Of a stretch of DNA of 51,799 bases, positions 1-51,799 are shown piece by piece. Below the pieces are notes generated by a model, which was given only the letters and a program-made list of their open reading frames with translations, was not told where the DNA came from and made no database searches. How positions within the stretch are numbered: the stretch's first letter is position 1; each line of letters opens with the position of its first letter. Origin of the DNA: Chloroflexota bacterium (GTDB lineage Bacteria > Chloroflexota > Anaerolineae > JAAEKA01); NCBI GenBank assembly GCA_034717495.1, contig JAYELL010000014.1, positions 1 to 51,799 of the forward strand, given 5' to 3'. Both the position numbers and the translations under genes were made by a program.

Positions 1-462
1 CTCCACCGGTTTATGCTTCAGATTGGCGACAGGATTTCCATCTGCCCCATAGATTACCATGATCTGGCCGCTGATCTCGTAGGTGGCAGCCAGGGTCAGT
101 GCGGTCAATAGCATACGGTCCTGCTTGATGGCGTTTTCAGGACAGCTTTGCTCGCCGGTGGGTACCACCTCGATGCTACCGATCGTGAGAGCCGTATCGT
201 CCGATTGGTAGGCTGCTGAATAGAGGCCGCAAACCGCCGTGCCAAGCAACTCACCACCCTCACGGAACTGGGCCGTGGTGATCGACGGTGGTATGACACT
301 GACAAGCTCGCCATCGTCATTTTGATAGGCGCTGACCAGCCAGGTAGAGCCCACCAGCACTGGATCCGACGGTGGGGGCGCTCCGCAGGCAGTGACCAAC
401 AGAAGAAGAAGCAGGATTGGGACCAAGGCCCCGACGATGTTCCGTTTCCACGCGTAGTTCAT
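1..462 (-). CDS. META-domain (HslJ-like) lipoprotein, 3' end cut by window edge
   Basis: An open frame runs from an ATG at 462 to the left edge without a stop, so about 154 residues of the N-terminal part are seen. It opens with a basic start and a hydrophobic stretch ending in a lipobox (LVTAC, Cys about residue 26), so it should be lipid-anchored outside the cytoplasmic membrane. After the signal comes a segment with the pattern of the META/DUF306 fold: GSTWLVSAYQNDDGELV, then a Gly/Cys segment (TAVCGLYSAAY), then CPENAIKQDRMLLTAL. This family includes HslJ and secreted heat-shock or stress lipoproteins of poorly defined role. It lies 33 bases downstream of the SulP gene on the same strand, so co-transcription is likely. 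The family call rests on motif pattern only. Confidence 0.7.
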   Translation of the reverse strand, partial: MNYAWKRNIVGALVPILLLLLLVTACGAPPPSDPVLVGSTWLVSAYQNDDGELVSVIPPSITTAQFREGGELLGTAVCGLYSAAYQSDDTALTIGSIEVVPTGEQSCPENAIKQDRMLLTALTLAATYEISGQIMVIYGADGNPVANLKHKPVE

Positions 463-495
463 GTCAATCCCTCGTGTTCCTTGAATGTCCAGGAC

Positions 496-2277
496 TCATG
501 CAACGCCTTCGACCTCTTCCCTGGAGATGCTGTCCGGTCCATTGTGCTCGGTTGCCAGCCACATCTCGCCCGCTGCCATGGCTGCCCTGGTAGAATCGCC
601 CAGGACTTCCGTTGCCATGAAAATGCCATCTTCAGGGATCGAGTCTGTCGTTTCGGTGCGCAGCAATTGTGCCTTCACCTTCTCACCCACGCCGGACAGC
701 ATCAGTCTACCGCCATTGGCTCTCAATTCGGCGGCATACCGTTCCATGACAGAGATAAAGGTGGTGCCAATCTGGTCGATGCCCCGCATGCGCATGATGA
801 CAACCGCTTGTTGCGACTCTTTTGCCTCGGGCAACAAATCCTGGATCGTGCGAGCAGCGGCAAAATAGGTACTGCCTCGCGCTTGCAGGACCGTGACGCT
901 GTCATCGGGCAATATGGCCGGGGCAGTCTCTTCCCTGAAGGTGCCCGAGTCCAGGGGCCGTAAGGCGATCAGGTTGACATGGGCAGAAGAACTGTAGATG
1001 TAATCGATCAGTGAAAGAAAAACCCCTAATAGAATTGCCTGCTGAACGGGCAGGATCAGCGTGGCAAAAAAGGTTACCAACATAATAACCCGCTTGGAAA
1101 CATGCACATCCCAGACATCGGCGATGCTCTCTCGATTGATGATCCCGAATCCAACCACTATCAGGACACCGGCGACAGCAGGCATGGCAACCGCCTCCAC
1201 GAGGCCGGAAAAAAGCAATACGAAGATGCCCACAAACAGGCCCAGGAAGACATTGGCCCAGCGGGATTTTGCTCCCGTGCTCATCACAATGCCGGTTCCA
1301 CCCACCGAACCACCCAGGGGAAGGCCCTGAAAGCTGCCCGAGACGATGTTAGCAATCCCCTGGCCCAGGAAGTCCCTGGACGCGTCGGGATATTCGCCAT
1401 CCGGATTGGGGACCCCCTGGCTGACGCCCGATCCCTGAATAAGGCCGATCAGGCCGATGGCGACCGCCGAAAGTGCCAGGCTGGGTATCAACGACAGGTC
1501 GGGCAGCGTGGGCATCGGGATCGAGCCACTGATCTGATTGGTATCGCCGATCAGTGCCACCGAGTCCAGGCCAGGCAGCCCCGCCGCACTGCCCAGGATG
1601 ACAACCACGGAGGTGATGATCATCCCGAGGGCCACCGAGAAGGTCCTGAGGCGAGTGCGGTTGAACAGAAGAATGAGAATGATGGTCGCCAGCCCGATCG
1701 CCAGCGATGGCAGGTTCCATTGGCCGGGATGCAGTAGCGTATCGATCGCCTTGGTCACTGTCCTTCCAGCCCCGCTCTTGTAGCCGGTCAGGTCGCCTAA
1801 CTGTCCGAGAATGACCACTACAGCGACGCCGGTCAGGAAGCCAACCATCACGGTATTGGAGATAAAGCGCGTGAATCTGCCCATTTTGAGCAGGCCCAGG
1901 ATCAACTGGAACACCCCTATGAAGAGAGTCAGGGTGAAGAGAGCCGTGAGTGTATCCCCGGCGTCCATGCCTGCCAATACATCGGCCACAGCCAGCATCA
2001 TGGCGCTGGTGAGGCCGATGTTAATGAACTGAGAGCCGGTGAAGAGCGACCCGATGGGCGTACCCGTCATCAAGGCATTGAAGGCGTACGTCGGACTCAC
2101 GCCGGCCAGCAGGGCCGAGGCGATAGCATCGGGGATAGCGATGAGCCCCGATACAGCCGCCGAGGTCAGGTCGGCCGTCAGGTTCTTCGCTTGGAAATCC
2201 AGTTTTGCCATGTGCGCATATCCTTGCTCAGGTGTTTCCTCGGTCCAGATCATACCTGATTTTCGCCGATTCGACAA
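496..2277 (-). CDS. SulP/SLC26-family anion transporter with STAS domain
   Basis: 593 residues, the usual length for a bacterial SulP transporter. The first ~35 residues are cytoplasmic; a membrane domain of many hydrophobic helices spans about residues 40-440, including the early family-type segment GLIAIPDAIASALLAG with a proline-rich turn. A C-terminal STAS domain follows (about 465-570), with the strand-helix pattern VTVLQARGSTYFAAARTI and a MRGIDQIGTTFISVMERYA segment. SulP proteins carry sulfate, bicarbonate or other anions, usually with Na+ or H+; the substrate cannot be read here. Three in-frame ATGs near the N-terminus (residues 1, 9 and 23) are possible starts; none has a clear Shine-Dalgarno, and residue 23 (MAKLDFQAKNL) fits family N-termini about as well. 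The META lipoprotein follows on the same strand. Confidence 0.88.
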   Translation of the reverse strand: MSNRRKSGMIWTEETPEQGYAHMAKLDFQAKNLTADLTSAAVSGLIAIPDAIASALLAGVSPTYAFNALMTGTPIGSLFTGSQFINIGLTSAMMLAVADVLAGMDAGDTLTALFTLTLFIGVFQLILGLLKMGRFTRFISNTVMVGFLTGVAVVVILGQLGDLTGYKSGAGRTVTKAIDTLLHPGQWNLPSLAIGLATIILILLFNRTRLRTFSVALGMIITSVVVILGSAAGLPGLDSVALIGDTNQISGSIPMPTLPDLSLIPSLALSAVAIGLIGLIQGSGVSQGVPNPDGEYPDASRDFLGQGIANIVSGSFQGLPLGGSVGGTGIVMSTGAKSRWANVFLGLFVGIFVLLFSGLVEAVAMPAVAGVLIVVGFGIINRESIADVWDVHVSKRVIMLVTFFATLILPVQQAILLGVFLSLIDYIYSSSAHVNLIALRPLDSGTFREETAPAILPDDSVTVLQARGSTYFAAARTIQDLLPEAKESQQAVVIMRMRGIDQIGTTFISVMERYAAELRANGGRLMLSGVGEKVKAQLLRTETTDSIPEDGIFMATEVLGDSTRAAMAAGEMWLATEHNGPDSISREEVEGVA

Positions 2278-2435
2278 TGATCACGCCGGTGTTCGCTCTG
2301 ACCATCCACGCTGCCCGATCATACACCAAGTTTGCCACCAGACCGTCATCCTGATACAATGATCAGCGACCAGCGTTGATAACCGGGTCCCAGATTGCCG
2401 GCCAAGTCCTCTGAGTTCGATTTAACACGTTCCAG

Positions 2436-2612
2436 GATATATTCGCCGGCATCCCAGGGACCAACTTCTCGGTCCGCTGGACAGGCAGCTTCCCCCTTGA
2501 ATCGGGCGACTACACCTTCTACGCCACGGTGTCCGAGTCTGGCTGGATGGTCACATCCTCATCGACGAGTGGAAGATCTCATCGCTCCAGACGTACAGCA
2601 ACACCTTCAGGA
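2436..2612 (+). pseudogene. Remnant of a PA14-domain protein (frameshifted fragment)
   Basis: Translation in one frame from about 2448 gives GIPGTNFSVRWTGSFPLES and GDYTFYATV (to about 2531), the typical middle of a PA14 carbohydrate-binding/beta-barrel domain. The next part of the domain continues in another frame from 2531: VRVWLDGHILIDEWKIS, the classical dGVRvwvDgklvid-W motif. The expected acidic turn between the two blocks is missing, so a short deletion and frameshift separate them. No start, signal or stop of a full gene surrounds it. PA14 domains are common in secreted glycosidases and adhesins; this piece is probably a decaying leftover of one. Confidence 0.6.
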
Positions 2613-2621
2613 AGCTGGGCA

Positions 2622-2692
2622 GTAGCAACCGCTGCGTGAGCTACGGTAGCAACCGCTGCGTGAGCTACGGTAGCAACCGCTGCGGGAGCTAC
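2622..2692. repeat. Three tandem copies of a 24-bp unit
   Basis: Copies lie at 2622-2645, 2646-2669 and 2670-2692. The first two are identical; the third has one substitution (T to G) and lacks the last base. Each unit begins GTAGC and ends GCTAC(G), so it is itself an imperfect inverted repeat and could form a small hairpin. There are no spacers, which rules out a CRISPR array. The remainder of 2278-2832 holds only the PA14 remnant upstream and a promoter-less leader before the next gene. Confidence 0.9.
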
Positions 2693-2832
2693 CGACCGAA
2701 GTCTCGTTGTAGGGTTAGTCACAGGCAAGATGGCGTACAACTCTTCTGTACCGAAAGGACAAAATCGGGTAGAATAGATAGTCGCGCAATGCTGTACTTT
2801 CCCTGAGATCACGAACAGAAAGGATAAAGAAG

Positions 2833-3345
2833 TTGGCTGAAAAACCGTCCCAGGTCATTGTCGCTACATACGAGAGTCCCAGCCAGGCCAAGCGGGCCTG
2901 GCGCACGCTGAATCGGACAGATGATCCCGAACAGATCCAGGTCCAGGACGCTGCCGTGGTGTCCCGGGACCTCTTCGGTGAAACCCATATCCAGGATGCC
3001 TACCTGATGAGCCTGGGTGAACTGGCTCGCGACACCGCCGGTATCGCGTTCAATGTGGGACTCAGCAGCGCCGGCTTGCTGCTGGAAACCGCCATCGATG
3101 GTACGCTCATCCTGATCGGTGGTGGCAGGAAAATGGCAGGCCTTGCCGGGTCAGCCTTGATCTCCACCGTTCGGCAGGCACGTACCGTCATCCTGCCGAA
3201 CCGAAGCGTAGAGGCTATCGGTGAGACCCTCGATCCCGGTGCCGCTGCCGTCGTTATGGTCGTCGAGTCCGACCAGACTGCTGACCTGGCAGCCAGACTG
3301 GCAAAGAGTGGCGCTTTGGTCACGGTTCAGGATCAACACGAATAA
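2833..3345 (+). CDS. DUF1269-like protein with a glycine-rich hydrophobic centre
   Basis: 170 residues, TTG start at 2833 preceded by AAAGGA about 8-12 bases upstream; no ATG is available nearby. The first 60 residues form an alpha/beta domain (VIVATYESPSQAKRAWRTL, then QVQDAAVVSRD) like the ferredoxin-like fold of DUF1269 proteins, whose members carry a central glycine/alanine-rich hydrophobic segment. Here that segment (about 70-120) is less glycine-rich than usual. The C-terminus returns to an alpha/beta pattern (AAVVMVVESDQTADLAARLAKSGALVTVQD). Function of the family is not known. It heads a run of plus-strand envelope genes. The family assignment is tentative. Confidence 0.6.
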   Translation: MAEKPSQVIVATYESPSQAKRAWRTLNRTDDPEQIQVQDAAVVSRDLFGETHIQDAYLMSLGELARDTAGIAFNVGLSSAGLLLETAIDGTLILIGGGRKMAGLAGSALISTVRQARTVILPNRSVEAIGETLDPGAAAVVMVVESDQTADLAARLAKSGALVTVQDQHE

Positions 3346-3378
3346 CAACGGGCTGGCAAGTTAGGATTGGAGGAAACC

Positions 3379-4032
3379 ATGATACAAACGCTCTTTTTGT
3401 CCCTGTTTGCTCTGGGCATAGGCATTGTTCTATTGCTCTGGGGCTATCGCGCTTTTCTGGTACTATTGCCCATCTTCGGCTTCTTTGCCGGTCTCTGGTT
3501 GGGTGCCCACGCCATCTCCCTGATCTTCGGCAACGGCTTCTTCGCTGGTGTCACCGGTCTCGTCGTGGGATTGGTGGCTGGCGTGATCTTCGCTCTCCTC
3601 TCTTATCTGTTTTATGCCGCAGCCATTGGCCTGATAGCGGCCGCCATCGGCTACGGGCTCGGCGCAGGATTCATGCAGGCCATCGGTGTTGATGCCACCC
3701 TGCTGGTTGTGTTGGCAGGCGTTGCCGTCGCGGTGATCGTGGCACTGCTGGTCTATGTCTTCAACATTCAGAAGTACGTCGTCATCGCTCTGACCGCCCT
3801 GGCCGGCGCCAATGCCATCGTATTGGCACCATTGCTGCTTTTTGGCCGGGTCTCCGCCGACCAGGTTCAGGGGGCCGGCAATGCCATCAGCCCTGTGCTT
3901 CAAGATAGTTGGCTGTGGTTGGCGGTCTGGATCGCCATCGCCATTGCCGGTATTGTCTATCAGATTCGCAGCAACCGGGCCTATGTCTTTACAGTCGACG
4001 ACTACGAAAGTGGCTGGGGCACGCCTGGTTGA
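3379..4032 (+). CDS. DUF4203/TMEM198-like multi-pass membrane protein
   Basis: 217 residues from ATG 3379, which has an ideal GGAGG five bases upstream (3369-3373); a TTG at 3367 would overlap that ribosome site and is rejected as the start. The protein is almost entirely hydrophobic, with about seven helices rich in Gly, Ala and Val and a short polar C-terminus (VFTVDDYESGWGTPG). The alternating pattern of G-x-x-x-G-containing helices fits the DUF4203 family, which is found in bacteria and as TMEM198 in animals; its biochemical role in bacteria is unknown. It sits 33 bases after the DUF1269-like gene and 40 bases before the zinc peptidase, suggesting one transcript. Confidence 0.65.
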   Translation: MIQTLFLSLFALGIGIVLLLWGYRAFLVLLPIFGFFAGLWLGAHAISLIFGNGFFAGVTGLVVGLVAGVIFALLSYLFYAAAIGLIAAAIGYGLGAGFMQAIGVDATLLVVLAGVAVAVIVALLVYVFNIQKYVVIALTALAGANAIVLAPLLLFGRVSADQVQGAGNAISPVLQDSWLWLAVWIAIAIAGIVYQIRSNRAYVFTVDDYESGWGTPG

Positions 4033-4072
4033 TCGTAGATAACCCTGAAGATGAAGGTTATGGAGGTATTAA

Positions 4073-4825
4073 ATGTTCTGGTTCGATCCTAACTATTTCT
4101 GGTATATTTTCATCCCGACGATCTTGCTTTCGTTGGGTGTGCAGATCTATCTAAAACGCACCTTCAGCAAATGGAGCAAGGTGGAAAACGCTGCCAATCT
4201 CACCGGCCGCGAGGTGGCTGACGTGCTCATCGAAGAAACGCCCCTGGAGCCAATCCCTGTGGAACGCACCAAACAGCCCCTTGGTGATCATTACGATCCG
4301 AAGGAGAACGTGGTCAGGCTGTCGCCGCCGGTCGGCGATGCCGATTCGGTGTCCGCCATGGCTGTTACCGCCCACGAGTTTGGTCACGTCCAGCAATACC
4401 AGACCGGCTCCTCCCTGATCAAGGCCCGCAGCTTTCTGTTACCGGCGGTCATGTTCAGCCCCACGATCATGTACATCAGCGCCCTGCTGGGCCTGCTGTT
4501 CAATATGACCAACCTGCTCTGGGTGGCGATCATCTTCTTTGGTCTGACAGTACTCTTTTCGCTGCTGACTCTGCCGGTGGAGTTCGATGCCAGCAAGCGG
4601 GGATTGACCATGCTGCGCGAGGACAATCTCTTCGGCTCTGAGGAGGAGGCAGCAGGCGCGCGCAAGGTCCTGACCGCCGCAGCATTGACCTACGTGGCCG
4701 CCTTTATCACCTCGGTGCTGCAGTTCGTTTACTATTTCCGGGGCATTCATCAGGAAATCGACAGGGACAAGGCACAGGAGGCCAAAAAAGAGGCCCGCCA
4801 GCAAACAAGCCGCGCCCGGCGTTAA
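4073..4825 (+). CDS. Membrane zinc metallopeptidase, YugP family (Zn_peptidase_2)
   Basis: 250 residues, ATG at 4073 with GGAGG upstream (ATGGAGGTATTAA). An N-terminal membrane helix (8-26) is followed by a soluble segment with SKVENAANLTGREVA and the zinc-binding HEFGH at residues 101-105 in VTAHEFGHVQQYQ. Two or three helices follow (about 125-180), then VEFDASKRGLTML, a conserved family block that carries acidic residues near the active site, and a last hydrophobic helix before a charged tail. Length and order match the YugP/DUF-type membrane metallopeptidases known from Bacillus and widespread in Gram-positives and Chloroflexota. The substrate is unknown. Confidence 0.9.
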   Translation: MFWFDPNYFWYIFIPTILLSLGVQIYLKRTFSKWSKVENAANLTGREVADVLIEETPLEPIPVERTKQPLGDHYDPKENVVRLSPPVGDADSVSAMAVTAHEFGHVQQYQTGSSLIKARSFLLPAVMFSPTIMYISALLGLLFNMTNLLWVAIIFFGLTVLFSLLTLPVEFDASKRGLTMLREDNLFGSEEEAAGARKVLTAAALTYVAAFITSVLQFVYYFRGIHQEIDRDKAQEAKKEARQQTSRARR

Positions 4826-4866
4826 CGATGTCGTCGCCAGGCCTTGGGTCGAGAGGATCAGAGGGT

Positions 4867-7251
4867 ATGCCAAGAATTTTACGACTAATCAGTCTTGCGT
4901 TGCTGGTCACGCTCCTGCCGGCAGCGTGTACCGATCTACCAGATCTTCCGGATGTACCAGCAGTCGGTCGCGAACAGGACACAGGCCTGCGCGGGCGTGT
5001 CCTGCTCTGGCATACCTGGACGGGCGAGGAGGTTCAGGTTCTCGACCAGATGATCGAGGCCTACAAAACCCTTAACCCCGAAGTCGAAGTCATTAGCATT
5101 GCGATGGATGAGGATCGGATCTTCGATACCTTCGCGGATCAAAGTGCCAGCGGTCTGGGCCCTGATCTGCTGCTGGTGGATGCGCCACTGGTCTACGATA
5201 TGGCCCAGGCGGGGCTGATCCAGGACCTGAACGCCTACGAAGACCTGGACTTCTCCCAATACTTTTCCACTTCCCTGGCGATGGTCGCCAATGACAGCCA
5301 CACCTACGGCCTGCCCTTTTCCTCCCACACCCAGGTCCTCTTCTACAACCGCGACCTGGTCGATTCTCCGCCAGACAACTTGCTTGAGTTTCTCAGGCGG
5401 GCGGCCAACGGCGAGATGGCAGCCATCAACACCGATTTCGCCGAGGCTTTTTGGGGCATCGCGGCATACGATGGTCTTCTCATCGACGACGAAAACCGAA
5501 TCGCGTTGGGCCATGGTGGCTTTGCCAACTGGATGGCTGCCCTGCAACAGGCCCGAACCAGGGGGGGCTTTCTTCTCAGCAACGATGGTGAACGGTTATT
5601 CAATTCATTCGTCGACGGGAAGGTTGCCTACTACGTCGCCGACTCCAGTTACCTGAGTGATCTGCAACACGCGATGGGTGAGGACAAGGTAGGGGTGGCC
5701 CTGCTTCCTGCCGGTCCCAATGGCAGCGCGGCGCAACCACTGCTTAAAACCGATTCCTTTGTCTTCAGCAAGGTCTCCAGCCCAACTGAATCGGCCCTGG
5801 CGCGGCATATGACAGACTATTTAACCAGTTCGAACGAACAATCCAACCTGGCCATGCTCGATATTGGGCGTTTACCGACCAATAACCAGGTACGGCTGTC
5901 GCCCAGCATGCCGGAACACACCATCGTGGTGGCCCGCCAATCCCATTCTTCCCGCTCGGTGGGGTTCGATAATCGTGGCATCTGGCAAGATCTCAAAGCG
6001 GGTGCCCTGGGATTTTTCGACAACTTCCGGCTGGTCATTGAAGGAGTCATGACGCCCAATGAGATGATTGAAGATTCGCTCCAGGGATTCTACGAGGTAT
6101 ATGGCCTTCCTGAGAGAACGATTGCGCCAGAGGAGCTTTGCCCACCAACGCCCGAAACGATCACCATCTGGCACGCGCTCAACGCAGAGAAGGCCCGCGT
6201 CTTCGAACAGATCGTCAAAGACTTCGAAACAACCTGCCAGGGCGCGGCCGTCGAGATCGACCGCTTCGAGGGCCCGGACCTGGTCGAGCGATTTGTAAGC
6301 GAGGCCGAAGCAGGCAGTGGCCCTGATCTCCTCTTCGCTTCGAGCCGCTGGTTGCCGCGATTGGCCGATCAGGGCTTGCTCAAGGATATCAGCGAGGAGG
6401 TGGCGCCCGGCGAGCTTCAGCAATATCAGCCCAAAACTGTGCTGGTGATGCGCTATGACGGCCGCCTTTACGGGATTCCCGAGTCCCTTTCAGTTGCAGC
6501 ACTCTATTACAATACCGGGCATGTCAGTGACCCGCCAGTCGATCTTGACCAACTGGTACATGATGTAAGCGCCGACGAACGGTGGGCGCTACCGGTTGGC
6601 TTTTATTGGGGATATTGGGGCATGGATCCCTTTGGTGGATTCGATTTCGACAGCTATTCCGGCGAGGTGCTGGATACAACCGGCCTGGTTGAATGGCTTT
6701 CCTGGCTGCAATCGGCTGATAAAAAACCGGGGATGGATTTACTTTTCGATCCAAACGAGGGCGATCTGGCATTTTTGAACGAAACGGCAAGCTACCTGGT
6801 AGCCAGCCCGTCGTCGTTGCCCCTGATCCGTTCCGCCCTGGGTGAGAATGGCTTCAGCGTGATTCCCCTGCCCAATGGTCCGGTTGCAGCGGGTAGCCCT
6901 ATGCTCCGGGTACAGGGTGCTATGATCAACGCTCAAGCTGACGAGACGACCACGGCTGCATCCATCGCTTTTGCCCAGTTTCTGAACTTACCGGCAAACC
7001 AGCTGCTACTCCTTGAGACAGGCAGCCACGTCCCCGCAACCGTCACTCTGGGTCTTCATGAATACCCCCATATCAATGGCTTCCGCGAACAGGCCACCAT
7101 GGCGGCGATGGTCATCGAGAACTCGGCCTACGCAACCATGGAAGCCCTGGGGGATGAGTTATATCGGGCCGTGCTGCAAGAGGGAGCCGATCCGGAGACA
7201 GCTGTTGCCGAGTTTGTGGATGCGGTACACGCGGCCAACGGTGTAGAATAG
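4867..7251 (+). CDS. Tandem (duplicated) family 1 extracellular solute-binding lipoprotein
   Basis: 794 residues from ATG 4867, which has GAGG/AGAGGG upstream and gives a proper signal with lipobox LLPAAC; the ATG at 4828 would add 13 residues before the signal. Two complete solute-binding modules follow each other: module 1 opens with VLLWHTWTGEEVQVLDQMIE (about 45 residues in) and has GLGPDLLLVDAPLV; module 2 opens with ITIWHALNAEKARVFEQIV (about residue 430) and has GSGPDLLFASSRWLP. Each is about 370-390 residues, the normal size for a single SBP_bac_1 protein, and family members are usually single. No ABC permease or ATPase adjoins it; an MscS channel follows 15 bases later. Ligand unknown (the family binds sugars, among others). 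Confidence 0.88.
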   Translation: MPRILRLISLALLVTLLPAACTDLPDLPDVPAVGREQDTGLRGRVLLWHTWTGEEVQVLDQMIEAYKTLNPEVEVISIAMDEDRIFDTFADQSASGLGPDLLLVDAPLVYDMAQAGLIQDLNAYEDLDFSQYFSTSLAMVANDSHTYGLPFSSHTQVLFYNRDLVDSPPDNLLEFLRRAANGEMAAINTDFAEAFWGIAAYDGLLIDDENRIALGHGGFANWMAALQQARTRGGFLLSNDGERLFNSFVDGKVAYYVADSSYLSDLQHAMGEDKVGVALLPAGPNGSAAQPLLKTDSFVFSKVSSPTESALARHMTDYLTSSNEQSNLAMLDIGRLPTNNQVRLSPSMPEHTIVVARQSHSSRSVGFDNRGIWQDLKAGALGFFDNFRLVIEGVMTPNEMIEDSLQGFYEVYGLPERTIAPEELCPPTPETITIWHALNAEKARVFEQIVKDFETTCQGAAVEIDRFEGPDLVERFVSEAEAGSGPDLLFASSRWLPRLADQGLLKDISEEVAPGELQQYQPKTVLVMRYDGRLYGIPESLSVAALYYNTGHVSDPPVDLDQLVHDVSADERWALPVGFYWGYWGMDPFGGFDFDSYSGEVLDTTGLVEWLSWLQSADKKPGMDLLFDPNEGDLAFLNETASYLVASPSSLPLIRSALGENGFSVIPLPNGPVAAGSPMLRVQGAMINAQADETTTAASIAFAQFLNLPANQLLLLETGSHVPATVTLGLHEYPHINGFREQATMAAMVIENSAYATMEALGDELYRAVLQEGADPETAVAEFVDAVHAANGVE

Positions 7252-7266
7252 ATAAGGTATTGGACC

Positions 7267-8760
7267 ATGGACAGCACCTCCTTCGGTTTTGAAATCCTGA
7301 CTGACCTCTGGCAAACTATCGTCAAACTACTGGGCCGACCTGCGGTGCAGTTCCAGCTAATCGCAGGCATTGGCGCTATTGCGCTGGCCTGGTTTGTGGC
7401 CCGCGGCATCCGCCGCATCGTAAACGATCGTAATGAGGCCAGGGTAGAGACACTGCGCGAAGAGATACTGGCCGAATATCTGGCTAATCTGGATGTTGAC
7501 GTCGAGGATTTACCCGAAGGTGAGCTCATCGACTCGCCCGAGTCGGAGTTGGACGAGCAGGATATCCAACGGGAACTGCGCCGCCGCCTGGGCCTTCGAC
7601 ATCCTATCACGTTGCTTTTCAGACAGATCCTCTTCCCCCTTCTCGCCATAATCTTTGTCTATGCTGTGTATGTGATTGCCCAGCGCCAGGGGTGGTACAG
7701 CGGAATCCTGGCCGACATGCTGCAAATGCTGGGGGTTTTCTTCATCTATCGATTGATCCTCGGCCTGGTTTATATGGTCGCCGACCCGGTGCGGGTTGAG
7801 TATTATCAGAGGCGACTTTTCGCGCCCCTGGTCGTGGTTATTATAACGATTTCCATTCTTGGAACGGTGTTCGATCTGGAAACACTGGCCAGCACCTCCC
7901 TCTTCCCCTTTGAAGGAGCCACCTTGACGCTGGGATCTCTCTTTCTGGCAACGTTCGGCTTCTATGTCTGGATCATGGGCGTGAGTCTGTTCAAGGATAT
8001 TTTGAAAGCTTTCCTGGTCCGGCGGGAGAGTGCCAACCCCGGTTCCATTGAGGCATCCATGACCATGGTCCAGTATGGCCTGGTTGCGATAGGCCTCTTT
8101 GGCGTTTTTCAGATCCTCCAGCTTAACCCAGCGACCATAGCCGCCGCGACAGGTGGTCTCGCCATCGGCGTCGGCTTCGCGTTGCAGGATGTGATCAAAA
8201 ACTTTCTGGGCGGCCTCATCGTGCTCTTTGAGGGCTCCGTGCGCCCTGGCGACTGGGTAGCCATCGCAGGCACCGAGGGCCAGGTGGATAAACTGAGCAT
8301 CCGCTCAACCATTGTGCGCACCTTTGACAACGTGGAATACATCGTGCCCAACCAGGACTGGCTAAATTCGACAGTTACAACCTTTACTCGCAACGAACGG
8401 CGCGTACGCACGCGCGTGCCCGTGAGCGTGAGCCGCGATGCGGATCCACACTTCGTTCAGGAGCTACTGATCGAGACAGCCAAGTCGAATCCGGAGGTGC
8501 TGTCCATTCCCGAACCGATAGCACCGCTGGTGGGATTCGGCGAGTCGAGCATCGATTTCATCGTGCTGGCCTGGGTCGAGGACGCCATGTTCCGGGCCAA
8601 GGTAGCCGGTGCCCTGCGCCTGGAGATCTGGGATGCCCTCAAGGAAAACGGCATCGAGATCCCCTTCCCCCAGCGGGACCTGCATCTGCGAACCTCCCTG
8701 CCTGGTCTGGAAATCGAAGCGCCCGCCACCGAAGCAGGCCAGAACCGATCGCCCGCATGA
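7267..8760 (+). CDS. MscS-family mechanosensitive ion channel
   Basis: 497 residues. An N-terminal helix (about 27-47), a charged soluble stretch rich in Glu/Asp (55-105), then four or five more membrane helices (115-285) precede the MscS signature pore helix and beta domain: LNPATIAAATGGLAIGVGFA at about 286-305, LQDVIKNFLGGLIVLFEGSV, then RPGDWVAIAGTEGQV. The cytosolic beta/alpha domain extends to about 480. This is longer than E. coli MscS (286 residues) because of extra N-terminal helices, as in the MscK/YnaI-like classes. Expected role is pressure release on osmotic downshock. The gene starts 15 bases after the tandem binding protein, so the two are probably co-transcribed. Confidence 0.92.
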   Translation: MDSTSFGFEILTDLWQTIVKLLGRPAVQFQLIAGIGAIALAWFVARGIRRIVNDRNEARVETLREEILAEYLANLDVDVEDLPEGELIDSPESELDEQDIQRELRRRLGLRHPITLLFRQILFPLLAIIFVYAVYVIAQRQGWYSGILADMLQMLGVFFIYRLILGLVYMVADPVRVEYYQRRLFAPLVVVIITISILGTVFDLETLASTSLFPFEGATLTLGSLFLATFGFYVWIMGVSLFKDILKAFLVRRESANPGSIEASMTMVQYGLVAIGLFGVFQILQLNPATIAAATGGLAIGVGFALQDVIKNFLGGLIVLFEGSVRPGDWVAIAGTEGQVDKLSIRSTIVRTFDNVEYIVPNQDWLNSTVTTFTRNERRVRTRVPVSVSRDADPHFVQELLIETAKSNPEVLSIPEPIAPLVGFGESSIDFIVLAWVEDAMFRAKVAGALRLEIWDALKENGIEIPFPQRDLHLRTSLPGLEIEAPATEAGQNRSPA

Positions 8761-8961
8761 TGGCAATGCCCGCTTACCTAGCAAGGCCACCGAGAGGTGT
8801 GAGTTAGGCGGGAGTCCATCATCATCGCCACCCCATGGATGCCCGTCGCCGCGGGGAAAGCGGTTTCCCTGCTTGCCAGCACCTTCGCCGCTCGTGTGGC
8901 CGGCTTCAAACCCCTGGTCTCTATCTGTTATCGCTTTTGTCAGGTCTTCGACCGTGATTCA

Positions 8962-9903
8962 CTACTTGCCAGGCAGACGTTCAGCTACCTTCGCCGCGCC
9001 AAATACCTGGTCGCGGGTACCTGTCAGGTTGAAATAGTCGCGCAGTAGCCAGCGAGTGCGCTCGTAGGTAGCCTCCTGAGCCTCGCCAACGTCCTCAGAT
9101 TGACGGTAGGACTGTTCGTAGGCCTGACGGATCTCGGTGCCGATATTCACCTTGGTCATGCCATGGCGAATCGCCTCCAGCAGGTAGGGGCGTTGCACAC
9201 CCGAGCCGCCATGCAGAACCAATGGCACATCCGTAGCGTCGCGGATCGCCTGCAAATGCTCGATGTTCAGCCTGGCCTCGACCTTTTTTTGATCCTTCAT
9301 GACGCCGCTGATCGCCCCATGGACACTTCCCACCGCCACTGAAAGCCAGTCGCAGCCACTTTCCTGCACGAACCGCCGCGCCTCCTCCACATCGGTGAAA
9401 CCCCGGCCCGAAGCAAAAATCTCTTCATAGGGCAGCGGCGGACCATCCTCATGACCGAGTACCGAACCCAATTCGGCTTCACAGGGAATCCCCGCCTGGT
9501 GGGCCAGCTCGGCCACCTGCCGGGTAGCGGCAATATTGGCATCCAGATCCAGTCGCGAACCGTCGATCATCACCGATTGATAGCCGAGGTCGATAGCGTC
9601 CCGGATAACGGGCAGATAATCTACCTCCAGGTTGTCTTCGTCGATCACCGGCACATGGTCCAGATGAAGCCGCACGAAGTCTGGATTCTCATATTTGGCG
9701 AATTCTTCAGCGATGGCGGCGGCACTCCTGGCCTCAAACTTGTACCATTCGGGACGAGCTGTCTCGATCAAGCCGAAGGCGTCTTCGTCGATCATTGCCT
9801 GAATCACAGGGGCCATCATCGGGAGATAGGGAATGTTGAAAGCCGGGATTGCCAGACCTGCGCGGCCGGCATTTTTCATCAATTCTGCAGAGTTTGGTGA
9901 CAT
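8962..9903 (-). CDS. Class II (zinc) ketose-bisphosphate aldolase family protein
   Basis: 313 residues; ATG at 9903 with a strong AAGGAAGGAT upstream. Motifs of the family are present in order: AIPAFNIPYLP (18-28), HLDH at 80-83 (catalytic Asp and zinc His), IDGSRLDLDANI, CEAELGSVLGHEDG (zinc Glu), SVAVGSVHGAISG (zinc His), LVLHGGSG, and VNIGTEIRQAY for phosphate binding. The classical fructose-bisphosphate aldolase is 305-360 residues, and this could cleave fructose- or tagatose-bisphosphate or a related ketose phosphate; substrate specificity is not readable. The NIPYL/PEWYK replacements in the first third differ from the commonest FBA sequences, so a side-pathway aldolase is quite possible. 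It is a lone minus-strand gene. Confidence 0.85.
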   Translation of the reverse strand: MSPNSAELMKNAGRAGLAIPAFNIPYLPMMAPVIQAMIDEDAFGLIETARPEWYKFEARSAAAIAEEFAKYENPDFVRLHLDHVPVIDEDNLEVDYLPVIRDAIDLGYQSVMIDGSRLDLDANIAATRQVAELAHQAGIPCEAELGSVLGHEDGPPLPYEEIFASGRGFTDVEEARRFVQESGCDWLSVAVGSVHGAISGVMKDQKKVEARLNIEHLQAIRDATDVPLVLHGGSGVQRPYLLEAIRHGMTKVNIGTEIRQAYEQSYRQSEDVGEAQEATYERTRWLLRDYFNLTGTRDQVFGAAKVAERLPGK

Positions 9904-10074
9904 GCAAATGTTATCCTTCCTTTAGCTTGTGAGATGTTCGACGCGATCAAGGCCATTTCAAGGTCATGCCGAGGCCCATCGATGAAGCAGCTCTCCCGGG
10001 GTGCACCGCGCGACTCTCATGCCAAGCAGCTCGCACGCGCTTAACGGCTTCGAGCTGAGGCGCCGGGGCAAGCC

Positions 10075-10434
10075 CTACCCGAATTGATTTTGCGCCGCAT
10101 CCCCGGTCGGCTCCAGCCCGTGTTGGGCAGCCGCCGCATGAACGCGCACTTCCTTCTCCAGCCGATCCCACAACCTATCCTTCTCCACTTCAAGGTCATA
10201 GCGCGTTTGAAGATTGATCCAAAAGCGCTCCGATAGCCCAAAGTAGCGCGACAACCTCAGCGCAGTATCGGGTGTAATGCCCCGCTTGCCCTGAACAATC
10301 TCATTAATCCGACGGGGCGGTACGCTGATATCTTTCGCCAAGCGGTATTGACTGATCCCCATGGGCTTCAAGAACTCCTCCAACAGAATCTCCCCGGGAT
10401 GGATTGGTGGCAACAATTGCTCTCGTTCAGTCAT
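10075..10434 (-). CDS. higA: HigA-family antitoxin (XRE helix-turn-helix)
   Basis: 119 residues, ATG at 10434 with AGGAGAG just upstream. It has the typical HigA opening PPIHPGEILLEEFLKPMGIS, a helix-turn-helix (QYRLAKDISVPPRRINEIVQGKRGITPDTALRLS) and RYFGLSERFWINLQTRYDLE, all standard for plasmid-type and chromosomal HigA. The antitoxin binds HigB and represses the operon by binding a dyad at the promoter. Its ribosome site overlaps the original stop of higB, so translation is normally coupled. The C-terminal 20 residues (AAAAQHGLEPTGDAAQNQFG) are a non-conserved tail. Confidence 0.93.
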   Translation of the reverse strand: MTEREQLLPPIHPGEILLEEFLKPMGISQYRLAKDISVPPRRINEIVQGKRGITPDTALRLSRYFGLSERFWINLQTRYDLEVEKDRLWDRLEKEVRVHAAAAQHGLEPTGDAAQNQFG

Positions 10435-10443
10435 AGTGCTCTC

Positions 10444-10732
10444 CTAGTGATAATCCGCGATCTCTACATCATAGGCAATAGGCATCGCCGTTGCGCCAGG
10501 TGAAACAGATACGCCACTGATTGTTAATCCGAATGCTATGTTGATGAGCGCGATCACCAACCAGCTTCTCCAGCCGGTTTGACGGTGGAACCCGCAGGTC
10601 TTGCAGCACCTCTGCTGCGTCAAGGATCTCCAGCTTTCGCCTGGCCGCTCGCTGAATGTTGGGTGGCAGTCTACGAGAGAACCGGCGGTGGAAGACCTTC
10701 CCGGCTTCTCTGGATGCAAAGCTCCGTATCAT
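10444..10732 (-). pseudogene. higB: HigB toxin gene with frameshifted C-terminus (7-bp tandem duplication)
   Basis: The frame opens with MIRSFASREAGKVFHRRFS at 10732 and reads RRLPPNIQRAARRKL, LRVPPSNRLEKLVGD, SIRINNQWRICFTWRNGDAY, the standard HigB/RelE-fold ribosome-dependent mRNase. It then ends early as CL-stop at 10469-10471. The conserved last residues YDVEIADYH are still present in another frame, ending in TAG at 10444-10446, nine bases before higA. The cause is visible: ATAGGCA occurs twice in tandem (10471-10477, 10478-10484 on the plus strand). Removing one 7-bp copy restores DAYDVEIADYH-stop. The truncated toxin loses about nine C-terminal residues of the last strand and is probably inactive, or weakened. 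Confidence 0.85.
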
Positions 10733-10739
10733 CCCTCAT

Positions 10740-10768
10740 ATAATAACGCCACCCGTTATTACTGTCAA
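10740..10768 (-). promoter_or_regulatory. higBA promoter with HigA-operator-like dyad
   Basis: On the minus strand TTGACA (10763-10768), a 17-bp spacer and TATTAT (10740-10745) form a near-consensus sigma70 promoter. Inside it lies a perfect dyad AATAACG-N5-CGTTATT (10742-10760) that covers the spacer and touches the -10 box, the position expected for autorepression by HigA. The -10 ends only 7 bases before the higB ATG at 10732, so the toxin message would be leaderless or nearly so. Confidence 0.8.
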
Positions 10769-11317
10769 ACCCGATGAGGCGTTGAACGGACATAGCATGG
10801 GTTGCTGTGATGCCGGTCTAACTGAGCAGCGGATGAGCGGCGTCCGGCTAAACGGGATAAGAGTTTCATGTGGCGCAGGGCACAAAAAGCGACGATCGAC
10901 ATCGTTAGGTCAGTGTTGGCTGCGGCTGTAGAGCCATCGGGCCGGGAGCCGCCACATAAACTTTTCAGATTCGACTTCGCTCACTACAGGGTTGAACTAA
11001 GCTGGGTTATGCGGCTTAGAGCCGCTATTTGGACCTACGGCAAACGAACCCGTAGGCAGGGATCCGGTGACCTCTGGTGGTCACATCGAAAATAAATTTT
11101 GTAGCATCTGAGATGGCAGATGTCAACGCAAAGTTGGCGATCGGAGACTGTTTCAGATTGGTAGGTAAGTAGAATCGAGGCAACGAAACCAGATTCATCC
11201 CCGCCGGCTAACGTCAAACAGTCTCGGAACAGAACCTCTGATTGACGGCTCAACATCCATGGGGTAGAATGCAGCGGTATTTGTCCAATCAAGGCAGCCA
11301 CCCCGAGGCATGGCGCG
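10769..11317. other. Gene-free stretch between higBA and nth
   Basis: About 550 bases with no supported gene on either strand. It holds a few small hairpins, for example GCGGCT/AGCCGC near 11012-11026 and GGTGACC/GGTCAC near 11066-11084, and short segments that look like decayed repeats. I see no tRNA fold and no full ORF with a ribosome site. Confidence 0.6.
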
Positions 11318-12022
11318 ATGTCCGATTCCAACCCTCCTGATCCCAGGCTTGTACAGAAGGCCAGCGCAGTCCACCGATTGCTGTTGGCAGAATATGGTGT
11401 CCCGGACTGGCGCGCCGACTACGAACCGATGGATGAACTGGTGCTGACCATGCTGAGCGCCAACACATCAGATGTCAACAGCGGGCGGGCTTTCCACCGC
11501 CTGAAGCAAGCCTACCCGGACTGGCAAGCCGTCATGGACGCCCCGCTGGAGGAGTTGACCGAAACGATTCGACCGGGTGGCCTGGCGCCCACCAAGGCGC
11601 CCCGCATTCAGGCTGCTCTGCGCCGCATTCAGGAGCAGCGGGGAGAGTTTGATATCGGTTTTCTGGCCGACCTGCCCGTGGAGCAGGGTCTGGCATGGCT
11701 GACCAGCCTCGACGGCGTCGGGCACAAAACCGCCTCGATCGTGCTGCTATTTTGCTTCAACCAGCCAGCCTTTCCCGTCGATACCCACGTCAGGCGCGTC
11801 AGTCAACGACTGGCAATCTCGGGGCCAAAGGACGATCCAGCTCGCATCAAGGCCACCTGGGAATCGTTGGTACCCGGAGACTGGTTCCATGCCCTGCACC
11901 TTAACCTTATCCGCCACGGACGCCAGATCTGCCACGCGCGCCGTCCCCGCTGCGCAGACTGTGTGCTGAAGGACCTCTGCAACTGGTACGTTGATCCATC
12001 AACCAACCGGCCGGCACCATAA
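11318..12022 (+). CDS. nth: Endonuclease III-like DNA glycosylase/AP lyase with [4Fe-4S] cluster
   Basis: 234 residues. The helix-hairpin-helix-GPD fold is clear: LTMLSANTSDVNSGRAF, the hairpin LTSLDGVGHKTASIVLLF with catalytic Lys137, then PVDTHVRRVSQRL with catalytic Asp155. The C-terminal iron-sulfur loop has Cys205, Cys212, Cys215 and Cys221 (C-x6-C-x2-C-x5-C), as in Nth. It removes oxidised pyrimidines and cuts the abasic site in base-excision repair. The LSANTSD segment replaces the more usual LSAQTTD, and the internal GGLAPTKAPRIQ replaces the Nth GfyR/n-KA segment, so it may belong to the endonuclease III-related subgroup. A TauE/SafE gene starts 15 bases after the stop. Confidence 0.87.
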   Translation: MSDSNPPDPRLVQKASAVHRLLLAEYGVPDWRADYEPMDELVLTMLSANTSDVNSGRAFHRLKQAYPDWQAVMDAPLEELTETIRPGGLAPTKAPRIQAALRRIQEQRGEFDIGFLADLPVEQGLAWLTSLDGVGHKTASIVLLFCFNQPAFPVDTHVRRVSQRLAISGPKDDPARIKATWESLVPGDWFHALHLNLIRHGRQICHARRPRCADCVLKDLCNWYVDPSTNRPAP

Positions 12023-12036
12023 CGTCCATCACTCCC

Positions 12037-12795
12037 ATGGCCTGGTACCTCTATCTTCTCGCCATTTTGGCCGGCACCCTGGCTGGCTTCATCAATACCC
12101 TGGCCGGCAGTGGTTCCTTGATCACGCTGCCCTTCCTGATCTTCCTGGGCCTGCCCCCAACGGTCGCCAACGGCACCAATCGCATCGGTGTGCTTTTTCA
12201 GACCATGGTCAGCTCGACCAGTTTCCACAGGAAGGGTGTGCTGGACTGGCGTGCCGGGCTGATTCTGGCCATCCCGGCCACCTTCGGTTCCATCCTGGGC
12301 GCACGTATCGCCGTCGATATCGACGAGGAAATGATGCAAACGGTCATCGGCGTGGTCATGGTGATCATGTTGATGATCATCATCGTTCGGCCCAACCGCT
12401 GGCTCGAGGGCAGTAGCGAGTTGCTCTTCCGCCGCCCGGGCATCAAGGAAATCCTGTTGTTCTTTGCGATCGGCGTTTACGGCGGGTTCATTCAGGCCGG
12501 GGTGGGCATTTTCCTGTTGGCCGGACTGGTTTTGGGCGTCGGTTACGACCTGGTGCGAGCCAACGCAGTCAAGAGCCTGATCATCATGATCTTCACCGTG
12601 GCCGCCCTGGCTGTATTTGTAGCTAACGACCAGGTCGTCTGGTCCCTGGGACTGTTGATGGCGGTCGGCCAAATGATCGGAGGCTGGCTGGGGGCTACTT
12701 TTGCGGTAGAGAAGGGCGCCGTGTGGGTTCGCCGCTTGCTGATCGTGGTCGTCGCCGTGGCGGCGGCCCAACTCCTGGGCTTGACCCCCTTTTAG
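12037..12795 (+). CDS. TauE/SafE-family sulfite/organosulfonate exporter-like permease
   Basis: 252 residues, eight or so membrane helices. Two homologous halves each carry the family pattern: N-terminal AGTLAGFINTLAGSGSLITL followed by GLPPTVANGTNRIGVLFQ, and C-terminal GVYGGFIQAGVGIFLLAGL followed by VRANAVKSLIIMIFT. This is the DUF81/TauE domain, a family of sulfite, sulfoacetate or related anion permeases; the substrate is not evident. A hydrophilic loop with LFRRPGIKE separates the halves. ATG 12037 has no good Shine-Dalgarno, and the gene is probably translated from the nth message. Confidence 0.88.
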   Translation: MAWYLYLLAILAGTLAGFINTLAGSGSLITLPFLIFLGLPPTVANGTNRIGVLFQTMVSSTSFHRKGVLDWRAGLILAIPATFGSILGARIAVDIDEEMMQTVIGVVMVIMLMIIIVRPNRWLEGSSELLFRRPGIKEILLFFAIGVYGGFIQAGVGIFLLAGLVLGVGYDLVRANAVKSLIIMIFTVAALAVFVANDQVVWSLGLLMAVGQMIGGWLGATFAVEKGAVWVRRLLIVVVAVAAAQLLGLTPF

Positions 12796-12805
12796 AGTTC
12801 CCTAC

Positions 12806-12837
12806 AAAAAAACTCCCCTTCCCTGAGAAGGAGGAGT
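12806..12837 (-). terminator. Rho-independent terminator for the minus-strand zinc-ribbon gene
   Basis: A GC-rich hairpin spans 12812-12837 (ACTCCCCTTC pairing with GAAGGAGGAGT around a short loop), followed on the minus strand by a run of seven U-equivalents (A-run at 12806-12812 on plus). It lies 31 bases past the zinc-ribbon stop. The stem may also slow plus-strand transcripts of the TauE gene. Confidence 0.8.
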
Positions 12838-12868
12838 GATCAACGTCAACGATGCCAACAGGCGGGGA

Positions 12869-13396
12869 TCAGGACTCGACAACCGGCAGGTCCTCGACCG
12901 GTATTTCCGGACCATCCTGGGAGACAACCGATGTTTCCTGGCTGTGCAACAGAGGCACCGACGCAGCATTTCCACAATAGGGGCACATCTCCCATCCCAA
13001 TTCGAGCAGCTTTCCGCAAGTGGGGCATTGCTTTTTGATCCCGGTATGGCAGTACGCGCAGAAGCGCCAATCATCCTCCACCACACGCTGACAGTTGGGA
13101 CAAACAACCTGCTCTTCGATGCTGCGCAGCAACGCCTCTTCTTCCAGCGCGCGATCGTAGGCCTCGGCCAGTGTCTCCTTGGGCCGCAACAGCAGGTAGA
13201 GAAGCAGACCGACTATCGGGAAAACTGCTACCAGCACCACCGCCAGAATGGCAGCGAAGATATCGCGGGAACGGGATCGAATGTCTCGCCAGGCCCAGAT
13301 CACCATGGCCAGCCAGAAGGCCAGCAAAAAGGCGCCACACAGGGCAACCACCCCCTGTAACACAGTGCCTATAGCATTGGAAAGTTCAATATCCAT
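12869..13396 (-). CDS. Membrane protein with C-terminal double zinc ribbon
   Basis: 175 residues. Two membrane helices (about 13-36 and 47-70) are followed by a charged linker with an acidic helix (ETLAEAYDRALEEEALL) and then four CxxC knuckles: Cys99/102, Cys113/116, Cys124/127 and Cys138/141. These pair as two zinc ribbons (DZR type). The tail is acidic and low-complexity. Such proteins are common in Chloroflexota and Actinobacteria with no established role; a scaffold or regulator of membrane complexes is a guess. A TATAAT box lies 49 bases upstream of the start, and ftsK lies further upstream on the same strand. Confidence 0.82.
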   Translation of the reverse strand: MDIELSNAIGTVLQGVVALCGAFLLAFWLAMVIWAWRDIRSRSRDIFAAILAVVLVAVFPIVGLLLYLLLRPKETLAEAYDRALEEEALLRSIEEQVVCPNCQRVVEDDWRFCAYCHTGIKKQCPTCGKLLELGWEMCPYCGNAASVPLLHSQETSVVSQDGPEIPVEDLPVVES

Positions 13397-13444
13397 ACAA
13401 AAAACAACCTCTTAGCCTTTTTTCTTTTGCTGTTGAGCCGGGCA

Positions 13445-13473
13445 ATTATACTGCAAGGCATGTCAAAGGGCAA
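13445..13473 (-). promoter_or_regulatory. Probable promoter of the zinc-ribbon gene
   Basis: On the minus strand TTGCCC (13468-13473), 17 bases, then a perfect TATAAT (13445-13450). It lies between the ftsK stop and the zinc-ribbon start at 13396, giving a leader of about 40 bases. Confidence 0.5.
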
Positions 13474-13510
13474 TTGCTTCTCCTCCCTGGACAGCGCACC
13501 GGCTGCTGTG

Positions 13511-15802
13511 CTACCCCCACATTGCCTGCTCGTCATCATCACTGGCCAACAGCACCTCGCGTCCCCGCCCGGCGCCCTCGTCCGGTCCCACGTAACCGTC
13601 CGCCTCCAACTTGGCCATCAATTCTGCCGCCCGGTTGTAGCCTACCCGAAGCCGTCGCTGCAGCCAGGAGATGCTGGCTCTATCCACACCCTGTATCACA
13701 TCTAGGGCCTGCTCGTATTGTTCATCGTGATCCTCCAACTGTGCCATCAGGCCCGTCCAGGGATAGCGCGGCACGTTGGCAGCCAACTCCTCGGCCGGCA
13801 TCGACTCCTTCCAGAAGCGCACCAGCCTCTCGATCTCTTTATCCGAAACAAAACAACCCTGGACCCGGTCCAGTTTACTGCTATCGGGCCGCATGAATAA
13901 CATGTCGCCACTTCCCAGAAGCTTCTCCGAGCCAGGCGAATCCAGGATGACCCGGCTATCGGTCTGGCTGGTGACGGAAAAAGCGATTCGGGCAGGAAAG
14001 TTAGCCTTGATCAGTCCGGTCACCACATCGACGCTGGGTCGTTGGGTGGAGATGACCAGATGTATGCCAGTCGCCCGTGCCATCTGCGCCAGGCGGCAGA
14101 TCTGACGCTCCACCCGATCGGGTGCAGCTAACATCAGATCGGCCAGTTCGTCAATCACCAGGACCAGAGAGGGATAGCGGTCCAGGTCCTGCCAGGCCTT
14201 GGGCTTTTTCTTGCGGCTCACCTTACGATTGAATTCATCCAGGTTGCGCGCGCCAACCCGGCTGAAGTTGCGATAGCGTTCATCCATCTGCAGCATCAAC
14301 CAGGTGAAGGCCCCTACCATCTGATCCAGGTCGGTCACCACAGGCGCCAGCAGGTGGGGCACACCTTCGTAGACAAGCAACTCGACCCGTTTGGGGTCTA
14401 TCAGCAGTAGCCGCAGTTGATCGGGGCCGTTGTTGAACAGCAGGCTGGCAATGAGAGAATTGATACAGACCGATTTGCCCGAACCGGTTGCACCGGCAAT
14501 CAAAAGGTGGGGCATCGTCGCCAGATCTGCGGCCACCGGCTCGCCCGCGACATCGCGGCCCACGGCGAAGGCCAGAGGTGATTTGAGTCGCAAGAAGGAT
14601 TGGGATTCCAGTACTTCTCGCAAGCCAACCAGATTCGTGGCGCTATTGGGGACCTCGATCCCCACATAGCCCTTGCCTGGCACCGGCGCCTCGATACGCA
14701 GCGTGGGCGCCTCCAGGGCCAGGGCCAGATCATTGGAAAGCGACTTGATGCGGCTGACACGCACCCGACGCGTGACATCCTCGCCGTCAGCTCCGCGACG
14801 GACATATTCTCCCGGTTTCACCCCAAACTGGGTGACGGCAGGCCCGACATTGACATCGACCACGGTCACCGGCACGTTGAAGCTCGCCAACGTTTCCTCG
14901 ATCATCTGTTTTTTGTATTCGATGTCCGTTTCCTTCAGGCCAGACTGGGACTCGGCAGCCAGAAGATCCAATGACGGCAGGTAGTCGGGACGAGGTTTCG
15001 GCTTGATGGGCCGGGGTTTGGTTGTCTTCCGGGGAGGACGTTTGCGCTTGGGGCGGACTGTCTCCTGGACAGCGATAGACGGCCCCAGGAAATCCTGGTC
15101 GTCCTGGATCACCGGCTCGACCGGTGGTGAGGAGCCAGCCGGTTGCGGTGAGTCCACCACATCGGAGATCTCCTGTTCCCGGGGTTCGGGTAGCAAGGAA
15201 CGAAGGCTGTCCCGAAGGCCGGTGACGGCAGACCTGGGGTCCAGCGCAGGAACACCCAGAGGCCGCATGATTATCCACACACCAAGGCCTGCCAGGATAA
15301 CCAGCAACAGCGTGGTAATCAGATCACCCAACAGAGACGCCGGCAGTGAACCTGCCAGCCAGCCCACCACTCCCCCCCCCTGACCTGCCTTGGCGTATTC
15401 CCATGGGTCGGCGGAATCGGCCCATAGATGGCTCAACCCGATGGCAGCCAGCAGAAGCAACAGCAGGCCGACAAACACTTCCGCCATGGCGCGCCAGGGA
15501 ATCCGGTGGCCCGCGTTCAGCCGGTCGGTCGTCTGCCGGATCAGCACCCCCAGGCTGGCCAGCATCAAAGCCAGCAAGGCCGGCAAGGCCGCCCAACCAA
15601 AGCCCTTACTGACAATCCCGACGCTGTCCTCTTGCCTGGTAAAAAAATCAACAAGCAGTAACCCGCCGACCAAGAGCAGGATCAGCGTGATAACCTCCGA
15701 GTTGGCGACCAGCGCTTCTCTCCAGGAGCCACCCCGTTGGGAAGGCTTTGACTTCCCTCCCTTGCGAGCTTTCGAGGAGCCACGGGCTGGTTTTTTGCTC
15801 AT
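13511..15802 (-). CDS. ftsK: FtsK/SpoIIIE-type DNA translocase
   Basis: 763 residues. A basic N-terminus (MSKKPARGSSKARKGGK) leads into four membrane helices (about 34-175), then a proline/basic linker. The motor follows: the beta-domain with SFNVPVTVVDVNVGPAVTQFG, Walker A ATGSGKS near residue 437, Walker B region LVLVIDELADLM, and STQRPSVDVVTGLIKANFP. The C-terminal gamma winged helix (ASISWLQRRLRVGYNRAAELM) recognises polar chromosomal octamers and is complete. It pumps DNA through the closing septum during division or chromosome resolution. Length and layout are typical. The S1-repeat gene is upstream on the same strand, separated by 297 bases with a large stem-loop. Confidence 0.95.
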   Translation of the reverse strand: MSKKPARGSSKARKGGKSKPSQRGGSWREALVANSEVITLILLLVGGLLLVDFFTRQEDSVGIVSKGFGWAALPALLALMLASLGVLIRQTTDRLNAGHRIPWRAMAEVFVGLLLLLLAAIGLSHLWADSADPWEYAKAGQGGGVVGWLAGSLPASLLGDLITTLLLVILAGLGVWIIMRPLGVPALDPRSAVTGLRDSLRSLLPEPREQEISDVVDSPQPAGSSPPVEPVIQDDQDFLGPSIAVQETVRPKRKRPPRKTTKPRPIKPKPRPDYLPSLDLLAAESQSGLKETDIEYKKQMIEETLASFNVPVTVVDVNVGPAVTQFGVKPGEYVRRGADGEDVTRRVRVSRIKSLSNDLALALEAPTLRIEAPVPGKGYVGIEVPNSATNLVGLREVLESQSFLRLKSPLAFAVGRDVAGEPVAADLATMPHLLIAGATGSGKSVCINSLIASLLFNNGPDQLRLLLIDPKRVELLVYEGVPHLLAPVVTDLDQMVGAFTWLMLQMDERYRNFSRVGARNLDEFNRKVSRKKKPKAWQDLDRYPSLVLVIDELADLMLAAPDRVERQICRLAQMARATGIHLVISTQRPSVDVVTGLIKANFPARIAFSVTSQTDSRVILDSPGSEKLLGSGDMLFMRPDSSKLDRVQGCFVSDKEIERLVRFWKESMPAEELAANVPRYPWTGLMAQLEDHDEQYEQALDVIQGVDRASISWLQRRLRVGYNRAAELMAKLEADGYVGPDEGAGRGREVLLASDDDEQAMWG

Positions 15803-15969
15803 GAGGCAACCAAGTCCTTCGTAGCTGTTTGAAAAGGGGTCGAAGGTCTTCCCAGGCCGCTCGAAAGCTGCAATTCAGGCCTGGAAACCCGCCTGATGCC
15901 GCCAAGCACACTTTGAAGACCCAACAAGCCCATGGACAAGACTTTTTTTACAGTTTCCCAGACGTACAA

Positions 15970-16021
15970 CAGCGGTGCCCCAGGATTGACAGGGTTCCAG
16001 GACCCTGAACAGGCACCGCTG
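15970..16021. repeat. Large nested stem-loop between the S1-repeat gene and ftsK
   Basis: Perfect 10-bp outer arms, CAGCGGTGCC (15970-15979) and GGCACCGCTG (16012-16021), enclose a second hairpin CAGGGT/ACCCTG (15990-15995, 16002-16007). On the minus strand a run of U-equivalents appears only about 20 bases later (15946-15952), so it is not a simple terminator. It may be a structured leader of ftsK or an end-protecting stem of the S1 message. The rest of 15803-16099 shows no gene. Confidence 0.75.
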
Positions 16022-16099
16022 CTTGACACCAGACCTGAGATACTCGGGACCATGGGGCACAGCAAGTCTTCGGATTGCTGAAATGACGCAGAAAGCGCC

Positions 16100-17206
16100 T
16101 CAATAGGGACCGTCGCTGGCCACCTCCACCAACACGTTCGCAGTGTCATCATGGTCATGATCTTCGATGGCATGATCTGCATGGTTTGTGCGCACCTGGC
16201 GAAGGCTCAGACCGATGCGCCTGTTCACTGGGTCCACGTTGAGCACCCGGACACGAACTCGCTGGCCTTCCTGCACCACGTTGCGGGGATGGAGAAAAGT
16301 ACCTTCAGCCAGCTCAGAGATGTGGATCAGACCTTCGATTCCCTCTTCCAACCTGGCGAATGCGCCAAAGCTCACCACATTCGTAACGTCACCCTCGATA
16401 ATCTCGCCAACATGGTAGTGCCCGGCAACCTGTTGCCAGGGATCGGATTGAAGCTGTTTGAGACTCAACTGAATCTTGCGTTCAGCGGGATTCACATCAA
16501 GCACGTAGACCTGCACCTCGTCGCCAGGGCTCACCACATCACCGGGATAATTCACCCGTCCCCACGACATCTCCGAGATGTGGACCAATCCTTCAAATCC
16601 ACCGAGATCAACAAAGGCGCCGAAGCGCCGCAGGTTGCTGACGCGACCGCTGACCACGTCGCCGGCCGTGAGTCTGGAAAAAACTTCTTCGCATCGCTGA
16701 CCCTGGATTGCGGCCCGCTCTGAGAGAATGAGCCGGTCCTTCGGCTGATCAAGCTCAATGACCTGCAAGGTCAATGTCTGGCCCACTCGCTCTGTCAGCG
16801 CATCTTCCCGTTCCAGGGAATCGGCATAGATGGGGAAATCGAGTAAATGAGAGCTGGGTACGAAGCCGGTGATCACGCCGAATTCGACCAACAGGCCACC
16901 ACGGTTATAGCCAGTTACCTTGAGAACGCAACAATCGCAGCTTGCAAGCAGGGACCTGGCACGTCCCCATCCGTACCCGTCATCCCCGGCTTCACCGCTT
17001 CCGTCGCCGGAAGCAGCAATCCCCGCAGACTGCTCATCTTCCGCCATCCAGGGAGGTGGTTCATCCAACGAAGCAACCTCGCCATCGCTGAGCAACGCTT
17101 CCCAATAACCATCATCTTGCGGAACGTCTTGTCCGTCCGGGGGAAATCCATCATCGCCGGTGTTACTCACAGTTCCATCGTCGTCATTGTCGGATAGGAA
17201 ACCCAT
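16100..17206 (-). CDS. S1-domain RNA-binding protein (ribosomal protein S1-like, three repeats)
   Basis: 368 residues from ATG 17206, which has AGGAGAAGAGG upstream and lies downstream of a consensus promoter; the longer frame to 17338 would begin upstream of that promoter. An acidic, disordered N-terminus (1-80, rich in Asp/Gly) precedes three S1 OB-folds: about 90-163 (LKVTGYNRGGLLVEFGVITG), 180-250 (GDVVSGRVSNLRRFGAFVDL, then GFEGLVHISEMSW) and 266-337 (GEIIEGDVTNVVSFGAFARL, then EGLIHISELA). The first repeat is divergent, as in the ribosome-binding repeats of S1. The tail is His/Asp-rich (HADHAIEDHDHDD). It probably binds mRNA during translation initiation. Short S1 proteins with 3-4 repeats are usual outside Proteobacteria. 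Confidence 0.88.
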   Translation of the reverse strand: MGFLSDNDDDGTVSNTGDDGFPPDGQDVPQDDGYWEALLSDGEVASLDEPPPWMAEDEQSAGIAASGDGSGEAGDDGYGWGRARSLLASCDCCVLKVTGYNRGGLLVEFGVITGFVPSSHLLDFPIYADSLEREDALTERVGQTLTLQVIELDQPKDRLILSERAAIQGQRCEEVFSRLTAGDVVSGRVSNLRRFGAFVDLGGFEGLVHISEMSWGRVNYPGDVVSPGDEVQVYVLDVNPAERKIQLSLKQLQSDPWQQVAGHYHVGEIIEGDVTNVVSFGAFARLEEGIEGLIHISELAEGTFLHPRNVVQEGQRVRVRVLNVDPVNRRIGLSLRQVRTNHADHAIEDHDHDDTANVLVEVASDGPY

Positions 17207-17290
17207 ACCTCTTCTCCTGCTCCACTGCAACAATACACTCAACCTCATAAGTTGAACCCTGCTTTTGACAGGGTCGAGAACTATTGCACA

Positions 17291-17319
17291 ATTATATGGC
17301 CGATAGAAACGCTTGTCAA
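17291..17319 (-). promoter_or_regulatory. Consensus sigma70 promoter of the S1-repeat gene
   Basis: On the minus strand TTGACA (17314-17319), exactly 17 bases, TATAAT (17291-17296): both hexamers are perfect. The leader to the ATG at 17206 is about 78 bases. It overlaps the region from which the antiporter promoter fires in the opposite direction. Confidence 0.88.
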
Positions 17320-17331
17320 ACAGCTTCTTGC

Positions 17332-17361
17332 TTGGCACCTCCTTCGGCCGTGTGGTAGAAT
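17332..17361 (+). promoter_or_regulatory. Promoter of the antiporter-like operon
   Basis: TTGGCA (17332-17337), 18 bases, then TAGAAT (17356-17361) with a TG one base ahead (extended -10). It lies 41 bases before the ATG at 17402 and supports that start over upstream in-frame codons. The two divergent promoters are separated by only about a dozen bases between their -35 boxes, so they may interfere. Confidence 0.7.
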
Positions 17362-17401
17362 AGCACCGTCATGTCGGGCCTGCGCCCGGCATCCCCATGC
17401 C

Positions 17402-19039
17402 ATGAACGATCTACTTCTTTCCCCCTTGGGACCAGCCCTGTTGCTCGGCATAGCGGGCCTGCTTTTGCGTGTCCTGATTCGACCCCAACGGTCATCGACT
17501 CTTGCGCTCTCTGGGCTTGGCCCACTTTTTGTATCTCTGGTATTGCTGGTTCGAACCCGGGCAGTGGGCTCACTGATCTGGCAAACTACGTGGCGGCCTC
17601 TGGTCCTGCCACCCCTTGACGTCCTGTGGGCATTGGATGGCTGGAACAGCCTCGCCTTATTGCTTCTGCTGTTGACGGGTGCCATTGCCATCCTGCTGAC
17701 CTGGCGCCTTCCTGGAATGCGCACCGGACCTTTTCACGGCCTCAGCCTGCTGCTGCTGGCGTCTGCAGCACTGACGGTGGTGTCCGATAATCTTCTGGCC
17801 CTCGGACCAGCCTGGGTGGCGACCGACATCCTTTTGATCGCTCGCATGCGCGGCGGCAAACCCATGGGCAGCGCCGCGCCAATAGGTCTTGTGGCGGGAG
17901 GTAGCCTGCTTATCTTCCTGGCCATCGGAATCACGAGCCTCTCGCCTGTCACTGCCTCCCTGGTAACCGCCACGTTGCCTTCACAGACCGTGGCGCTGAT
18001 CCTGTTGGCCGCCGCCCTTCGAATGACCGCCTATCCGCTCCATCTCTGGCGCACGCCTGACAACCCCGAACGGGACCGGGGCACCCAATTGTTGATCAGT
18101 GGGATCATCCTGGTGACTGGAGCGTGGATGCTGGGACGGCTGTTTACCCTGGGGGCATCGATCTGGTTTTCCAACCCGCTGCTACCACCGCTACTGGCCC
18201 TTCTGACGTTGCTGGCAGGCACTGCGGCATGGACCGCCCGTGGCCAGGACCAATTTCCCTTTTTGACGACCAGCCGGGCCACGTGGCTGTGGCTGACCCT
18301 GTCCCTGGCGCCTGCTGTCATCGGCAGAGAGCTTCTGGGCTGGGCCATGGTAGCAGCACTACTGGGCCTCATGCTCACTGCTGTGGGACAGGCGAGCTTT
18401 TCGCTGTGGCGTTGGCAGGTTCCCACGGCCCTGGCTGCTGCCACGCTCGCCGGTGTTCCACTCACAGCAGGATTGGCTTCCCGGGCCCTCATCTCTCCCG
18501 CGTCACTCCTTCTTTTCCTGTTGATGATCGTCGGAGATTCCTTGGTGTTGGCAACCGTTTTCCAGACGGTCATCGGACAGAAAGGGACAGCTGAGACATC
18601 CCAGGTCGCTCTGCCGGCTCCAGGAGCCGGCGGGATCGCCTTGAAATGGCCCGTGATTCGCTCACTTACGGCTTTTAGCCTGGCCGCCATACCGGTTCTC
18701 CTGTGGGGAATCTTTCCGGCATCGCTCGCCTCCTTTGCCAGCTTCGGTGCCATGCTGACGGTGGGTGATCTCCTGGGTGCCCTGGGCGTGACCGGCTTGA
18801 TTGGGATCATCTTGAGCCTGGTCCTGGGATATGGCCTGACACGTGTCCCAATGACAGTTTCCCTGCGCAGCCGCCTGGCTCGAATCACAGATCTGTCGTG
18901 GCTTCTGCGCGGCATCGAGTGGGTACTTACCTGGGTCGACAGTGGCTGGCGCGCCGTTACCGTGATTTTTGAAGGAGAAGGCTACTTCGGATGGCTTATG
19001 CTCATGGTGTTGTTCGCATGGTTGATCATTCGCCCCTGA
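17402..19039 (+). CDS. Complex-I/Mrp antiporter-like membrane subunit A
   Basis: 545 residues, about 14 hydrophobic helices. ATG 17402 follows the promoter. The middle of the protein has the shape of a proton-conducting NuoL/M/N domain: RMTAYPLHLWRTPDN (from Arg207) stands where the family has K-x5-P-x-H-x-W-lpDA, followed by TQLLISGIILVTGAWMLGRLF where the family has S-LLHAATMV-AG. The conserved lysine is thus Arg here and the channel histidine appears lost. A later SLWRWQVPTALAAATLAGVP/LTAGLAS segment resembles the KI-lsiaGiPplaGF part. No other Nuo or Mrp genes are near. It begins a three-gene unit with 26-bp and 1-bp junctions. Function is unproven. Confidence 0.65.
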   Translation: MNDLLLSPLGPALLLGIAGLLLRVLIRPQRSSTLALSGLGPLFVSLVLLVRTRAVGSLIWQTTWRPLVLPPLDVLWALDGWNSLALLLLLLTGAIAILLTWRLPGMRTGPFHGLSLLLLASAALTVVSDNLLALGPAWVATDILLIARMRGGKPMGSAAPIGLVAGGSLLIFLAIGITSLSPVTASLVTATLPSQTVALILLAAALRMTAYPLHLWRTPDNPERDRGTQLLISGIILVTGAWMLGRLFTLGASIWFSNPLLPPLLALLTLLAGTAAWTARGQDQFPFLTTSRATWLWLTLSLAPAVIGRELLGWAMVAALLGLMLTAVGQASFSLWRWQVPTALAAATLAGVPLTAGLASRALISPASLLLFLLMIVGDSLVLATVFQTVIGQKGTAETSQVALPAPGAGGIALKWPVIRSLTAFSLAAIPVLLWGIFPASLASFASFGAMLTVGDLLGALGVTGLIGIILSLVLGYGLTRVPMTVSLRSRLARITDLSWLLRGIEWVLTWVDSGWRAVTVIFEGEGYFGWLMLMVLFAWLIIRP

Positions 19040-19065
19040 TAGGCTGAAGACTGAAAAACAAAACC

Positions 19066-19749
19066 ATGGAGCCAATTCCCCCCCTACCCCCTTTGGAAAA
19101 CCTCGCGACGGAGGCCGGCGAGTTGAGCGGCACGCCCGTGGTCATCGCTGTGTTTTTCTGCGCTATCCTGCTCGTTGCAGCGCGGGACTGGCGCGCAGTG
19201 CTGGCCGCGTTCATGGTGCTCTATTTGAGCGCCACGGTGCTCACTCTGCAACTGCTGCAACCTCAATGGGCGCTGCTGCGGGTTATCGTCGGCGGTCTGG
19301 TGGCAATCATGTGGTTCCTGTCGGCGCAACGGGCTGGCTGGGGAGGACGATTCCTGCCATTTCGCCATCAGGCCGGAGTCCATGCCCGCCCCCTCTCCTC
19401 CACGACGGCGTTCCGCACACTGATGGCCCTTACCCTTGCCGCCGTCCTGCTTGTGACACGCCCAAATCTGCCACTACCTCTCGTTCCCCCAGAGGTACGG
19501 CTGGTCGTGATCTGGCTGGCAGCCTTTGCGCTGCTACAGTTGGCCCTGGGGGATGAGGCGCTACAGGTGGGCGTTGCTCTGTTGATGTGGCTGGTTGGCA
19601 CCCAATTGCTCATGAGTGCACTGCAGTTGGATCCCTGGTTAATCTGGCTCCTGAGCACCGTTGAACTCCTGATTGGATTGGCAGTTGCCTACTTGATGGT
19701 TGCCAGAGGACCTGCACCCGGTCCATCAACACAAGAGGAGTCCGGCTGA
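19066..19749 (+). CDS. Small multi-pass membrane protein between two antiporter-like subunits
   Basis: 227 residues with about seven hydrophobic helices. It starts with a proline-rich soluble segment (MEPIPPLPPLENLATEAG), then VVIAVFFCAILLVAARDWRA, AAFMVLYLSATVLTLQLLQP and VIVGGLVAIMWFLSAQ. I do not recognise the family. Position and size would suit a partner like NuoJ/NuoK or MrpB/C, but no motif supports that. Its stop codon overlaps the ATG of the next gene by one base (TGATG), so expression is coupled. Confidence 0.6.
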   Translation: MEPIPPLPPLENLATEAGELSGTPVVIAVFFCAILLVAARDWRAVLAAFMVLYLSATVLTLQLLQPQWALLRVIVGGLVAIMWFLSAQRAGWGGRFLPFRHQAGVHARPLSSTTAFRTLMALTLAAVLLVTRPNLPLPLVPPEVRLVVIWLAAFALLQLALGDEALQVGVALLMWLVGTQLLMSALQLDPWLIWLLSTVELLIGLAVAYLMVARGPAPGPSTQEESG

Positions 19750-21176
19750 TGTCTGGTGTCGTGCTCCTCTATACATTTCTTGTGCTCGCTGCCATCCTGG
19801 TCTATCTGCTGCGTCGATGGCCCACACCCTCGGCTGCCCTGGCAGGGCTGTCAGCCCTGGCCCTGGGTGTCATGCTATGGACATGGCCCAACGATCAAGA
19901 GGTTTTCTTCCTGGGCCGGGTGATCAATCTCAACCAACCTGTCCTCTTTTTTGGTCAGCATCTGGAGATGGGTCCCACCGGTCAGTGGACGATCGGATTC
20001 ATGGCGGTTGCCCTGGCAGCAACCTACGTCGGCGCCTGGCGTGTCTCCCAGGGACGGACCTTCTTTCCCTTTGGTCTGCTGCTACTGGCGCTTTTGAGCA
20101 CAGTGCTGCTCATCAGGCCACTCTGGCTGGCCCCCGCAATTTTGGCCGCAGTCCTCAGCATGGCGACCTTTGTCATTCAAGCCGGTCGTCGGGGAAGTAC
20201 TCGGGGCGCTGCCCGAATCATGTGGCTACCTGTCCTTGCCATTCCGCTCTTTCTGCTGGCTGCCTGGTACCTGAAACAGGTCCCGCTAAATCCGGATGAT
20301 CCACTGCCATTGCAAAGCGCAGCGCGCCTGGCAAGCTGGGGCCTCCTGCTCCTGCTGGCGCCCTGGCCCCTGCACGGCCCCGGACTGAGTCTTGGTGCAG
20401 AAGCTCCTCCTCTGGTTGCCGCCTGGCTTTCTACTGCCCTGTTGATCATCAGCGTTTCCCTGTTACAGGGCTTTTTGCTTCGCTACCAATGGCTGCAGAA
20501 CACGGCCCTCTTCTACGGACCTTCAGGGCTGCGTCTGCCGGAGCTGTTACTCTATGGCGGACTGGCACTGACTCTCTGGGCGGGAATGGCCGCAATGACC
20601 CAGCGCGATCTGAGCCGCGTGTGGAGCTACTCTGCGCTCTACAACCACGGCTCAGTTCTGATCGCGCTGGGTCTCGGTGCCCGCAGTTCATGGGGGCTGG
20701 TGTGGTTACTCCTGATAACCCGAACCGTCAGCCTTCTCGTTTCCGGATTTGGTCTTGCCGTAATCCGTGATCGGGCCGGGGGTCTGACCGATTATGGCAG
20801 CATCCGGGGATTCGGGACGCGCACACCGTGGTCTTCCACCGCCCTGCTGCTGGGGGGCTTGAGTCTGGCAGGCCTCCCCTTGACGATGGGTTTTGCCAGC
20901 CAGTGGACTCTATCCCAAACTCTGGGGACTCAGGACTGGCTTCTGGCAGCCCTGCTTCTAACAGGCGCAATTGCCCTTTCCCTGGGCCTGTTACGAGGGG
21001 AACGTTCGCTGTTGGGGCACCTGGAAAACCGTTTGTTGGAACGGGAGGATTCCCTGATGGTGATTCTGGCTGCCGCCGGCATCGGCGTCATCGTCATCTC
21101 CGCCCTTTGGCCAGTCCTCTGGCAGAATCTGCTCATCACCGCAGAAGCTGTCTTCACATTGGCCCCGCCACCCTGA
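19749..21176 (+). CDS. Complex-I/Mrp antiporter-like membrane subunit B
   Basis: 475 residues, about 14 helices. The segment LLLAPWPLHGPGLSLGAEA around His209 corresponds to the K-x5-P-x-H-x-W block of NuoN/NuoM but has no lysine at the usual place. Further on, MTQRDLSRVWSYSALYNHGSVLIAL matches the family block Q-dlkR-layssi-h-G-i-l, and LLLGGLSLAGLPLTMGFASQW matches l-slaGlPpt-GF--K. The second half is therefore clearer than the first. Translation is coupled to the preceding gene by a one-base overlap. It may form an ion-translocating complex with the other two products; the ion and driving reaction are not visible. Confidence 0.68.
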   Translation: MSGVVLLYTFLVLAAILVYLLRRWPTPSAALAGLSALALGVMLWTWPNDQEVFFLGRVINLNQPVLFFGQHLEMGPTGQWTIGFMAVALAATYVGAWRVSQGRTFFPFGLLLLALLSTVLLIRPLWLAPAILAAVLSMATFVIQAGRRGSTRGAARIMWLPVLAIPLFLLAAWYLKQVPLNPDDPLPLQSAARLASWGLLLLLAPWPLHGPGLSLGAEAPPLVAAWLSTALLIISVSLLQGFLLRYQWLQNTALFYGPSGLRLPELLLYGGLALTLWAGMAAMTQRDLSRVWSYSALYNHGSVLIALGLGARSSWGLVWLLLITRTVSLLVSGFGLAVIRDRAGGLTDYGSIRGFGTRTPWSSTALLLGGLSLAGLPLTMGFASQWTLSQTLGTQDWLLAALLLTGAIALSLGLLRGERSLLGHLENRLLEREDSLMVILAAAGIGVIVISALWPVLWQNLLITAEAVFTLAPPP

Positions 21177-21500
21177 TTTCCCGGAATTCGACAGACCGGC
21201 GCCAACAGAGGGGCACGCCTGCCCTCTACTCTCTGTTGTCCTAACCTGGACAAGCCAGAGGAACGCTGATTACGCAGACCTTCGGCGCTGGTCTTTTCTG
21301 ATGTCTGATCTGCGTTTATCCTTCGGCTACGCTCAGGGCAGGTCTGCGGTTCATTCAGCACTATGGTACATCCTGGTCAGGTTCGTGGCCAATTTTCGTG
21401 CCCAGTGGTCGAGAATCTGACTCGAAAAGTGCTATCGCGGTGAAAGTTGATAGGTTTTGGTAGTAGCCTGGTGGTATCATATGCATCGTAATAGAAGAAG
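21177..21500. other. Intergenic region with dispersed repeat fragments
   Basis: About 320 bases without a gene. At 21265-21360 there are fragments of the widespread GATTACGCAGA-type and CTTCGGCTACGCTCAGG-type intergenic repeats, apparently nested in one another. A 13-base motif TGATAGGTTTTGG at 21449-21461 recurs upstream of the DUF35 gene at 25321-25333. Confidence 0.55.
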
Positions 21501-21507
21501 TAACCCG

Positions 21508-21538
21508 GCGCTTCCTCCGACTGCGGAGGGGCGCTTTT
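21508..21538 (+). terminator. Terminator-like hairpin ahead of mvaA
   Basis: GCGC-TTCCTCCG and CGGAGG-GGCGC pair around ACTG (21508-21534), followed by TTTT. It lies over 300 bases after the antiporter operon and about 58 bases before the mvaA start, so it could act as an attenuator in the mvaA leader as well as an end site. Confidence 0.45.
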
Positions 21539-21595
21539 GTGTACAATAGTGGGCTAAAACAACAACCAGACCCCTGCCTGGACCTATCGGTGACT

Positions 21596-22897
21596 ATGAG
21601 CGAATCATCTCGACTGCCCGGTTTCTATCGCGAATCGCTCACTGAGCGAATAGCCATTGTGAGCGAATGGGCGAATCTGGACGCTTCTGATCTCAGCGCC
21701 CTGCACGCAGGGCTGGGTCCTGCCCAGGCCGACAGCATGATCGAAAACGCGATCGGAACCTTCGATCTGCCGCTGGGCATCGCCGCCAACTTTCTGATCA
21801 ACGGAAAAGACTATTTGATTCCGATGGTCATCGAAGAGCCGTCGGTAGTAGCGGCAGCAAGCAATGCCGCCAGGCTGGCACGGGCCGGGGGAGGTTTTTC
21901 AGCGGGAAGCAGCGAGCCGGTAATGATCGGGCAGGTGCAGCTCATGGATGTGCCCGACCCGGATCAAGCCGCCCGCAAGGTCAAACAGGCGGAGAACGAG
22001 ATCGCCGCGCTGGTCGATCCACTGCATCCGACCATTCGTAGCCTGGGTGGCGGTTTCCGCGGCGTCGAGGTACAAGAGATTGCCCATACGCCGGCCGGCG
22101 CCATGTTGATCGTGCATATCCTGCTCGATTGTCGCGATGCCATGGGTGCAAACGCAATCAACACCGCGGTCGAAGCGGTCACACCACTGCTGGAAACGCT
22201 CACGGGCGGACGAGCGAATCTGCGCATCCTCAGCAACCTGTCCGACCGCCGAACTGCCTGGGCAGCCTGCCGGATTCCCGCAGAGGCCTTCACTACAGCG
22301 CAGTTTTCCGGCCAGGAAATCATCCGGCGCATTGCGGAGGCCAACGCTTTTGCCTGGGCAGACCCCTACCGGGCCGCCACCCACAACAAGGGGATTATGA
22401 ACGGCATCGATCCCATCGTGATCGCGACCGGCAATGATTGGCGAGCCGTGGAAGCGGGCGCCCATGCCTACGCAGCCCGCGATGGACAGTATCGAGCCCT
22501 GACAGATTGGCATGTCGAAGAACATGACGATGGGGCCGAGCTGGTTGGACGTATCGAACTGCCGCTGGCGGTCGGTATCGTCGGCGGCGCAACCGGGGTT
22601 CACCCGGTCGCTCAGGTAACGCTCAAGATTCTGAATGTGGCGACAGCCAGGGAGTTGGCCGAAGTCATGGCGACCGCGGGACTGGCCCAGAACCTGTCGG
22701 CCCTGAGAGCGTTGGCAGCCGAGGGCATTCAGCGGGGCCACATGAGCCTGCATGCCCGTCAGGTAGCGTTGGCCGCCGGCGCCAGTCAGGATCAGGTTGA
22801 AAGGGTGGCTGCCCAACTGGTGGCCGAAGGCGAAATTCGCAGCGAGCGGGCCCGGGAAATCCTGCAGGAATCGGGAAGAGATCCAAGAGACAAATGA
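21596..22897 (+). CDS. mvaA: Hydroxymethylglutaryl-CoA reductase, class II
   Basis: 433 residues from ATG 21596 ([14 protein letters not shown], the usual class II opening). The class II motifs are complete: [17 protein letters not shown] (50-66), catalytic Glu in [10 protein letters not shown] (80-89), [14 protein letters not shown] (181-194), catalytic Lys265 in THNKGIMNG, Asp281 in [15 protein letters not shown], and His386 in [10 protein letters not shown]. The enzyme reduces HMG-CoA to mevalonate in the cytoplasm. Class II enzymes were first known as degradative in Pseudomonas but are biosynthetic in Firmicutes and some archaea; the neighbours here (synthase, thiolase) point to mevalonate synthesis. 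The 20 codons upstream (GTG 21539) are in frame but follow no ribosome site. Confidence 0.95.
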
Positions 22898-22901
22898 GAA
22901 A

Positions 22902-23981
22902 ATGCTTATGAGCGAGATAACAGACCGTACGCTGCTGAAACCAGAGCGCGACGTGGGCATCGTTGGTTACGGCGCCTATATACCCCGTTTCCGGCTGCCG
23001 GCCGCGGAAGTAGCGCGCGTCTGGAGCGGACGAACAGCCAACCTGCCTATCCAGGAGAAGGCAGTGGCAGGTCTCGATGAAGACACTGCCAGCATGTCGA
23101 TCGAAGCCGCACGCAATGCCCTGAAACGAGCCCGGATCGATCCTAAACGGATCCGCGCCGTCTGGGTAGGCAGCGAGTCCCACCCCTATGCCGTCAAACC
23201 GACCTCCACCATTGTGGCCGAAGCTCTGGATATTGTGCCATTGACTTCGGCAGCCGATTGGGAGTTTGCCTGCAAGGCAGGTACCGAGGCCATACAGGCA
23301 GCCATCGCTCTTGTGGGCTCAGGAATGGCCAACTACGCGTTGAGCATCGGCATGGACACGGCCCAGGGGCGCCCCGGGGATGCCCTGGAGTATACGGCTG
23401 CCGCCGGCGGTGCAGCGTTTCTGCTGGGGCCAGCCGAAGAGAGCCTGGCAAGGTTCGAGGCGTCCATCTCTTATGTGACCGATACACCCGATTTTTGGCG
23501 AAGACCCCACGCGCACTATCCCAGCCATGGACAGCGCTTCACCGGTGAACCGGCCTACTTCCACCACGTTACCAGTGCAGCCAACCTGCTCATGGAGGAG
23601 TTGGGCCGGCGTGCAGCAGACTATCGTTATCTCGTATTGCACCAACCCAACACCAAGTTCCCGACCCGGGCAGCCAAGATGTTGGGGTTTCAGCCGGAAC
23701 AATTCGAGGCAGGTCTGCTGGTACCGGTGATCGGCAACACCTACGCCGGTTCATCGCTGGTTGGCTTGACCGGCGTACTCGACGAGGCACGCCCGGGCGA
23801 CAGGGTGTTGCTGGTTTCCTTCGGTTCCGGGGCCGGCAGTGACGCGTTCTCTCTGGAGATCAGCGAAGGCATCGAGGAAACCAGAGATCGCGCCACGACC
23901 ACGCAGCAGTATATCGACCGCCGCGTGGCCATCGATTATGCTACCTATGCGCGGTTCCGCGGCAAGTTGCTGATGAAGTAG
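22902..23981 (+). CDS. mvaS: HMG-CoA synthase, archaeal-type
   Basis: 359 residues from ATG 22902 (or ATG 22908). Family residues are present: [16 protein letters not shown] (18-33), [12 protein letters not shown] (90-101), the acetyl-accepting Cys124 in [30 protein letters not shown], and His247 in [12 protein letters not shown]. This shorter sequence with these motifs matches the archaeal/Chloroflexota branch better than the eukaryotic or Staphylococcus MvaS. It condenses acetyl-CoA with acetoacetyl-CoA. It begins four bases after the mvaA stop and is followed by the thiolase, the same order as in archaeal clusters. Confidence 0.92.
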
Positions 23982-24009
23982 GCGAGGAGGCGGCCAGCTT
24001 CCAGAAGAC

Positions 24010-24066
24010 GGTATTCGGTAATCGGTGTTCGGTGATCGGAATACCGATTACTGGTCACGGAATACC
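24010..24066. repeat. Inverted repeat between mvaS and the thiolase
   Basis: GGTATTC and GTAATCGGT at 24010-24026 pair with ACCGATTAC (24043-24051) and GAATACC (24060-24066), forming a long interrupted stem. Short direct repeats of TTCGGT-ATCGG also occur inside. It is of the kind of dispersed palindrome common in these genomes and may set relative expression within the operon. Confidence 0.7.
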
Positions 24067-24097
24067 AGGTTCGGTGGTCAGCGGAGGACTGAACAAA

Positions 24098-25258
24098 ATG
24101 AGATCTGTTTACATAGCTGGCTACGGCCAGACGCCCGTGGGCGAGCAGTGGCAGCGTTCCCTGCGCCACCTGGCGCACGATGCCATTATGCCAGCCATGC
24201 AGGATGCCGGAATCGAACGGGCCGACGCGCTCTACGTTGGCAACATGCTGTCGGGTGAGCTGGTTGGCCAGGAACATCTGGGTGCTCTCGTGGCCGACTT
24301 TGTTGGCCTGAGGGGCATCGAGGCGATCAAGGTGGAAGCTGCCTGTGGTTCAGGCGCAGCCGCGCTGCGTATGGGCTATATCGCCGTCGCCGGTGGCATC
24401 CACGACGTGGTCATTGTCGCCGGCGTCGAAAAGATGACCGACACGGTTAGCAAGGACACCACCGCTGCCCTCGCCATGGCAGCCGACCAGGAATATGAGG
24501 CGGCCGAGGGGGTCTCCTTCGTGGCTCTGAACGCCATGCTCATGCGTCGCTACATGCATGTCTACGACGTGCCCCACAGCGCCTTTGGTTATTTCGCTGT
24601 CAACGCCCATCAGAACGCCGTTGGCAACCCCAATGCCATGTTTCGCCGTGCAATTAGCCTGGACACCTATCTTAAGGCACCCATGATCTGCGAGCCGATC
24701 AACTTGATGGATAGCTCGCCGATCTGTGACGGTGCGGCTGCTGTTGTGCTGATGTCGGAACACCTGGTCCGCTCCATGAACGGCGGCCGGCGCCCTGTGC
24801 GCATTGCCGGTTCCGCGGCCGGCACCGACAGCCTGGCAATCCACGATCGGCGCGATCCTCTCTGGTTGGAGGCAGCCTGGATTAGCAGCCAGAAAGCCTA
24901 TCAACAGGCCGGCATAACGCCTGCCGACGTCGACCTGTTTGAACTCCATGATGCTTTCACCATCATGGCCGCCCTGTCGCTGGAAGCCAGCGGCTTCGCC
25001 GAACGGGGTCAGGGTGTGCGCCTGGCCCAGGAGGGGGAGATCACCATCGAGGGTCGGGTGCCGGTCGCCACCATGGGCGGTCTCAAGGCTCGAGGCCATC
25101 CGGTAGGCGCTACCGGCGTTTATCAGATCGTGGAAGCTGCCCAGCAGGTGCAGGGATTGGCCGGCCCAAACCAGGTGCATGACGTTGATATTGCCCTGGT
25201 CCAGAACATCGGCGGCAGTGGCGCCACCATCGTTTCCCACATTCTGATCGGCGAATAA
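24098..25258 (+). CDS. Acetyl-CoA C-acetyltransferase (archaeal/SCP2-type thiolase)
   Basis: 386 residues from ATG 24098, with GGAGGA twelve bases upstream; the longer in-frame extension to 24032 crosses the palindrome and is rejected. It has MRSVYIAGYGQTPVGE, the nucleophilic Cys83 in VEAACGSGAAALRMGY, ELHDAFTIMAALSLEASGF, and GLKARGHPVGATGVYQ. The C-terminus has NIGGSGATIVSHIL, without the second Cys of classical thiolases, as in SCP2-like and archaeal thiolases. It makes acetoacetyl-CoA from two acetyl-CoA and, by family knowledge, works in a complex with HMG-CoA synthase and a DUF35 protein, both encoded beside it. Confidence 0.92.
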   Translation: MRSVYIAGYGQTPVGEQWQRSLRHLAHDAIMPAMQDAGIERADALYVGNMLSGELVGQEHLGALVADFVGLRGIEAIKVEAACGSGAAALRMGYIAVAGGIHDVVIVAGVEKMTDTVSKDTTAALAMAADQEYEAAEGVSFVALNAMLMRRYMHVYDVPHSAFGYFAVNAHQNAVGNPNAMFRRAISLDTYLKAPMICEPINLMDSSPICDGAAAVVLMSEHLVRSMNGGRRPVRIAGSAAGTDSLAIHDRRDPLWLEAAWISSQKAYQQAGITPADVDLFELHDAFTIMAALSLEASGFAERGQGVRLAQEGEITIEGRVPVATMGGLKARGHPVGATGVYQIVEAAQQVQGLAGPNQVHDVDIALVQNIGGSGATIVSHILIGE

Positions 25259-25273
25259 CTGTGAAAAAAGACT

Positions 25274-25334
25274 GCCAAAACCTACCAAGTGGCCTCAATA
25301 GAGAAAAAAGGCACGTATCCTGATAGGTTTTGGC
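25274..25334 (+). promoter_or_regulatory. 11-bp inverted repeat and shared motif upstream of the DUF35 gene
   Basis: GCCAAAACCTA (25274-25284) and TAGGTTTTGGC (25324-25334) are perfect arms 39 bases apart. The right arm lies in TGATAGGTTTTGG (25321-25333), which also occurs at 21449-21461 before mvaA. An AT-rich stretch with TATGAT/TAAAAT (25343-25353) follows, a possible -10. A regulator common to both genes is an inference. Confidence 0.55.
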
Positions 25335-25425
25335 GAGAAAACTATGATAAAATCGTGTTCGTGTGCGATCAGAGAGTAAATCACCAGGATCGTAGCACGC
25401 ACCAACTTAATAGGAGAGTTTGATA

Positions 25426-25839
25426 ATGACAGTTGCCAGAAGCTGGCGCACCCGTCGCCAACGATATAGTCTAGTCGGTGAGCGCTGTGAGTATTGCCAC
25501 AACGCCATCTTCCCGCCGCGGGATGTCTGCCCCCACTGCGCAGAGCCTGCTCAAAAGGAATTCGCCTTGAGTGGCAAGGGTACCATCTTTTCCTTCACGA
25601 CGGTCTTCGATCCTCCCGCTGGCTTTGAGCGCTACGCGCCCTACCCGGTAGCCCTGGTCCAACTGGATGAGGGACCCATGGTGACCGCTCAGCTAACCGA
25701 TGTTGTACCGGAGGAGATTTCCATTGGAATGCCGGTGGAAATGGTTACCCGCCGGCTGAACGAACAGGGCGACGAGGGCTTGATCCTCTATAGTTATAAG
25801 TTCCGACCGACGCTGGAGCCTCAGGCAGCGATTGTGTAG
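25426..25839 (+). CDS. DUF35 zinc-ribbon/OB-fold protein, partner of the thiolase and HMG-CoA synthase
   Basis: 137 residues from ATG 25426, with AGGAG at 25411-25415. The rubredoxin-like zinc ribbon has Cys21/Cys24 and Cys35/Cys38 (CEYC, CPHC), followed by the OB fold (FALSGKGTIFSFTTV, then YPVALVQLDEGPMVTAQLTD). In archaea, DUF35 proteins form a scaffold that holds thiolase and HMG-CoA synthase together and provides the shared CoA site; the immediate neighbourhood suggests the same role here. It stands 167 bases behind the thiolase with its own possible control region. A strong terminator follows. Confidence 0.9.
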   Translation: MTVARSWRTRRQRYSLVGERCEYCHNAIFPPRDVCPHCAEPAQKEFALSGKGTIFSFTTVFDPPAGFERYAPYPVALVQLDEGPMVTAQLTDVVPEEISIGMPVEMVTRRLNEQGDEGLILYSYKFRPTLEPQAAIV

Positions 25840-25869
25840 ACACCCCAGCGACCGTCAATGGCAAGAGCA

Positions 25870-25899
25870 ACGGGCAGTGCCGTGGGCACTGCCCGTTTT
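25870..25899 (+). terminator. Rho-independent terminator of the mevalonate genes
   Basis: Perfect 12-bp arms ACGGGCAGTGCC (25870-25881) and GGCACTGCCCGT (25885-25896) around a three-base loop, followed by TTTT. It lies 31 bases behind the DUF35 stop. Confidence 0.88.
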
Positions 25900-25938
25900 C
25901 GCGTGCATCGAAAAAGGGGAGGGGGAATCTCTTTGGGG

Positions 25939-25973
25939 CGACTATTGACATTTTGTCTATAGTCGCGTATACT
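25939..25973 (+). promoter_or_regulatory. Promoter and operator-like dyad of the PadR/molybdo-enzyme cluster
   Basis: TTGACA (25945-25950), 17 bases, TATACT (25968-25973): a near-consensus promoter. A dyad CGACTAT (25939-25945) / ATAGTCG (25959-25965) covers the -35 box and spacer, with a nested GACA-TTT-TGTC at its centre. Autorepression by the PadR product is the simplest reading. The leader to ATG 26004 is about 25 bases and contains AAGGAG. Confidence 0.82.
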
Positions 25974-26003
25974 GTAGATGGCTGAACGTAAGGAGCGTAA
26001 CCC

Positions 26004-26381
26004 ATGCCAAGAGGTCGAGGTTTTGGAAAAGGTAAGGGAAGAGGACAAGGCCGGCAGAGGGTGATGAGTTTTTTGCAGCCCTGCCTGTTGTTTCTGCTTA
26101 CCAGGGGAGAAGCACATGGCTATAGCCTGCTTGATGGGCTGGAGGATTTTGGCTTCGACCGCTATCAATTTGATTCCAGCCTGGCTTACCGGGCCTTGCG
26201 CAATATGGAAGATGCAGGCTGGGTCGATTCACGCTGGGATGATGCCAGCCAGGGTCCTCGACGCCGTGTGTATCGAATTTTGCCGGAAGGCAAGATACGC
26301 TTGACAATCTGGATGGACGATCTGCGCCGCACGCGGGACGAGATAGATCGCCTGCTACAGGCCTATGAGCAAGAGAGCTAG
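26004..26381 (+). CDS. PadR-family transcriptional regulator with Gly/Arg-rich N-terminus
   Basis: 125 residues, ATG 26004 after AAGGAG. The first 19 residues (MPRGRGFGKGKGRGQGRQR) are a basic Gly/Arg/Lys tail. Then comes the PadR winged helix: LLFLLTRGEAHGYSLLDGL, FDSSLAYRALRNMEDAGWV and GPRRRVYRILPEGK, ending in a short C-terminal helix (WMDDLRRTRDEIDRLLQAY) for dimerisation. PadR proteins are usually repressors released by a small ligand. The promoter dyad directly upstream suggests self-control, and its position at the head of the cluster suggests it also governs the genes downstream. The Gly/Arg tail echoes the composition of the next protein. Confidence 0.88.
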   Translation: MPRGRGFGKGKGRGQGRQRVMSFLQPCLLFLLTRGEAHGYSLLDGLEDFGFDRYQFDSSLAYRALRNMEDAGWVDSRWDDASQGPRRRVYRILPEGKIRLTIWMDDLRRTRDEIDRLLQAYEQES

Positions 26382-26462
26382 CTAATTGTCAGTGGTCAAT
26401 TGTCAATTGTGGCTCCAAGAGAGATTCAATTCGTTCTTCAATTTACTCACCAGGAGGTAAAA

Positions 26463-26792
26463 ATGCCATTCCGAGATAGAACAGGCCCTGAAGGGAAAGG
26501 CCCAATGAACGGACGAAGGTTGGGCTACTGTGCAGAAACGGATGTCCCGGAGAATATCATACCTGAAGGCCGTGGATTTGGCCGCGGTGGGGGAGCTGGG
26601 CGCGGATTTGGCCGTGGCCGCGGCGGTCGGAGGCGAGGTCGAGGCTTTTTTGCCACCCCCGCAACAACCCTGCCTGAACAAGAAGTCAACATGCTCAAGT
26701 CGCAAGCCCAGAGCTTGAGAGATGCGCTACAACGCGTCAATGACAGGCTCGACACGCTGAAAGCACAGGACGATGGAAAGGATAAGACATGA
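26463..26792 (+). CDS. DUF5320-family protein
   Basis: 109 residues from ATG 26463 with AGGAGGT eight bases upstream. It opens with the family signature MPFRDRTGPEGKGPMNGRRL and GYCAETD, followed by a long Gly/Arg stretch (about 37-62), then a coiled-coil-prone helix (EQEVNMLKSQAQSLRDALQ) to the end. DUF5320 proteins are small and regularly found next to NifX-like and MinD-ferredoxin genes in anaerobes; their biochemical role is not known. The stop overlaps the next ATG by four bases. Confidence 0.88.
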   Translation: MPFRDRTGPEGKGPMNGRRLGYCAETDVPENIIPEGRGFGRGGGAGRGFGRGRGGRRRGRGFFATPATTLPEQEVNMLKSQAQSLRDALQRVNDRLDTLKAQDDGKDKT

Positions 26793-27148
26793 AACTGGCG
26801 ATTTCTTCACTTGATGGAAAAATCGACACTGAACTTAGCTCCCGATTTGCGCGCTGCGATTACTTTATCTTTTTCGACACGGAGACCCGGGATTGGGAAG
26901 CCAGACCCAACCCTGCCGCTGCGGCCCGGGGGGGAGCTGGCGCTCAGGTGGTTCAGTTCCTCTCGAATAGCGGCGTTGAAGCTACAATCAGCGGACGTTA
27001 TGGCCCCACGGCTTTCTCCGCGCTCGATGTGGCCGGCATTCAGGCCTTTGTCGCAGATAGCGGTACGCCGGAAGAGCTGCTCGACAGATTCCTGGCTGGT
27101 CAGCTGGAACAGGTCAACGCTGCTACCGGTCCAGAACTCCATCATTGA
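26789..27148 (+). CDS. NifX/NifB-C-terminal-like (dinitrogenase iron-molybdenum cofactor type) protein 1
   Basis: 119 residues. MKLAISSLDGKIDTELSSRF, then ARCDYFIFFDTETRDWE, GGAGAQVVQFLSNSGVEATI and GRYGPTAFSALDVAGIQAFV form the ribonuclease-H-like fold of the Nitro_FeMo-Co family. In nitrogen fixers such proteins carry FeMo-cofactor or its precursors; in other anaerobes, short stand-alone versions occur with MinD-ferredoxin proteins and probably bind metal or Fe-S clusters. No nif genes are present here. It ends in HH. ATGA overlap with DUF5320 gene; its stop also touches the next reading frame. Confidence 0.9.
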   Translation: MKLAISSLDGKIDTELSSRFARCDYFIFFDTETRDWEARPNPAAAARGGAGAQVVQFLSNSGVEATISGRYGPTAFSALDVAGIQAFVADSGTPEELLDRFLAGQLEQVNAATGPELHH

Positions 27149-27162
27149 GCGTCAGCTCCACA

Positions 27163-28032
27163 ATGATAATTGCAGTTGCCAGCGGGAAAGGTGGCACCGG
27201 TAAAACGACCGTTGCCACCGCTCTCGCTCAAGCCCTTGCCCACGCAGATATTTCTGTATCCTGTTTGGATTGTGATGTCGAAGGGCCGAACGCCCACATC
27301 TTCATTCGGCCCACGCTGGATCACCATAAGAACGTTGATTTACTGATCCCGGAGGTGGATGCCGATCTGTGCAACGGTTGCGGAAAATGCGCGGAAGTCT
27401 GTCAATTTCACGCCATTGTCGTGCTGGGCGGGCAAACGCTCGTTTTCCCGGAATTGTGTCATGGCTGCGGCAGTTGCACCTTGGTGTGCCCTGAAAAGGC
27501 AATCACCGAAGTGCCACGAACGCTGGGCATTTTAGAAGGTGGGCTTTCCCCCGATGGGATCAACTTCGGGCATGGCTTGCTCAACGTGGGCGAACCGATG
27601 GCCGTCCCGGTCATCACGCAGCTAAAATCGTGGCGCGATTACATGGATGCTGAGGTTGTGATATTGGATTCGCCTCCCGGCGCATCCTGCCCGGTGGTTG
27701 AATCTGTTCGCGGGGCAGATTTTGTGCTCCTGGTCACCGAGCCGACCCCTTTTGGACTGCACGACCTGCGTCAGGCGTATGAATTGACACAGGAAGTGGA
27801 TATCCCCGCTGGCCTGATTATCAACCGTGATGGAATCGGCGATCCCGGCGTTGATGTCTACTGCCAGGAAGTTGGGCTGCCCGTTTTGATGAAAATACCG
27901 CTCGAACGGGAAATCGGACAGGGAATAGCTCAAGGAAAAACGCTGCTGGAAATCCATCCGGAATACCAGGATGCCTTTCAGACGTTGTACGCGCAGATTG
28001 CGGATTTGGCTGCAAATGGGGGTGACCGGTGA
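27163..28032 (+). CDS. MinD/ParA-type ATPase with inserted 2x[4Fe-4S] ferredoxin domain, protein 1
   Basis: 289 residues from ATG 27163 (an in-frame TTG at 27145, overlapping the previous stop, would add six residues). Deviant Walker A SGKGGTGKTT at the N-terminus, switch-like DCDVEGPN, then a ferredoxin insert with CNGCGKCAEVC and CHGCGSCTLVCPEKAI, and VILDSPPGASCPVVESVRGA with VTEPTPFGLHDL. This is the class of cytoplasmic P-loop ATPases related to Mrp/NBP35 but with built-in clusters (COG1149). They are thought to deliver or insert Fe-S clusters; no partner is proven. Stop overlaps the next start by four bases (GTGA). Confidence 0.9.
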   Translation: MIIAVASGKGGTGKTTVATALAQALAHADISVSCLDCDVEGPNAHIFIRPTLDHHKNVDLLIPEVDADLCNGCGKCAEVCQFHAIVVLGGQTLVFPELCHGCGSCTLVCPEKAITEVPRTLGILEGGLSPDGINFGHGLLNVGEPMAVPVITQLKSWRDYMDAEVVILDSPPGASCPVVESVRGADFVLLVTEPTPFGLHDLRQAYELTQEVDIPAGLIINRDGIGDPGVDVYCQEVGLPVLMKIPLEREIGQGIAQGKTLLEIHPEYQDAFQTLYAQIADLAANGGDR

Positions 28033-29003
28033 AACAATTGGTCATCCTCAGTGGCAAGGGCGGCACCGGCAAAACCAGCGTCGCTGCCGCCTTTGCGCAC
28101 TTGCTTTCATTGGATGATGCTCCTTTCCGCACGGTTCTGGCCGATGCCGATGTGGACGCCTCCAATTTGGAATTGGTGCTCTCCCCCAAGATCATCACCC
28201 GAGAATCATTCCGGGGCGGCCTGTACGCCAGAATCGACTGGAACACCTGCATTGACTGCGGCATTTGTGAACAGGTTTGTCGTTTTGATGCCATTGGCGA
28301 TACCTCCCGCCCGCAATTTCATCGACTTGCAGCCCGTCGCGTTGCGCAGTCAGATACGCCTTCCTCCCCAATCCCTGAGCTCCCGATAGTCGATCCCATT
28401 GCTTGCGATGGGTGTGCGGCCTGCGTGTACCAGTGCCCGGTGGATGCCATCACCATGCACGATCAGGTTGTCGGGGAATGGTTTCGCTCTGAAAGTCGCT
28501 ATGGGCCATTGTTTCATGCGTCCTTGCGACCGGCTCAGGAGAATTCCGGCAAACTGGTCACGCTGGTCAAGCAGCAGGCGCGTTTGCTGGCCCTGGATGA
28601 GGATTACGATCTGGTGCTTGTCGACGGTCCACCAGGGATCGGCTGTCCGGTCATTTCGGCCGTCTCCGGCGCAGATATGGCGCTCATTGTTGCTGAGCCT
28701 ACCGCGGCAGGCGTGCATGACATGCATCGCGTCCTGGAGACGACCGCTCACTTCGGTGTGCAATCTTTGGTCTGTATCAACAAAGCCGATATTTATCCCA
28801 AAGGGGCTGCCGAAATTGAAGCTTTTTGTCGCGAGCAAGCAGTTCAAGTCGTGGGCAGGATTCCCTTCGACACCACCGTAACAGAAGCGATGGTGCAAGG
28901 GCAACCCGTGACACTTTTTGCTCCAGATGCTCCTTCCAGTCGAGCCTTGCTTGAAGTGTGGGGGCAGGTGACTGCGCTATTGCAAAATGGTGTTTCGCCA
29001 TGA
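28029..29003 (+). CDS. MinD/ParA-type ATPase with ferredoxin insert, protein 2
   Basis: 324 residues, GTG start at 28029 in a GTGA overlap. MKQLVILSGKGGTGKTSVAA gives the P-loop; DADVDASNLELVLSP follows. Ferredoxin knuckles are CIDCGICEQVCRFDAI and CDGCAACVYQCPVDAI, separated by a longer linker than in protein 1. VLVDGPPGIGCPVISAVSGA and VAEPTAAGVHDMHRVLE complete the fold. The two ATPases are paralogues and probably form a heterodimer, as the paired organisation is recurrent in anaerobes. The stop overlaps the next ATG by four bases (ATGA). Confidence 0.9.
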   Translation: MKQLVILSGKGGTGKTSVAAAFAHLLSLDDAPFRTVLADADVDASNLELVLSPKIITRESFRGGLYARIDWNTCIDCGICEQVCRFDAIGDTSRPQFHRLAARRVAQSDTPSSPIPELPIVDPIACDGCAACVYQCPVDAITMHDQVVGEWFRSESRYGPLFHASLRPAQENSGKLVTLVKQQARLLALDEDYDLVLVDGPPGIGCPVISAVSGADMALIVAEPTAAGVHDMHRVLETTAHFGVQSLVCINKADIYPKGAAEIEAFCREQAVQVVGRIPFDTTVTEAMVQGQPVTLFAPDAPSSRALLEVWGQVTALLQNGVSP

Positions 29004-29299
29004 ATGATGAACAAGCTGAAAAACTCAAGAAGTTGATTATCGCCCGTTTGCGTTTGGTCATCGACCCTGAAACCCGCGCGGACGTCGTTCGTATGCGTTT
29101 GATTGAAGACCTTGAAGTGACCGCTGACGGTCAAGTGACCTATACTTTTCGTCCATCATCGCCAGTGTGCCCGATTGCGGTATCACTGGCGCAGCAGATT
29201 AAACAGGCGGTTGCTCAAGTGCCTGGGGTGATGTCCCAGAACATCACCGTTGAAGGCTATGTGGGCGCCGAGCAATTGACAACACTCATCAATCGATAA
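29000..29299 (+). CDS. DUF59/MIP18-family Fe-S assembly-type protein 1
   Basis: 99 residues. VIDPETRADVVRMRLIEDLE, then FRPSSPVCPIAVSLAQQIKQ with the conserved Cys of the family, and VPGVMSQNITVEGYVGAEQL. DUF59 domains (PaaD, SufT, MIP18, N-terminus of Mrp) act in Fe-S cluster maturation. It overlaps the preceding ATPase gene by four bases and fits a functional module with it. A shortened 18-codon copy lies at 45384-45440. Confidence 0.87.
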   Translation: MNDEQAEKLKKLIIARLRLVIDPETRADVVRMRLIEDLEVTADGQVTYTFRPSSPVCPIAVSLAQQIKQAVAQVPGVMSQNITVEGYVGAEQLTTLINR

Positions 29300-29312
29300 G
29301 GAGAAACAACCT

Positions 29313-29684
29313 ATGCGTATCGCAATCTCACTACAAACCAACAATGACCTGAACAGCATCGTCGCTCAGCATTTCGGACGTTGTCCCTATTTCGCACTGG
29401 TGGACATGCAGGGAAACGAGGTCCAGGCAATGGAAGTCATCGACAATCCCTATTATGCTGGTCATCAGGTAGGGGAGATTCCGCGGTTTATCCATGAACA
29501 GAAAGCAGATGTCATGCTTAGTGGCGGGATGGGCGGCCGGGCTATCCAATTCTTCGAACAGTTTGGCATCGGAGTTGCAACCGGCGCCAGCGGTACGGTG
29601 CGTGATACGTTGGAAAGCTACAGCGCCGGTGAACTGCGTGAAGCTGCTCCATGCGCCGAAAGTGTCGCCCACGGCCACGGATAG
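29313..29684 (+). CDS. NifX-like (dinitrogenase cofactor type) protein 2
   Basis: 123 residues, ATG 29313 with AAGGAG 10-15 bases upstream. MRIAISLQTNNDLNSIVAQH, FGRCPYFALVDMQGNEVQAM, EIPRFIHEQKADVMLSGGMG, GRAIQFFEQFGIGVATGASG and TVRDTLESYSAGEL form the Nitro_FeMo-Co fold; the tail CAESVAHGHG is His-rich, a possible metal site. An almost identical second copy with a GTG start lies at 45454-45837. A 76-base gap with no gene follows before the DUF364 gene. Confidence 0.9.
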   Translation: MRIAISLQTNNDLNSIVAQHFGRCPYFALVDMQGNEVQAMEVIDNPYYAGHQVGEIPRFIHEQKADVMLSGGMGGRAIQFFEQFGIGVATGASGTVRDTLESYSAGELREAAPCAESVAHGHG

Positions 29685-29760
29685 GGGCAGTAACCCCACC
29701 CGTTTTACTGTTTTCCCAACTTTCATCGTGCATCCCGACCTTTCTTCATGAATCCATTCC

Positions 29761-30528
29761 ATGTTTAGCCATTTGTTATCCACCCTGCCCGACGGCAAAA
29801 CGATCCAAGTCAACATCGGTTCGCATTGGACGGCAGTCGTCGTCGAAATCGATGGCGCCCAACGCTGCGGCCTGGCATCCTCCCTGTCCAACGTGCACAA
29901 ACGCCACGGCGAGCCAGATGTGCCTCAAGCGGGACAACTGGAGAGATTATCGGGTCTGGAATTGGCTGCACTGGCTCAATCGGAACAACCTGTGCTAGCC
30001 AGCGTTGGCGTAGCGGCGATCAATGCCCTGATTCCACCGCAGCCCGATGCCTGGGTGGACCTGAACGCGGAAGAAGTCATCGCCGAGCATGGAGAAGGCA
30101 AACTGGTCGCCCTCATTGGGCATTTCCCCTTCATTCCCCGCTTGCGCACGCGCGTTGGCGAGTTAGTCGTCCTGGAGCAACACCCACAGCCCGGAGACCT
30201 TCATGCGGACACGGCGTTAGCTGTTATTCCCAAAGCAGAGGTTGTTGCCATCACGGGGACTGCGTTGATCAACCACACGCTAGAAGACCTGTTGGCGCTT
30301 TGTTCGCCTCAGGCGCATGTCATCCTGTTGAGAGCAAGCACTCCTCTCAGTCCAGTTCTTTTCGATTACGAGATCGATCTGCTTTGCGGATCGGTCGTAA
30401 CTGCTATCGAGCCGGTGCTGCGGACAGTGAGACAGGGCGGTATTTTTCCGCAAATCCATCACGCCGGGGTGCGTCTGGTATGTATGAAACACCCCGCTTA
30501 TTTTCACATAGGAGAAAAAAGTGTCTGA
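29761..30528 (+). CDS. DUF4213/DUF364 (putative heavy-metal chelation) protein
   Basis: 255 residues. The N-terminal DUF4213 half has IQVNIGSHWTAVVVEIDGAQ and GLASSLSN; the C-terminal DUF364 half has KLVALIGHFPFIPRLRTRVG, VVLEQHPQPGDLHADTALAV, VAITGTALINHTLEDLLAL, and HVILLRASTPLSPVLFDYEI. Structural genomics work on this family proposed a heavy-metal-chelating role, and members often sit beside molybdenum or other metal genes. Here it could handle a metal for the molybdo-enzyme. The GTG of the next gene lies inside its last codons (8-base overlap). Confidence 0.88.
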   Translation: MFSHLLSTLPDGKTIQVNIGSHWTAVVVEIDGAQRCGLASSLSNVHKRHGEPDVPQAGQLERLSGLELAALAQSEQPVLASVGVAAINALIPPQPDAWVDLNAEEVIAEHGEGKLVALIGHFPFIPRLRTRVGELVVLEQHPQPGDLHADTALAVIPKAEVVAITGTALINHTLEDLLALCSPQAHVILLRASTPLSPVLFDYEIDLLCGSVVTAIEPVLRTVRQGGIFPQIHHAGVRLVCMKHPAYFHIGEKSV

Positions 30529-30832
30529 TATTAACACGAACCAAAAAGTTATAGAGGCTATTGAGCGTGTCGAGCACCCCTCCATTGCTACAACTTTGCT
30601 GGATTTGGGGATGTTGCGTGATATTGAAGTATCGTCAGATAAAAAAGTAGCGTTGACGATGGTCTTACCATTCCCCAGCATCCCCGACAACGTGCGTGAC
30701 TATATGGTGAATAGCCTGGCTACCGCGATCCAATCCAGCGGTGGAGAATTAGTAACCGTGAATCTGGCTGTGATGAACGAAGAAGAGCGCCAGAACTTTT
30801 TGACAATAGAACAGCAAAATTGGAGAGGCTAA
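30521..30832 (+). CDS. DUF59/MIP18-like protein 2, lacking the usual cysteine
   Basis: 103 residues, GTG at 30521 with AGGAG ten bases upstream. VIEAIERVEHPSIATTLLDL and GMLRDIEVSSDKKVALTMVL match the DUF59 fold, but where the family has T-x-PgCP it reads LPFPSIPDNVRD, with no Cys anywhere in the chain. It may have lost cluster-related chemistry and serve as a binding module. The N-terminal 75 codons are duplicated at 35533. It starts eight bases inside the DUF364 gene and is followed three bases later by the RecA/KaiC-like gene. Confidence 0.8.
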   Translation: MSDINTNQKVIEAIERVEHPSIATTLLDLGMLRDIEVSSDKKVALTMVLPFPSIPDNVRDYMVNSLATAIQSSGGELVTVNLAVMNEEERQNFLTIEQQNWRG

Positions 30833-30835
30833 ACG

Positions 30836-31591
30836 ATGGATAAATTCTACACAAATCATGACTGGTTCGATCATCTTTTTCCGGAAGGGTTTCCTATCCC
30901 CAGTTCAACATTGTTAAGCGGCCCCGGTGGTTCCGGCAAACCCTTGATCGGCAACGTGATCGTGGCAGACTGGCTGCGGCAGGGCGGTAGTGTCGTTTTT
31001 ATGTCTTTGCAATATCCCGATCACAGTTTCATTGTGTCGGGGTTGCAGAACGTTTCCGGGCTTAACCTGGACGATTACGCCGACCAGACAGCTTTCATCG
31101 AGTTGGATGCAACTCTGGAAGCTATGTCTGCCCCAATAGGCAATCACTTTAGCGCCAATATGGTTAAACCCCAGGTGTGGGATGCGGCCATCGAACAAGC
31201 CTGTAAAATGGTGCCGGACGAGGGGCCTGGGATTCTGATATTCAGTTCCGCCTTAAATTTACTCTTATTCTCTCCCACTTATGGTAGAGGCATCCTAGAA
31301 AAAATAAAGGCAACCGCTCAGGAAACGGGAAAGTGCACCTATCTATTTTCAGCAAGCACCACTGCAAAAGCAGAAGAGATCGCTGAACTGGAAGCCGTCG
31401 TTGACAACCTGATCATGACACATAGCACCAAAGCGCCTTTCCGGCTTTACATGCGTATCGAGCGCATCAAAGATGCACCTTTCGAGCCTGAAGAAATCCT
31501 GGTGCCCATTTCTCCCGAAGTCTTGACAGATATGAAATCAGTCGCTGATTACAGTCGTAAGCGGGTCATCCCATTGGTCTCTCAACTCTAG
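30836..31591 (+). CDS. RecA/KaiC-like ATPase-fold protein with degenerate nucleotide motifs
   Basis: 251 residues. The fold pattern is that of a single KaiC/RadA core: DWFDHLFPEGFPIPSSTLLS, then a P-loop GPGGSGKP (29-36), VIVADWLRQGGSVVFMSLQY, ILIFSSALNLLLF and VVDNLIMTHSTKAPFRLYMR. Residue 36, normally Ser or Thr for magnesium, is Pro (codon CCC at 30941-30943), and the Walker B strand ends in Phe-Ser rather than Asp. It may bind nucleotide weakly or not hydrolyse it. The role in the cluster is unknown. It lies four bases behind the second DUF59 gene. Confidence 0.7.
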   Translation: MDKFYTNHDWFDHLFPEGFPIPSSTLLSGPGGSGKPLIGNVIVADWLRQGGSVVFMSLQYPDHSFIVSGLQNVSGLNLDDYADQTAFIELDATLEAMSAPIGNHFSANMVKPQVWDAAIEQACKMVPDEGPGILIFSSALNLLLFSPTYGRGILEKIKATAQETGKCTYLFSASTTAKAEEIAELEAVVDNLIMTHSTKAPFRLYMRIERIKDAPFEPEEILVPISPEVLTDMKSVADYSRKRVIPLVSQL

Positions 31592-31604
31592 CCTGCATCG
31601 GTAA

Positions 31605-31647
31605 GGCATTTTCGGAAAAATAAATAAGCCTCCAATCCGAAAATGCC
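31605..31647. repeat. Inverted repeat 1 with TTTTCGGA arms
   Basis: Perfect 12-bp arms GGCATTTTCGGA (31605-31616) and TCCGAAAATGCC (31636-31647). It lies 14 bases behind the KaiC-like stop. There is no T-run after it, so it is not a standard terminator. Confidence 0.85.
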
Positions 31648-31653
31648 TCTAGC

Positions 31654-31700
31654 GACTTCCGAAAAATGATAAAATTTCCCTCAACTATTTTTCGGAAGTC
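31654..31700. repeat. Inverted repeat 2 with TTCCGAAAA arms
   Basis: Perfect 13-bp arms GACTTCCGAAAAA (31654-31666) and TTTTTCGGAAGTC (31688-31700), AT-rich loop with GATAAAAT, a possible -10. The core TTTTCGGA is shared with repeat 1, giving four copies in 100 bases directly ahead of the YggS-type gene. This looks like a binding region for a regulator, or two mobile palindromes. Confidence 0.85.
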
Positions 31701-31734
31701 GACTAATAGCGGTCCAAGCTCAAGGGTAATAAAG

Positions 31735-32403
31735 ATGAACTCACAAACGGACGAGATATTCAAATCAGTAAAACAAATCCTCGCAACGATTCCCCCAGGA
31801 GTTATCCTGGTAGCGGCGGCAAAAACACGGACACTGGAGGAGGTGGAAGCTGCTATCGAGGCAGGTGTAACCCATATCGGTTACAATTATATTCAAGAAG
31901 CGCTACCCATCATCCAGGCGGTAGGCGGACGGGTGACATGGCATATGATCGGCCATCTGCAGCGCAACAAAGCAAAAATGGCCGTGCAACACTTCGACAT
32001 GATCGAAACCGTTGACTCGTGGCGGCTCGCCCAGGCTTTAGATCGCCGCTGCGCGGATATTGGGAAAACCATGCCTGTGCTGGTCGAAATCAACAGCGGG
32101 AGAGAATCAAACAAAACGGGCGTGCTACCAAATGACGTAGACGAACTCGTGCAGCAAATCAGCACGCTCGAACATCTCCACGTGGAGGGCCTGATGACCA
32201 TGGGGCCACGCTTCGGCGAGCCAGAGGACAGCAGGCCCTATTTTCAGGCCACGCGGGAGGCTTTTGATCGTCTCTCCTCTAAAAATATCCCCCATGTCAC
32301 CATGCAATATCTTTCCATGGGCATGAGCAATAGTTATCAAATTGCCATCGAAGAAGGCGCAAACATCGTCAGAATTGGCACGAAACTTTTCGGTGAACGC
32401 TGA
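31735..32403 (+). CDS. YggS/PROSC-type PLP-binding protein
   Basis: 222 residues from ATG 31735, with AAGGG upstream. ILVAAAKTRTLEEVEAAIEA contains the PLP-binding Lys30; GVTHIGYNYIQEALPIIQ, WHMIGHLQRNKAK, VLVEINSGRESNKTGV, GLMTMGPRFGEPEDSRPYF and MSMGMSNSYQIAIEEGANIV-like blocks follow (the last read as YLSMGMSNSYQIAIEEGANI). The usual N-terminal E-N motif GENY/GENRVQE reads GYNYIQE. Family members keep PLP and amino-acid pools in balance. Its place between Fe-S/metal genes and a molybdo-enzyme is unusual; AT-richer than the window's average by eye. Confidence 0.9.
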   Translation: MNSQTDEIFKSVKQILATIPPGVILVAAAKTRTLEEVEAAIEAGVTHIGYNYIQEALPIIQAVGGRVTWHMIGHLQRNKAKMAVQHFDMIETVDSWRLAQALDRRCADIGKTMPVLVEINSGRESNKTGVLPNDVDELVQQISTLEHLHVEGLMTMGPRFGEPEDSRPYFQATREAFDRLSSKNIPHVTMQYLSMGMSNSYQIAIEEGANIVRIGTKLFGER

Positions 32404-32424
32404 TCTGAGGAGGATGAACACCTT

Positions 32425-35337
32425 ATGAAAACAACTACTACAAAAATCACCCTGAGCATTAACAACACAGTCCGTACGCTTTCCGTGGGAAAAAGTGAAA
32501 GCCTTCTGGATGCACTTCGCAATGCCTCCTATTTCAGCGTCAAATCTGGCTGTGACGATGGCACTTGCGGGGTTTGCACAGTCCTGTTGAATGGGAAACC
32601 AGCGCTCAGTTGCAAAACGAAAGCGGTTGATGTCGATGGCGCTAAGATCACAACCCTTGAAGGGCTGAGCCAGAACGGTGAACTGCATCCCATCCAAACC
32701 GCCTTCATGGAAACCGGCGCTATTCAATGTGGTTTTTGCACGCCGGCACAAATTCTCTCTGCCAAATCCTTGCTGGATAAGAACTTAAACCCCAGCGATG
32801 GCGAAATCCGCAAAGCCTTGAACCCCGTCCTTTGTCGCTGCACAGGCTATGTGCGCGGTGTGGATGCGGTGCATCGCGCGGCTGCGGTCATGCGTGGGGA
32901 GAAGGTTGAACCGTATATCCATATTGACCACGCCCTGCCCGCTGACACGAGACAAATCGAACTTCCAGAAGAATTTTACCGCCGCGATGGGGGGCGTAAT
33001 CCCCTACCACCGCTGATTTTCACCCCAGAGGCGATGGGCAAGACGAAGGTCGTCGGCAAGTCCGAAGTTAAAGTGGATGCTAAAAAACTGGCGCAGGGAC
33101 GTCCGGTCTTTACCGATGATTTTCGGCTGGATGGGATGTTCTACGGGGCGCTGCTCACCAGTCCCCATGCCCATGCCCGTATTCGGGGCATCGATGCCAG
33201 CCGGGCGCGCGCCCTCCCAGGTGTCCACGCCGTCCTGACTCACGAGGACATCCCGCGTGTCAAGTACGCATCGGGCGGACAGAGCTATCCCCAGCCGTTG
33301 CCTTACGATCAGGTCAGTCTGGACGATAAAGTCCGTCACGTCGGTGACCGCGTCGCCATTGTGGCTGCCGAGACGCTCGATATTGCCAATCAGGCGCTGG
33401 ATATGATCGATGTGGACTATGAAGTTTTGCCGGTCGTCGTGGACATGGAAGCCGCCATGCAGGAGGGCGCGCCAATTATCCACGATGAGCCAGATACCGA
33501 AGGTGTTTATGATAGAGAGCGCAATGTCGCTGTCCACATTGATGCCCAGGTCGGCAATGTGGAGAAAGCCTTTATCGAGGCCGACCACGTTTTTGAGGGC
33601 GAATACCGCACCCCCATGCAACAGCAGGCGCACCTGGAACCGCATGTCACGATCACCTACATGGACGAGGACGACCGCCTGGTGATCCGCACCAGCACGC
33701 AGGTTCCCTTCCATATCCGCCGCATGGTCGCCCCACTGATTGGTTTGCCCGTGAAAAAGATCCGTGTGGTCAAACCGCGCATCGGCGGGGGCTTTGGCAA
33801 CAAACAAGAACTGCTCCTGGAAGATTTATGTGCCCATCTTAGTTTAGCGACCGGCCGCCCGGTGCGTATGGAGTATACCCGCACGCAGGAGTTCACCAGC
33901 TCGCGCCGGCGTCACGCCAACATCGTCCGCTACAAGGTCGGGGTCAAAGATGAAGTTATCACCGCAGCCGACCTCTATTTGCTCGGAGATACCGGGGCTT
34001 ACGGCGCGCACGCCCTGACAGTCAACATGGTCGGCGGTTTCAAGGGGCTGACGCTCTACAACCCGCCGAACGCCCAATTCATCAGCGATGTCGTTTACAC
34101 CAACACGATCCCGGCGGGCGCATTCCGCGGCTACGGCGCGATGCAATGTCAGTATGGGATCGAAGTTTTGATGGCTGAAATTGCCGACAGCCTCGGCCTG
34201 GAGGTGGTCGAATTCAAGCGCAAGAACTGGCTCAAAATCGGCGAACCGATGCACCTATCCAAAAAATTGGGCGAGGGGCGCGAGGGGGTCGAGCAGGCCC
34301 TGCAAACCAGCGCCCTGGAACAATGCGTGGACATCGGCCTGGAAGCCACCGATTTCTATTCCAAACGTAAACAATATCGCGGACAAAACGGACGCTATCG
34401 GCGGGGGATTGGCATGGCGGTGGTCATGCACGGCAGCGGGATCGCCGACCTGGACATGGCCGCGGCGACGCTGAAAATGAACGACGACGGCTCTTTCAAC
34501 TTGCTGATAGGCGCAACCGACCTGGGCACCGGCTCGGACACCATTCTGGGGCAAATGGCGGCGGAGGTCCTGGGCATCCCCTTGGAGGATGTGATTGTCT
34601 ACTCCTCGGATACCGATTTCACGCCTTTTGATGTCGGGGCGTATGCCAGCAGCACCACCTACATCAGCGGCGGCGCGGTGCGCAAAGCGGCGTTGCAGGT
34701 CAAAGAACAAATTCTGGAACATGCCGCGCTGATGCTCGAACTCACCGATACAGCCGGGCTAAAACTCGAAAATCGGCAAGTGATCGCCCCGGATGGACGC
34801 TCGGTCACGCTGGAAGAAGTTGGCTTGAGCAGTCTGCACCAGCAAAACCAGCATCAGATTGTGGCGACCACCTCGCATACCAGCCCACTCAGCCCACCGC
34901 CGACCGCCGCCCAGTTCGCAGAAATCGTTGTAGACATCGAAACAGGCAAGATTGACACCGAGCGGCTGTTGATGGTGGTGGATTGCGGGCGGGTGATCAA
35001 CCCGCTCACCGCCGCTGGACAGGTGGAGGGCGGGATATCACAGGCTTTAGGCTTCACTCTGACTGAAGAAATGCTCTTCGATCAGGACGGGCAGCCCCTC
35101 AACGCCAGCTTTGGCAAATACCATATCCCTCGCGCCGCCAAAATGCCTGCAACGGACGTGATTTTTGTTCAGACCGATGAACCGAGCGGACCTTTTGGCG
35201 CTAAATCAGTTGCCGAAATTTCAATTGATGCAGTAGCTCCAGCCATCGCCAGCGCAATCCATGATGCCACGGGTGTGTGGATGCGAGAACTGCCATACAC
35301 CCCCGAACGCGTCCAATCTGGCTTGAAAAGCAAATGA
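32425..35337 (+). CDS. Single-chain molybdenum hydroxylase (xanthine dehydrogenase/aldehyde oxidoreductase family)
   Basis: 970 residues, ATG 32425, GGAGGATG upstream. The N-terminus holds two [2Fe-2S] domains: plant-type Cys43, Cys48, Cys51, Cys63, and the helical one Cys102, Cys105, Cys137, Cys139. After a linker (150-210) comes the molybdopterin-binding large subunit, with RIGGGFGNKQE, IPAGAFRGYGAMQ, GATDLGTGSDTILGQMAAEV and GPFGAKSVAEISIDAVAP, where Glu931 is the active-site glutamate. The FAD domain is absent, so electrons go to a ferredoxin or other carrier, as in Desulfovibrio Mop, which has the same fused layout and about 907 residues. The substrate (aldehyde, purine or other heterocycle) is not readable. 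The upstream Fe-S and metal genes would suit its maturation. Confidence 0.9.
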   Translation: MKTTTTKITLSINNTVRTLSVGKSESLLDALRNASYFSVKSGCDDGTCGVCTVLLNGKPALSCKTKAVDVDGAKITTLEGLSQNGELHPIQTAFMETGAIQCGFCTPAQILSAKSLLDKNLNPSDGEIRKALNPVLCRCTGYVRGVDAVHRAAAVMRGEKVEPYIHIDHALPADTRQIELPEEFYRRDGGRNPLPPLIFTPEAMGKTKVVGKSEVKVDAKKLAQGRPVFTDDFRLDGMFYGALLTSPHAHARIRGIDASRARALPGVHAVLTHEDIPRVKYASGGQSYPQPLPYDQVSLDDKVRHVGDRVAIVAAETLDIANQALDMIDVDYEVLPVVVDMEAAMQEGAPIIHDEPDTEGVYDRERNVAVHIDAQVGNVEKAFIEADHVFEGEYRTPMQQQAHLEPHVTITYMDEDDRLVIRTSTQVPFHIRRMVAPLIGLPVKKIRVVKPRIGGGFGNKQELLLEDLCAHLSLATGRPVRMEYTRTQEFTSSRRRHANIVRYKVGVKDEVITAADLYLLGDTGAYGAHALTVNMVGGFKGLTLYNPPNAQFISDVVYTNTIPAGAFRGYGAMQCQYGIEVLMAEIADSLGLEVVEFKRKNWLKIGEPMHLSKKLGEGREGVEQALQTSALEQCVDIGLEATDFYSKRKQYRGQNGRYRRGIGMAVVMHGSGIADLDMAAATLKMNDDGSFNLLIGATDLGTGSDTILGQMAAEVLGIPLEDVIVYSSDTDFTPFDVGAYASSTTYISGGAVRKAALQVKEQILEHAALMLELTDTAGLKLENRQVIAPDGRSVTLEEVGLSSLHQQNQHQIVATTSHTSPLSPPPTAAQFAEIVVDIETGKIDTERLLMVVDCGRVINPLTAAGQVEGGISQALGFTLTEEMLFDQDGQPLNASFGKYHIPRAAKMPATDVIFVQTDEPSGPFGAKSVAEISIDAVAPAIASAIHDATGVWMRELPYTPERVQSGLKSK

Positions 35338-35519
35338 AGCTCGTCAAGATCAGCAAACTACGTTATACCAGTCGTCGACCAATACAAAAACTGTCGCGGC
35401 TAAGTCTTCCAAGTGTATACTGCTCATTGGGGAGTCCTCCGATTATGGTTTTGGGAGTCGATACCCCATTTTCTGTCGTCTTCCCTTCTTTTTCAATTCT
35501 GGAATCTCACATTAGCCGT

Positions 35520-35953
35520 ATAGGAGAAAAAAGTGTCTGATATCAACACGAACCAAAGAGTTATGGAGGCTCTTGAGAGCGTCGAGCACCCCGCCATTGC
35601 TACAACTTTGCTGGATTTGGGGATGCTGCGTGATATTGAAGTATCTTCAGATGATGGAGTAGCGTTAACGATGGTCTTACCATTCCCCAGCATCCCCGAC
35701 AACGTGCGTGACCATATGGTGAATAGCCTGGCTGCCGCGATTCAATCCAGCGGTGGAAGGTTAATAACCGCGATTACAGTCGTAAGCGGGTCATCCCACT
35801 GGTCTCGCAACTCTAGCCTGCAACGAACGTGATTTTTGTCCAGACCGACGAGCCGAGCGTGAACCCGACCGCCGCCGAAAAAATGGACTGCAAACCTGGC
35901 ACCATGCCCGATGGCGCTACCATCGTTAATGTGATCTTGGGAGGTCACTGATA
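35520..35953 (+). pseudogene. Collapsed duplicate 1 of the upstream operon (DUF59-2 / KaiC-like / molybdo-enzyme pieces)
   Basis: Three segments follow each other in parental order. 35520-35755 resembles 30508-30743 (ribosome site, GTG and first ~75 codons of DUF59-2). 35772-35822 matches 31547-31597 (the last codons of the KaiC-like gene and its stop region). 35817-35859 matches 35145-35187 (near the end of the molybdo-enzyme gene, MPATDVIFVQTDEPS). Then comes a tail (VNPTAAEKMDCKPGTMPDG) ending in TGA at 35951. The junctions fall at short shared words such as GATTACAG and GCCTGCA. A 99-residue ORF (35533-35832) results but is a chimera out of frame after the first junction. The segment's end supplies the ribosome site of the next gene. 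Confidence 0.88.
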
Positions 35954-35955
35954 TC

Positions 35956-37320
35956 ATGAGCACGCACATACAGAAGATTGAATTGCGAGGGAACCTGACA
36001 TCAGAGGATATGCACCAAACGAAGCCCTTCTATATCGATGTGCCTGATGGTGTCACCAACATTCATTTTCTCTTCAGTCATAATCCAAGATTCGGCGATG
36101 ATCAAAAGTTACCGAACCAGATCAGCCTGATGATCTTCGATACGAATGGCCCTCGTTTTGAAATCTCGCGTCCGGATGAGCAAGGGGTGTTCATCAATTC
36201 GGCGCGCACATCACCTGGCGGAACGCCAGGTCCGATTCCGGCAGGGCGCTGGATGGTCTTTGTCCTGGTGTTTCGTCTCCTGTCCGACACGCCAGTGGAC
36301 TATGAACTTACCGTCAGCATGTCCTTCGAACCCATCGAGGAGGAGCCACTAATGTGGCCAGCGGGTCGATCTCTTGGACGTGGACCTGGTTGGTACCGCG
36401 GCGATCTGCACGCACACACGATTCACTCGGATGGTTCCTGGGACATACCGGACATCATCGACTTCTGGAAAGCACGAGGGGCAGACTTCATGACCTTGAG
36501 CGATCATAACACCATTTCCGGCCTGGCGCAGGTGCGCAGCATGGCTGACGATCAACTGCTGACCATGGGCGGTATAGAGTTGTCCACCTTTTTCGGCCAT
36601 GCTGTAGCACTTGGCGTCACACAATGGTTTGACTGGCGTAAACTTGATGGAAGCCAAATTACGGTGCCGGAACTCGCACAGAATGTCATTGACAGCGGTG
36701 CGCTTTTTATCATCGCGCATCCCATGCATCCCGGAGATCCGGGCTGTTGCGGGTGCCGCTGGGAATACGACGATATGATGCCGGGCAACGCCTCTGCCGT
36801 GGAGATATGGAACGGGGATTGGGAGAGCTCTGACCAGGAGGCGCTTCAACTCTTTTATCATTGGCTCAACCAGGGCCATCGTCTGACGGCTACAGCGGGC
36901 ACCGACCTGCACGGTCCTCCTCCGGCGGGCGTGCGCGGGGCAGTGAATGTGGTCTACGCTGAGGATTTGAACGAGAGTGCTATTATTGAGGCGATCAAGG
37001 CCGGGCGTTCCTACATCAGCGCCGGACCGGAACTGTTGCTCAATGTCAGAACGGAGTCTGGCGTCGAAGCGATGATCGGAGACTCTGTACCGCAGGAAGC
37101 GGTGACCATTATCATTCGTTGGCGCGACGGCCATGATGGCGACTATATTCGGCTTGTCGTAGATGGGCGAGCCTATCACGAGAAGATTGTCGGCCCGTCT
37201 GGAGTACAGGAGTGGCATCTGGACGCGGGTCAACGACAGTGGTGCAATGTGGAACTACGCGACGCAGACGACGGCCTGTGGGCGGTGAGCAATCCGATAT
37301 TCTTCTCCCCCTCTGATTGA
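35956..37320 (+). CDS. CehA/McbA-family PHP-domain metallohydrolase
   Basis: 454 residues, ATG 35956, GGGAGG 12-17 bases upstream. The N-terminal ~130 residues form a beta-rich domain (ELRGNLTSEDMHQTKPFYID, ISLMIFDTNGPRFEISRP). The PHP domain starts at WYRGDLHAHTIHSDGSW (about 148-164) and has DFMTLSDHNTISG, GGIELSTFFGHAVALG, FIIAHPMHPGDPGCCGC and TATAGTDLHGPPP, giving the usual His/Asp/Glu metal ligands. A C-terminal beta domain follows. CehA and McbA hydrolyse carbamate and aryl esters; most relatives act on unknown substrates, possibly phosphoesters. The Cys cluster GCCGC after the HP motif is unusual. It converges with the ABC transporter genes, 10 bases apart. Confidence 0.88.
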   Translation: MSTHIQKIELRGNLTSEDMHQTKPFYIDVPDGVTNIHFLFSHNPRFGDDQKLPNQISLMIFDTNGPRFEISRPDEQGVFINSARTSPGGTPGPIPAGRWMVFVLVFRLLSDTPVDYELTVSMSFEPIEEEPLMWPAGRSLGRGPGWYRGDLHAHTIHSDGSWDIPDIIDFWKARGADFMTLSDHNTISGLAQVRSMADDQLLTMGGIELSTFFGHAVALGVTQWFDWRKLDGSQITVPELAQNVIDSGALFIIAHPMHPGDPGCCGCRWEYDDMMPGNASAVEIWNGDWESSDQEALQLFYHWLNQGHRLTATAGTDLHGPPPAGVRGAVNVVYAEDLNESAIIEAIKAGRSYISAGPELLLNVRTESGVEAMIGDSVPQEAVTIIIRWRDGHDGDYIRLVVDGRAYHEKIVGPSGVQEWHLDAGQRQWCNVELRDADDGLWAVSNPIFFSPSD

Positions 37321-37330
37321 ACCTCTTCAA

Positions 37331-38212
37331 TCATTGCATGCGAAGTCGGGGATTGCTTACTTCATCCAAACCGACGTGGATCAGATAAAGTGACAGGAAA
37401 AGCACCATCAGTGTAAATACCGGCGCCATCCACCACCACCAGAAATTCTGGAAGATGGCGCTAAAGCTGAGCGCCCAGTAAATCATCATGCCCAGCGTCA
37501 TTTGACGCTGGGGGCCCAGACCCAATATTGACAGTCCAGATTCCGCCAATACAGCGGCAATGAAAGCGTTGACGAAATTGGCCCCCAACCACTGAGCCAT
37601 ATGTGGCATTAGCTCGCGCACAACGATTTCCATGCCGGTCATGCCTGAGAGTCTCGCCATCTCCACAAAGCCCCTTTCCTTCAGACTCAGCACCTGGGCG
37701 CGCACCTGCCGCGCCGGCGAGGGCCATGCAAATGCGCCAATGATCAGCGCCATCGTGACCACGCTGACGTTGCGCACCAGCGCCGCGATCAGGATCAGGA
37801 AGAGGAGCGAGGGCACCGCAAGAAAGATGTCGATGAGGACGCGCAGGACTGCATCGACTCTGCCGCCGAAATAGCCAGCGGTGAACCCGATCAACGCGCC
37901 CAGGGTTGTGCCGACCGTCGCCGCGATCAAGCCGATCATGATTGAATTTGGAATCGCTTCAGTCAACTGGATGGCGACACTCCGCCCAAGTGAGGTGGTG
38001 CCCATTAGCGTGTCCTGGAGCGGTGGTTGCCCGGGCGGGAAAGCACCGACCCTGCGTAACTCTGGGTCTACGAAGAGCTTGCCAAGCAGAGCAAAGAGCA
38101 ACAGGGAGAGAAAGATGGTGCCGCCTATGGTGAAATTACGGTTGCGCAGCAGGTCCCATAGGAACCCATGGCGACCCTCGACCGCCTGTTCCTGCACCGG
38201 GACAACAGCCAT
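37331..38212 (-). CDS. Opp/Dpp-type ABC transporter permease (DppC/OppC class)
   Basis: 293 residues, six membrane helices. GNFTIGG-like N-terminus, then LMGTTSLGRSVAIQLTEAIP (the periplasmic helix-loop typical of DppC), IGLIAATVGTTLGALIGFTA, and an EAA loop with MARLSGMTGMEIVVRELMPH. It moves the ligand with the DppB-like partner across the membrane. It begins three bases after the DppB stop. The SBP5 class carries peptides, nickel or oligosaccharides; the GH4 enzyme encoded divergently hints at sugar. Confidence 0.9.
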   Translation of the reverse strand: MAVVPVQEQAVEGRHGFLWDLLRNRNFTIGGTIFLSLLLFALLGKLFVDPELRRVGAFPPGQPPLQDTLMGTTSLGRSVAIQLTEAIPNSIMIGLIAATVGTTLGALIGFTAGYFGGRVDAVLRVLIDIFLAVPSLLFLILIAALVRNVSVVTMALIIGAFAWPSPARQVRAQVLSLKERGFVEMARLSGMTGMEIVVRELMPHMAQWLGANFVNAFIAAVLAESGLSILGLGPQRQMTLGMMIYWALSFSAIFQNFWWWWMAPVFTLMVLFLSLYLIHVGLDEVSNPRLRMQ

Positions 38213-38215
38213 GGC

Positions 38216-39232
38216 CTACTTGCCTCCCGAGTCAGCATAACGAATGCGGGGATCGATCAAAGGATAAGCAATGTCGATTACAAAGTTTGCCAGCGCCACC
38301 GACAGAATGATCAGCAGCACCCCACCCTGGATGAGCGGATAGTCCAGGCTTTTGATCGCGTTATAGATCTGGTAGCCAACGCCAGGATAGGCAAAGATCA
38401 CCTCGGTGATCAGCGCGCCGCCGACAATGTGACCGAGGGCGATTGCCAGGCCCGTGGTCTGAGGTAGCAGAGCGTTGCGAAACGCATATCCCCACGTAAC
38501 ACGTCGCTCTTGAATTCCCATTGCCTCGGCGTTCAGAATGTAATCTTCCCCTTTTAACGAGATGATCAGGCTGCGCATACTCAGGAACCACCAGCCCAGT
38601 GACACAAGCAATATACTCAATGCAGGCAGCACGGCGTGGTGAAGCGCGTCCAGGATGAAGTCCGTTGTCAGTGCAGGACGCATGCCGACGGAATAGGCTC
38701 CGGATAACGGGAAAATCGGCCAACGGAAGGCAAAGAAAAAGACCAAAATCAGAGCCAAAATATAATAGGGCGTTGTATAAAGCACCAGAGAGACTGGCAC
38801 CAAAAGGCGAAAGACGCCGGCTTTGCGTCCGCGCCAACCGGTAATGGCGCCAACGACAGACCCCAATACCCAACTCAGCAGCGTTGTCACCGTGAGCAGT
38901 CCGATTGTCCAGGGTAACGCACGCATCAGCATCTCAGACACTGGCGATGGGAAATTGCTGATCGAGATCCCCAGGTTGCCCCGCAAGAGTTCCCGCCAGA
39001 AACTGATGTACTGTTTCCACAACGGATCATCCAGGCCGAACCTGGCGCGGTATTCGGCAATCATCTCCTGTGCATTCATGCTGCCGCCCACAGAAGCCAT
39101 ATTGGCGAAGATAGCTGTCATCGGCTCGCCAGGCACCATGCGCGGCACAAAGAAGACGACGGTCATTGAAAGAAAGACCGTAGCGATCAAGAGCAAGAAT
39201 CGTTTGCCCACATAGCGCGAATAAGCATTCAT
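38216..39232 (-). CDS. Opp/Dpp-type ABC transporter permease (DppB/OppB class)
   Basis: 338 residues, six helices. Opening RYVGKRFLLLIATVFLSMTV is the usual DppB N-terminus; MVPGEPMTAIFANMAS follows, then DPLWKQYISFWRELLRGNLG and ISISNFPSPVSEMLMRALPW. The EAA loop is NAEAMGIQERRVTWGYAFRN, with ALLPQTTGLAIALGHIVGGA after it. It is separated from the binding protein gene upstream by 123 bases that hold a strong hairpin, the usual device for keeping permease expression below that of the binding protein. Confidence 0.92.
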   Translation of the reverse strand: MNAYSRYVGKRFLLLIATVFLSMTVVFFVPRMVPGEPMTAIFANMASVGGSMNAQEMIAEYRARFGLDDPLWKQYISFWRELLRGNLGISISNFPSPVSEMLMRALPWTIGLLTVTTLLSWVLGSVVGAITGWRGRKAGVFRLLVPVSLVLYTTPYYILALILVFFFAFRWPIFPLSGAYSVGMRPALTTDFILDALHHAVLPALSILLVSLGWWFLSMRSLIISLKGEDYILNAEAMGIQERRVTWGYAFRNALLPQTTGLAIALGHIVGGALITEVIFAYPGVGYQIYNAIKSLDYPLIQGGVLLIILSVALANFVIDIAYPLIDPRIRYADSGGK

Positions 39233-39245
39233 ATGGATTTACCAA

Positions 39246-39309
39246 CCTACTCGGCAGGGGATGGCGCCTGCGCGCTCACCCTGGAACCAATTAGATCCTG
39301 CCGAGTAGG
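39246..39309 (-). repeat. Stem-loop between binding-protein and permease genes
   Basis: Perfect 13-bp arms CCTACTCGGCAGG (39246-39258) and CCTGCCGAGTAGG (39297-39309) in the 123-base gap. No T-run follows on the minus strand, so it probably stabilises the 3' end of the binding-protein message and limits read-through into the permeases. Confidence 0.82.
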
Positions 39310-39355
39310 CGTGAATCAGACAATTAACCCGCACGACGTGCGGATAGGCAGTTCG

Positions 39356-41206
39356 CTATTGTCCTGCCGGTCGGATACCATCAAACCACTGTCCGGTCGT
39401 CGGTGACTCGTAACCGGTGAGCAGAAGGTTCATCGTTGCCCACCAGTTGACCGGCATCATCCATGGGTTCTCTGCATCAGGCCAGCCTTCCCAGTACGTG
39501 GTGTTGAAGGGTACCAGAGCCGGCGCCTGGGTCAGTGGTGTCACGGGCAGATCCGCGTACCAGATTTCCATTCCGCGACTGAAGATTTCAACCAGGGTCG
39601 CCTGGTCAGCATTTTCGCCCAATGCCACCAGCATTTCATCTACGATGGCATCATATTCAGGATTCTGGTAACGGAACGAGTTGCGTTCATACCAGGGGGC
39701 CGCCTCACCCAGCGGTACGTAGAACTTGCCGTGGAAGAGCTCCATGTTTTCGTAGACCGTGCCGGGACAGAAGGGCTGCGGCGCATAGAGATCCCAGTTG
39801 CCGGCGAGAAGGGCTGAAGCATTGACTGCACCGGACAATGGTTGTAGTTCCACCGCCACTCCGCCAACCTCCAACTGATCGGCCAGGACCTGGGCCACCT
39901 TCATATTTTCAGACGAGTCGGCGTTGGTTTGTAGCACAGGGGTCAATCGTTCGCCATCTTTTGCCCAGAACCCCTCGTCATCCTTGGCATAACCGGCCGC
40001 CGCGAAGAATTCTTCGGCCTTGGCTGGATCATAGGTCACAGCGCCTTCGGCGATGACGTCGCTGATCGCGTCCATATAGGGGGCGAGACCTGAATAGGCA
40101 GGCCAGACTGTGTCGGCCGTTGCCGTGGCGCCTTCATAGGCCAGGCTGACAATCTGATCGCGATCGACCAGGCTGGACACGGCTTTACGCAGGTTCGGAT
40201 CGTTCCACGGCTCGCTGGCGTGCTGGAACATGAGCGCGCGCGGGCAGGGGTCATACCAGGCGTACGGAGCGTCCTCCAGCCAGGCCTGCACGTTGGGGTT
40301 GCGTTCCTTGACTGACAGGAAGGCGCCCGTTGAGAGAATGCCAATCGCCGGTGAATCGATCTCGTCGGCGGAGAGCGCGATGGCCACGCTGGTTTCCGGT
40401 CCAACGTGAATGAAGTTCACCTTCTCAGGTGCAGGTGTGACGCCAAAGACCTCGGTTCCCCACCAGTCACCCCGGCGCACGTACGAATAGGCCGACTCTG
40501 TGGCGTTTTCCAACAGGTATGGGCCTGTGCCGATCGGCGGGTCGTTGGCGAATGTTACAGGGTCTTCAATTCCGTTCCAGATGTGCTCAGGCTGGATTGT
40601 GATACCGCTCCAGACGGGAACGGCAGGGAACGCTTCGCGCACCAGATGGAGGCGCGGGTTCGGTTCGGTGAGGACAAATTTGACGGTGAGATTATCGACC
40701 TTCTCAACCACTGCAACTGCCTGGTTGGCTTCATTGGCCCACGTCATGCCTGGATTGTTGCGCAGCATTTCGTAGGTGAAGACCACATCATCAGCGTTGA
40801 ACTCTTCGCCGTCGCTCCATTTGACGCCTGAACGCAGCTTCACGGTGATCTCGGAAGAATCGTCGTTGTACTCGTAGCTTTCCGCCAGCCACGGTATGTA
40901 TTCGTCGGATTCCAGGTTCAGGTAAAACATATATTCATGAACCAACGCTCCCAACCCGCTGCGAGAGCGATCGAATCCAGGTGCATAGATGTTGTAGTTG
41001 TCAGTGTTGGCGAAGGGTTTTGAGACAGCAACATTGAGCGTTGACGCACGTTCCGAAACGATGGGCGGAGCCGGCGGCTCCGCCGGTGTTGCCGGCTCCG
41101 CTGGTGCCACTGGTGCCGCTGGTGCCGCTACCTGACACGCCGTCGCGACCATCGCAATGGCAAGTATGAGAAAAACTACCACCATTTTCCTTGTGAAGCT
41201 GTACAT
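39356..41206 (-). CDS. Family 5 extracellular solute-binding lipoprotein
   Basis: 616 residues from ATG 41206, six bases after AAGGAG; the ATG at 41224 would place that ribosome site inside the gene. A signal with lipobox VATAC is followed by an Ala/Pro-rich linker ([20 protein letters not shown]). The SBP_bac_5 pattern includes [60 protein letters not shown] and [20 protein letters not shown]. It delivers ligand to the DppB/C permeases. Family 5 proteins bind peptides, nickel, heme or oligosaccharides; ligand is unknown, and the larger size (over 600) is more usual for the sugar-type clusters. Confidence 0.92.
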
Positions 41207-41336
41207 GATTATCTCCTTCTTCACTCAGACAAGAAAACAGACTTTGACGGACGACAAACCTTCGATCTGCGTCCTAAAACGTTTACTTCATCATCACCTC
41301 CTCCGTTGGCGAACGGTATGTTGACGAATATGACAG

Positions 41337-42383
41337 CTACAGAACTGTAGTCGGCCCGCCGACCTCCGATGTATGCATGAGCAGTTCATTCATGCTGTCA
41401 TACGCCAAGGTCGGGCAATCCTCGTACAGGTAGCAAGTGGCTGCGCGCTGTTCATGCATGCGAAAGAACGGTGGCGCTTTCTGAATACATGGCTCAAATG
41501 TGCTTGGGCAGCGTGCAGCAAATGGACAACCAAGATCATTCTGCGCCTGAGCCGCCAGGGGAGACGGCTCTGACTCCTCCGACCATAGGCGGTCAGGATT
41601 GGGCCAGGGGATTGAGCTGACCAATAGTTGTGTGTATGGATGCTTGGGATCTTTCACGACCATGCCAACGTCCCCGGCCTCTGCAACGTAGCCGCGATAA
41701 AGCACAATGATGTCGTCACAAATTTGATACGCAGTAGTCAGGTCATGCGTAATGTAAATCACTGAAATACCATATTCGTCACGCAATTGACGCAAATTGG
41801 TGAGCACAGTTGCACGCAATGACGCATCGATCATCGACACTGGCTCATCAGCGACGATCAGCTTAGGGTTTAACATCAGCGCACGCGCGACCATGATCCG
41901 TTGACGTTGACCGCCGCTTAACTGATGCGGGAATCGACCGAGTGTTTCCTCCGGCCTCAGTCCTACCGCATCCAGTGCGCCGATCATCAGTTGCATTCTC
42001 TCTTCTTTGGTCCGCGCGAGCTTGAACTTCTTGATCGGCACCTCCAACATGTGGTCAACTTTGTACAGGGAATTGAACGACCCAAACGGATCCTGAAAGA
42101 CCGCCTGCACGTCCTGACGAAACGCGCGGCGTTCTGAACCGCTCAATCGCGTAAGATCTTTGCCTTCATACAGTACGTTCCCCTCTGTCGGCGTTTCCAG
42201 CCCTAAGAGCAGACGCGCCATTGTGCTCTTGCCACTGCCGCTCTCGCCCACGACTCCCGTAATGGAAGGGCGTGCGGAATCAATACTGAAGGTCAAATGT
42301 CTTAGAGCAACAGTTTCGGTGCGTTGGCCAACCCCACCGCCAAATATCTTGGTGACCTTCCTCGCTTCAAGCAGTGCAGTCAC
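41337..42383 (-). CDS. Opp/Dpp-type ABC transporter ATPase (OppF/DppF class)
   Basis: 348 residues if translated from GTG 42383, which overlaps the upstream stop by four bases (GTGA); an ATG at 42413 would overlap by 34. Walker A GVVGESGSGKSTMARLLLGL, Q-loop VQAVFQDPFGSFNSLY, signature LSGGQRQRIMVARALML and Walker B KLIVADEPVSMIDASLRATV are complete. The C-terminal oligopeptide domain has CPFAARCPSTFEPCIQKAPP, the Cys motif seen in this family, which can hold an Fe-S cluster in some members. Pairs with the OppD-like ATPase. Note ADEPVSMIDAS in place of the usual DEPTSALDVS, common in the F-type chain. Confidence 0.93.
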   Translation of the reverse strand: MTALLEARKVTKIFGGGVGQRTETVALRHLTFSIDSARPSITGVVGESGSGKSTMARLLLGLETPTEGNVLYEGKDLTRLSGSERRAFRQDVQAVFQDPFGSFNSLYKVDHMLEVPIKKFKLARTKEERMQLMIGALDAVGLRPEETLGRFPHQLSGGQRQRIMVARALMLNPKLIVADEPVSMIDASLRATVLTNLRQLRDEYGISVIYITHDLTTAYQICDDIIVLYRGYVAEAGDVGMVVKDPKHPYTQLLVSSIPWPNPDRLWSEESEPSPLAAQAQNDLGCPFAARCPSTFEPCIQKAPPFFRMHEQRAATCYLYEDCPTLAYDSMNELLMHTSEVGGPTTVL

Positions 42384-43381
42384 GCGTAACTCTTCTCGGT
42401 TTGAACGCTCCACTGTTCCCCGTCGTTATGCAGGTGGCAGGCAACCCACTGTTCTGGAGCGACCTGACGATAGACTGGAGCCATATCGATGCATTGGTCC
42501 ATCGCATAGGGACAACGGGGATGAAAGACACAACCTTCGGGGCGCTCCGACGCCGAAGGGGGGGAACCCGAAGCCGCTCCGGACAACATCTGTTTCTCCT
42601 CCAGTGATGGCAGACTGTCCATGAGCAGTTGCGTATAAGGATGTTGTGGGCGGCGGAAGACAGCGCGCACCGGTCCTTCTTCGACCAGCTTACCCGCGTA
42701 TGTTACTCCAATGCGACTTGTGAACTGTGCCATCAGACCCATGTCATGTCCGATAAGGATCACCGCGGAATTCAGATCCTCCTGCACCTGACGTAATGTC
42801 TGCATGACTTGGCGCTGAACAACCACATCCAGTGCACTGGTCGGTTCGTCGGCGATGATCAGGCTGGGACGCAAGCTCATGGCAAGGGCAATGCAGACAC
42901 GTTGCTTCATGCCTCCGCTCAATTGGTGAGGGTACATGTCGGCAACGTCCTGCTGTAGCCCCACTCGAAGCAGTAGTTCGCTCAACTGTTCGCGGGCATC
43001 TTTCTGCGTAACCTTTACACCGTGACTGTTCAGGCCGTCCGCAAACTGCTGGCGAATGCGGATCACCGGGTTGAGGGAGTTCATGGCCCCCTGAGTGACC
43101 ATCGCCACGCTGGCCAGTCGACGTTGGCGCATTTCCTCGTCTGAGAGGTCCAACAGATTTTCGCCATCAAGACGGATCTCTCCAGACTCAATGACTCCGG
43201 GCGGGCGGATCAGGCGCATGATGGCCAGGGCAATAGTTGACTTTCCCGAACCGGACTCCCCAATCAGACCAAAGCGTTCGCTAGCCTTCACACCGAAGGT
43301 GATAGCGTCTACAGCTTTGACTATCCCGCGGGATGTATGGTAGTACACCCGCAGGTCGTTCACTTGAAGTGCTGAAGCCAT
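42380..43381 (-). CDS. Opp/Dpp-type ABC transporter ATPase (OppD/DppD class)
   Basis: 333 residues. Walker A FGLIGESGSGKSTIALAIMR, Q-loop MVTQGAMNSLNPVIRI, signature HQLSGGMKQRVCIALAMS and Walker B LIIADEPTSALDVVVQ are complete. The C-terminal domain has CVFHPRCPYAMDQCIDMAPV. It is the first gene of the transporter operon, transcribed from the divergent region shared with the GH4 gene, and is coupled to the OppF-like gene by a GTGA overlap. Confidence 0.94.
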   Translation of the reverse strand: MASALQVNDLRVYYHTSRGIVKAVDAITFGVKASERFGLIGESGSGKSTIALAIMRLIRPPGVIESGEIRLDGENLLDLSDEEMRQRRLASVAMVTQGAMNSLNPVIRIRQQFADGLNSHGVKVTQKDAREQLSELLLRVGLQQDVADMYPHQLSGGMKQRVCIALAMSLRPSLIIADEPTSALDVVVQRQVMQTLRQVQEDLNSAVILIGHDMGLMAQFTSRIGVTYAGKLVEEGPVRAVFRRPQHPYTQLLMDSLPSLEEKQMLSGAASGSPPSASERPEGCVFHPRCPYAMDQCIDMAPVYRQVAPEQWVACHLHNDGEQWSVQTEKSYA

Positions 43382-43757
43382 ACGACAAGAAAGACAGCCG
43401 TGGAATCTGGAATGGAATTGTGCACGCGGTAGTGGTTAAAACAAGTTCTGCTGGACTTGACGAAATCGGAAATAATACGACCTGTGCTACTTCATACCCT
43501 GTACAATAATAGTAAAAATATTATCTGAGTCGCGTTTCCTGCTATCTGGCTGAACACACGTGTGCTCAACTCACCTTGATCAGTATAGCAGGAATTGAAA
43601 CCCGAGTCAAGAGCTTTCCGGGGGATGTTCCTCTACATTGACTCACAGGGAGGGTTTGTGCTACCCTATCATCCTAGATTTGGGCCATGCCAGCTCGATT
43701 CAGATGTAAAAGTGCAAAGATAAGTAATAATACTCAACCTGAGAAGGACGACCGAAA
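43382..43757. promoter_or_regulatory. Divergent control region with operator-like palindrome
   Basis: 376 bases between the ABC transporter and GH4 genes. GAACACACGTGTGCTC (43552-43567) is a near-perfect 16-bp palindrome with a perfect CACACGTGTG core, the size and symmetry of a LacI/GntR-type operator. A weaker AT-rich dyad ATAATA/TATTAT lies at 43506-43524, near possible -10 sites for the minus strand. A TTGACT at 43638 lacks a convincing -10 at the usual distance. No regulator gene is adjacent. Confidence 0.6.
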
Positions 43758-45146
43758 ATGCTACCAACTAAGATCGTCGCAATCGGCGCAGGCAGCGCCA
43801 TTTTCGGCCTCAATACCGTTGCCGCCCTGATGGGCAGTGAACGCCTGCGGGGCAGTCACCTGGCGCTGGTCGACAGAAACGCCGAGACACTGGCCCTGAT
43901 CACCCGGTTGGCCGAACGACTCAACCGCGAATGGGACGCTGAAATGACGATCAGCGCCCACACCCATCACAATGATGCACTCTCAGGCGCCGAGTTCGTT
44001 GTTTCAGCCATCGAAGCACCGCCGCGCGAAGTTCTCTGGCGGTCCGACTTCGAGATCCCTCTCAAGTATGGTGTGCGCCAGCCCTACGCCGAAAACGGTG
44101 GCCCGGGCGGATTCATCCATGCCGCCCGTAACATTGGGCCGGTGATGGAGATCGTTCACGACATGGAGCAACAATGCCCCGACGCATGGTTCCTTAACTA
44201 CACTAACCCCATGATCCGTATCTGCGATGCCATTGCTCGCTACAGCGAGATCAAGGTCGTTGGACTCTGCCATCAGATACACGCTGCCTATGGGATGATT
44301 GGCTATGCTCTTGCCGATGACCTTGGCATCACAGTGCCAGAACCAGTCACATCCACACATGCTGATCCCTATACCTGGCCGCCTCTGGTAAAAGTGATCC
44401 ATCAGGCGATGAAGCGCATCGACATCCAGGCGGCCGGAATCAATCACTTCAGTTGGGTGCTGGGCATCTACGACAGACAAAATGGCCGGGATCTGTATCC
44501 GCTCTTCACAGAACGTTGGGCAGAGCTGGACCCCACCTTCGAACCTCTGACCCGGCGCATCTATGACATCTTCGGCCTATTCCCCGTTGCCGGCGATGAG
44601 CACATGTGCGAATACCTGCCCTGGGTAAACGATCCCATTACCAAACCCTGGGAGAAATACGACATCAGCCTCTACGACTGGGGTCTGTGGGAGGATTTGC
44701 GGAGGATAGGGCATGACGATATTGCTGAGATGGGTGCAGGCGAAAAAGACATCGGCTTTCTTCGGGAGGTGGATAGCGAAGGGGCTCTGGAGTTGATTGT
44801 CAATATCGCCGGCGCTGGAAACCACTACCACCCTGCCGTCAACCTGCCCAACCAGGGTTACATCGCTAACTTACCTGACGGCTCTATCGTGGAGGTGCCG
44901 GGTCTGGTTAGTGGAGCGGGCGTGCAAGGCGTGGGAGTGGGGAATCTGCCGGAGCCTGTCGCCGAATTATTGCGCCGCGAGCTCACCGTCGCCCGCCTGG
45001 GCATCGACGCCGCCATACACGGAGACAGACAGGCCGCGCTACAGTGCCTGCTGCTGGATCCGATCGTCAGTGATCTGGAGGTGGCTCGACTCATCTTGGA
45101 TGACTACCTGAAAGTTTACCGGGACTACCTTCCTCAGTTTTGGTAG
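43758..45146 (+). CDS. Family GH4 alpha-galactosidase/6-phospho-glycosidase-like enzyme
   Basis: 462 residues, ATG 43758 after AGAAGGA. The Rossmann opening IVAIGAGSAIFGLNTVAALM binds NAD; SGAEFVVSAIEAPPREVLWR, WFLNYTNPMIRICDA and GLCHQIHAAYGM (Cys171, a metal ligand) follow, then GINHFSWVLGIYDRQNGRDL with the metal His. This is the GH4 order. GH4 enzymes cleave glycosides by an NAD-assisted redox-elimination and need Mn2+. Members act on alpha-galactosides, alpha-glucuronides, or phosphorylated sugars; the absence of a PTS and the presence of an ABC importer favour an unphosphorylated substrate. Confidence 0.92.
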   Translation: MLPTKIVAIGAGSAIFGLNTVAALMGSERLRGSHLALVDRNAETLALITRLAERLNREWDAEMTISAHTHHNDALSGAEFVVSAIEAPPREVLWRSDFEIPLKYGVRQPYAENGGPGGFIHAARNIGPVMEIVHDMEQQCPDAWFLNYTNPMIRICDAIARYSEIKVVGLCHQIHAAYGMIGYALADDLGITVPEPVTSTHADPYTWPPLVKVIHQAMKRIDIQAAGINHFSWVLGIYDRQNGRDLYPLFTERWAELDPTFEPLTRRIYDIFGLFPVAGDEHMCEYLPWVNDPITKPWEKYDISLYDWGLWEDLRRIGHDDIAEMGAGEKDIGFLREVDSEGALELIVNIAGAGNHYHPAVNLPNQGYIANLPDGSIVEVPGLVSGAGVQGVGVGNLPEPVAELLRRELTVARLGIDAAIHGDRQAALQCLLLDPIVSDLEVARLILDDYLKVYRDYLPQFW

Positions 45147-45383
45147 ACGGTGGCATCCGCCAACGCAGTAGACTGACGCCGGATAAAGACTGATTTCAGC
45201 ATTGTGAGCGTATGAGCAGTAAGAACGCCCTTTACCTGAACGATAATGCAAATATCGGCATGGTCCATTTTCGCTCCATTCCATCTTGAAAAATTCGCGG
45301 AGAGGCTTCCTTCTACAAGCTGGTGATGCGTGAATGAGGGCCGTTTCAGCGAACGTCTCGATTAAACTGGAAGATAGCGAACC

Positions 45384-45440
45384 ATGAGTGATGAGCAAGC
45401 AGAAAAACTGAAGCAATTGACAACACTCATCAATCGATAA
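45384..45440 (+). pseudogene. 18-codon in-frame remnant of the DUF59-1 gene
   Basis: ATG 45384 to TAA 45440 reads MSDEQAEKLKQLTTLINR, which is the first ten codons of the gene at 29000 joined to its last eight. About 243 bases of the middle are missing, with the frame preserved. It lies 13 bases before the NifX-like copy, as in the parent. The stretch 45147-45383 before it has no gene I can support. Confidence 0.88.
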
Positions 45441-45453
45441 GGAGAAACAACCT

Positions 45454-45837
45454 GTGCGTATCGCAATCTCACTACAAACCAACAATGACCTGAACAGCAT
45501 CGTCGCTCAGCATTTCGGACGTTGTCCCTATTTCGCACTGGTGGACATGCAGGGAAACGAGGTCCAGGCAATAGAAGTCATCGACAATCCCTATTATGCT
45601 GGTCATCAGGTAGGGGAGATTCCACGGTTTATCCATGAACAGAAAGCAGATGTCATGCTTAGTGGCGGGATGGGCGGCCGGGCTATCCAATTCTTCGAAC
45701 AGCTTGGCATCGGAGTTGCAACCGGCGCCAGCGGTACGGTGCGTGATACGTTGGCAAGCTACAACGCCGGTGAACTGCGTGAGGCTGCTCCATGCGCCGA
45801 GAGTGTTGCGCATGGCCACGGGCATGAGCAGGATTAG
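45454..45837 (+). CDS. NifX-like protein, near-identical copy of the gene at 29313
   Basis: 127 residues with GTG start, AAGGAG at the same spacing as the parent. I count roughly a dozen base differences over 360; changes include Met44 to Ile, Phe89 to Leu and Glu102 to Ala. The tail differs, HGHGHEQD instead of HGHG, adding one more His. The fold and all motifs are intact, so it may be expressed, but its operon partners are gone: only the DUF59 remnant lies before it and a molybdo-enzyme fragment behind it. Confidence 0.9.
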   Translation: MRIAISLQTNNDLNSIVAQHFGRCPYFALVDMQGNEVQAIEVIDNPYYAGHQVGEIPRFIHEQKADVMLSGGMGGRAIQFFEQLGIGVATGASGTVRDTLASYNAGELREAAPCAESVAHGHGHEQD

Positions 45838-45852
45838 AAGGATCTTAGCCCG

Positions 45853-46002
45853 AGCCTGGCGAAAGATCCCATCCCCCGCGCCGTCAAAATGCCTGCAACC
45901 GATGTTATCTTCGTCCAGACCGACGAGCCGAGCGTGGACCCGACCGCCGCCGAAAAAATGGACCACAAACCTGGCACCATGCCCGATGGCGCTATCATCG
46001 TC
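45853..46002 (+). pseudogene. Collapsed duplicate 2: molybdo-enzyme 3' fragment with foreign tail
   Basis: 45853-45934 matches about 35106-35187 near the end of the molybdo-enzyme (IPRAVKMPATDVIFVQTDEP). It then diverges from it into VDPTAAEKMDHKPGTMPDGA (45935-46001), the same tail as in duplicate 1 (35860-35926) and different from the intact gene, which continues GPFGAKS. No start codon or ribosome site of its own is evident. It meets the phosphotransferase gene end-to-end 67 bases later. Confidence 0.85.
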
Positions 46003-46068
46003 TGGGCATCAACCGCCGGCCCGATGTCAAACCCTCAGTCAGTCGGGGAGCACCACCAATTTTACAAC

Positions 46069-48819
46069 CTACCTGCGTTTTTCCCACAACACAACCAAAC
46101 CAACAACTAACCCGACAGCCAACGCAGCCAGAGCGAATTTCCGTGCGGGAGAATTTGTTTCCTCCACTTTTGTTATCGCTTCTGTGTCGACTTCATCCAG
46201 CAGCGTTACCGTGCCGGCATCGCCATCAACCAGAATGCGCTGACCATTTTCGATACGCTGGGTTGCCATACCTGTACCCATCACCGCTGGGATCCCGTAC
46301 TCTCGCGCCACGATGGAACCGTGGGCCAATGCGCCTCCAATGTCGGTGACCAGCCCCTTCGCCCGGGCAAAGAGAGGCGTCCAGGCCGGGGTGGTGGTCG
46401 TGCAGACGAGGATCGTGTCCGGGACCATCCTGTCGAAGTCTTGCGGGGACCGGATAACGCTGGCCGGTGCAGTGACCCGGCCGGGACTGACAGCGAAGCC
46501 ATCCAACGTGGGGCCTGCGCTGATGGTGCGGGATTTAGGCTCGAACATGGCCATGTCGATCGGCCCGAACTTCATCCGGCCATCCGGCGGAACCACCACC
46601 GGTGGATCGAGGCGCTTGCGCGCTTCGCGCAGAATGCGTCGCTCCCGGGCCTGGCTGGCCAGGTCTGGTCGACCGACACCATCCGCGCGTGCATTGATGG
46701 CCTCCTCCAGTTCTGCGCTCTTCAGATAGAAGACATCGACCGGCGCATCGAGGGAGCCGGCTTCCGTGAGCCGTCTGCCCAGTTCGAGGGCCAGCCGTCG
46801 CAGAGCAGGCCAGGCCGCGCCCACATAGAAGAGCGCCTCTTCCCGGTAGGGCGAGTAATGCTGCGCCCAGCCCAATAAGCGCCTGAAAATCGGGCGCTGG
46901 GTGGGATTCAATGAGCGTTCCGTGCGCGCGACCAGCGCCTCTCTCTCCCGCGCCAGCTCGGCCTGGCGAGCGAGCGCATCCCGCTCCGGGTAGGCGACGG
47001 CCGCCTGCAAGCTCAACAGAACAGGGAGGGGATCATCCGCCAGGGTAGGTGCAACGAAGTCCAGGTTGTAGACCTGGTGGCCATACGCATCAAGATATTG
47101 CTGCAGGTTGTCCAGCACCGCCTGCCCGTCCGCATGCTCCGCCAGCATATCGAGCAAGCGTGGAGCTGGCGTATTCAACACCTGTTTCCGCAATGTCTCA
47201 GAGGCCTGGATCTTTCTGGCGATGGCTTCCAGCCGGGCCTGCGCCTCCACCGCCTTGGATGGGAAGCCGCGCAGAAAAGAGCCGCTGGTCAGGCAGGCGC
47301 CGTTTGACCGGCCGCGCCCAACCGATTTCAGAAAGCGGTTGAGCGCGGCATCCGTGACTCGCGCCAATCCCAGGGGTACAGCCGCCGCAAACCAGTAGAT
47401 AGCATCCTCTGCGGCAAGTTCACGCACACCCTGCAACAGAGTCTCGTCGGACGCATTGGGCAAGTCGATGCTCTTCCAATGCTCGATGGCAGCCCGATAG
47501 TCAGGCAATGACTCGTCTCGCCAACGGGGAACCAGGTGGCGGATCATCTTCGGCAAGACGACCGTATAGATGCGCAAGACAAGCGGAACAATCTTCAAGC
47601 TGAAGTCAAAGCTGGCGATGCTGTATGCGTAGCCATTGACTGTGGCGGCAAAGGGCGGTTCGACGAAGTCCCACACGTTGATCTCGAAGCCGCTCAGGTC
47701 GGTCAAAGAAACGCCAATTTCATCCATCGATTTATCCAGGCCGTTTTGCAGATAAAGCTCGTCGAAAAGCGGGGAGAGGGGTTCCGGCATGTGCTCGACG
47801 ACTTGTCGTCGCATCCAGATAGTGCCGGGCCTGGGCGGATCCCAACGCACATCTCGCAACGGCACCGGTGGCAAATTGGTGATGGGGCGCGCTTGCAGAA
47901 TGGCGATTTTGCCGCCGAATATCGCCCATTCAATGTCCATCGGCAAACCATAATGCGCCTCGATCTGTGCGCCATACCGTGCCAGCTCGATGGCCGTGGC
48001 GTCGTCCAGGACCCGTTGATCTTGTTGTGATTGGGGTGTGGATCGCTCCTCTGTGCCATTGTCAATCAGCACCGTCATCACCGTTTTGGTGGTTGTCTCG
48101 CGGGATATTATCTGCCAGGTCGATTTATCCACGACCACGGTGTCGGGTGTCACTAGCCCACCGACAATCGCCTCACCCAGGCCCCAGGTGGCGTTGATAA
48201 CGATCTGGTCGCGCTCGCCATCAATCGGGTTGGCTGTAAACAGAACGCCGGCGGACTCGGCCGGAATGAATTGTTGCACAACTACTGCGAGGCTCACAGT
48301 GGCGGGGTCAATGTCCTGACGCATCCGGTAGGAGAGGGCGCGGGCCGTCCACAAACTGGCCCAGCATTTTTTCACCGCATCCAATAATGCGCGCCCCCCT
48401 CGAATGTTGAGATAAGTGTCCTGCTGACCGGCGAAACTCGCTGTGGGCAAATCCTCGGCGGTGGCGGAAGAGCGCACGGCAACCGGGATCGCCCCTTCCA
48501 TGGTCAAATCCGCATACGCCTCCAATAAATCGATCTGGATGGCCTCCGGCATGTCGCCAGCGAGAAAGCGCTCTTTGATAGCTGCGGAGGCCTCTTCAGC
48601 CGACTGCGGATCGTCGGCCGCAACCGCAGAGGCCAGCTCGGTGATCTGATGCTGTAACCCATTTTCGTTCACAAATGCACCATACGCTTCCGTCGTCAGG
48701 ACGAATCCGGCGGGAACGGGAAAACCGGCTGCGGTCAACTCTCCGAGATTGGCGCCCTTGCCCCCCGCGAGCGGGATGTCGTTTTTGCCAAGTTGCGTGA
48801 AAGGAGTGGTGTAAGTCAT
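46069..48819 (-). CDS. PEP synthase/rifampicin-phosphotransferase-like protein with C-terminal membrane helix
   Basis: 916 residues. The N-terminal ATP-grasp domain has GGKGANLGELTAAGFPVPAG (19-38), AVRSSATAEDLPTASFAGQQ and VVVQQFIPAESAGVLFTANP. A long helical middle follows (330-760). The swivelling phosphohistidine domain has TDIGGALAHGSIVAREYGIP, catalytic His at 833, and VDGDAGTVTLLDEV. The PEP/pyruvate TIM barrel of true PEP synthase is absent, which matches rifampicin phosphotransferase and related enzymes (about 870 residues). The last ~25 residues, FALAALAVGLVVGLVVLW then EKRR, form a membrane helix with a basic stop-transfer, not usual for the family. It would hold the enzyme at the inner face of the membrane. 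Substrate unknown. Confidence 0.87.
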   Translation of the reverse strand: MTYTTPFTQLGKNDIPLAGGKGANLGELTAAGFPVPAGFVLTTEAYGAFVNENGLQHQITELASAVAADDPQSAEEASAAIKERFLAGDMPEAIQIDLLEAYADLTMEGAIPVAVRSSATAEDLPTASFAGQQDTYLNIRGGRALLDAVKKCWASLWTARALSYRMRQDIDPATVSLAVVVQQFIPAESAGVLFTANPIDGERDQIVINATWGLGEAIVGGLVTPDTVVVDKSTWQIISRETTTKTVMTVLIDNGTEERSTPQSQQDQRVLDDATAIELARYGAQIEAHYGLPMDIEWAIFGGKIAILQARPITNLPPVPLRDVRWDPPRPGTIWMRRQVVEHMPEPLSPLFDELYLQNGLDKSMDEIGVSLTDLSGFEINVWDFVEPPFAATVNGYAYSIASFDFSLKIVPLVLRIYTVVLPKMIRHLVPRWRDESLPDYRAAIEHWKSIDLPNASDETLLQGVRELAAEDAIYWFAAAVPLGLARVTDAALNRFLKSVGRGRSNGACLTSGSFLRGFPSKAVEAQARLEAIARKIQASETLRKQVLNTPAPRLLDMLAEHADGQAVLDNLQQYLDAYGHQVYNLDFVAPTLADDPLPVLLSLQAAVAYPERDALARQAELAREREALVARTERSLNPTQRPIFRRLLGWAQHYSPYREEALFYVGAAWPALRRLALELGRRLTEAGSLDAPVDVFYLKSAELEEAINARADGVGRPDLASQARERRILREARKRLDPPVVVPPDGRMKFGPIDMAMFEPKSRTISAGPTLDGFAVSPGRVTAPASVIRSPQDFDRMVPDTILVCTTTTPAWTPLFARAKGLVTDIGGALAHGSIVAREYGIPAVMGTGMATQRIENGQRILVDGDAGTVTLLDEVDTEAITKVEETNSPARKFALAALAVGLVVGLVVLWEKRR

Positions 48820-48900
48820 GGTGATGTCTCCGTTTTAGTATTCGAAAAAGCTAACCCCAACGTTACTACTCAGGCTCGGCAGGAAAATGACTTGTTTGCG

Positions 48901-48975
48901 CTCAGATCAACCACAGATTGCCCAGATTCCACAGATTTTTTTGTTTGAATCTGTGTCAATCGGCGAAATCTGTGG
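48901..48975. repeat. Intergenic CAGATT-type palindromic repeat
   Basis: CCACAGATT (48911-48919) and AATCTGTGG (48967-48975) form the outer arms, with further CAGATT/AATCTG words between, giving a stem with internal direct repeats. This resembles the dispersed CCACAGATT elements seen between genes in many bacteria. It fills most of the 190-base gap between two minus-strand genes. Confidence 0.7.
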
Positions 48976-49011
48976 AAAACCCGGGACTGCCTGAGCAGTT
49001 ACGTTTTCTGG

Positions 49012-49842
49012 TTATGCTCTGGCGACGCCGCGCACGAAGAGCCCGAAAGGGATGAAGCAGATCAGGCCCAGAATGAATACCACAATCACGTCGACCAGAA
49101 CGAACGGCGCGCCGGTCATGATCGGCGCCAGGAGCAGGAACACAATCAGGCCGATGAACAACATGCTGCCCTGAAAGAGAAGTCCCGTGCCACCCACGTA
49201 GCCCTGCTCCTGGTGCCGCCACAGCAGCACGCCACCGACGACCCATGCCGGTATCATCAGAAAATCCGCCACAAGCAGCGCCACTTCAGTCCTGGGAATA
49301 GCTGTCTGGTTGACGATGGCATTGGCCAGCTCGCCCAGGGTGCGCAACAGGAAGAGTGTCCCCAGTCCGGTCAGTACGCCGCCGGCCAATCGTTCTGGTA
49401 CATTTCCGCTGAGCCGCTGCTGCACTGCCTTTCCATCGATGCTGGCTACCAGGCCAATCATCGTGTACAGGCTTAACGCCAGGAGCGCGAGATAAGATAG
49501 AAACGCCCAATTGAACGGCATGGCAAAGAGGTAGACGATGGTGTTATACACGATGAAAAAGAGCGCGCCCGGCCAAAAGAGCAGCCCGATGAGCTTGCCG
49601 CGGCGCGCGAAGTACATCGAAACGAGCAGGATAGGCACGCCGATAAAAAGATTCACCACATCATTGGCGACGAAAGTTTGCGCCAATTCCTCCGATGGAT
49701 AGATGTCGGACCGGTACAAGAGACCAGCCACGGACACCGCGGCCATGAGAAGAGCGACGATGAGAGACGAAGCATAGGCCACGGTGAGGCTTCGCGTGAT
49801 CGGCAGCGAATCGCCTGGGGTTGTTGTGTTGGTTGGGGTCAT
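49012..49842 (-). CDS. Multi-pass membrane protein of unknown function
   Basis: 276 residues from ATG 49842 (MTPTNTTTPGDSLPITRSL); an ATG at 49878 would add 12 polar residues, and neither start has a clear ribosome site. Eight hydrophobic helices with two homologous-looking halves: SLIVALLMAAVSVAGLLYRS, DVVNLFIGVPILLVSMYFAR, and later EVALLVADFLMIPAWVVGGV. Between them is IDGKAVQQRLSGNVPERLAG. I do not recognise the family. It follows the phosphotransferase gene's upstream side on the same strand and may be transcribed with it. Confidence 0.6.
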   Translation of the reverse strand: MTPTNTTTPGDSLPITRSLTVAYASSLIVALLMAAVSVAGLLYRSDIYPSEELAQTFVANDVVNLFIGVPILLVSMYFARRGKLIGLLFWPGALFFIVYNTIVYLFAMPFNWAFLSYLALLALSLYTMIGLVASIDGKAVQQRLSGNVPERLAGGVLTGLGTLFLLRTLGELANAIVNQTAIPRTEVALLVADFLMIPAWVVGGVLLWRHQEQGYVGGTGLLFQGSMLFIGLIVFLLLAPIMTGAPFVLVDVIVVFILGLICFIPFGLFVRGVARA

Positions 49843-50114
49843 GTTTCTACTTTCGAGTCGATAGTCATTAGTGGACACTGATCACTGACAACATCATGAG
49901 CAAACGCAGAGAGGAGAGAGAAGTAGATATCCTTGCGCCTCTTCCGCGGCCAGCCATTGGGGCCTGGTTGAATCATAACACAACACGGGCAGCGGGACAA
50001 TGACCTGAATCATATGCCGGCAATTCCAAAACGATTATGCAGGACTCCGGAGCGAAGCGGAAGGAGCAGCGCGCGGGCTGAGAGAGGGGTCGTGAGAGTT
50101 TTCCAGTAAGAATA

Positions 50115-50140
50115 TGGCGGGGGAGCAGCTGTGGTATAAT
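50115..50140 (+). promoter_or_regulatory. Extended -10 promoter of the nucleoside permease gene
   Basis: TGGTATAAT at 50132-50140: a perfect TATAAT (50135-50140) with TG one base ahead. No good -35 lies at 17 bases, as is usual for extended -10 promoters. It is about 175 bases before the GTG at 50315. The rest of 49879-50314 has no supported gene. Confidence 0.6.
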
Positions 50141-50314
50141 GGTTGCAGGAAGTCGGTGTAGTCTTCTGTCGGGTGCCCCATGGGCGTCCGCACTGAATGG
50201 CGACCGCGATCCACTCAGGGTTGCTGCGCCTGGTCACCAGATCACGCCAGTGTAAGTGAAAGTCTGACGCTTTTTGGATGGAGTCTTGCCTGTTGCCTGC
50301 AAAAGGAGGTTGAA

Positions 50315-51436
50315 GTGAATCGTAAACAACTGACCCTGTCGGTCGTTGTCTTGTTCGCCCTGGTTGTGTCGGCCTGCGCGCCCATACTGGTATCACAACC
50401 ACAAACACCAGCGGAGGGCTTCCCCACCGCCGCCATTGCGACAGTCCCCGAAACCGAGAGCGGGGAACCGCTTGAAGTGAAAGTTCTCACGGTCGCCATG
50501 TTTGAAGTTGGCGAGTCTACAGGTGACTTCCCGGGTGAAGTTCAACTCTGGGTTGAGGGTGAGGAAATGACCCAGGAGTACGACGTCACTGGGGCATTCT
50601 CGCCAGTCTATTGCAACAAGGCCGGTTTTTGTGCCATGGTCACCGGCATGGGGACGGCAAACGCAGCTGCCAGTCTGATGGCGGTTGGCCTGGATCCGCA
50701 ATTTGACCTGACAAAGACGTACATCATGGTAGCCGGCATTGCAGGCACCCCGCCCGACGACGGAACTCTTGGCGCTGCAGCCTGGGCCGAGTGGGTCGTC
50801 GACGGAGATCTCGCCCATGAGATCGATTCTCGTGAGATACCAGAGTCGTGGGATTATCCTCTGTTCAGGCTGGGCTGTGCCGAGCCCTGGTGTGATGGAG
50901 GATGGTCATCCGGGACTGACGTATTCCATCTCAACGCCGACCTGGCGGAATGGTCCTACCAACTCTCCAAGGACGTCGAGCTGTTCGATTCCGAAGGAGC
51001 ACCTGATTACAGGGCTAACTATCCCGAGGGCCTGCCGGCAAGGCAAACCCCATTTGTAACCAAGTGCGATAGTTTCGCTGCAAGCACCTACTGGCACGGC
51101 GCTCTGCTCTCGGATTGGGCCGAATGGTGGACCGATCAGTTGACTGATGGCCAGGGCAACTACTGCATGTCGAACATGGAAGACTCAGGAACGCTGACCT
51201 CCCTGAGTCGGCTTTCAGACGCAGGTTTGCTTGACCTGGACCGCGTGGCTGTGCTTCGCACCGCCAGTAATTTTGACCAGCAATACCCGGGCCAGACGGC
51301 GGCTGAGTCGGTGCGTGCCGAGAACGATGGGTTTATGCCATCGGTTCAAAACGCATATCGTGTCGGATCTGCTGCTGCGCAGCACATCGTCGATAACTGG
51401 GAGGAGTGGAAGGACGGCGTCCCTTCGCTACCCTGA
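50315..51436 (+). CDS. Purine nucleoside permease-type (NUP family) lipoprotein
   Basis: 373 residues from GTG 50315, with AAAGGAGG eight bases upstream; the in-frame ATG at 50180 lacks a ribosome site. A signal peptide with lipobox LVVSAC leads into the NUP fold: VLTVAMFEVGESTGDFPGEV, FCAMVTGMGTANAAASLMAV, TYIMVAGIAGTPPDDGTLGA, DSFAASTYWHGALLSDWAEW and RVAVLRTASNFDQQYPGQTA. The family resembles nucleoside phosphorylases and was first described from fungal NUP; bacterial secreted versions may bind or cleave purine nucleosides outside the membrane. It is a lone gene. Confidence 0.9.
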   Translation: MNRKQLTLSVVVLFALVVSACAPILVSQPQTPAEGFPTAAIATVPETESGEPLEVKVLTVAMFEVGESTGDFPGEVQLWVEGEEMTQEYDVTGAFSPVYCNKAGFCAMVTGMGTANAAASLMAVGLDPQFDLTKTYIMVAGIAGTPPDDGTLGAAAWAEWVVDGDLAHEIDSREIPESWDYPLFRLGCAEPWCDGGWSSGTDVFHLNADLAEWSYQLSKDVELFDSEGAPDYRANYPEGLPARQTPFVTKCDSFAASTYWHGALLSDWAEWWTDQLTDGQGNYCMSNMEDSGTLTSLSRLSDAGLLDLDRVAVLRTASNFDQQYPGQTAAESVRAENDGFMPSVQNAYRVGSAAAQHIVDNWEEWKDGVPSLP

Positions 51437-51479
51437 ACCATTGAGCAACTGAGGCTACACCGGCTCGGGTTGCCCATGG

Positions 51480-51510
51480 GCAGGCGCGGTGTTTTCACCA
51501 CCGCGCCTGC
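51480..51510 (+). terminator. Strong hairpin behind the nucleoside permease gene
   Basis: Perfect 12-bp GC-rich arms GCAGGCGCGGTG (51480-51491) and CACCGCGCCTGC (51499-51510) around a 7-base loop, 44 bases past the stop. Only TT follows, so it is terminator-like without a full U-tract. Confidence 0.65.
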
Positions 51511-51684
51511 TTGAAGGAAAACCGGAGCAACCTCGTTCGATCGCTGGATGAGACGGGGGCATTGCACCCGTTTTGGTGGGATAGGGGGCAGGCACAAGGC
51601 CCTACCCGTACATTTTCAATTTACGCCCTCATATCGCCGCACCCATTCCAACGAAGCCGATTTGAAAAAGCCGGGCACATCGGC

Positions 51685-51756
51685 GTAGGGGCGACCCTCG
51701 TGGTCGCCCTCTGTTGGCAGGGACGACCACGGGCAGGGACAAGCCACTGCCCCTAC
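51685..51756. repeat. GTAGGGGC-type intergenic palindromic repeat
   Basis: GTAGGGGC (51685-51692) and GCCCCTAC (51749-51756) flank internal GACCACG/CGTGGTC and GGGCAG/CTGCCC words. This is the kind of dispersed GGGGCGACC-TGGTCGCCC element found between genes in many Chloroflexota and cyanobacteria. The last ~360 bases of the window hold no gene I can support. Confidence 0.75.
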
Positions 51757-51799
51757 CAGGGGCGGCGCGCCAACGATGACAGGTGTCGGCAATGCGGGC

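Follow-up and report, generated by a model that had tools for sequence, protein, structure and literature searches.

Gene conversion between duplicated bacterial loci, together with the formation of pseudogenes through deletion at short homologies, leaves mosaic identity, an abrupt change-point and truncated pieces in parental order. All three traits are seen in remnant B, a short locus of a Chloroflexota bacterium, which differs from such cases in being one of two remnants that each hold one complete small domain and share an end sequence with no traced source. The small protein encoded by remnant B covers the full domain of the Nitro_FeMo-Co family (PF02579), whose NifX/NafY/VnfX C-terminal-like members include MTH1175, TM1816, PH0822 and ORP, and it matches the structurally solved members 1t3v, 1o13, 2yx6 and 1eo1; it departs from the family in its His-containing C-terminus, which is altered by a fusion. 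Unlike nitrogenase NifX proper, the gene has no nif genes beside it, the neighbours being Mrp-type Fer4-ATPases, DUF59, DUF364 and a Mo hydroxylase. This hydroxylase, a 970-residue enzyme of the parent cluster in which the Fe-S and Mo hydroxylase parts are fused, resembles the molybdo-hydroxylases TIGR03313 (Se_sel_red_Mo) and XdhA (NF043082) with 695 and 685 bits respectively, but lies under their curated cut-offs (1101.9 and 780), so that no substrate is assigned to it. A literature search for this gene combination returned nothing.

The parent cluster and its two remnants

The stretch of DNA analysed here, referred to as the window, comprises 51,799 nucleotides (contig C14:1-51799) of a 5.0 Mb genome in 120 contigs with an estimated 96% completeness and 3.4% contamination. 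Comparison of the window with itself reveals two remnants, A and B, on the same strand as the parent cluster P:

26004-35337, + strand: parent cluster P, with PadR, a small Gly-rich ORF, NifX1, two Fer4-ParA/Mrp ATPases, DUF59-1, NifX2, DUF364, DUF59-2, a KaiC-like gene, a YggS-like gene and the molybdo-hydroxylase (Mo) gene
29313-29684, + strand: parent NifX-like gene (NifX2), 123 aa
35520-35926, + strand: remnant A, with a DUF59-2 ORF (35533-35832), the last 54 bp of the KaiC-like gene region, a Mo fragment and a 67-bp tail
45382-45440, + strand: DUF59-1 (PF01883) remnant at the start of remnant B (45382-46001), its first ~11 codons joined in frame to its last ~8
45412-45754, + strand: parent-type tract, putatively acquired by gene conversion, with 4 differences over 343 bp to P 29271-29613
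45454-45837, + strand: NifX-like ORF (PF02579), 127 aa, open, with a GTG start and GGAG 9 nt upstream
45826-45934, + strand: internal molybdo-hydroxylase fragment, parent 35080-35188, with a stop codon at 45835
45935-46001, + strand: 67-bp tail, absent from the parent cluster and common to remnant A (35860-35926) with 4 differences

On its upstream side the parent cluster adjoins an archaeal-style mevalonate entry cluster in this bacterium (21539-25839), where HMG-CoA reductase, an archaeal-type HMG-CoA synthase (TIGR00748, 529 bits), thiolase and a ChsH2/DUF35-type OB protein are encoded consecutively.

The pieces of remnant B are collinear with P and yield BLAST E-values from 1e-4 to effectively 0, hence their homology is not due to chance. 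The start of DUF59-1 (28998-29036) is matched by 45382-45420 at 33 of 39 positions, the NifX region (29271-29680) by 45412-45821 at 399 of 410 (97.3%) and a stretch of the Mo gene (35125-35188) by 45871-45934 at 54 of 64, with weaker Mo homology beginning at 45826 (72% over 109 bp; blastx over 25 codons, E 2e-5). From 45412 onwards remnant B is of parent type, running through the final DUF59-1 codons and the intergenic sequence into the NifX gene. The initial annotation had described a collapsed operon copy that retains the parental order, one intact NifX-like gene and an 18-codon in-frame remnant of DUF59-1, and this outline is borne out: the DUF59-1 remnant reads MSDEQAEKLKQLTTLINR* from an ATG at 45384 to a TAA at 45440, and the 127-aa ORF is open and scores 73.2 bits against PF02579. 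Its count of about a dozen base differences also agrees with the 11 found within 29313-29680 and a few more around the parent stop codon.

Other parts of that description require correction. The NifX-like gene is full in the sense of a complete ORF, but it starts with GTG in place of the parental ATG and has a different C-terminus. Its final residues, EQD*, align with the Mo-gene residues DQDG, which indicates that the end of NifX is fused to the Mo fragment; the two lie in one frame, parted by a single TAG (45835-45837). What had been taken for the 3' piece of the Mo gene is internal, corresponding to about codons 886-921 of 970 and lacking the last ~49 codons, and the final 67 bp of the remnant do not occur in the parent. 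The distance of 10 kb holds for remnant A, whereas the parent NifX gene is 16.1 kb away. The neighbours of remnant B are unique, with a GH4 gene upstream and a PEP synthase gene on the other side, the latter containing a near-perfect palindrome of 39 bp (47311-47349; 87% self-complementary). A search of the adjoining 45147-45381 upstream and 46002-46110 downstream returned no more remnant pieces, and no known RNA families were found in the window.

A full second operon, which the initial annotation had proposed to look for, was not found in the assembly. In a genome-wide search the DNA of remnant B matches this contig only, the KaiC-like gene is single-copy, the NifX2-type gene occurs solely in P and B, and a Mo-hydroxylase paralogue on contig C71 shares only 60% identity. 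The relatives compared all lie outside the genus, since none from within it is listed; the nearest relatives of the cluster are Anaerolineae/Anaerolineales MAGs that carry its parts in fluid order, for example DUF59-2-KaiC with a Mo gene further on (L069). Another such locus (L088, G213:C102, 11749-14310) encodes a Mo hydroxylase, NifX (81%) and DUF59-2 (67%) in an order unlike that of the window, and its NifX ends in HGHGHDHEH.

Uneven divergence within remnant B

Synonymous divergence between P and remnant B amounts to 0.73 in DUF59-1, 0.61 in Mo and 0.37 in NifX codons 101-123, compared with 0.015 in NifX codons 2-100; the pieces outside the putative conversion tract comprise only 12-23 codons, so these values are rough, but the contrast is large. 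A mismatch change-point at about 29613 was reached in none of 20000 permutations (Fisher test on synonymous changes, P = 2e-4), and the near-identity gives way abruptly to background divergence as expected of gene conversion. The Mo fragment has accumulated 9 synonymous changes and 1 nonsynonymous change over 21 codons (P = 1.6e-5 against neutrality) and NifX codons 101-123 show a ratio of 6:2 (P = 0.003), whereas codons 2-100, with 1 synonymous and 2 nonsynonymous changes, are uninformative (P = 0.54). As the divergence of the DUF59-1, Mo and NifX-3' pieces is mostly synonymous, the second copy diverged while its genes were still working, and at a dS of ~0.4-0.7 outside the tract remnant B is not a recent copy. 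The near-identity of NifX codons 1-100 amid such old pieces points to recent gene conversion.

The initial annotation had offered recent origin or selection as the explanation for the preserved gene and frame. Near-identity is confined to NifX codons 1-100 and, as the probable product of homogenisation, is evidence of neither, and that the 18 codons have stayed in frame is expected in one of three cases by chance alone. Had the parent simply undergone a recent segmental duplication and then deletion, this would be in keeping with the parental order and the 97% overall identity across the NifX gene. Such a history is nevertheless very unlikely, because 15-28% of the bases in DUF59-1 and Mo are unlike those of P, in Mo mostly at synonymous positions, and such uneven divergence contradicts a single recent event; the tail is moreover absent from the parent, and the outgroup-like DUF59-2 residues of remnant A make the parent a sister.

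The annotation had also named an assembly duplicate of strain variants as the finding that would overturn its reading. The joining of such variants of the parent cluster into one contig draws some plausibility from the fragmentation and estimated contamination of the genome. Even so, an artefact is very unlikely: remnant B sits between unique genes, the longest exact run shared with P is 118 bp, and diverged sequence flanks the near-identical tract on both sides, which would require two chimeric joins within 343 bp. The 67-bp tail is missing from the parent, and remnant A is the only other place in the genome that has it.

Judged from the sequence, remnant B is probably what survives of an older sister operon, Q, that collapsed and whose NifX region was recently homogenised with the parent over ~343 bp. 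The Q copy split from the parent at an early date, when its genes were still coding, and would then have shrunk through deletions at short homologies. The junctions do lie at short, imperfect homologies, namely AGMARTTGA in DUF59-1, GCCTGCA between KaiC and Mo in remnant A and GANCAGGA between NifX and Mo. About 343 bp of the Q NifX region would then have been overwritten with parent sequence, or have overwritten the parent, through recent gene conversion or template switching. On its left the parent-type tract starts right at the junction of the DUF59-1 deletion (to 29271), and since 42 identical bases at this junction are unlikely at ~15% background divergence, the tract is taken to extend up to it. 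A single template switch from Q to the parent and back could yield both tract and deletion, and conversion followed by deletion would fit equally well. The outcome would be a locus of mosaic make-up that still has one complete NifX-like ORF, translatable into 127 aa, and in which the truncated or disrupted DUF59-1 and Mo pieces are pseudogene remnants and the NifX ORF itself is intact.

Remnant A and the shared 3' end

Remnant A is parent-like in DUF59-2 (dS 0.13) and KaiC; its Mo fragment changes from parent-like in the first half to B-like in the second, and the tail is B-like as well. At the eight Mo sites that differ between P and B it reads P-P-P-P-P-B-B-B, a pattern with a chance of about 0.04, which is no more than suggestive of a second mosaic. 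Several DUF59-2 residues (ALES, RDH) are shared by remnant A with the outgroup G213 against the parent, and the parent is thus the sister rather than the source. The ORF at 35533-35832 holds a complete PF01883 domain that scores 38.7 bits, against 33.9 for the intact DUF59-2 of the parent.

The 3' stretch common to both remnants, Mo sequence included, is 91% identical over 111 bp. Each remnant consists of one small ORF followed by this stretch, an arrangement that could bring to mind mobile-element cassettes with the shared end as a recombination site, but such an origin is hardly credible given that 44 bp of the stretch are Mo coding sequence and that the genome contains no further copy. An integron-like attC site at the 3' end was considered and rejected, as the sequence folds no better than its shuffles on either strand (z -0.9 to 0.7). 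Searches for the 67-bp tail gave no copy in the genome beyond A and B, no convincing relative among 199 genomes of the class (weak matches, E 0.01 and above), no Pfam match over cut-off and no occurrence in the clusters of the relatives compared. When the flank of remnant A was traced via its PHP gene, the best match in the same 199 genomes was 49%, at a locus (L092) with ABC-transporter genes upstream and no source of the tail.

The reading frame of remnant B and its significance

Residues 14-104 of the remnant B ORF align with positions 2-93 of the 94 in the PF02579 profile, passing the gathering score (cut-off 26.3; E 2e-20) and scoring slightly above the parent gene at 71.8 bits. The ORF might have been kept by selection as a stand-alone working paralogue while the rest decayed, just as remnant A keeps its DUF59 domain. 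This would be compatible with a history of conversion, and the intact ORF and ribosome-binding site, the family score and the synonymous lean over codons 2-123 (7:4, P = 0.0045), obtained from the count that the initial annotation had called for, speak in its favour. Selection is nonetheless rather unlikely, for the synonymous excess is contributed by codons 101-123 and could be older than the collapse, the start is weakened to GTG and the C-terminus is replaced by an out-of-place Mo fragment. A simple, weak scan of the upstream + strand gave no sigma-70-like promoter. A bolder version, according to which both collapses stopped at one complete carrier domain (DUF59 in A, NifX in B) and these persist as selected spare parts renewed by recombination with the parent after loss of the enzymes, is decidedly doubtful.

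The NifX protein of G213 (81%) has I40 and L84 as in B and E101 as in P, which implies no less change in the parent gene than in remnant B since the conversion. Compared in this way the copy in remnant B shows no visible sign of faster decay than P since the exchange, and the 3-4 changes involved are too few to separate selection from recency. Read-through transcription of the upstream GH4 gene is one possible route to expression; more likely this is a redundant gene in the course of being lost that is still readable through recent refreshing. A search of viral contigs for a relative of the NifX protein gave none.

The sister-operon history is of an ordinary kind, genome decay and patching with a tidy molecular record, and opens no long-standing question. 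If expressed, the ORF would provide a second copy of a small Fe-S/metal-cofactor carrier, which would serve with the Mrp-type ATPases and the Mo enzyme of the parent cluster. Remnant B is a small, readable case of the collapse of an operon copy in an uncultured bacterium, and illustrates how the age of a duplicate can be misjudged from the identity of small paralogous genes, as a near-identical gene may reside in an old remnant, refreshed by recombination.
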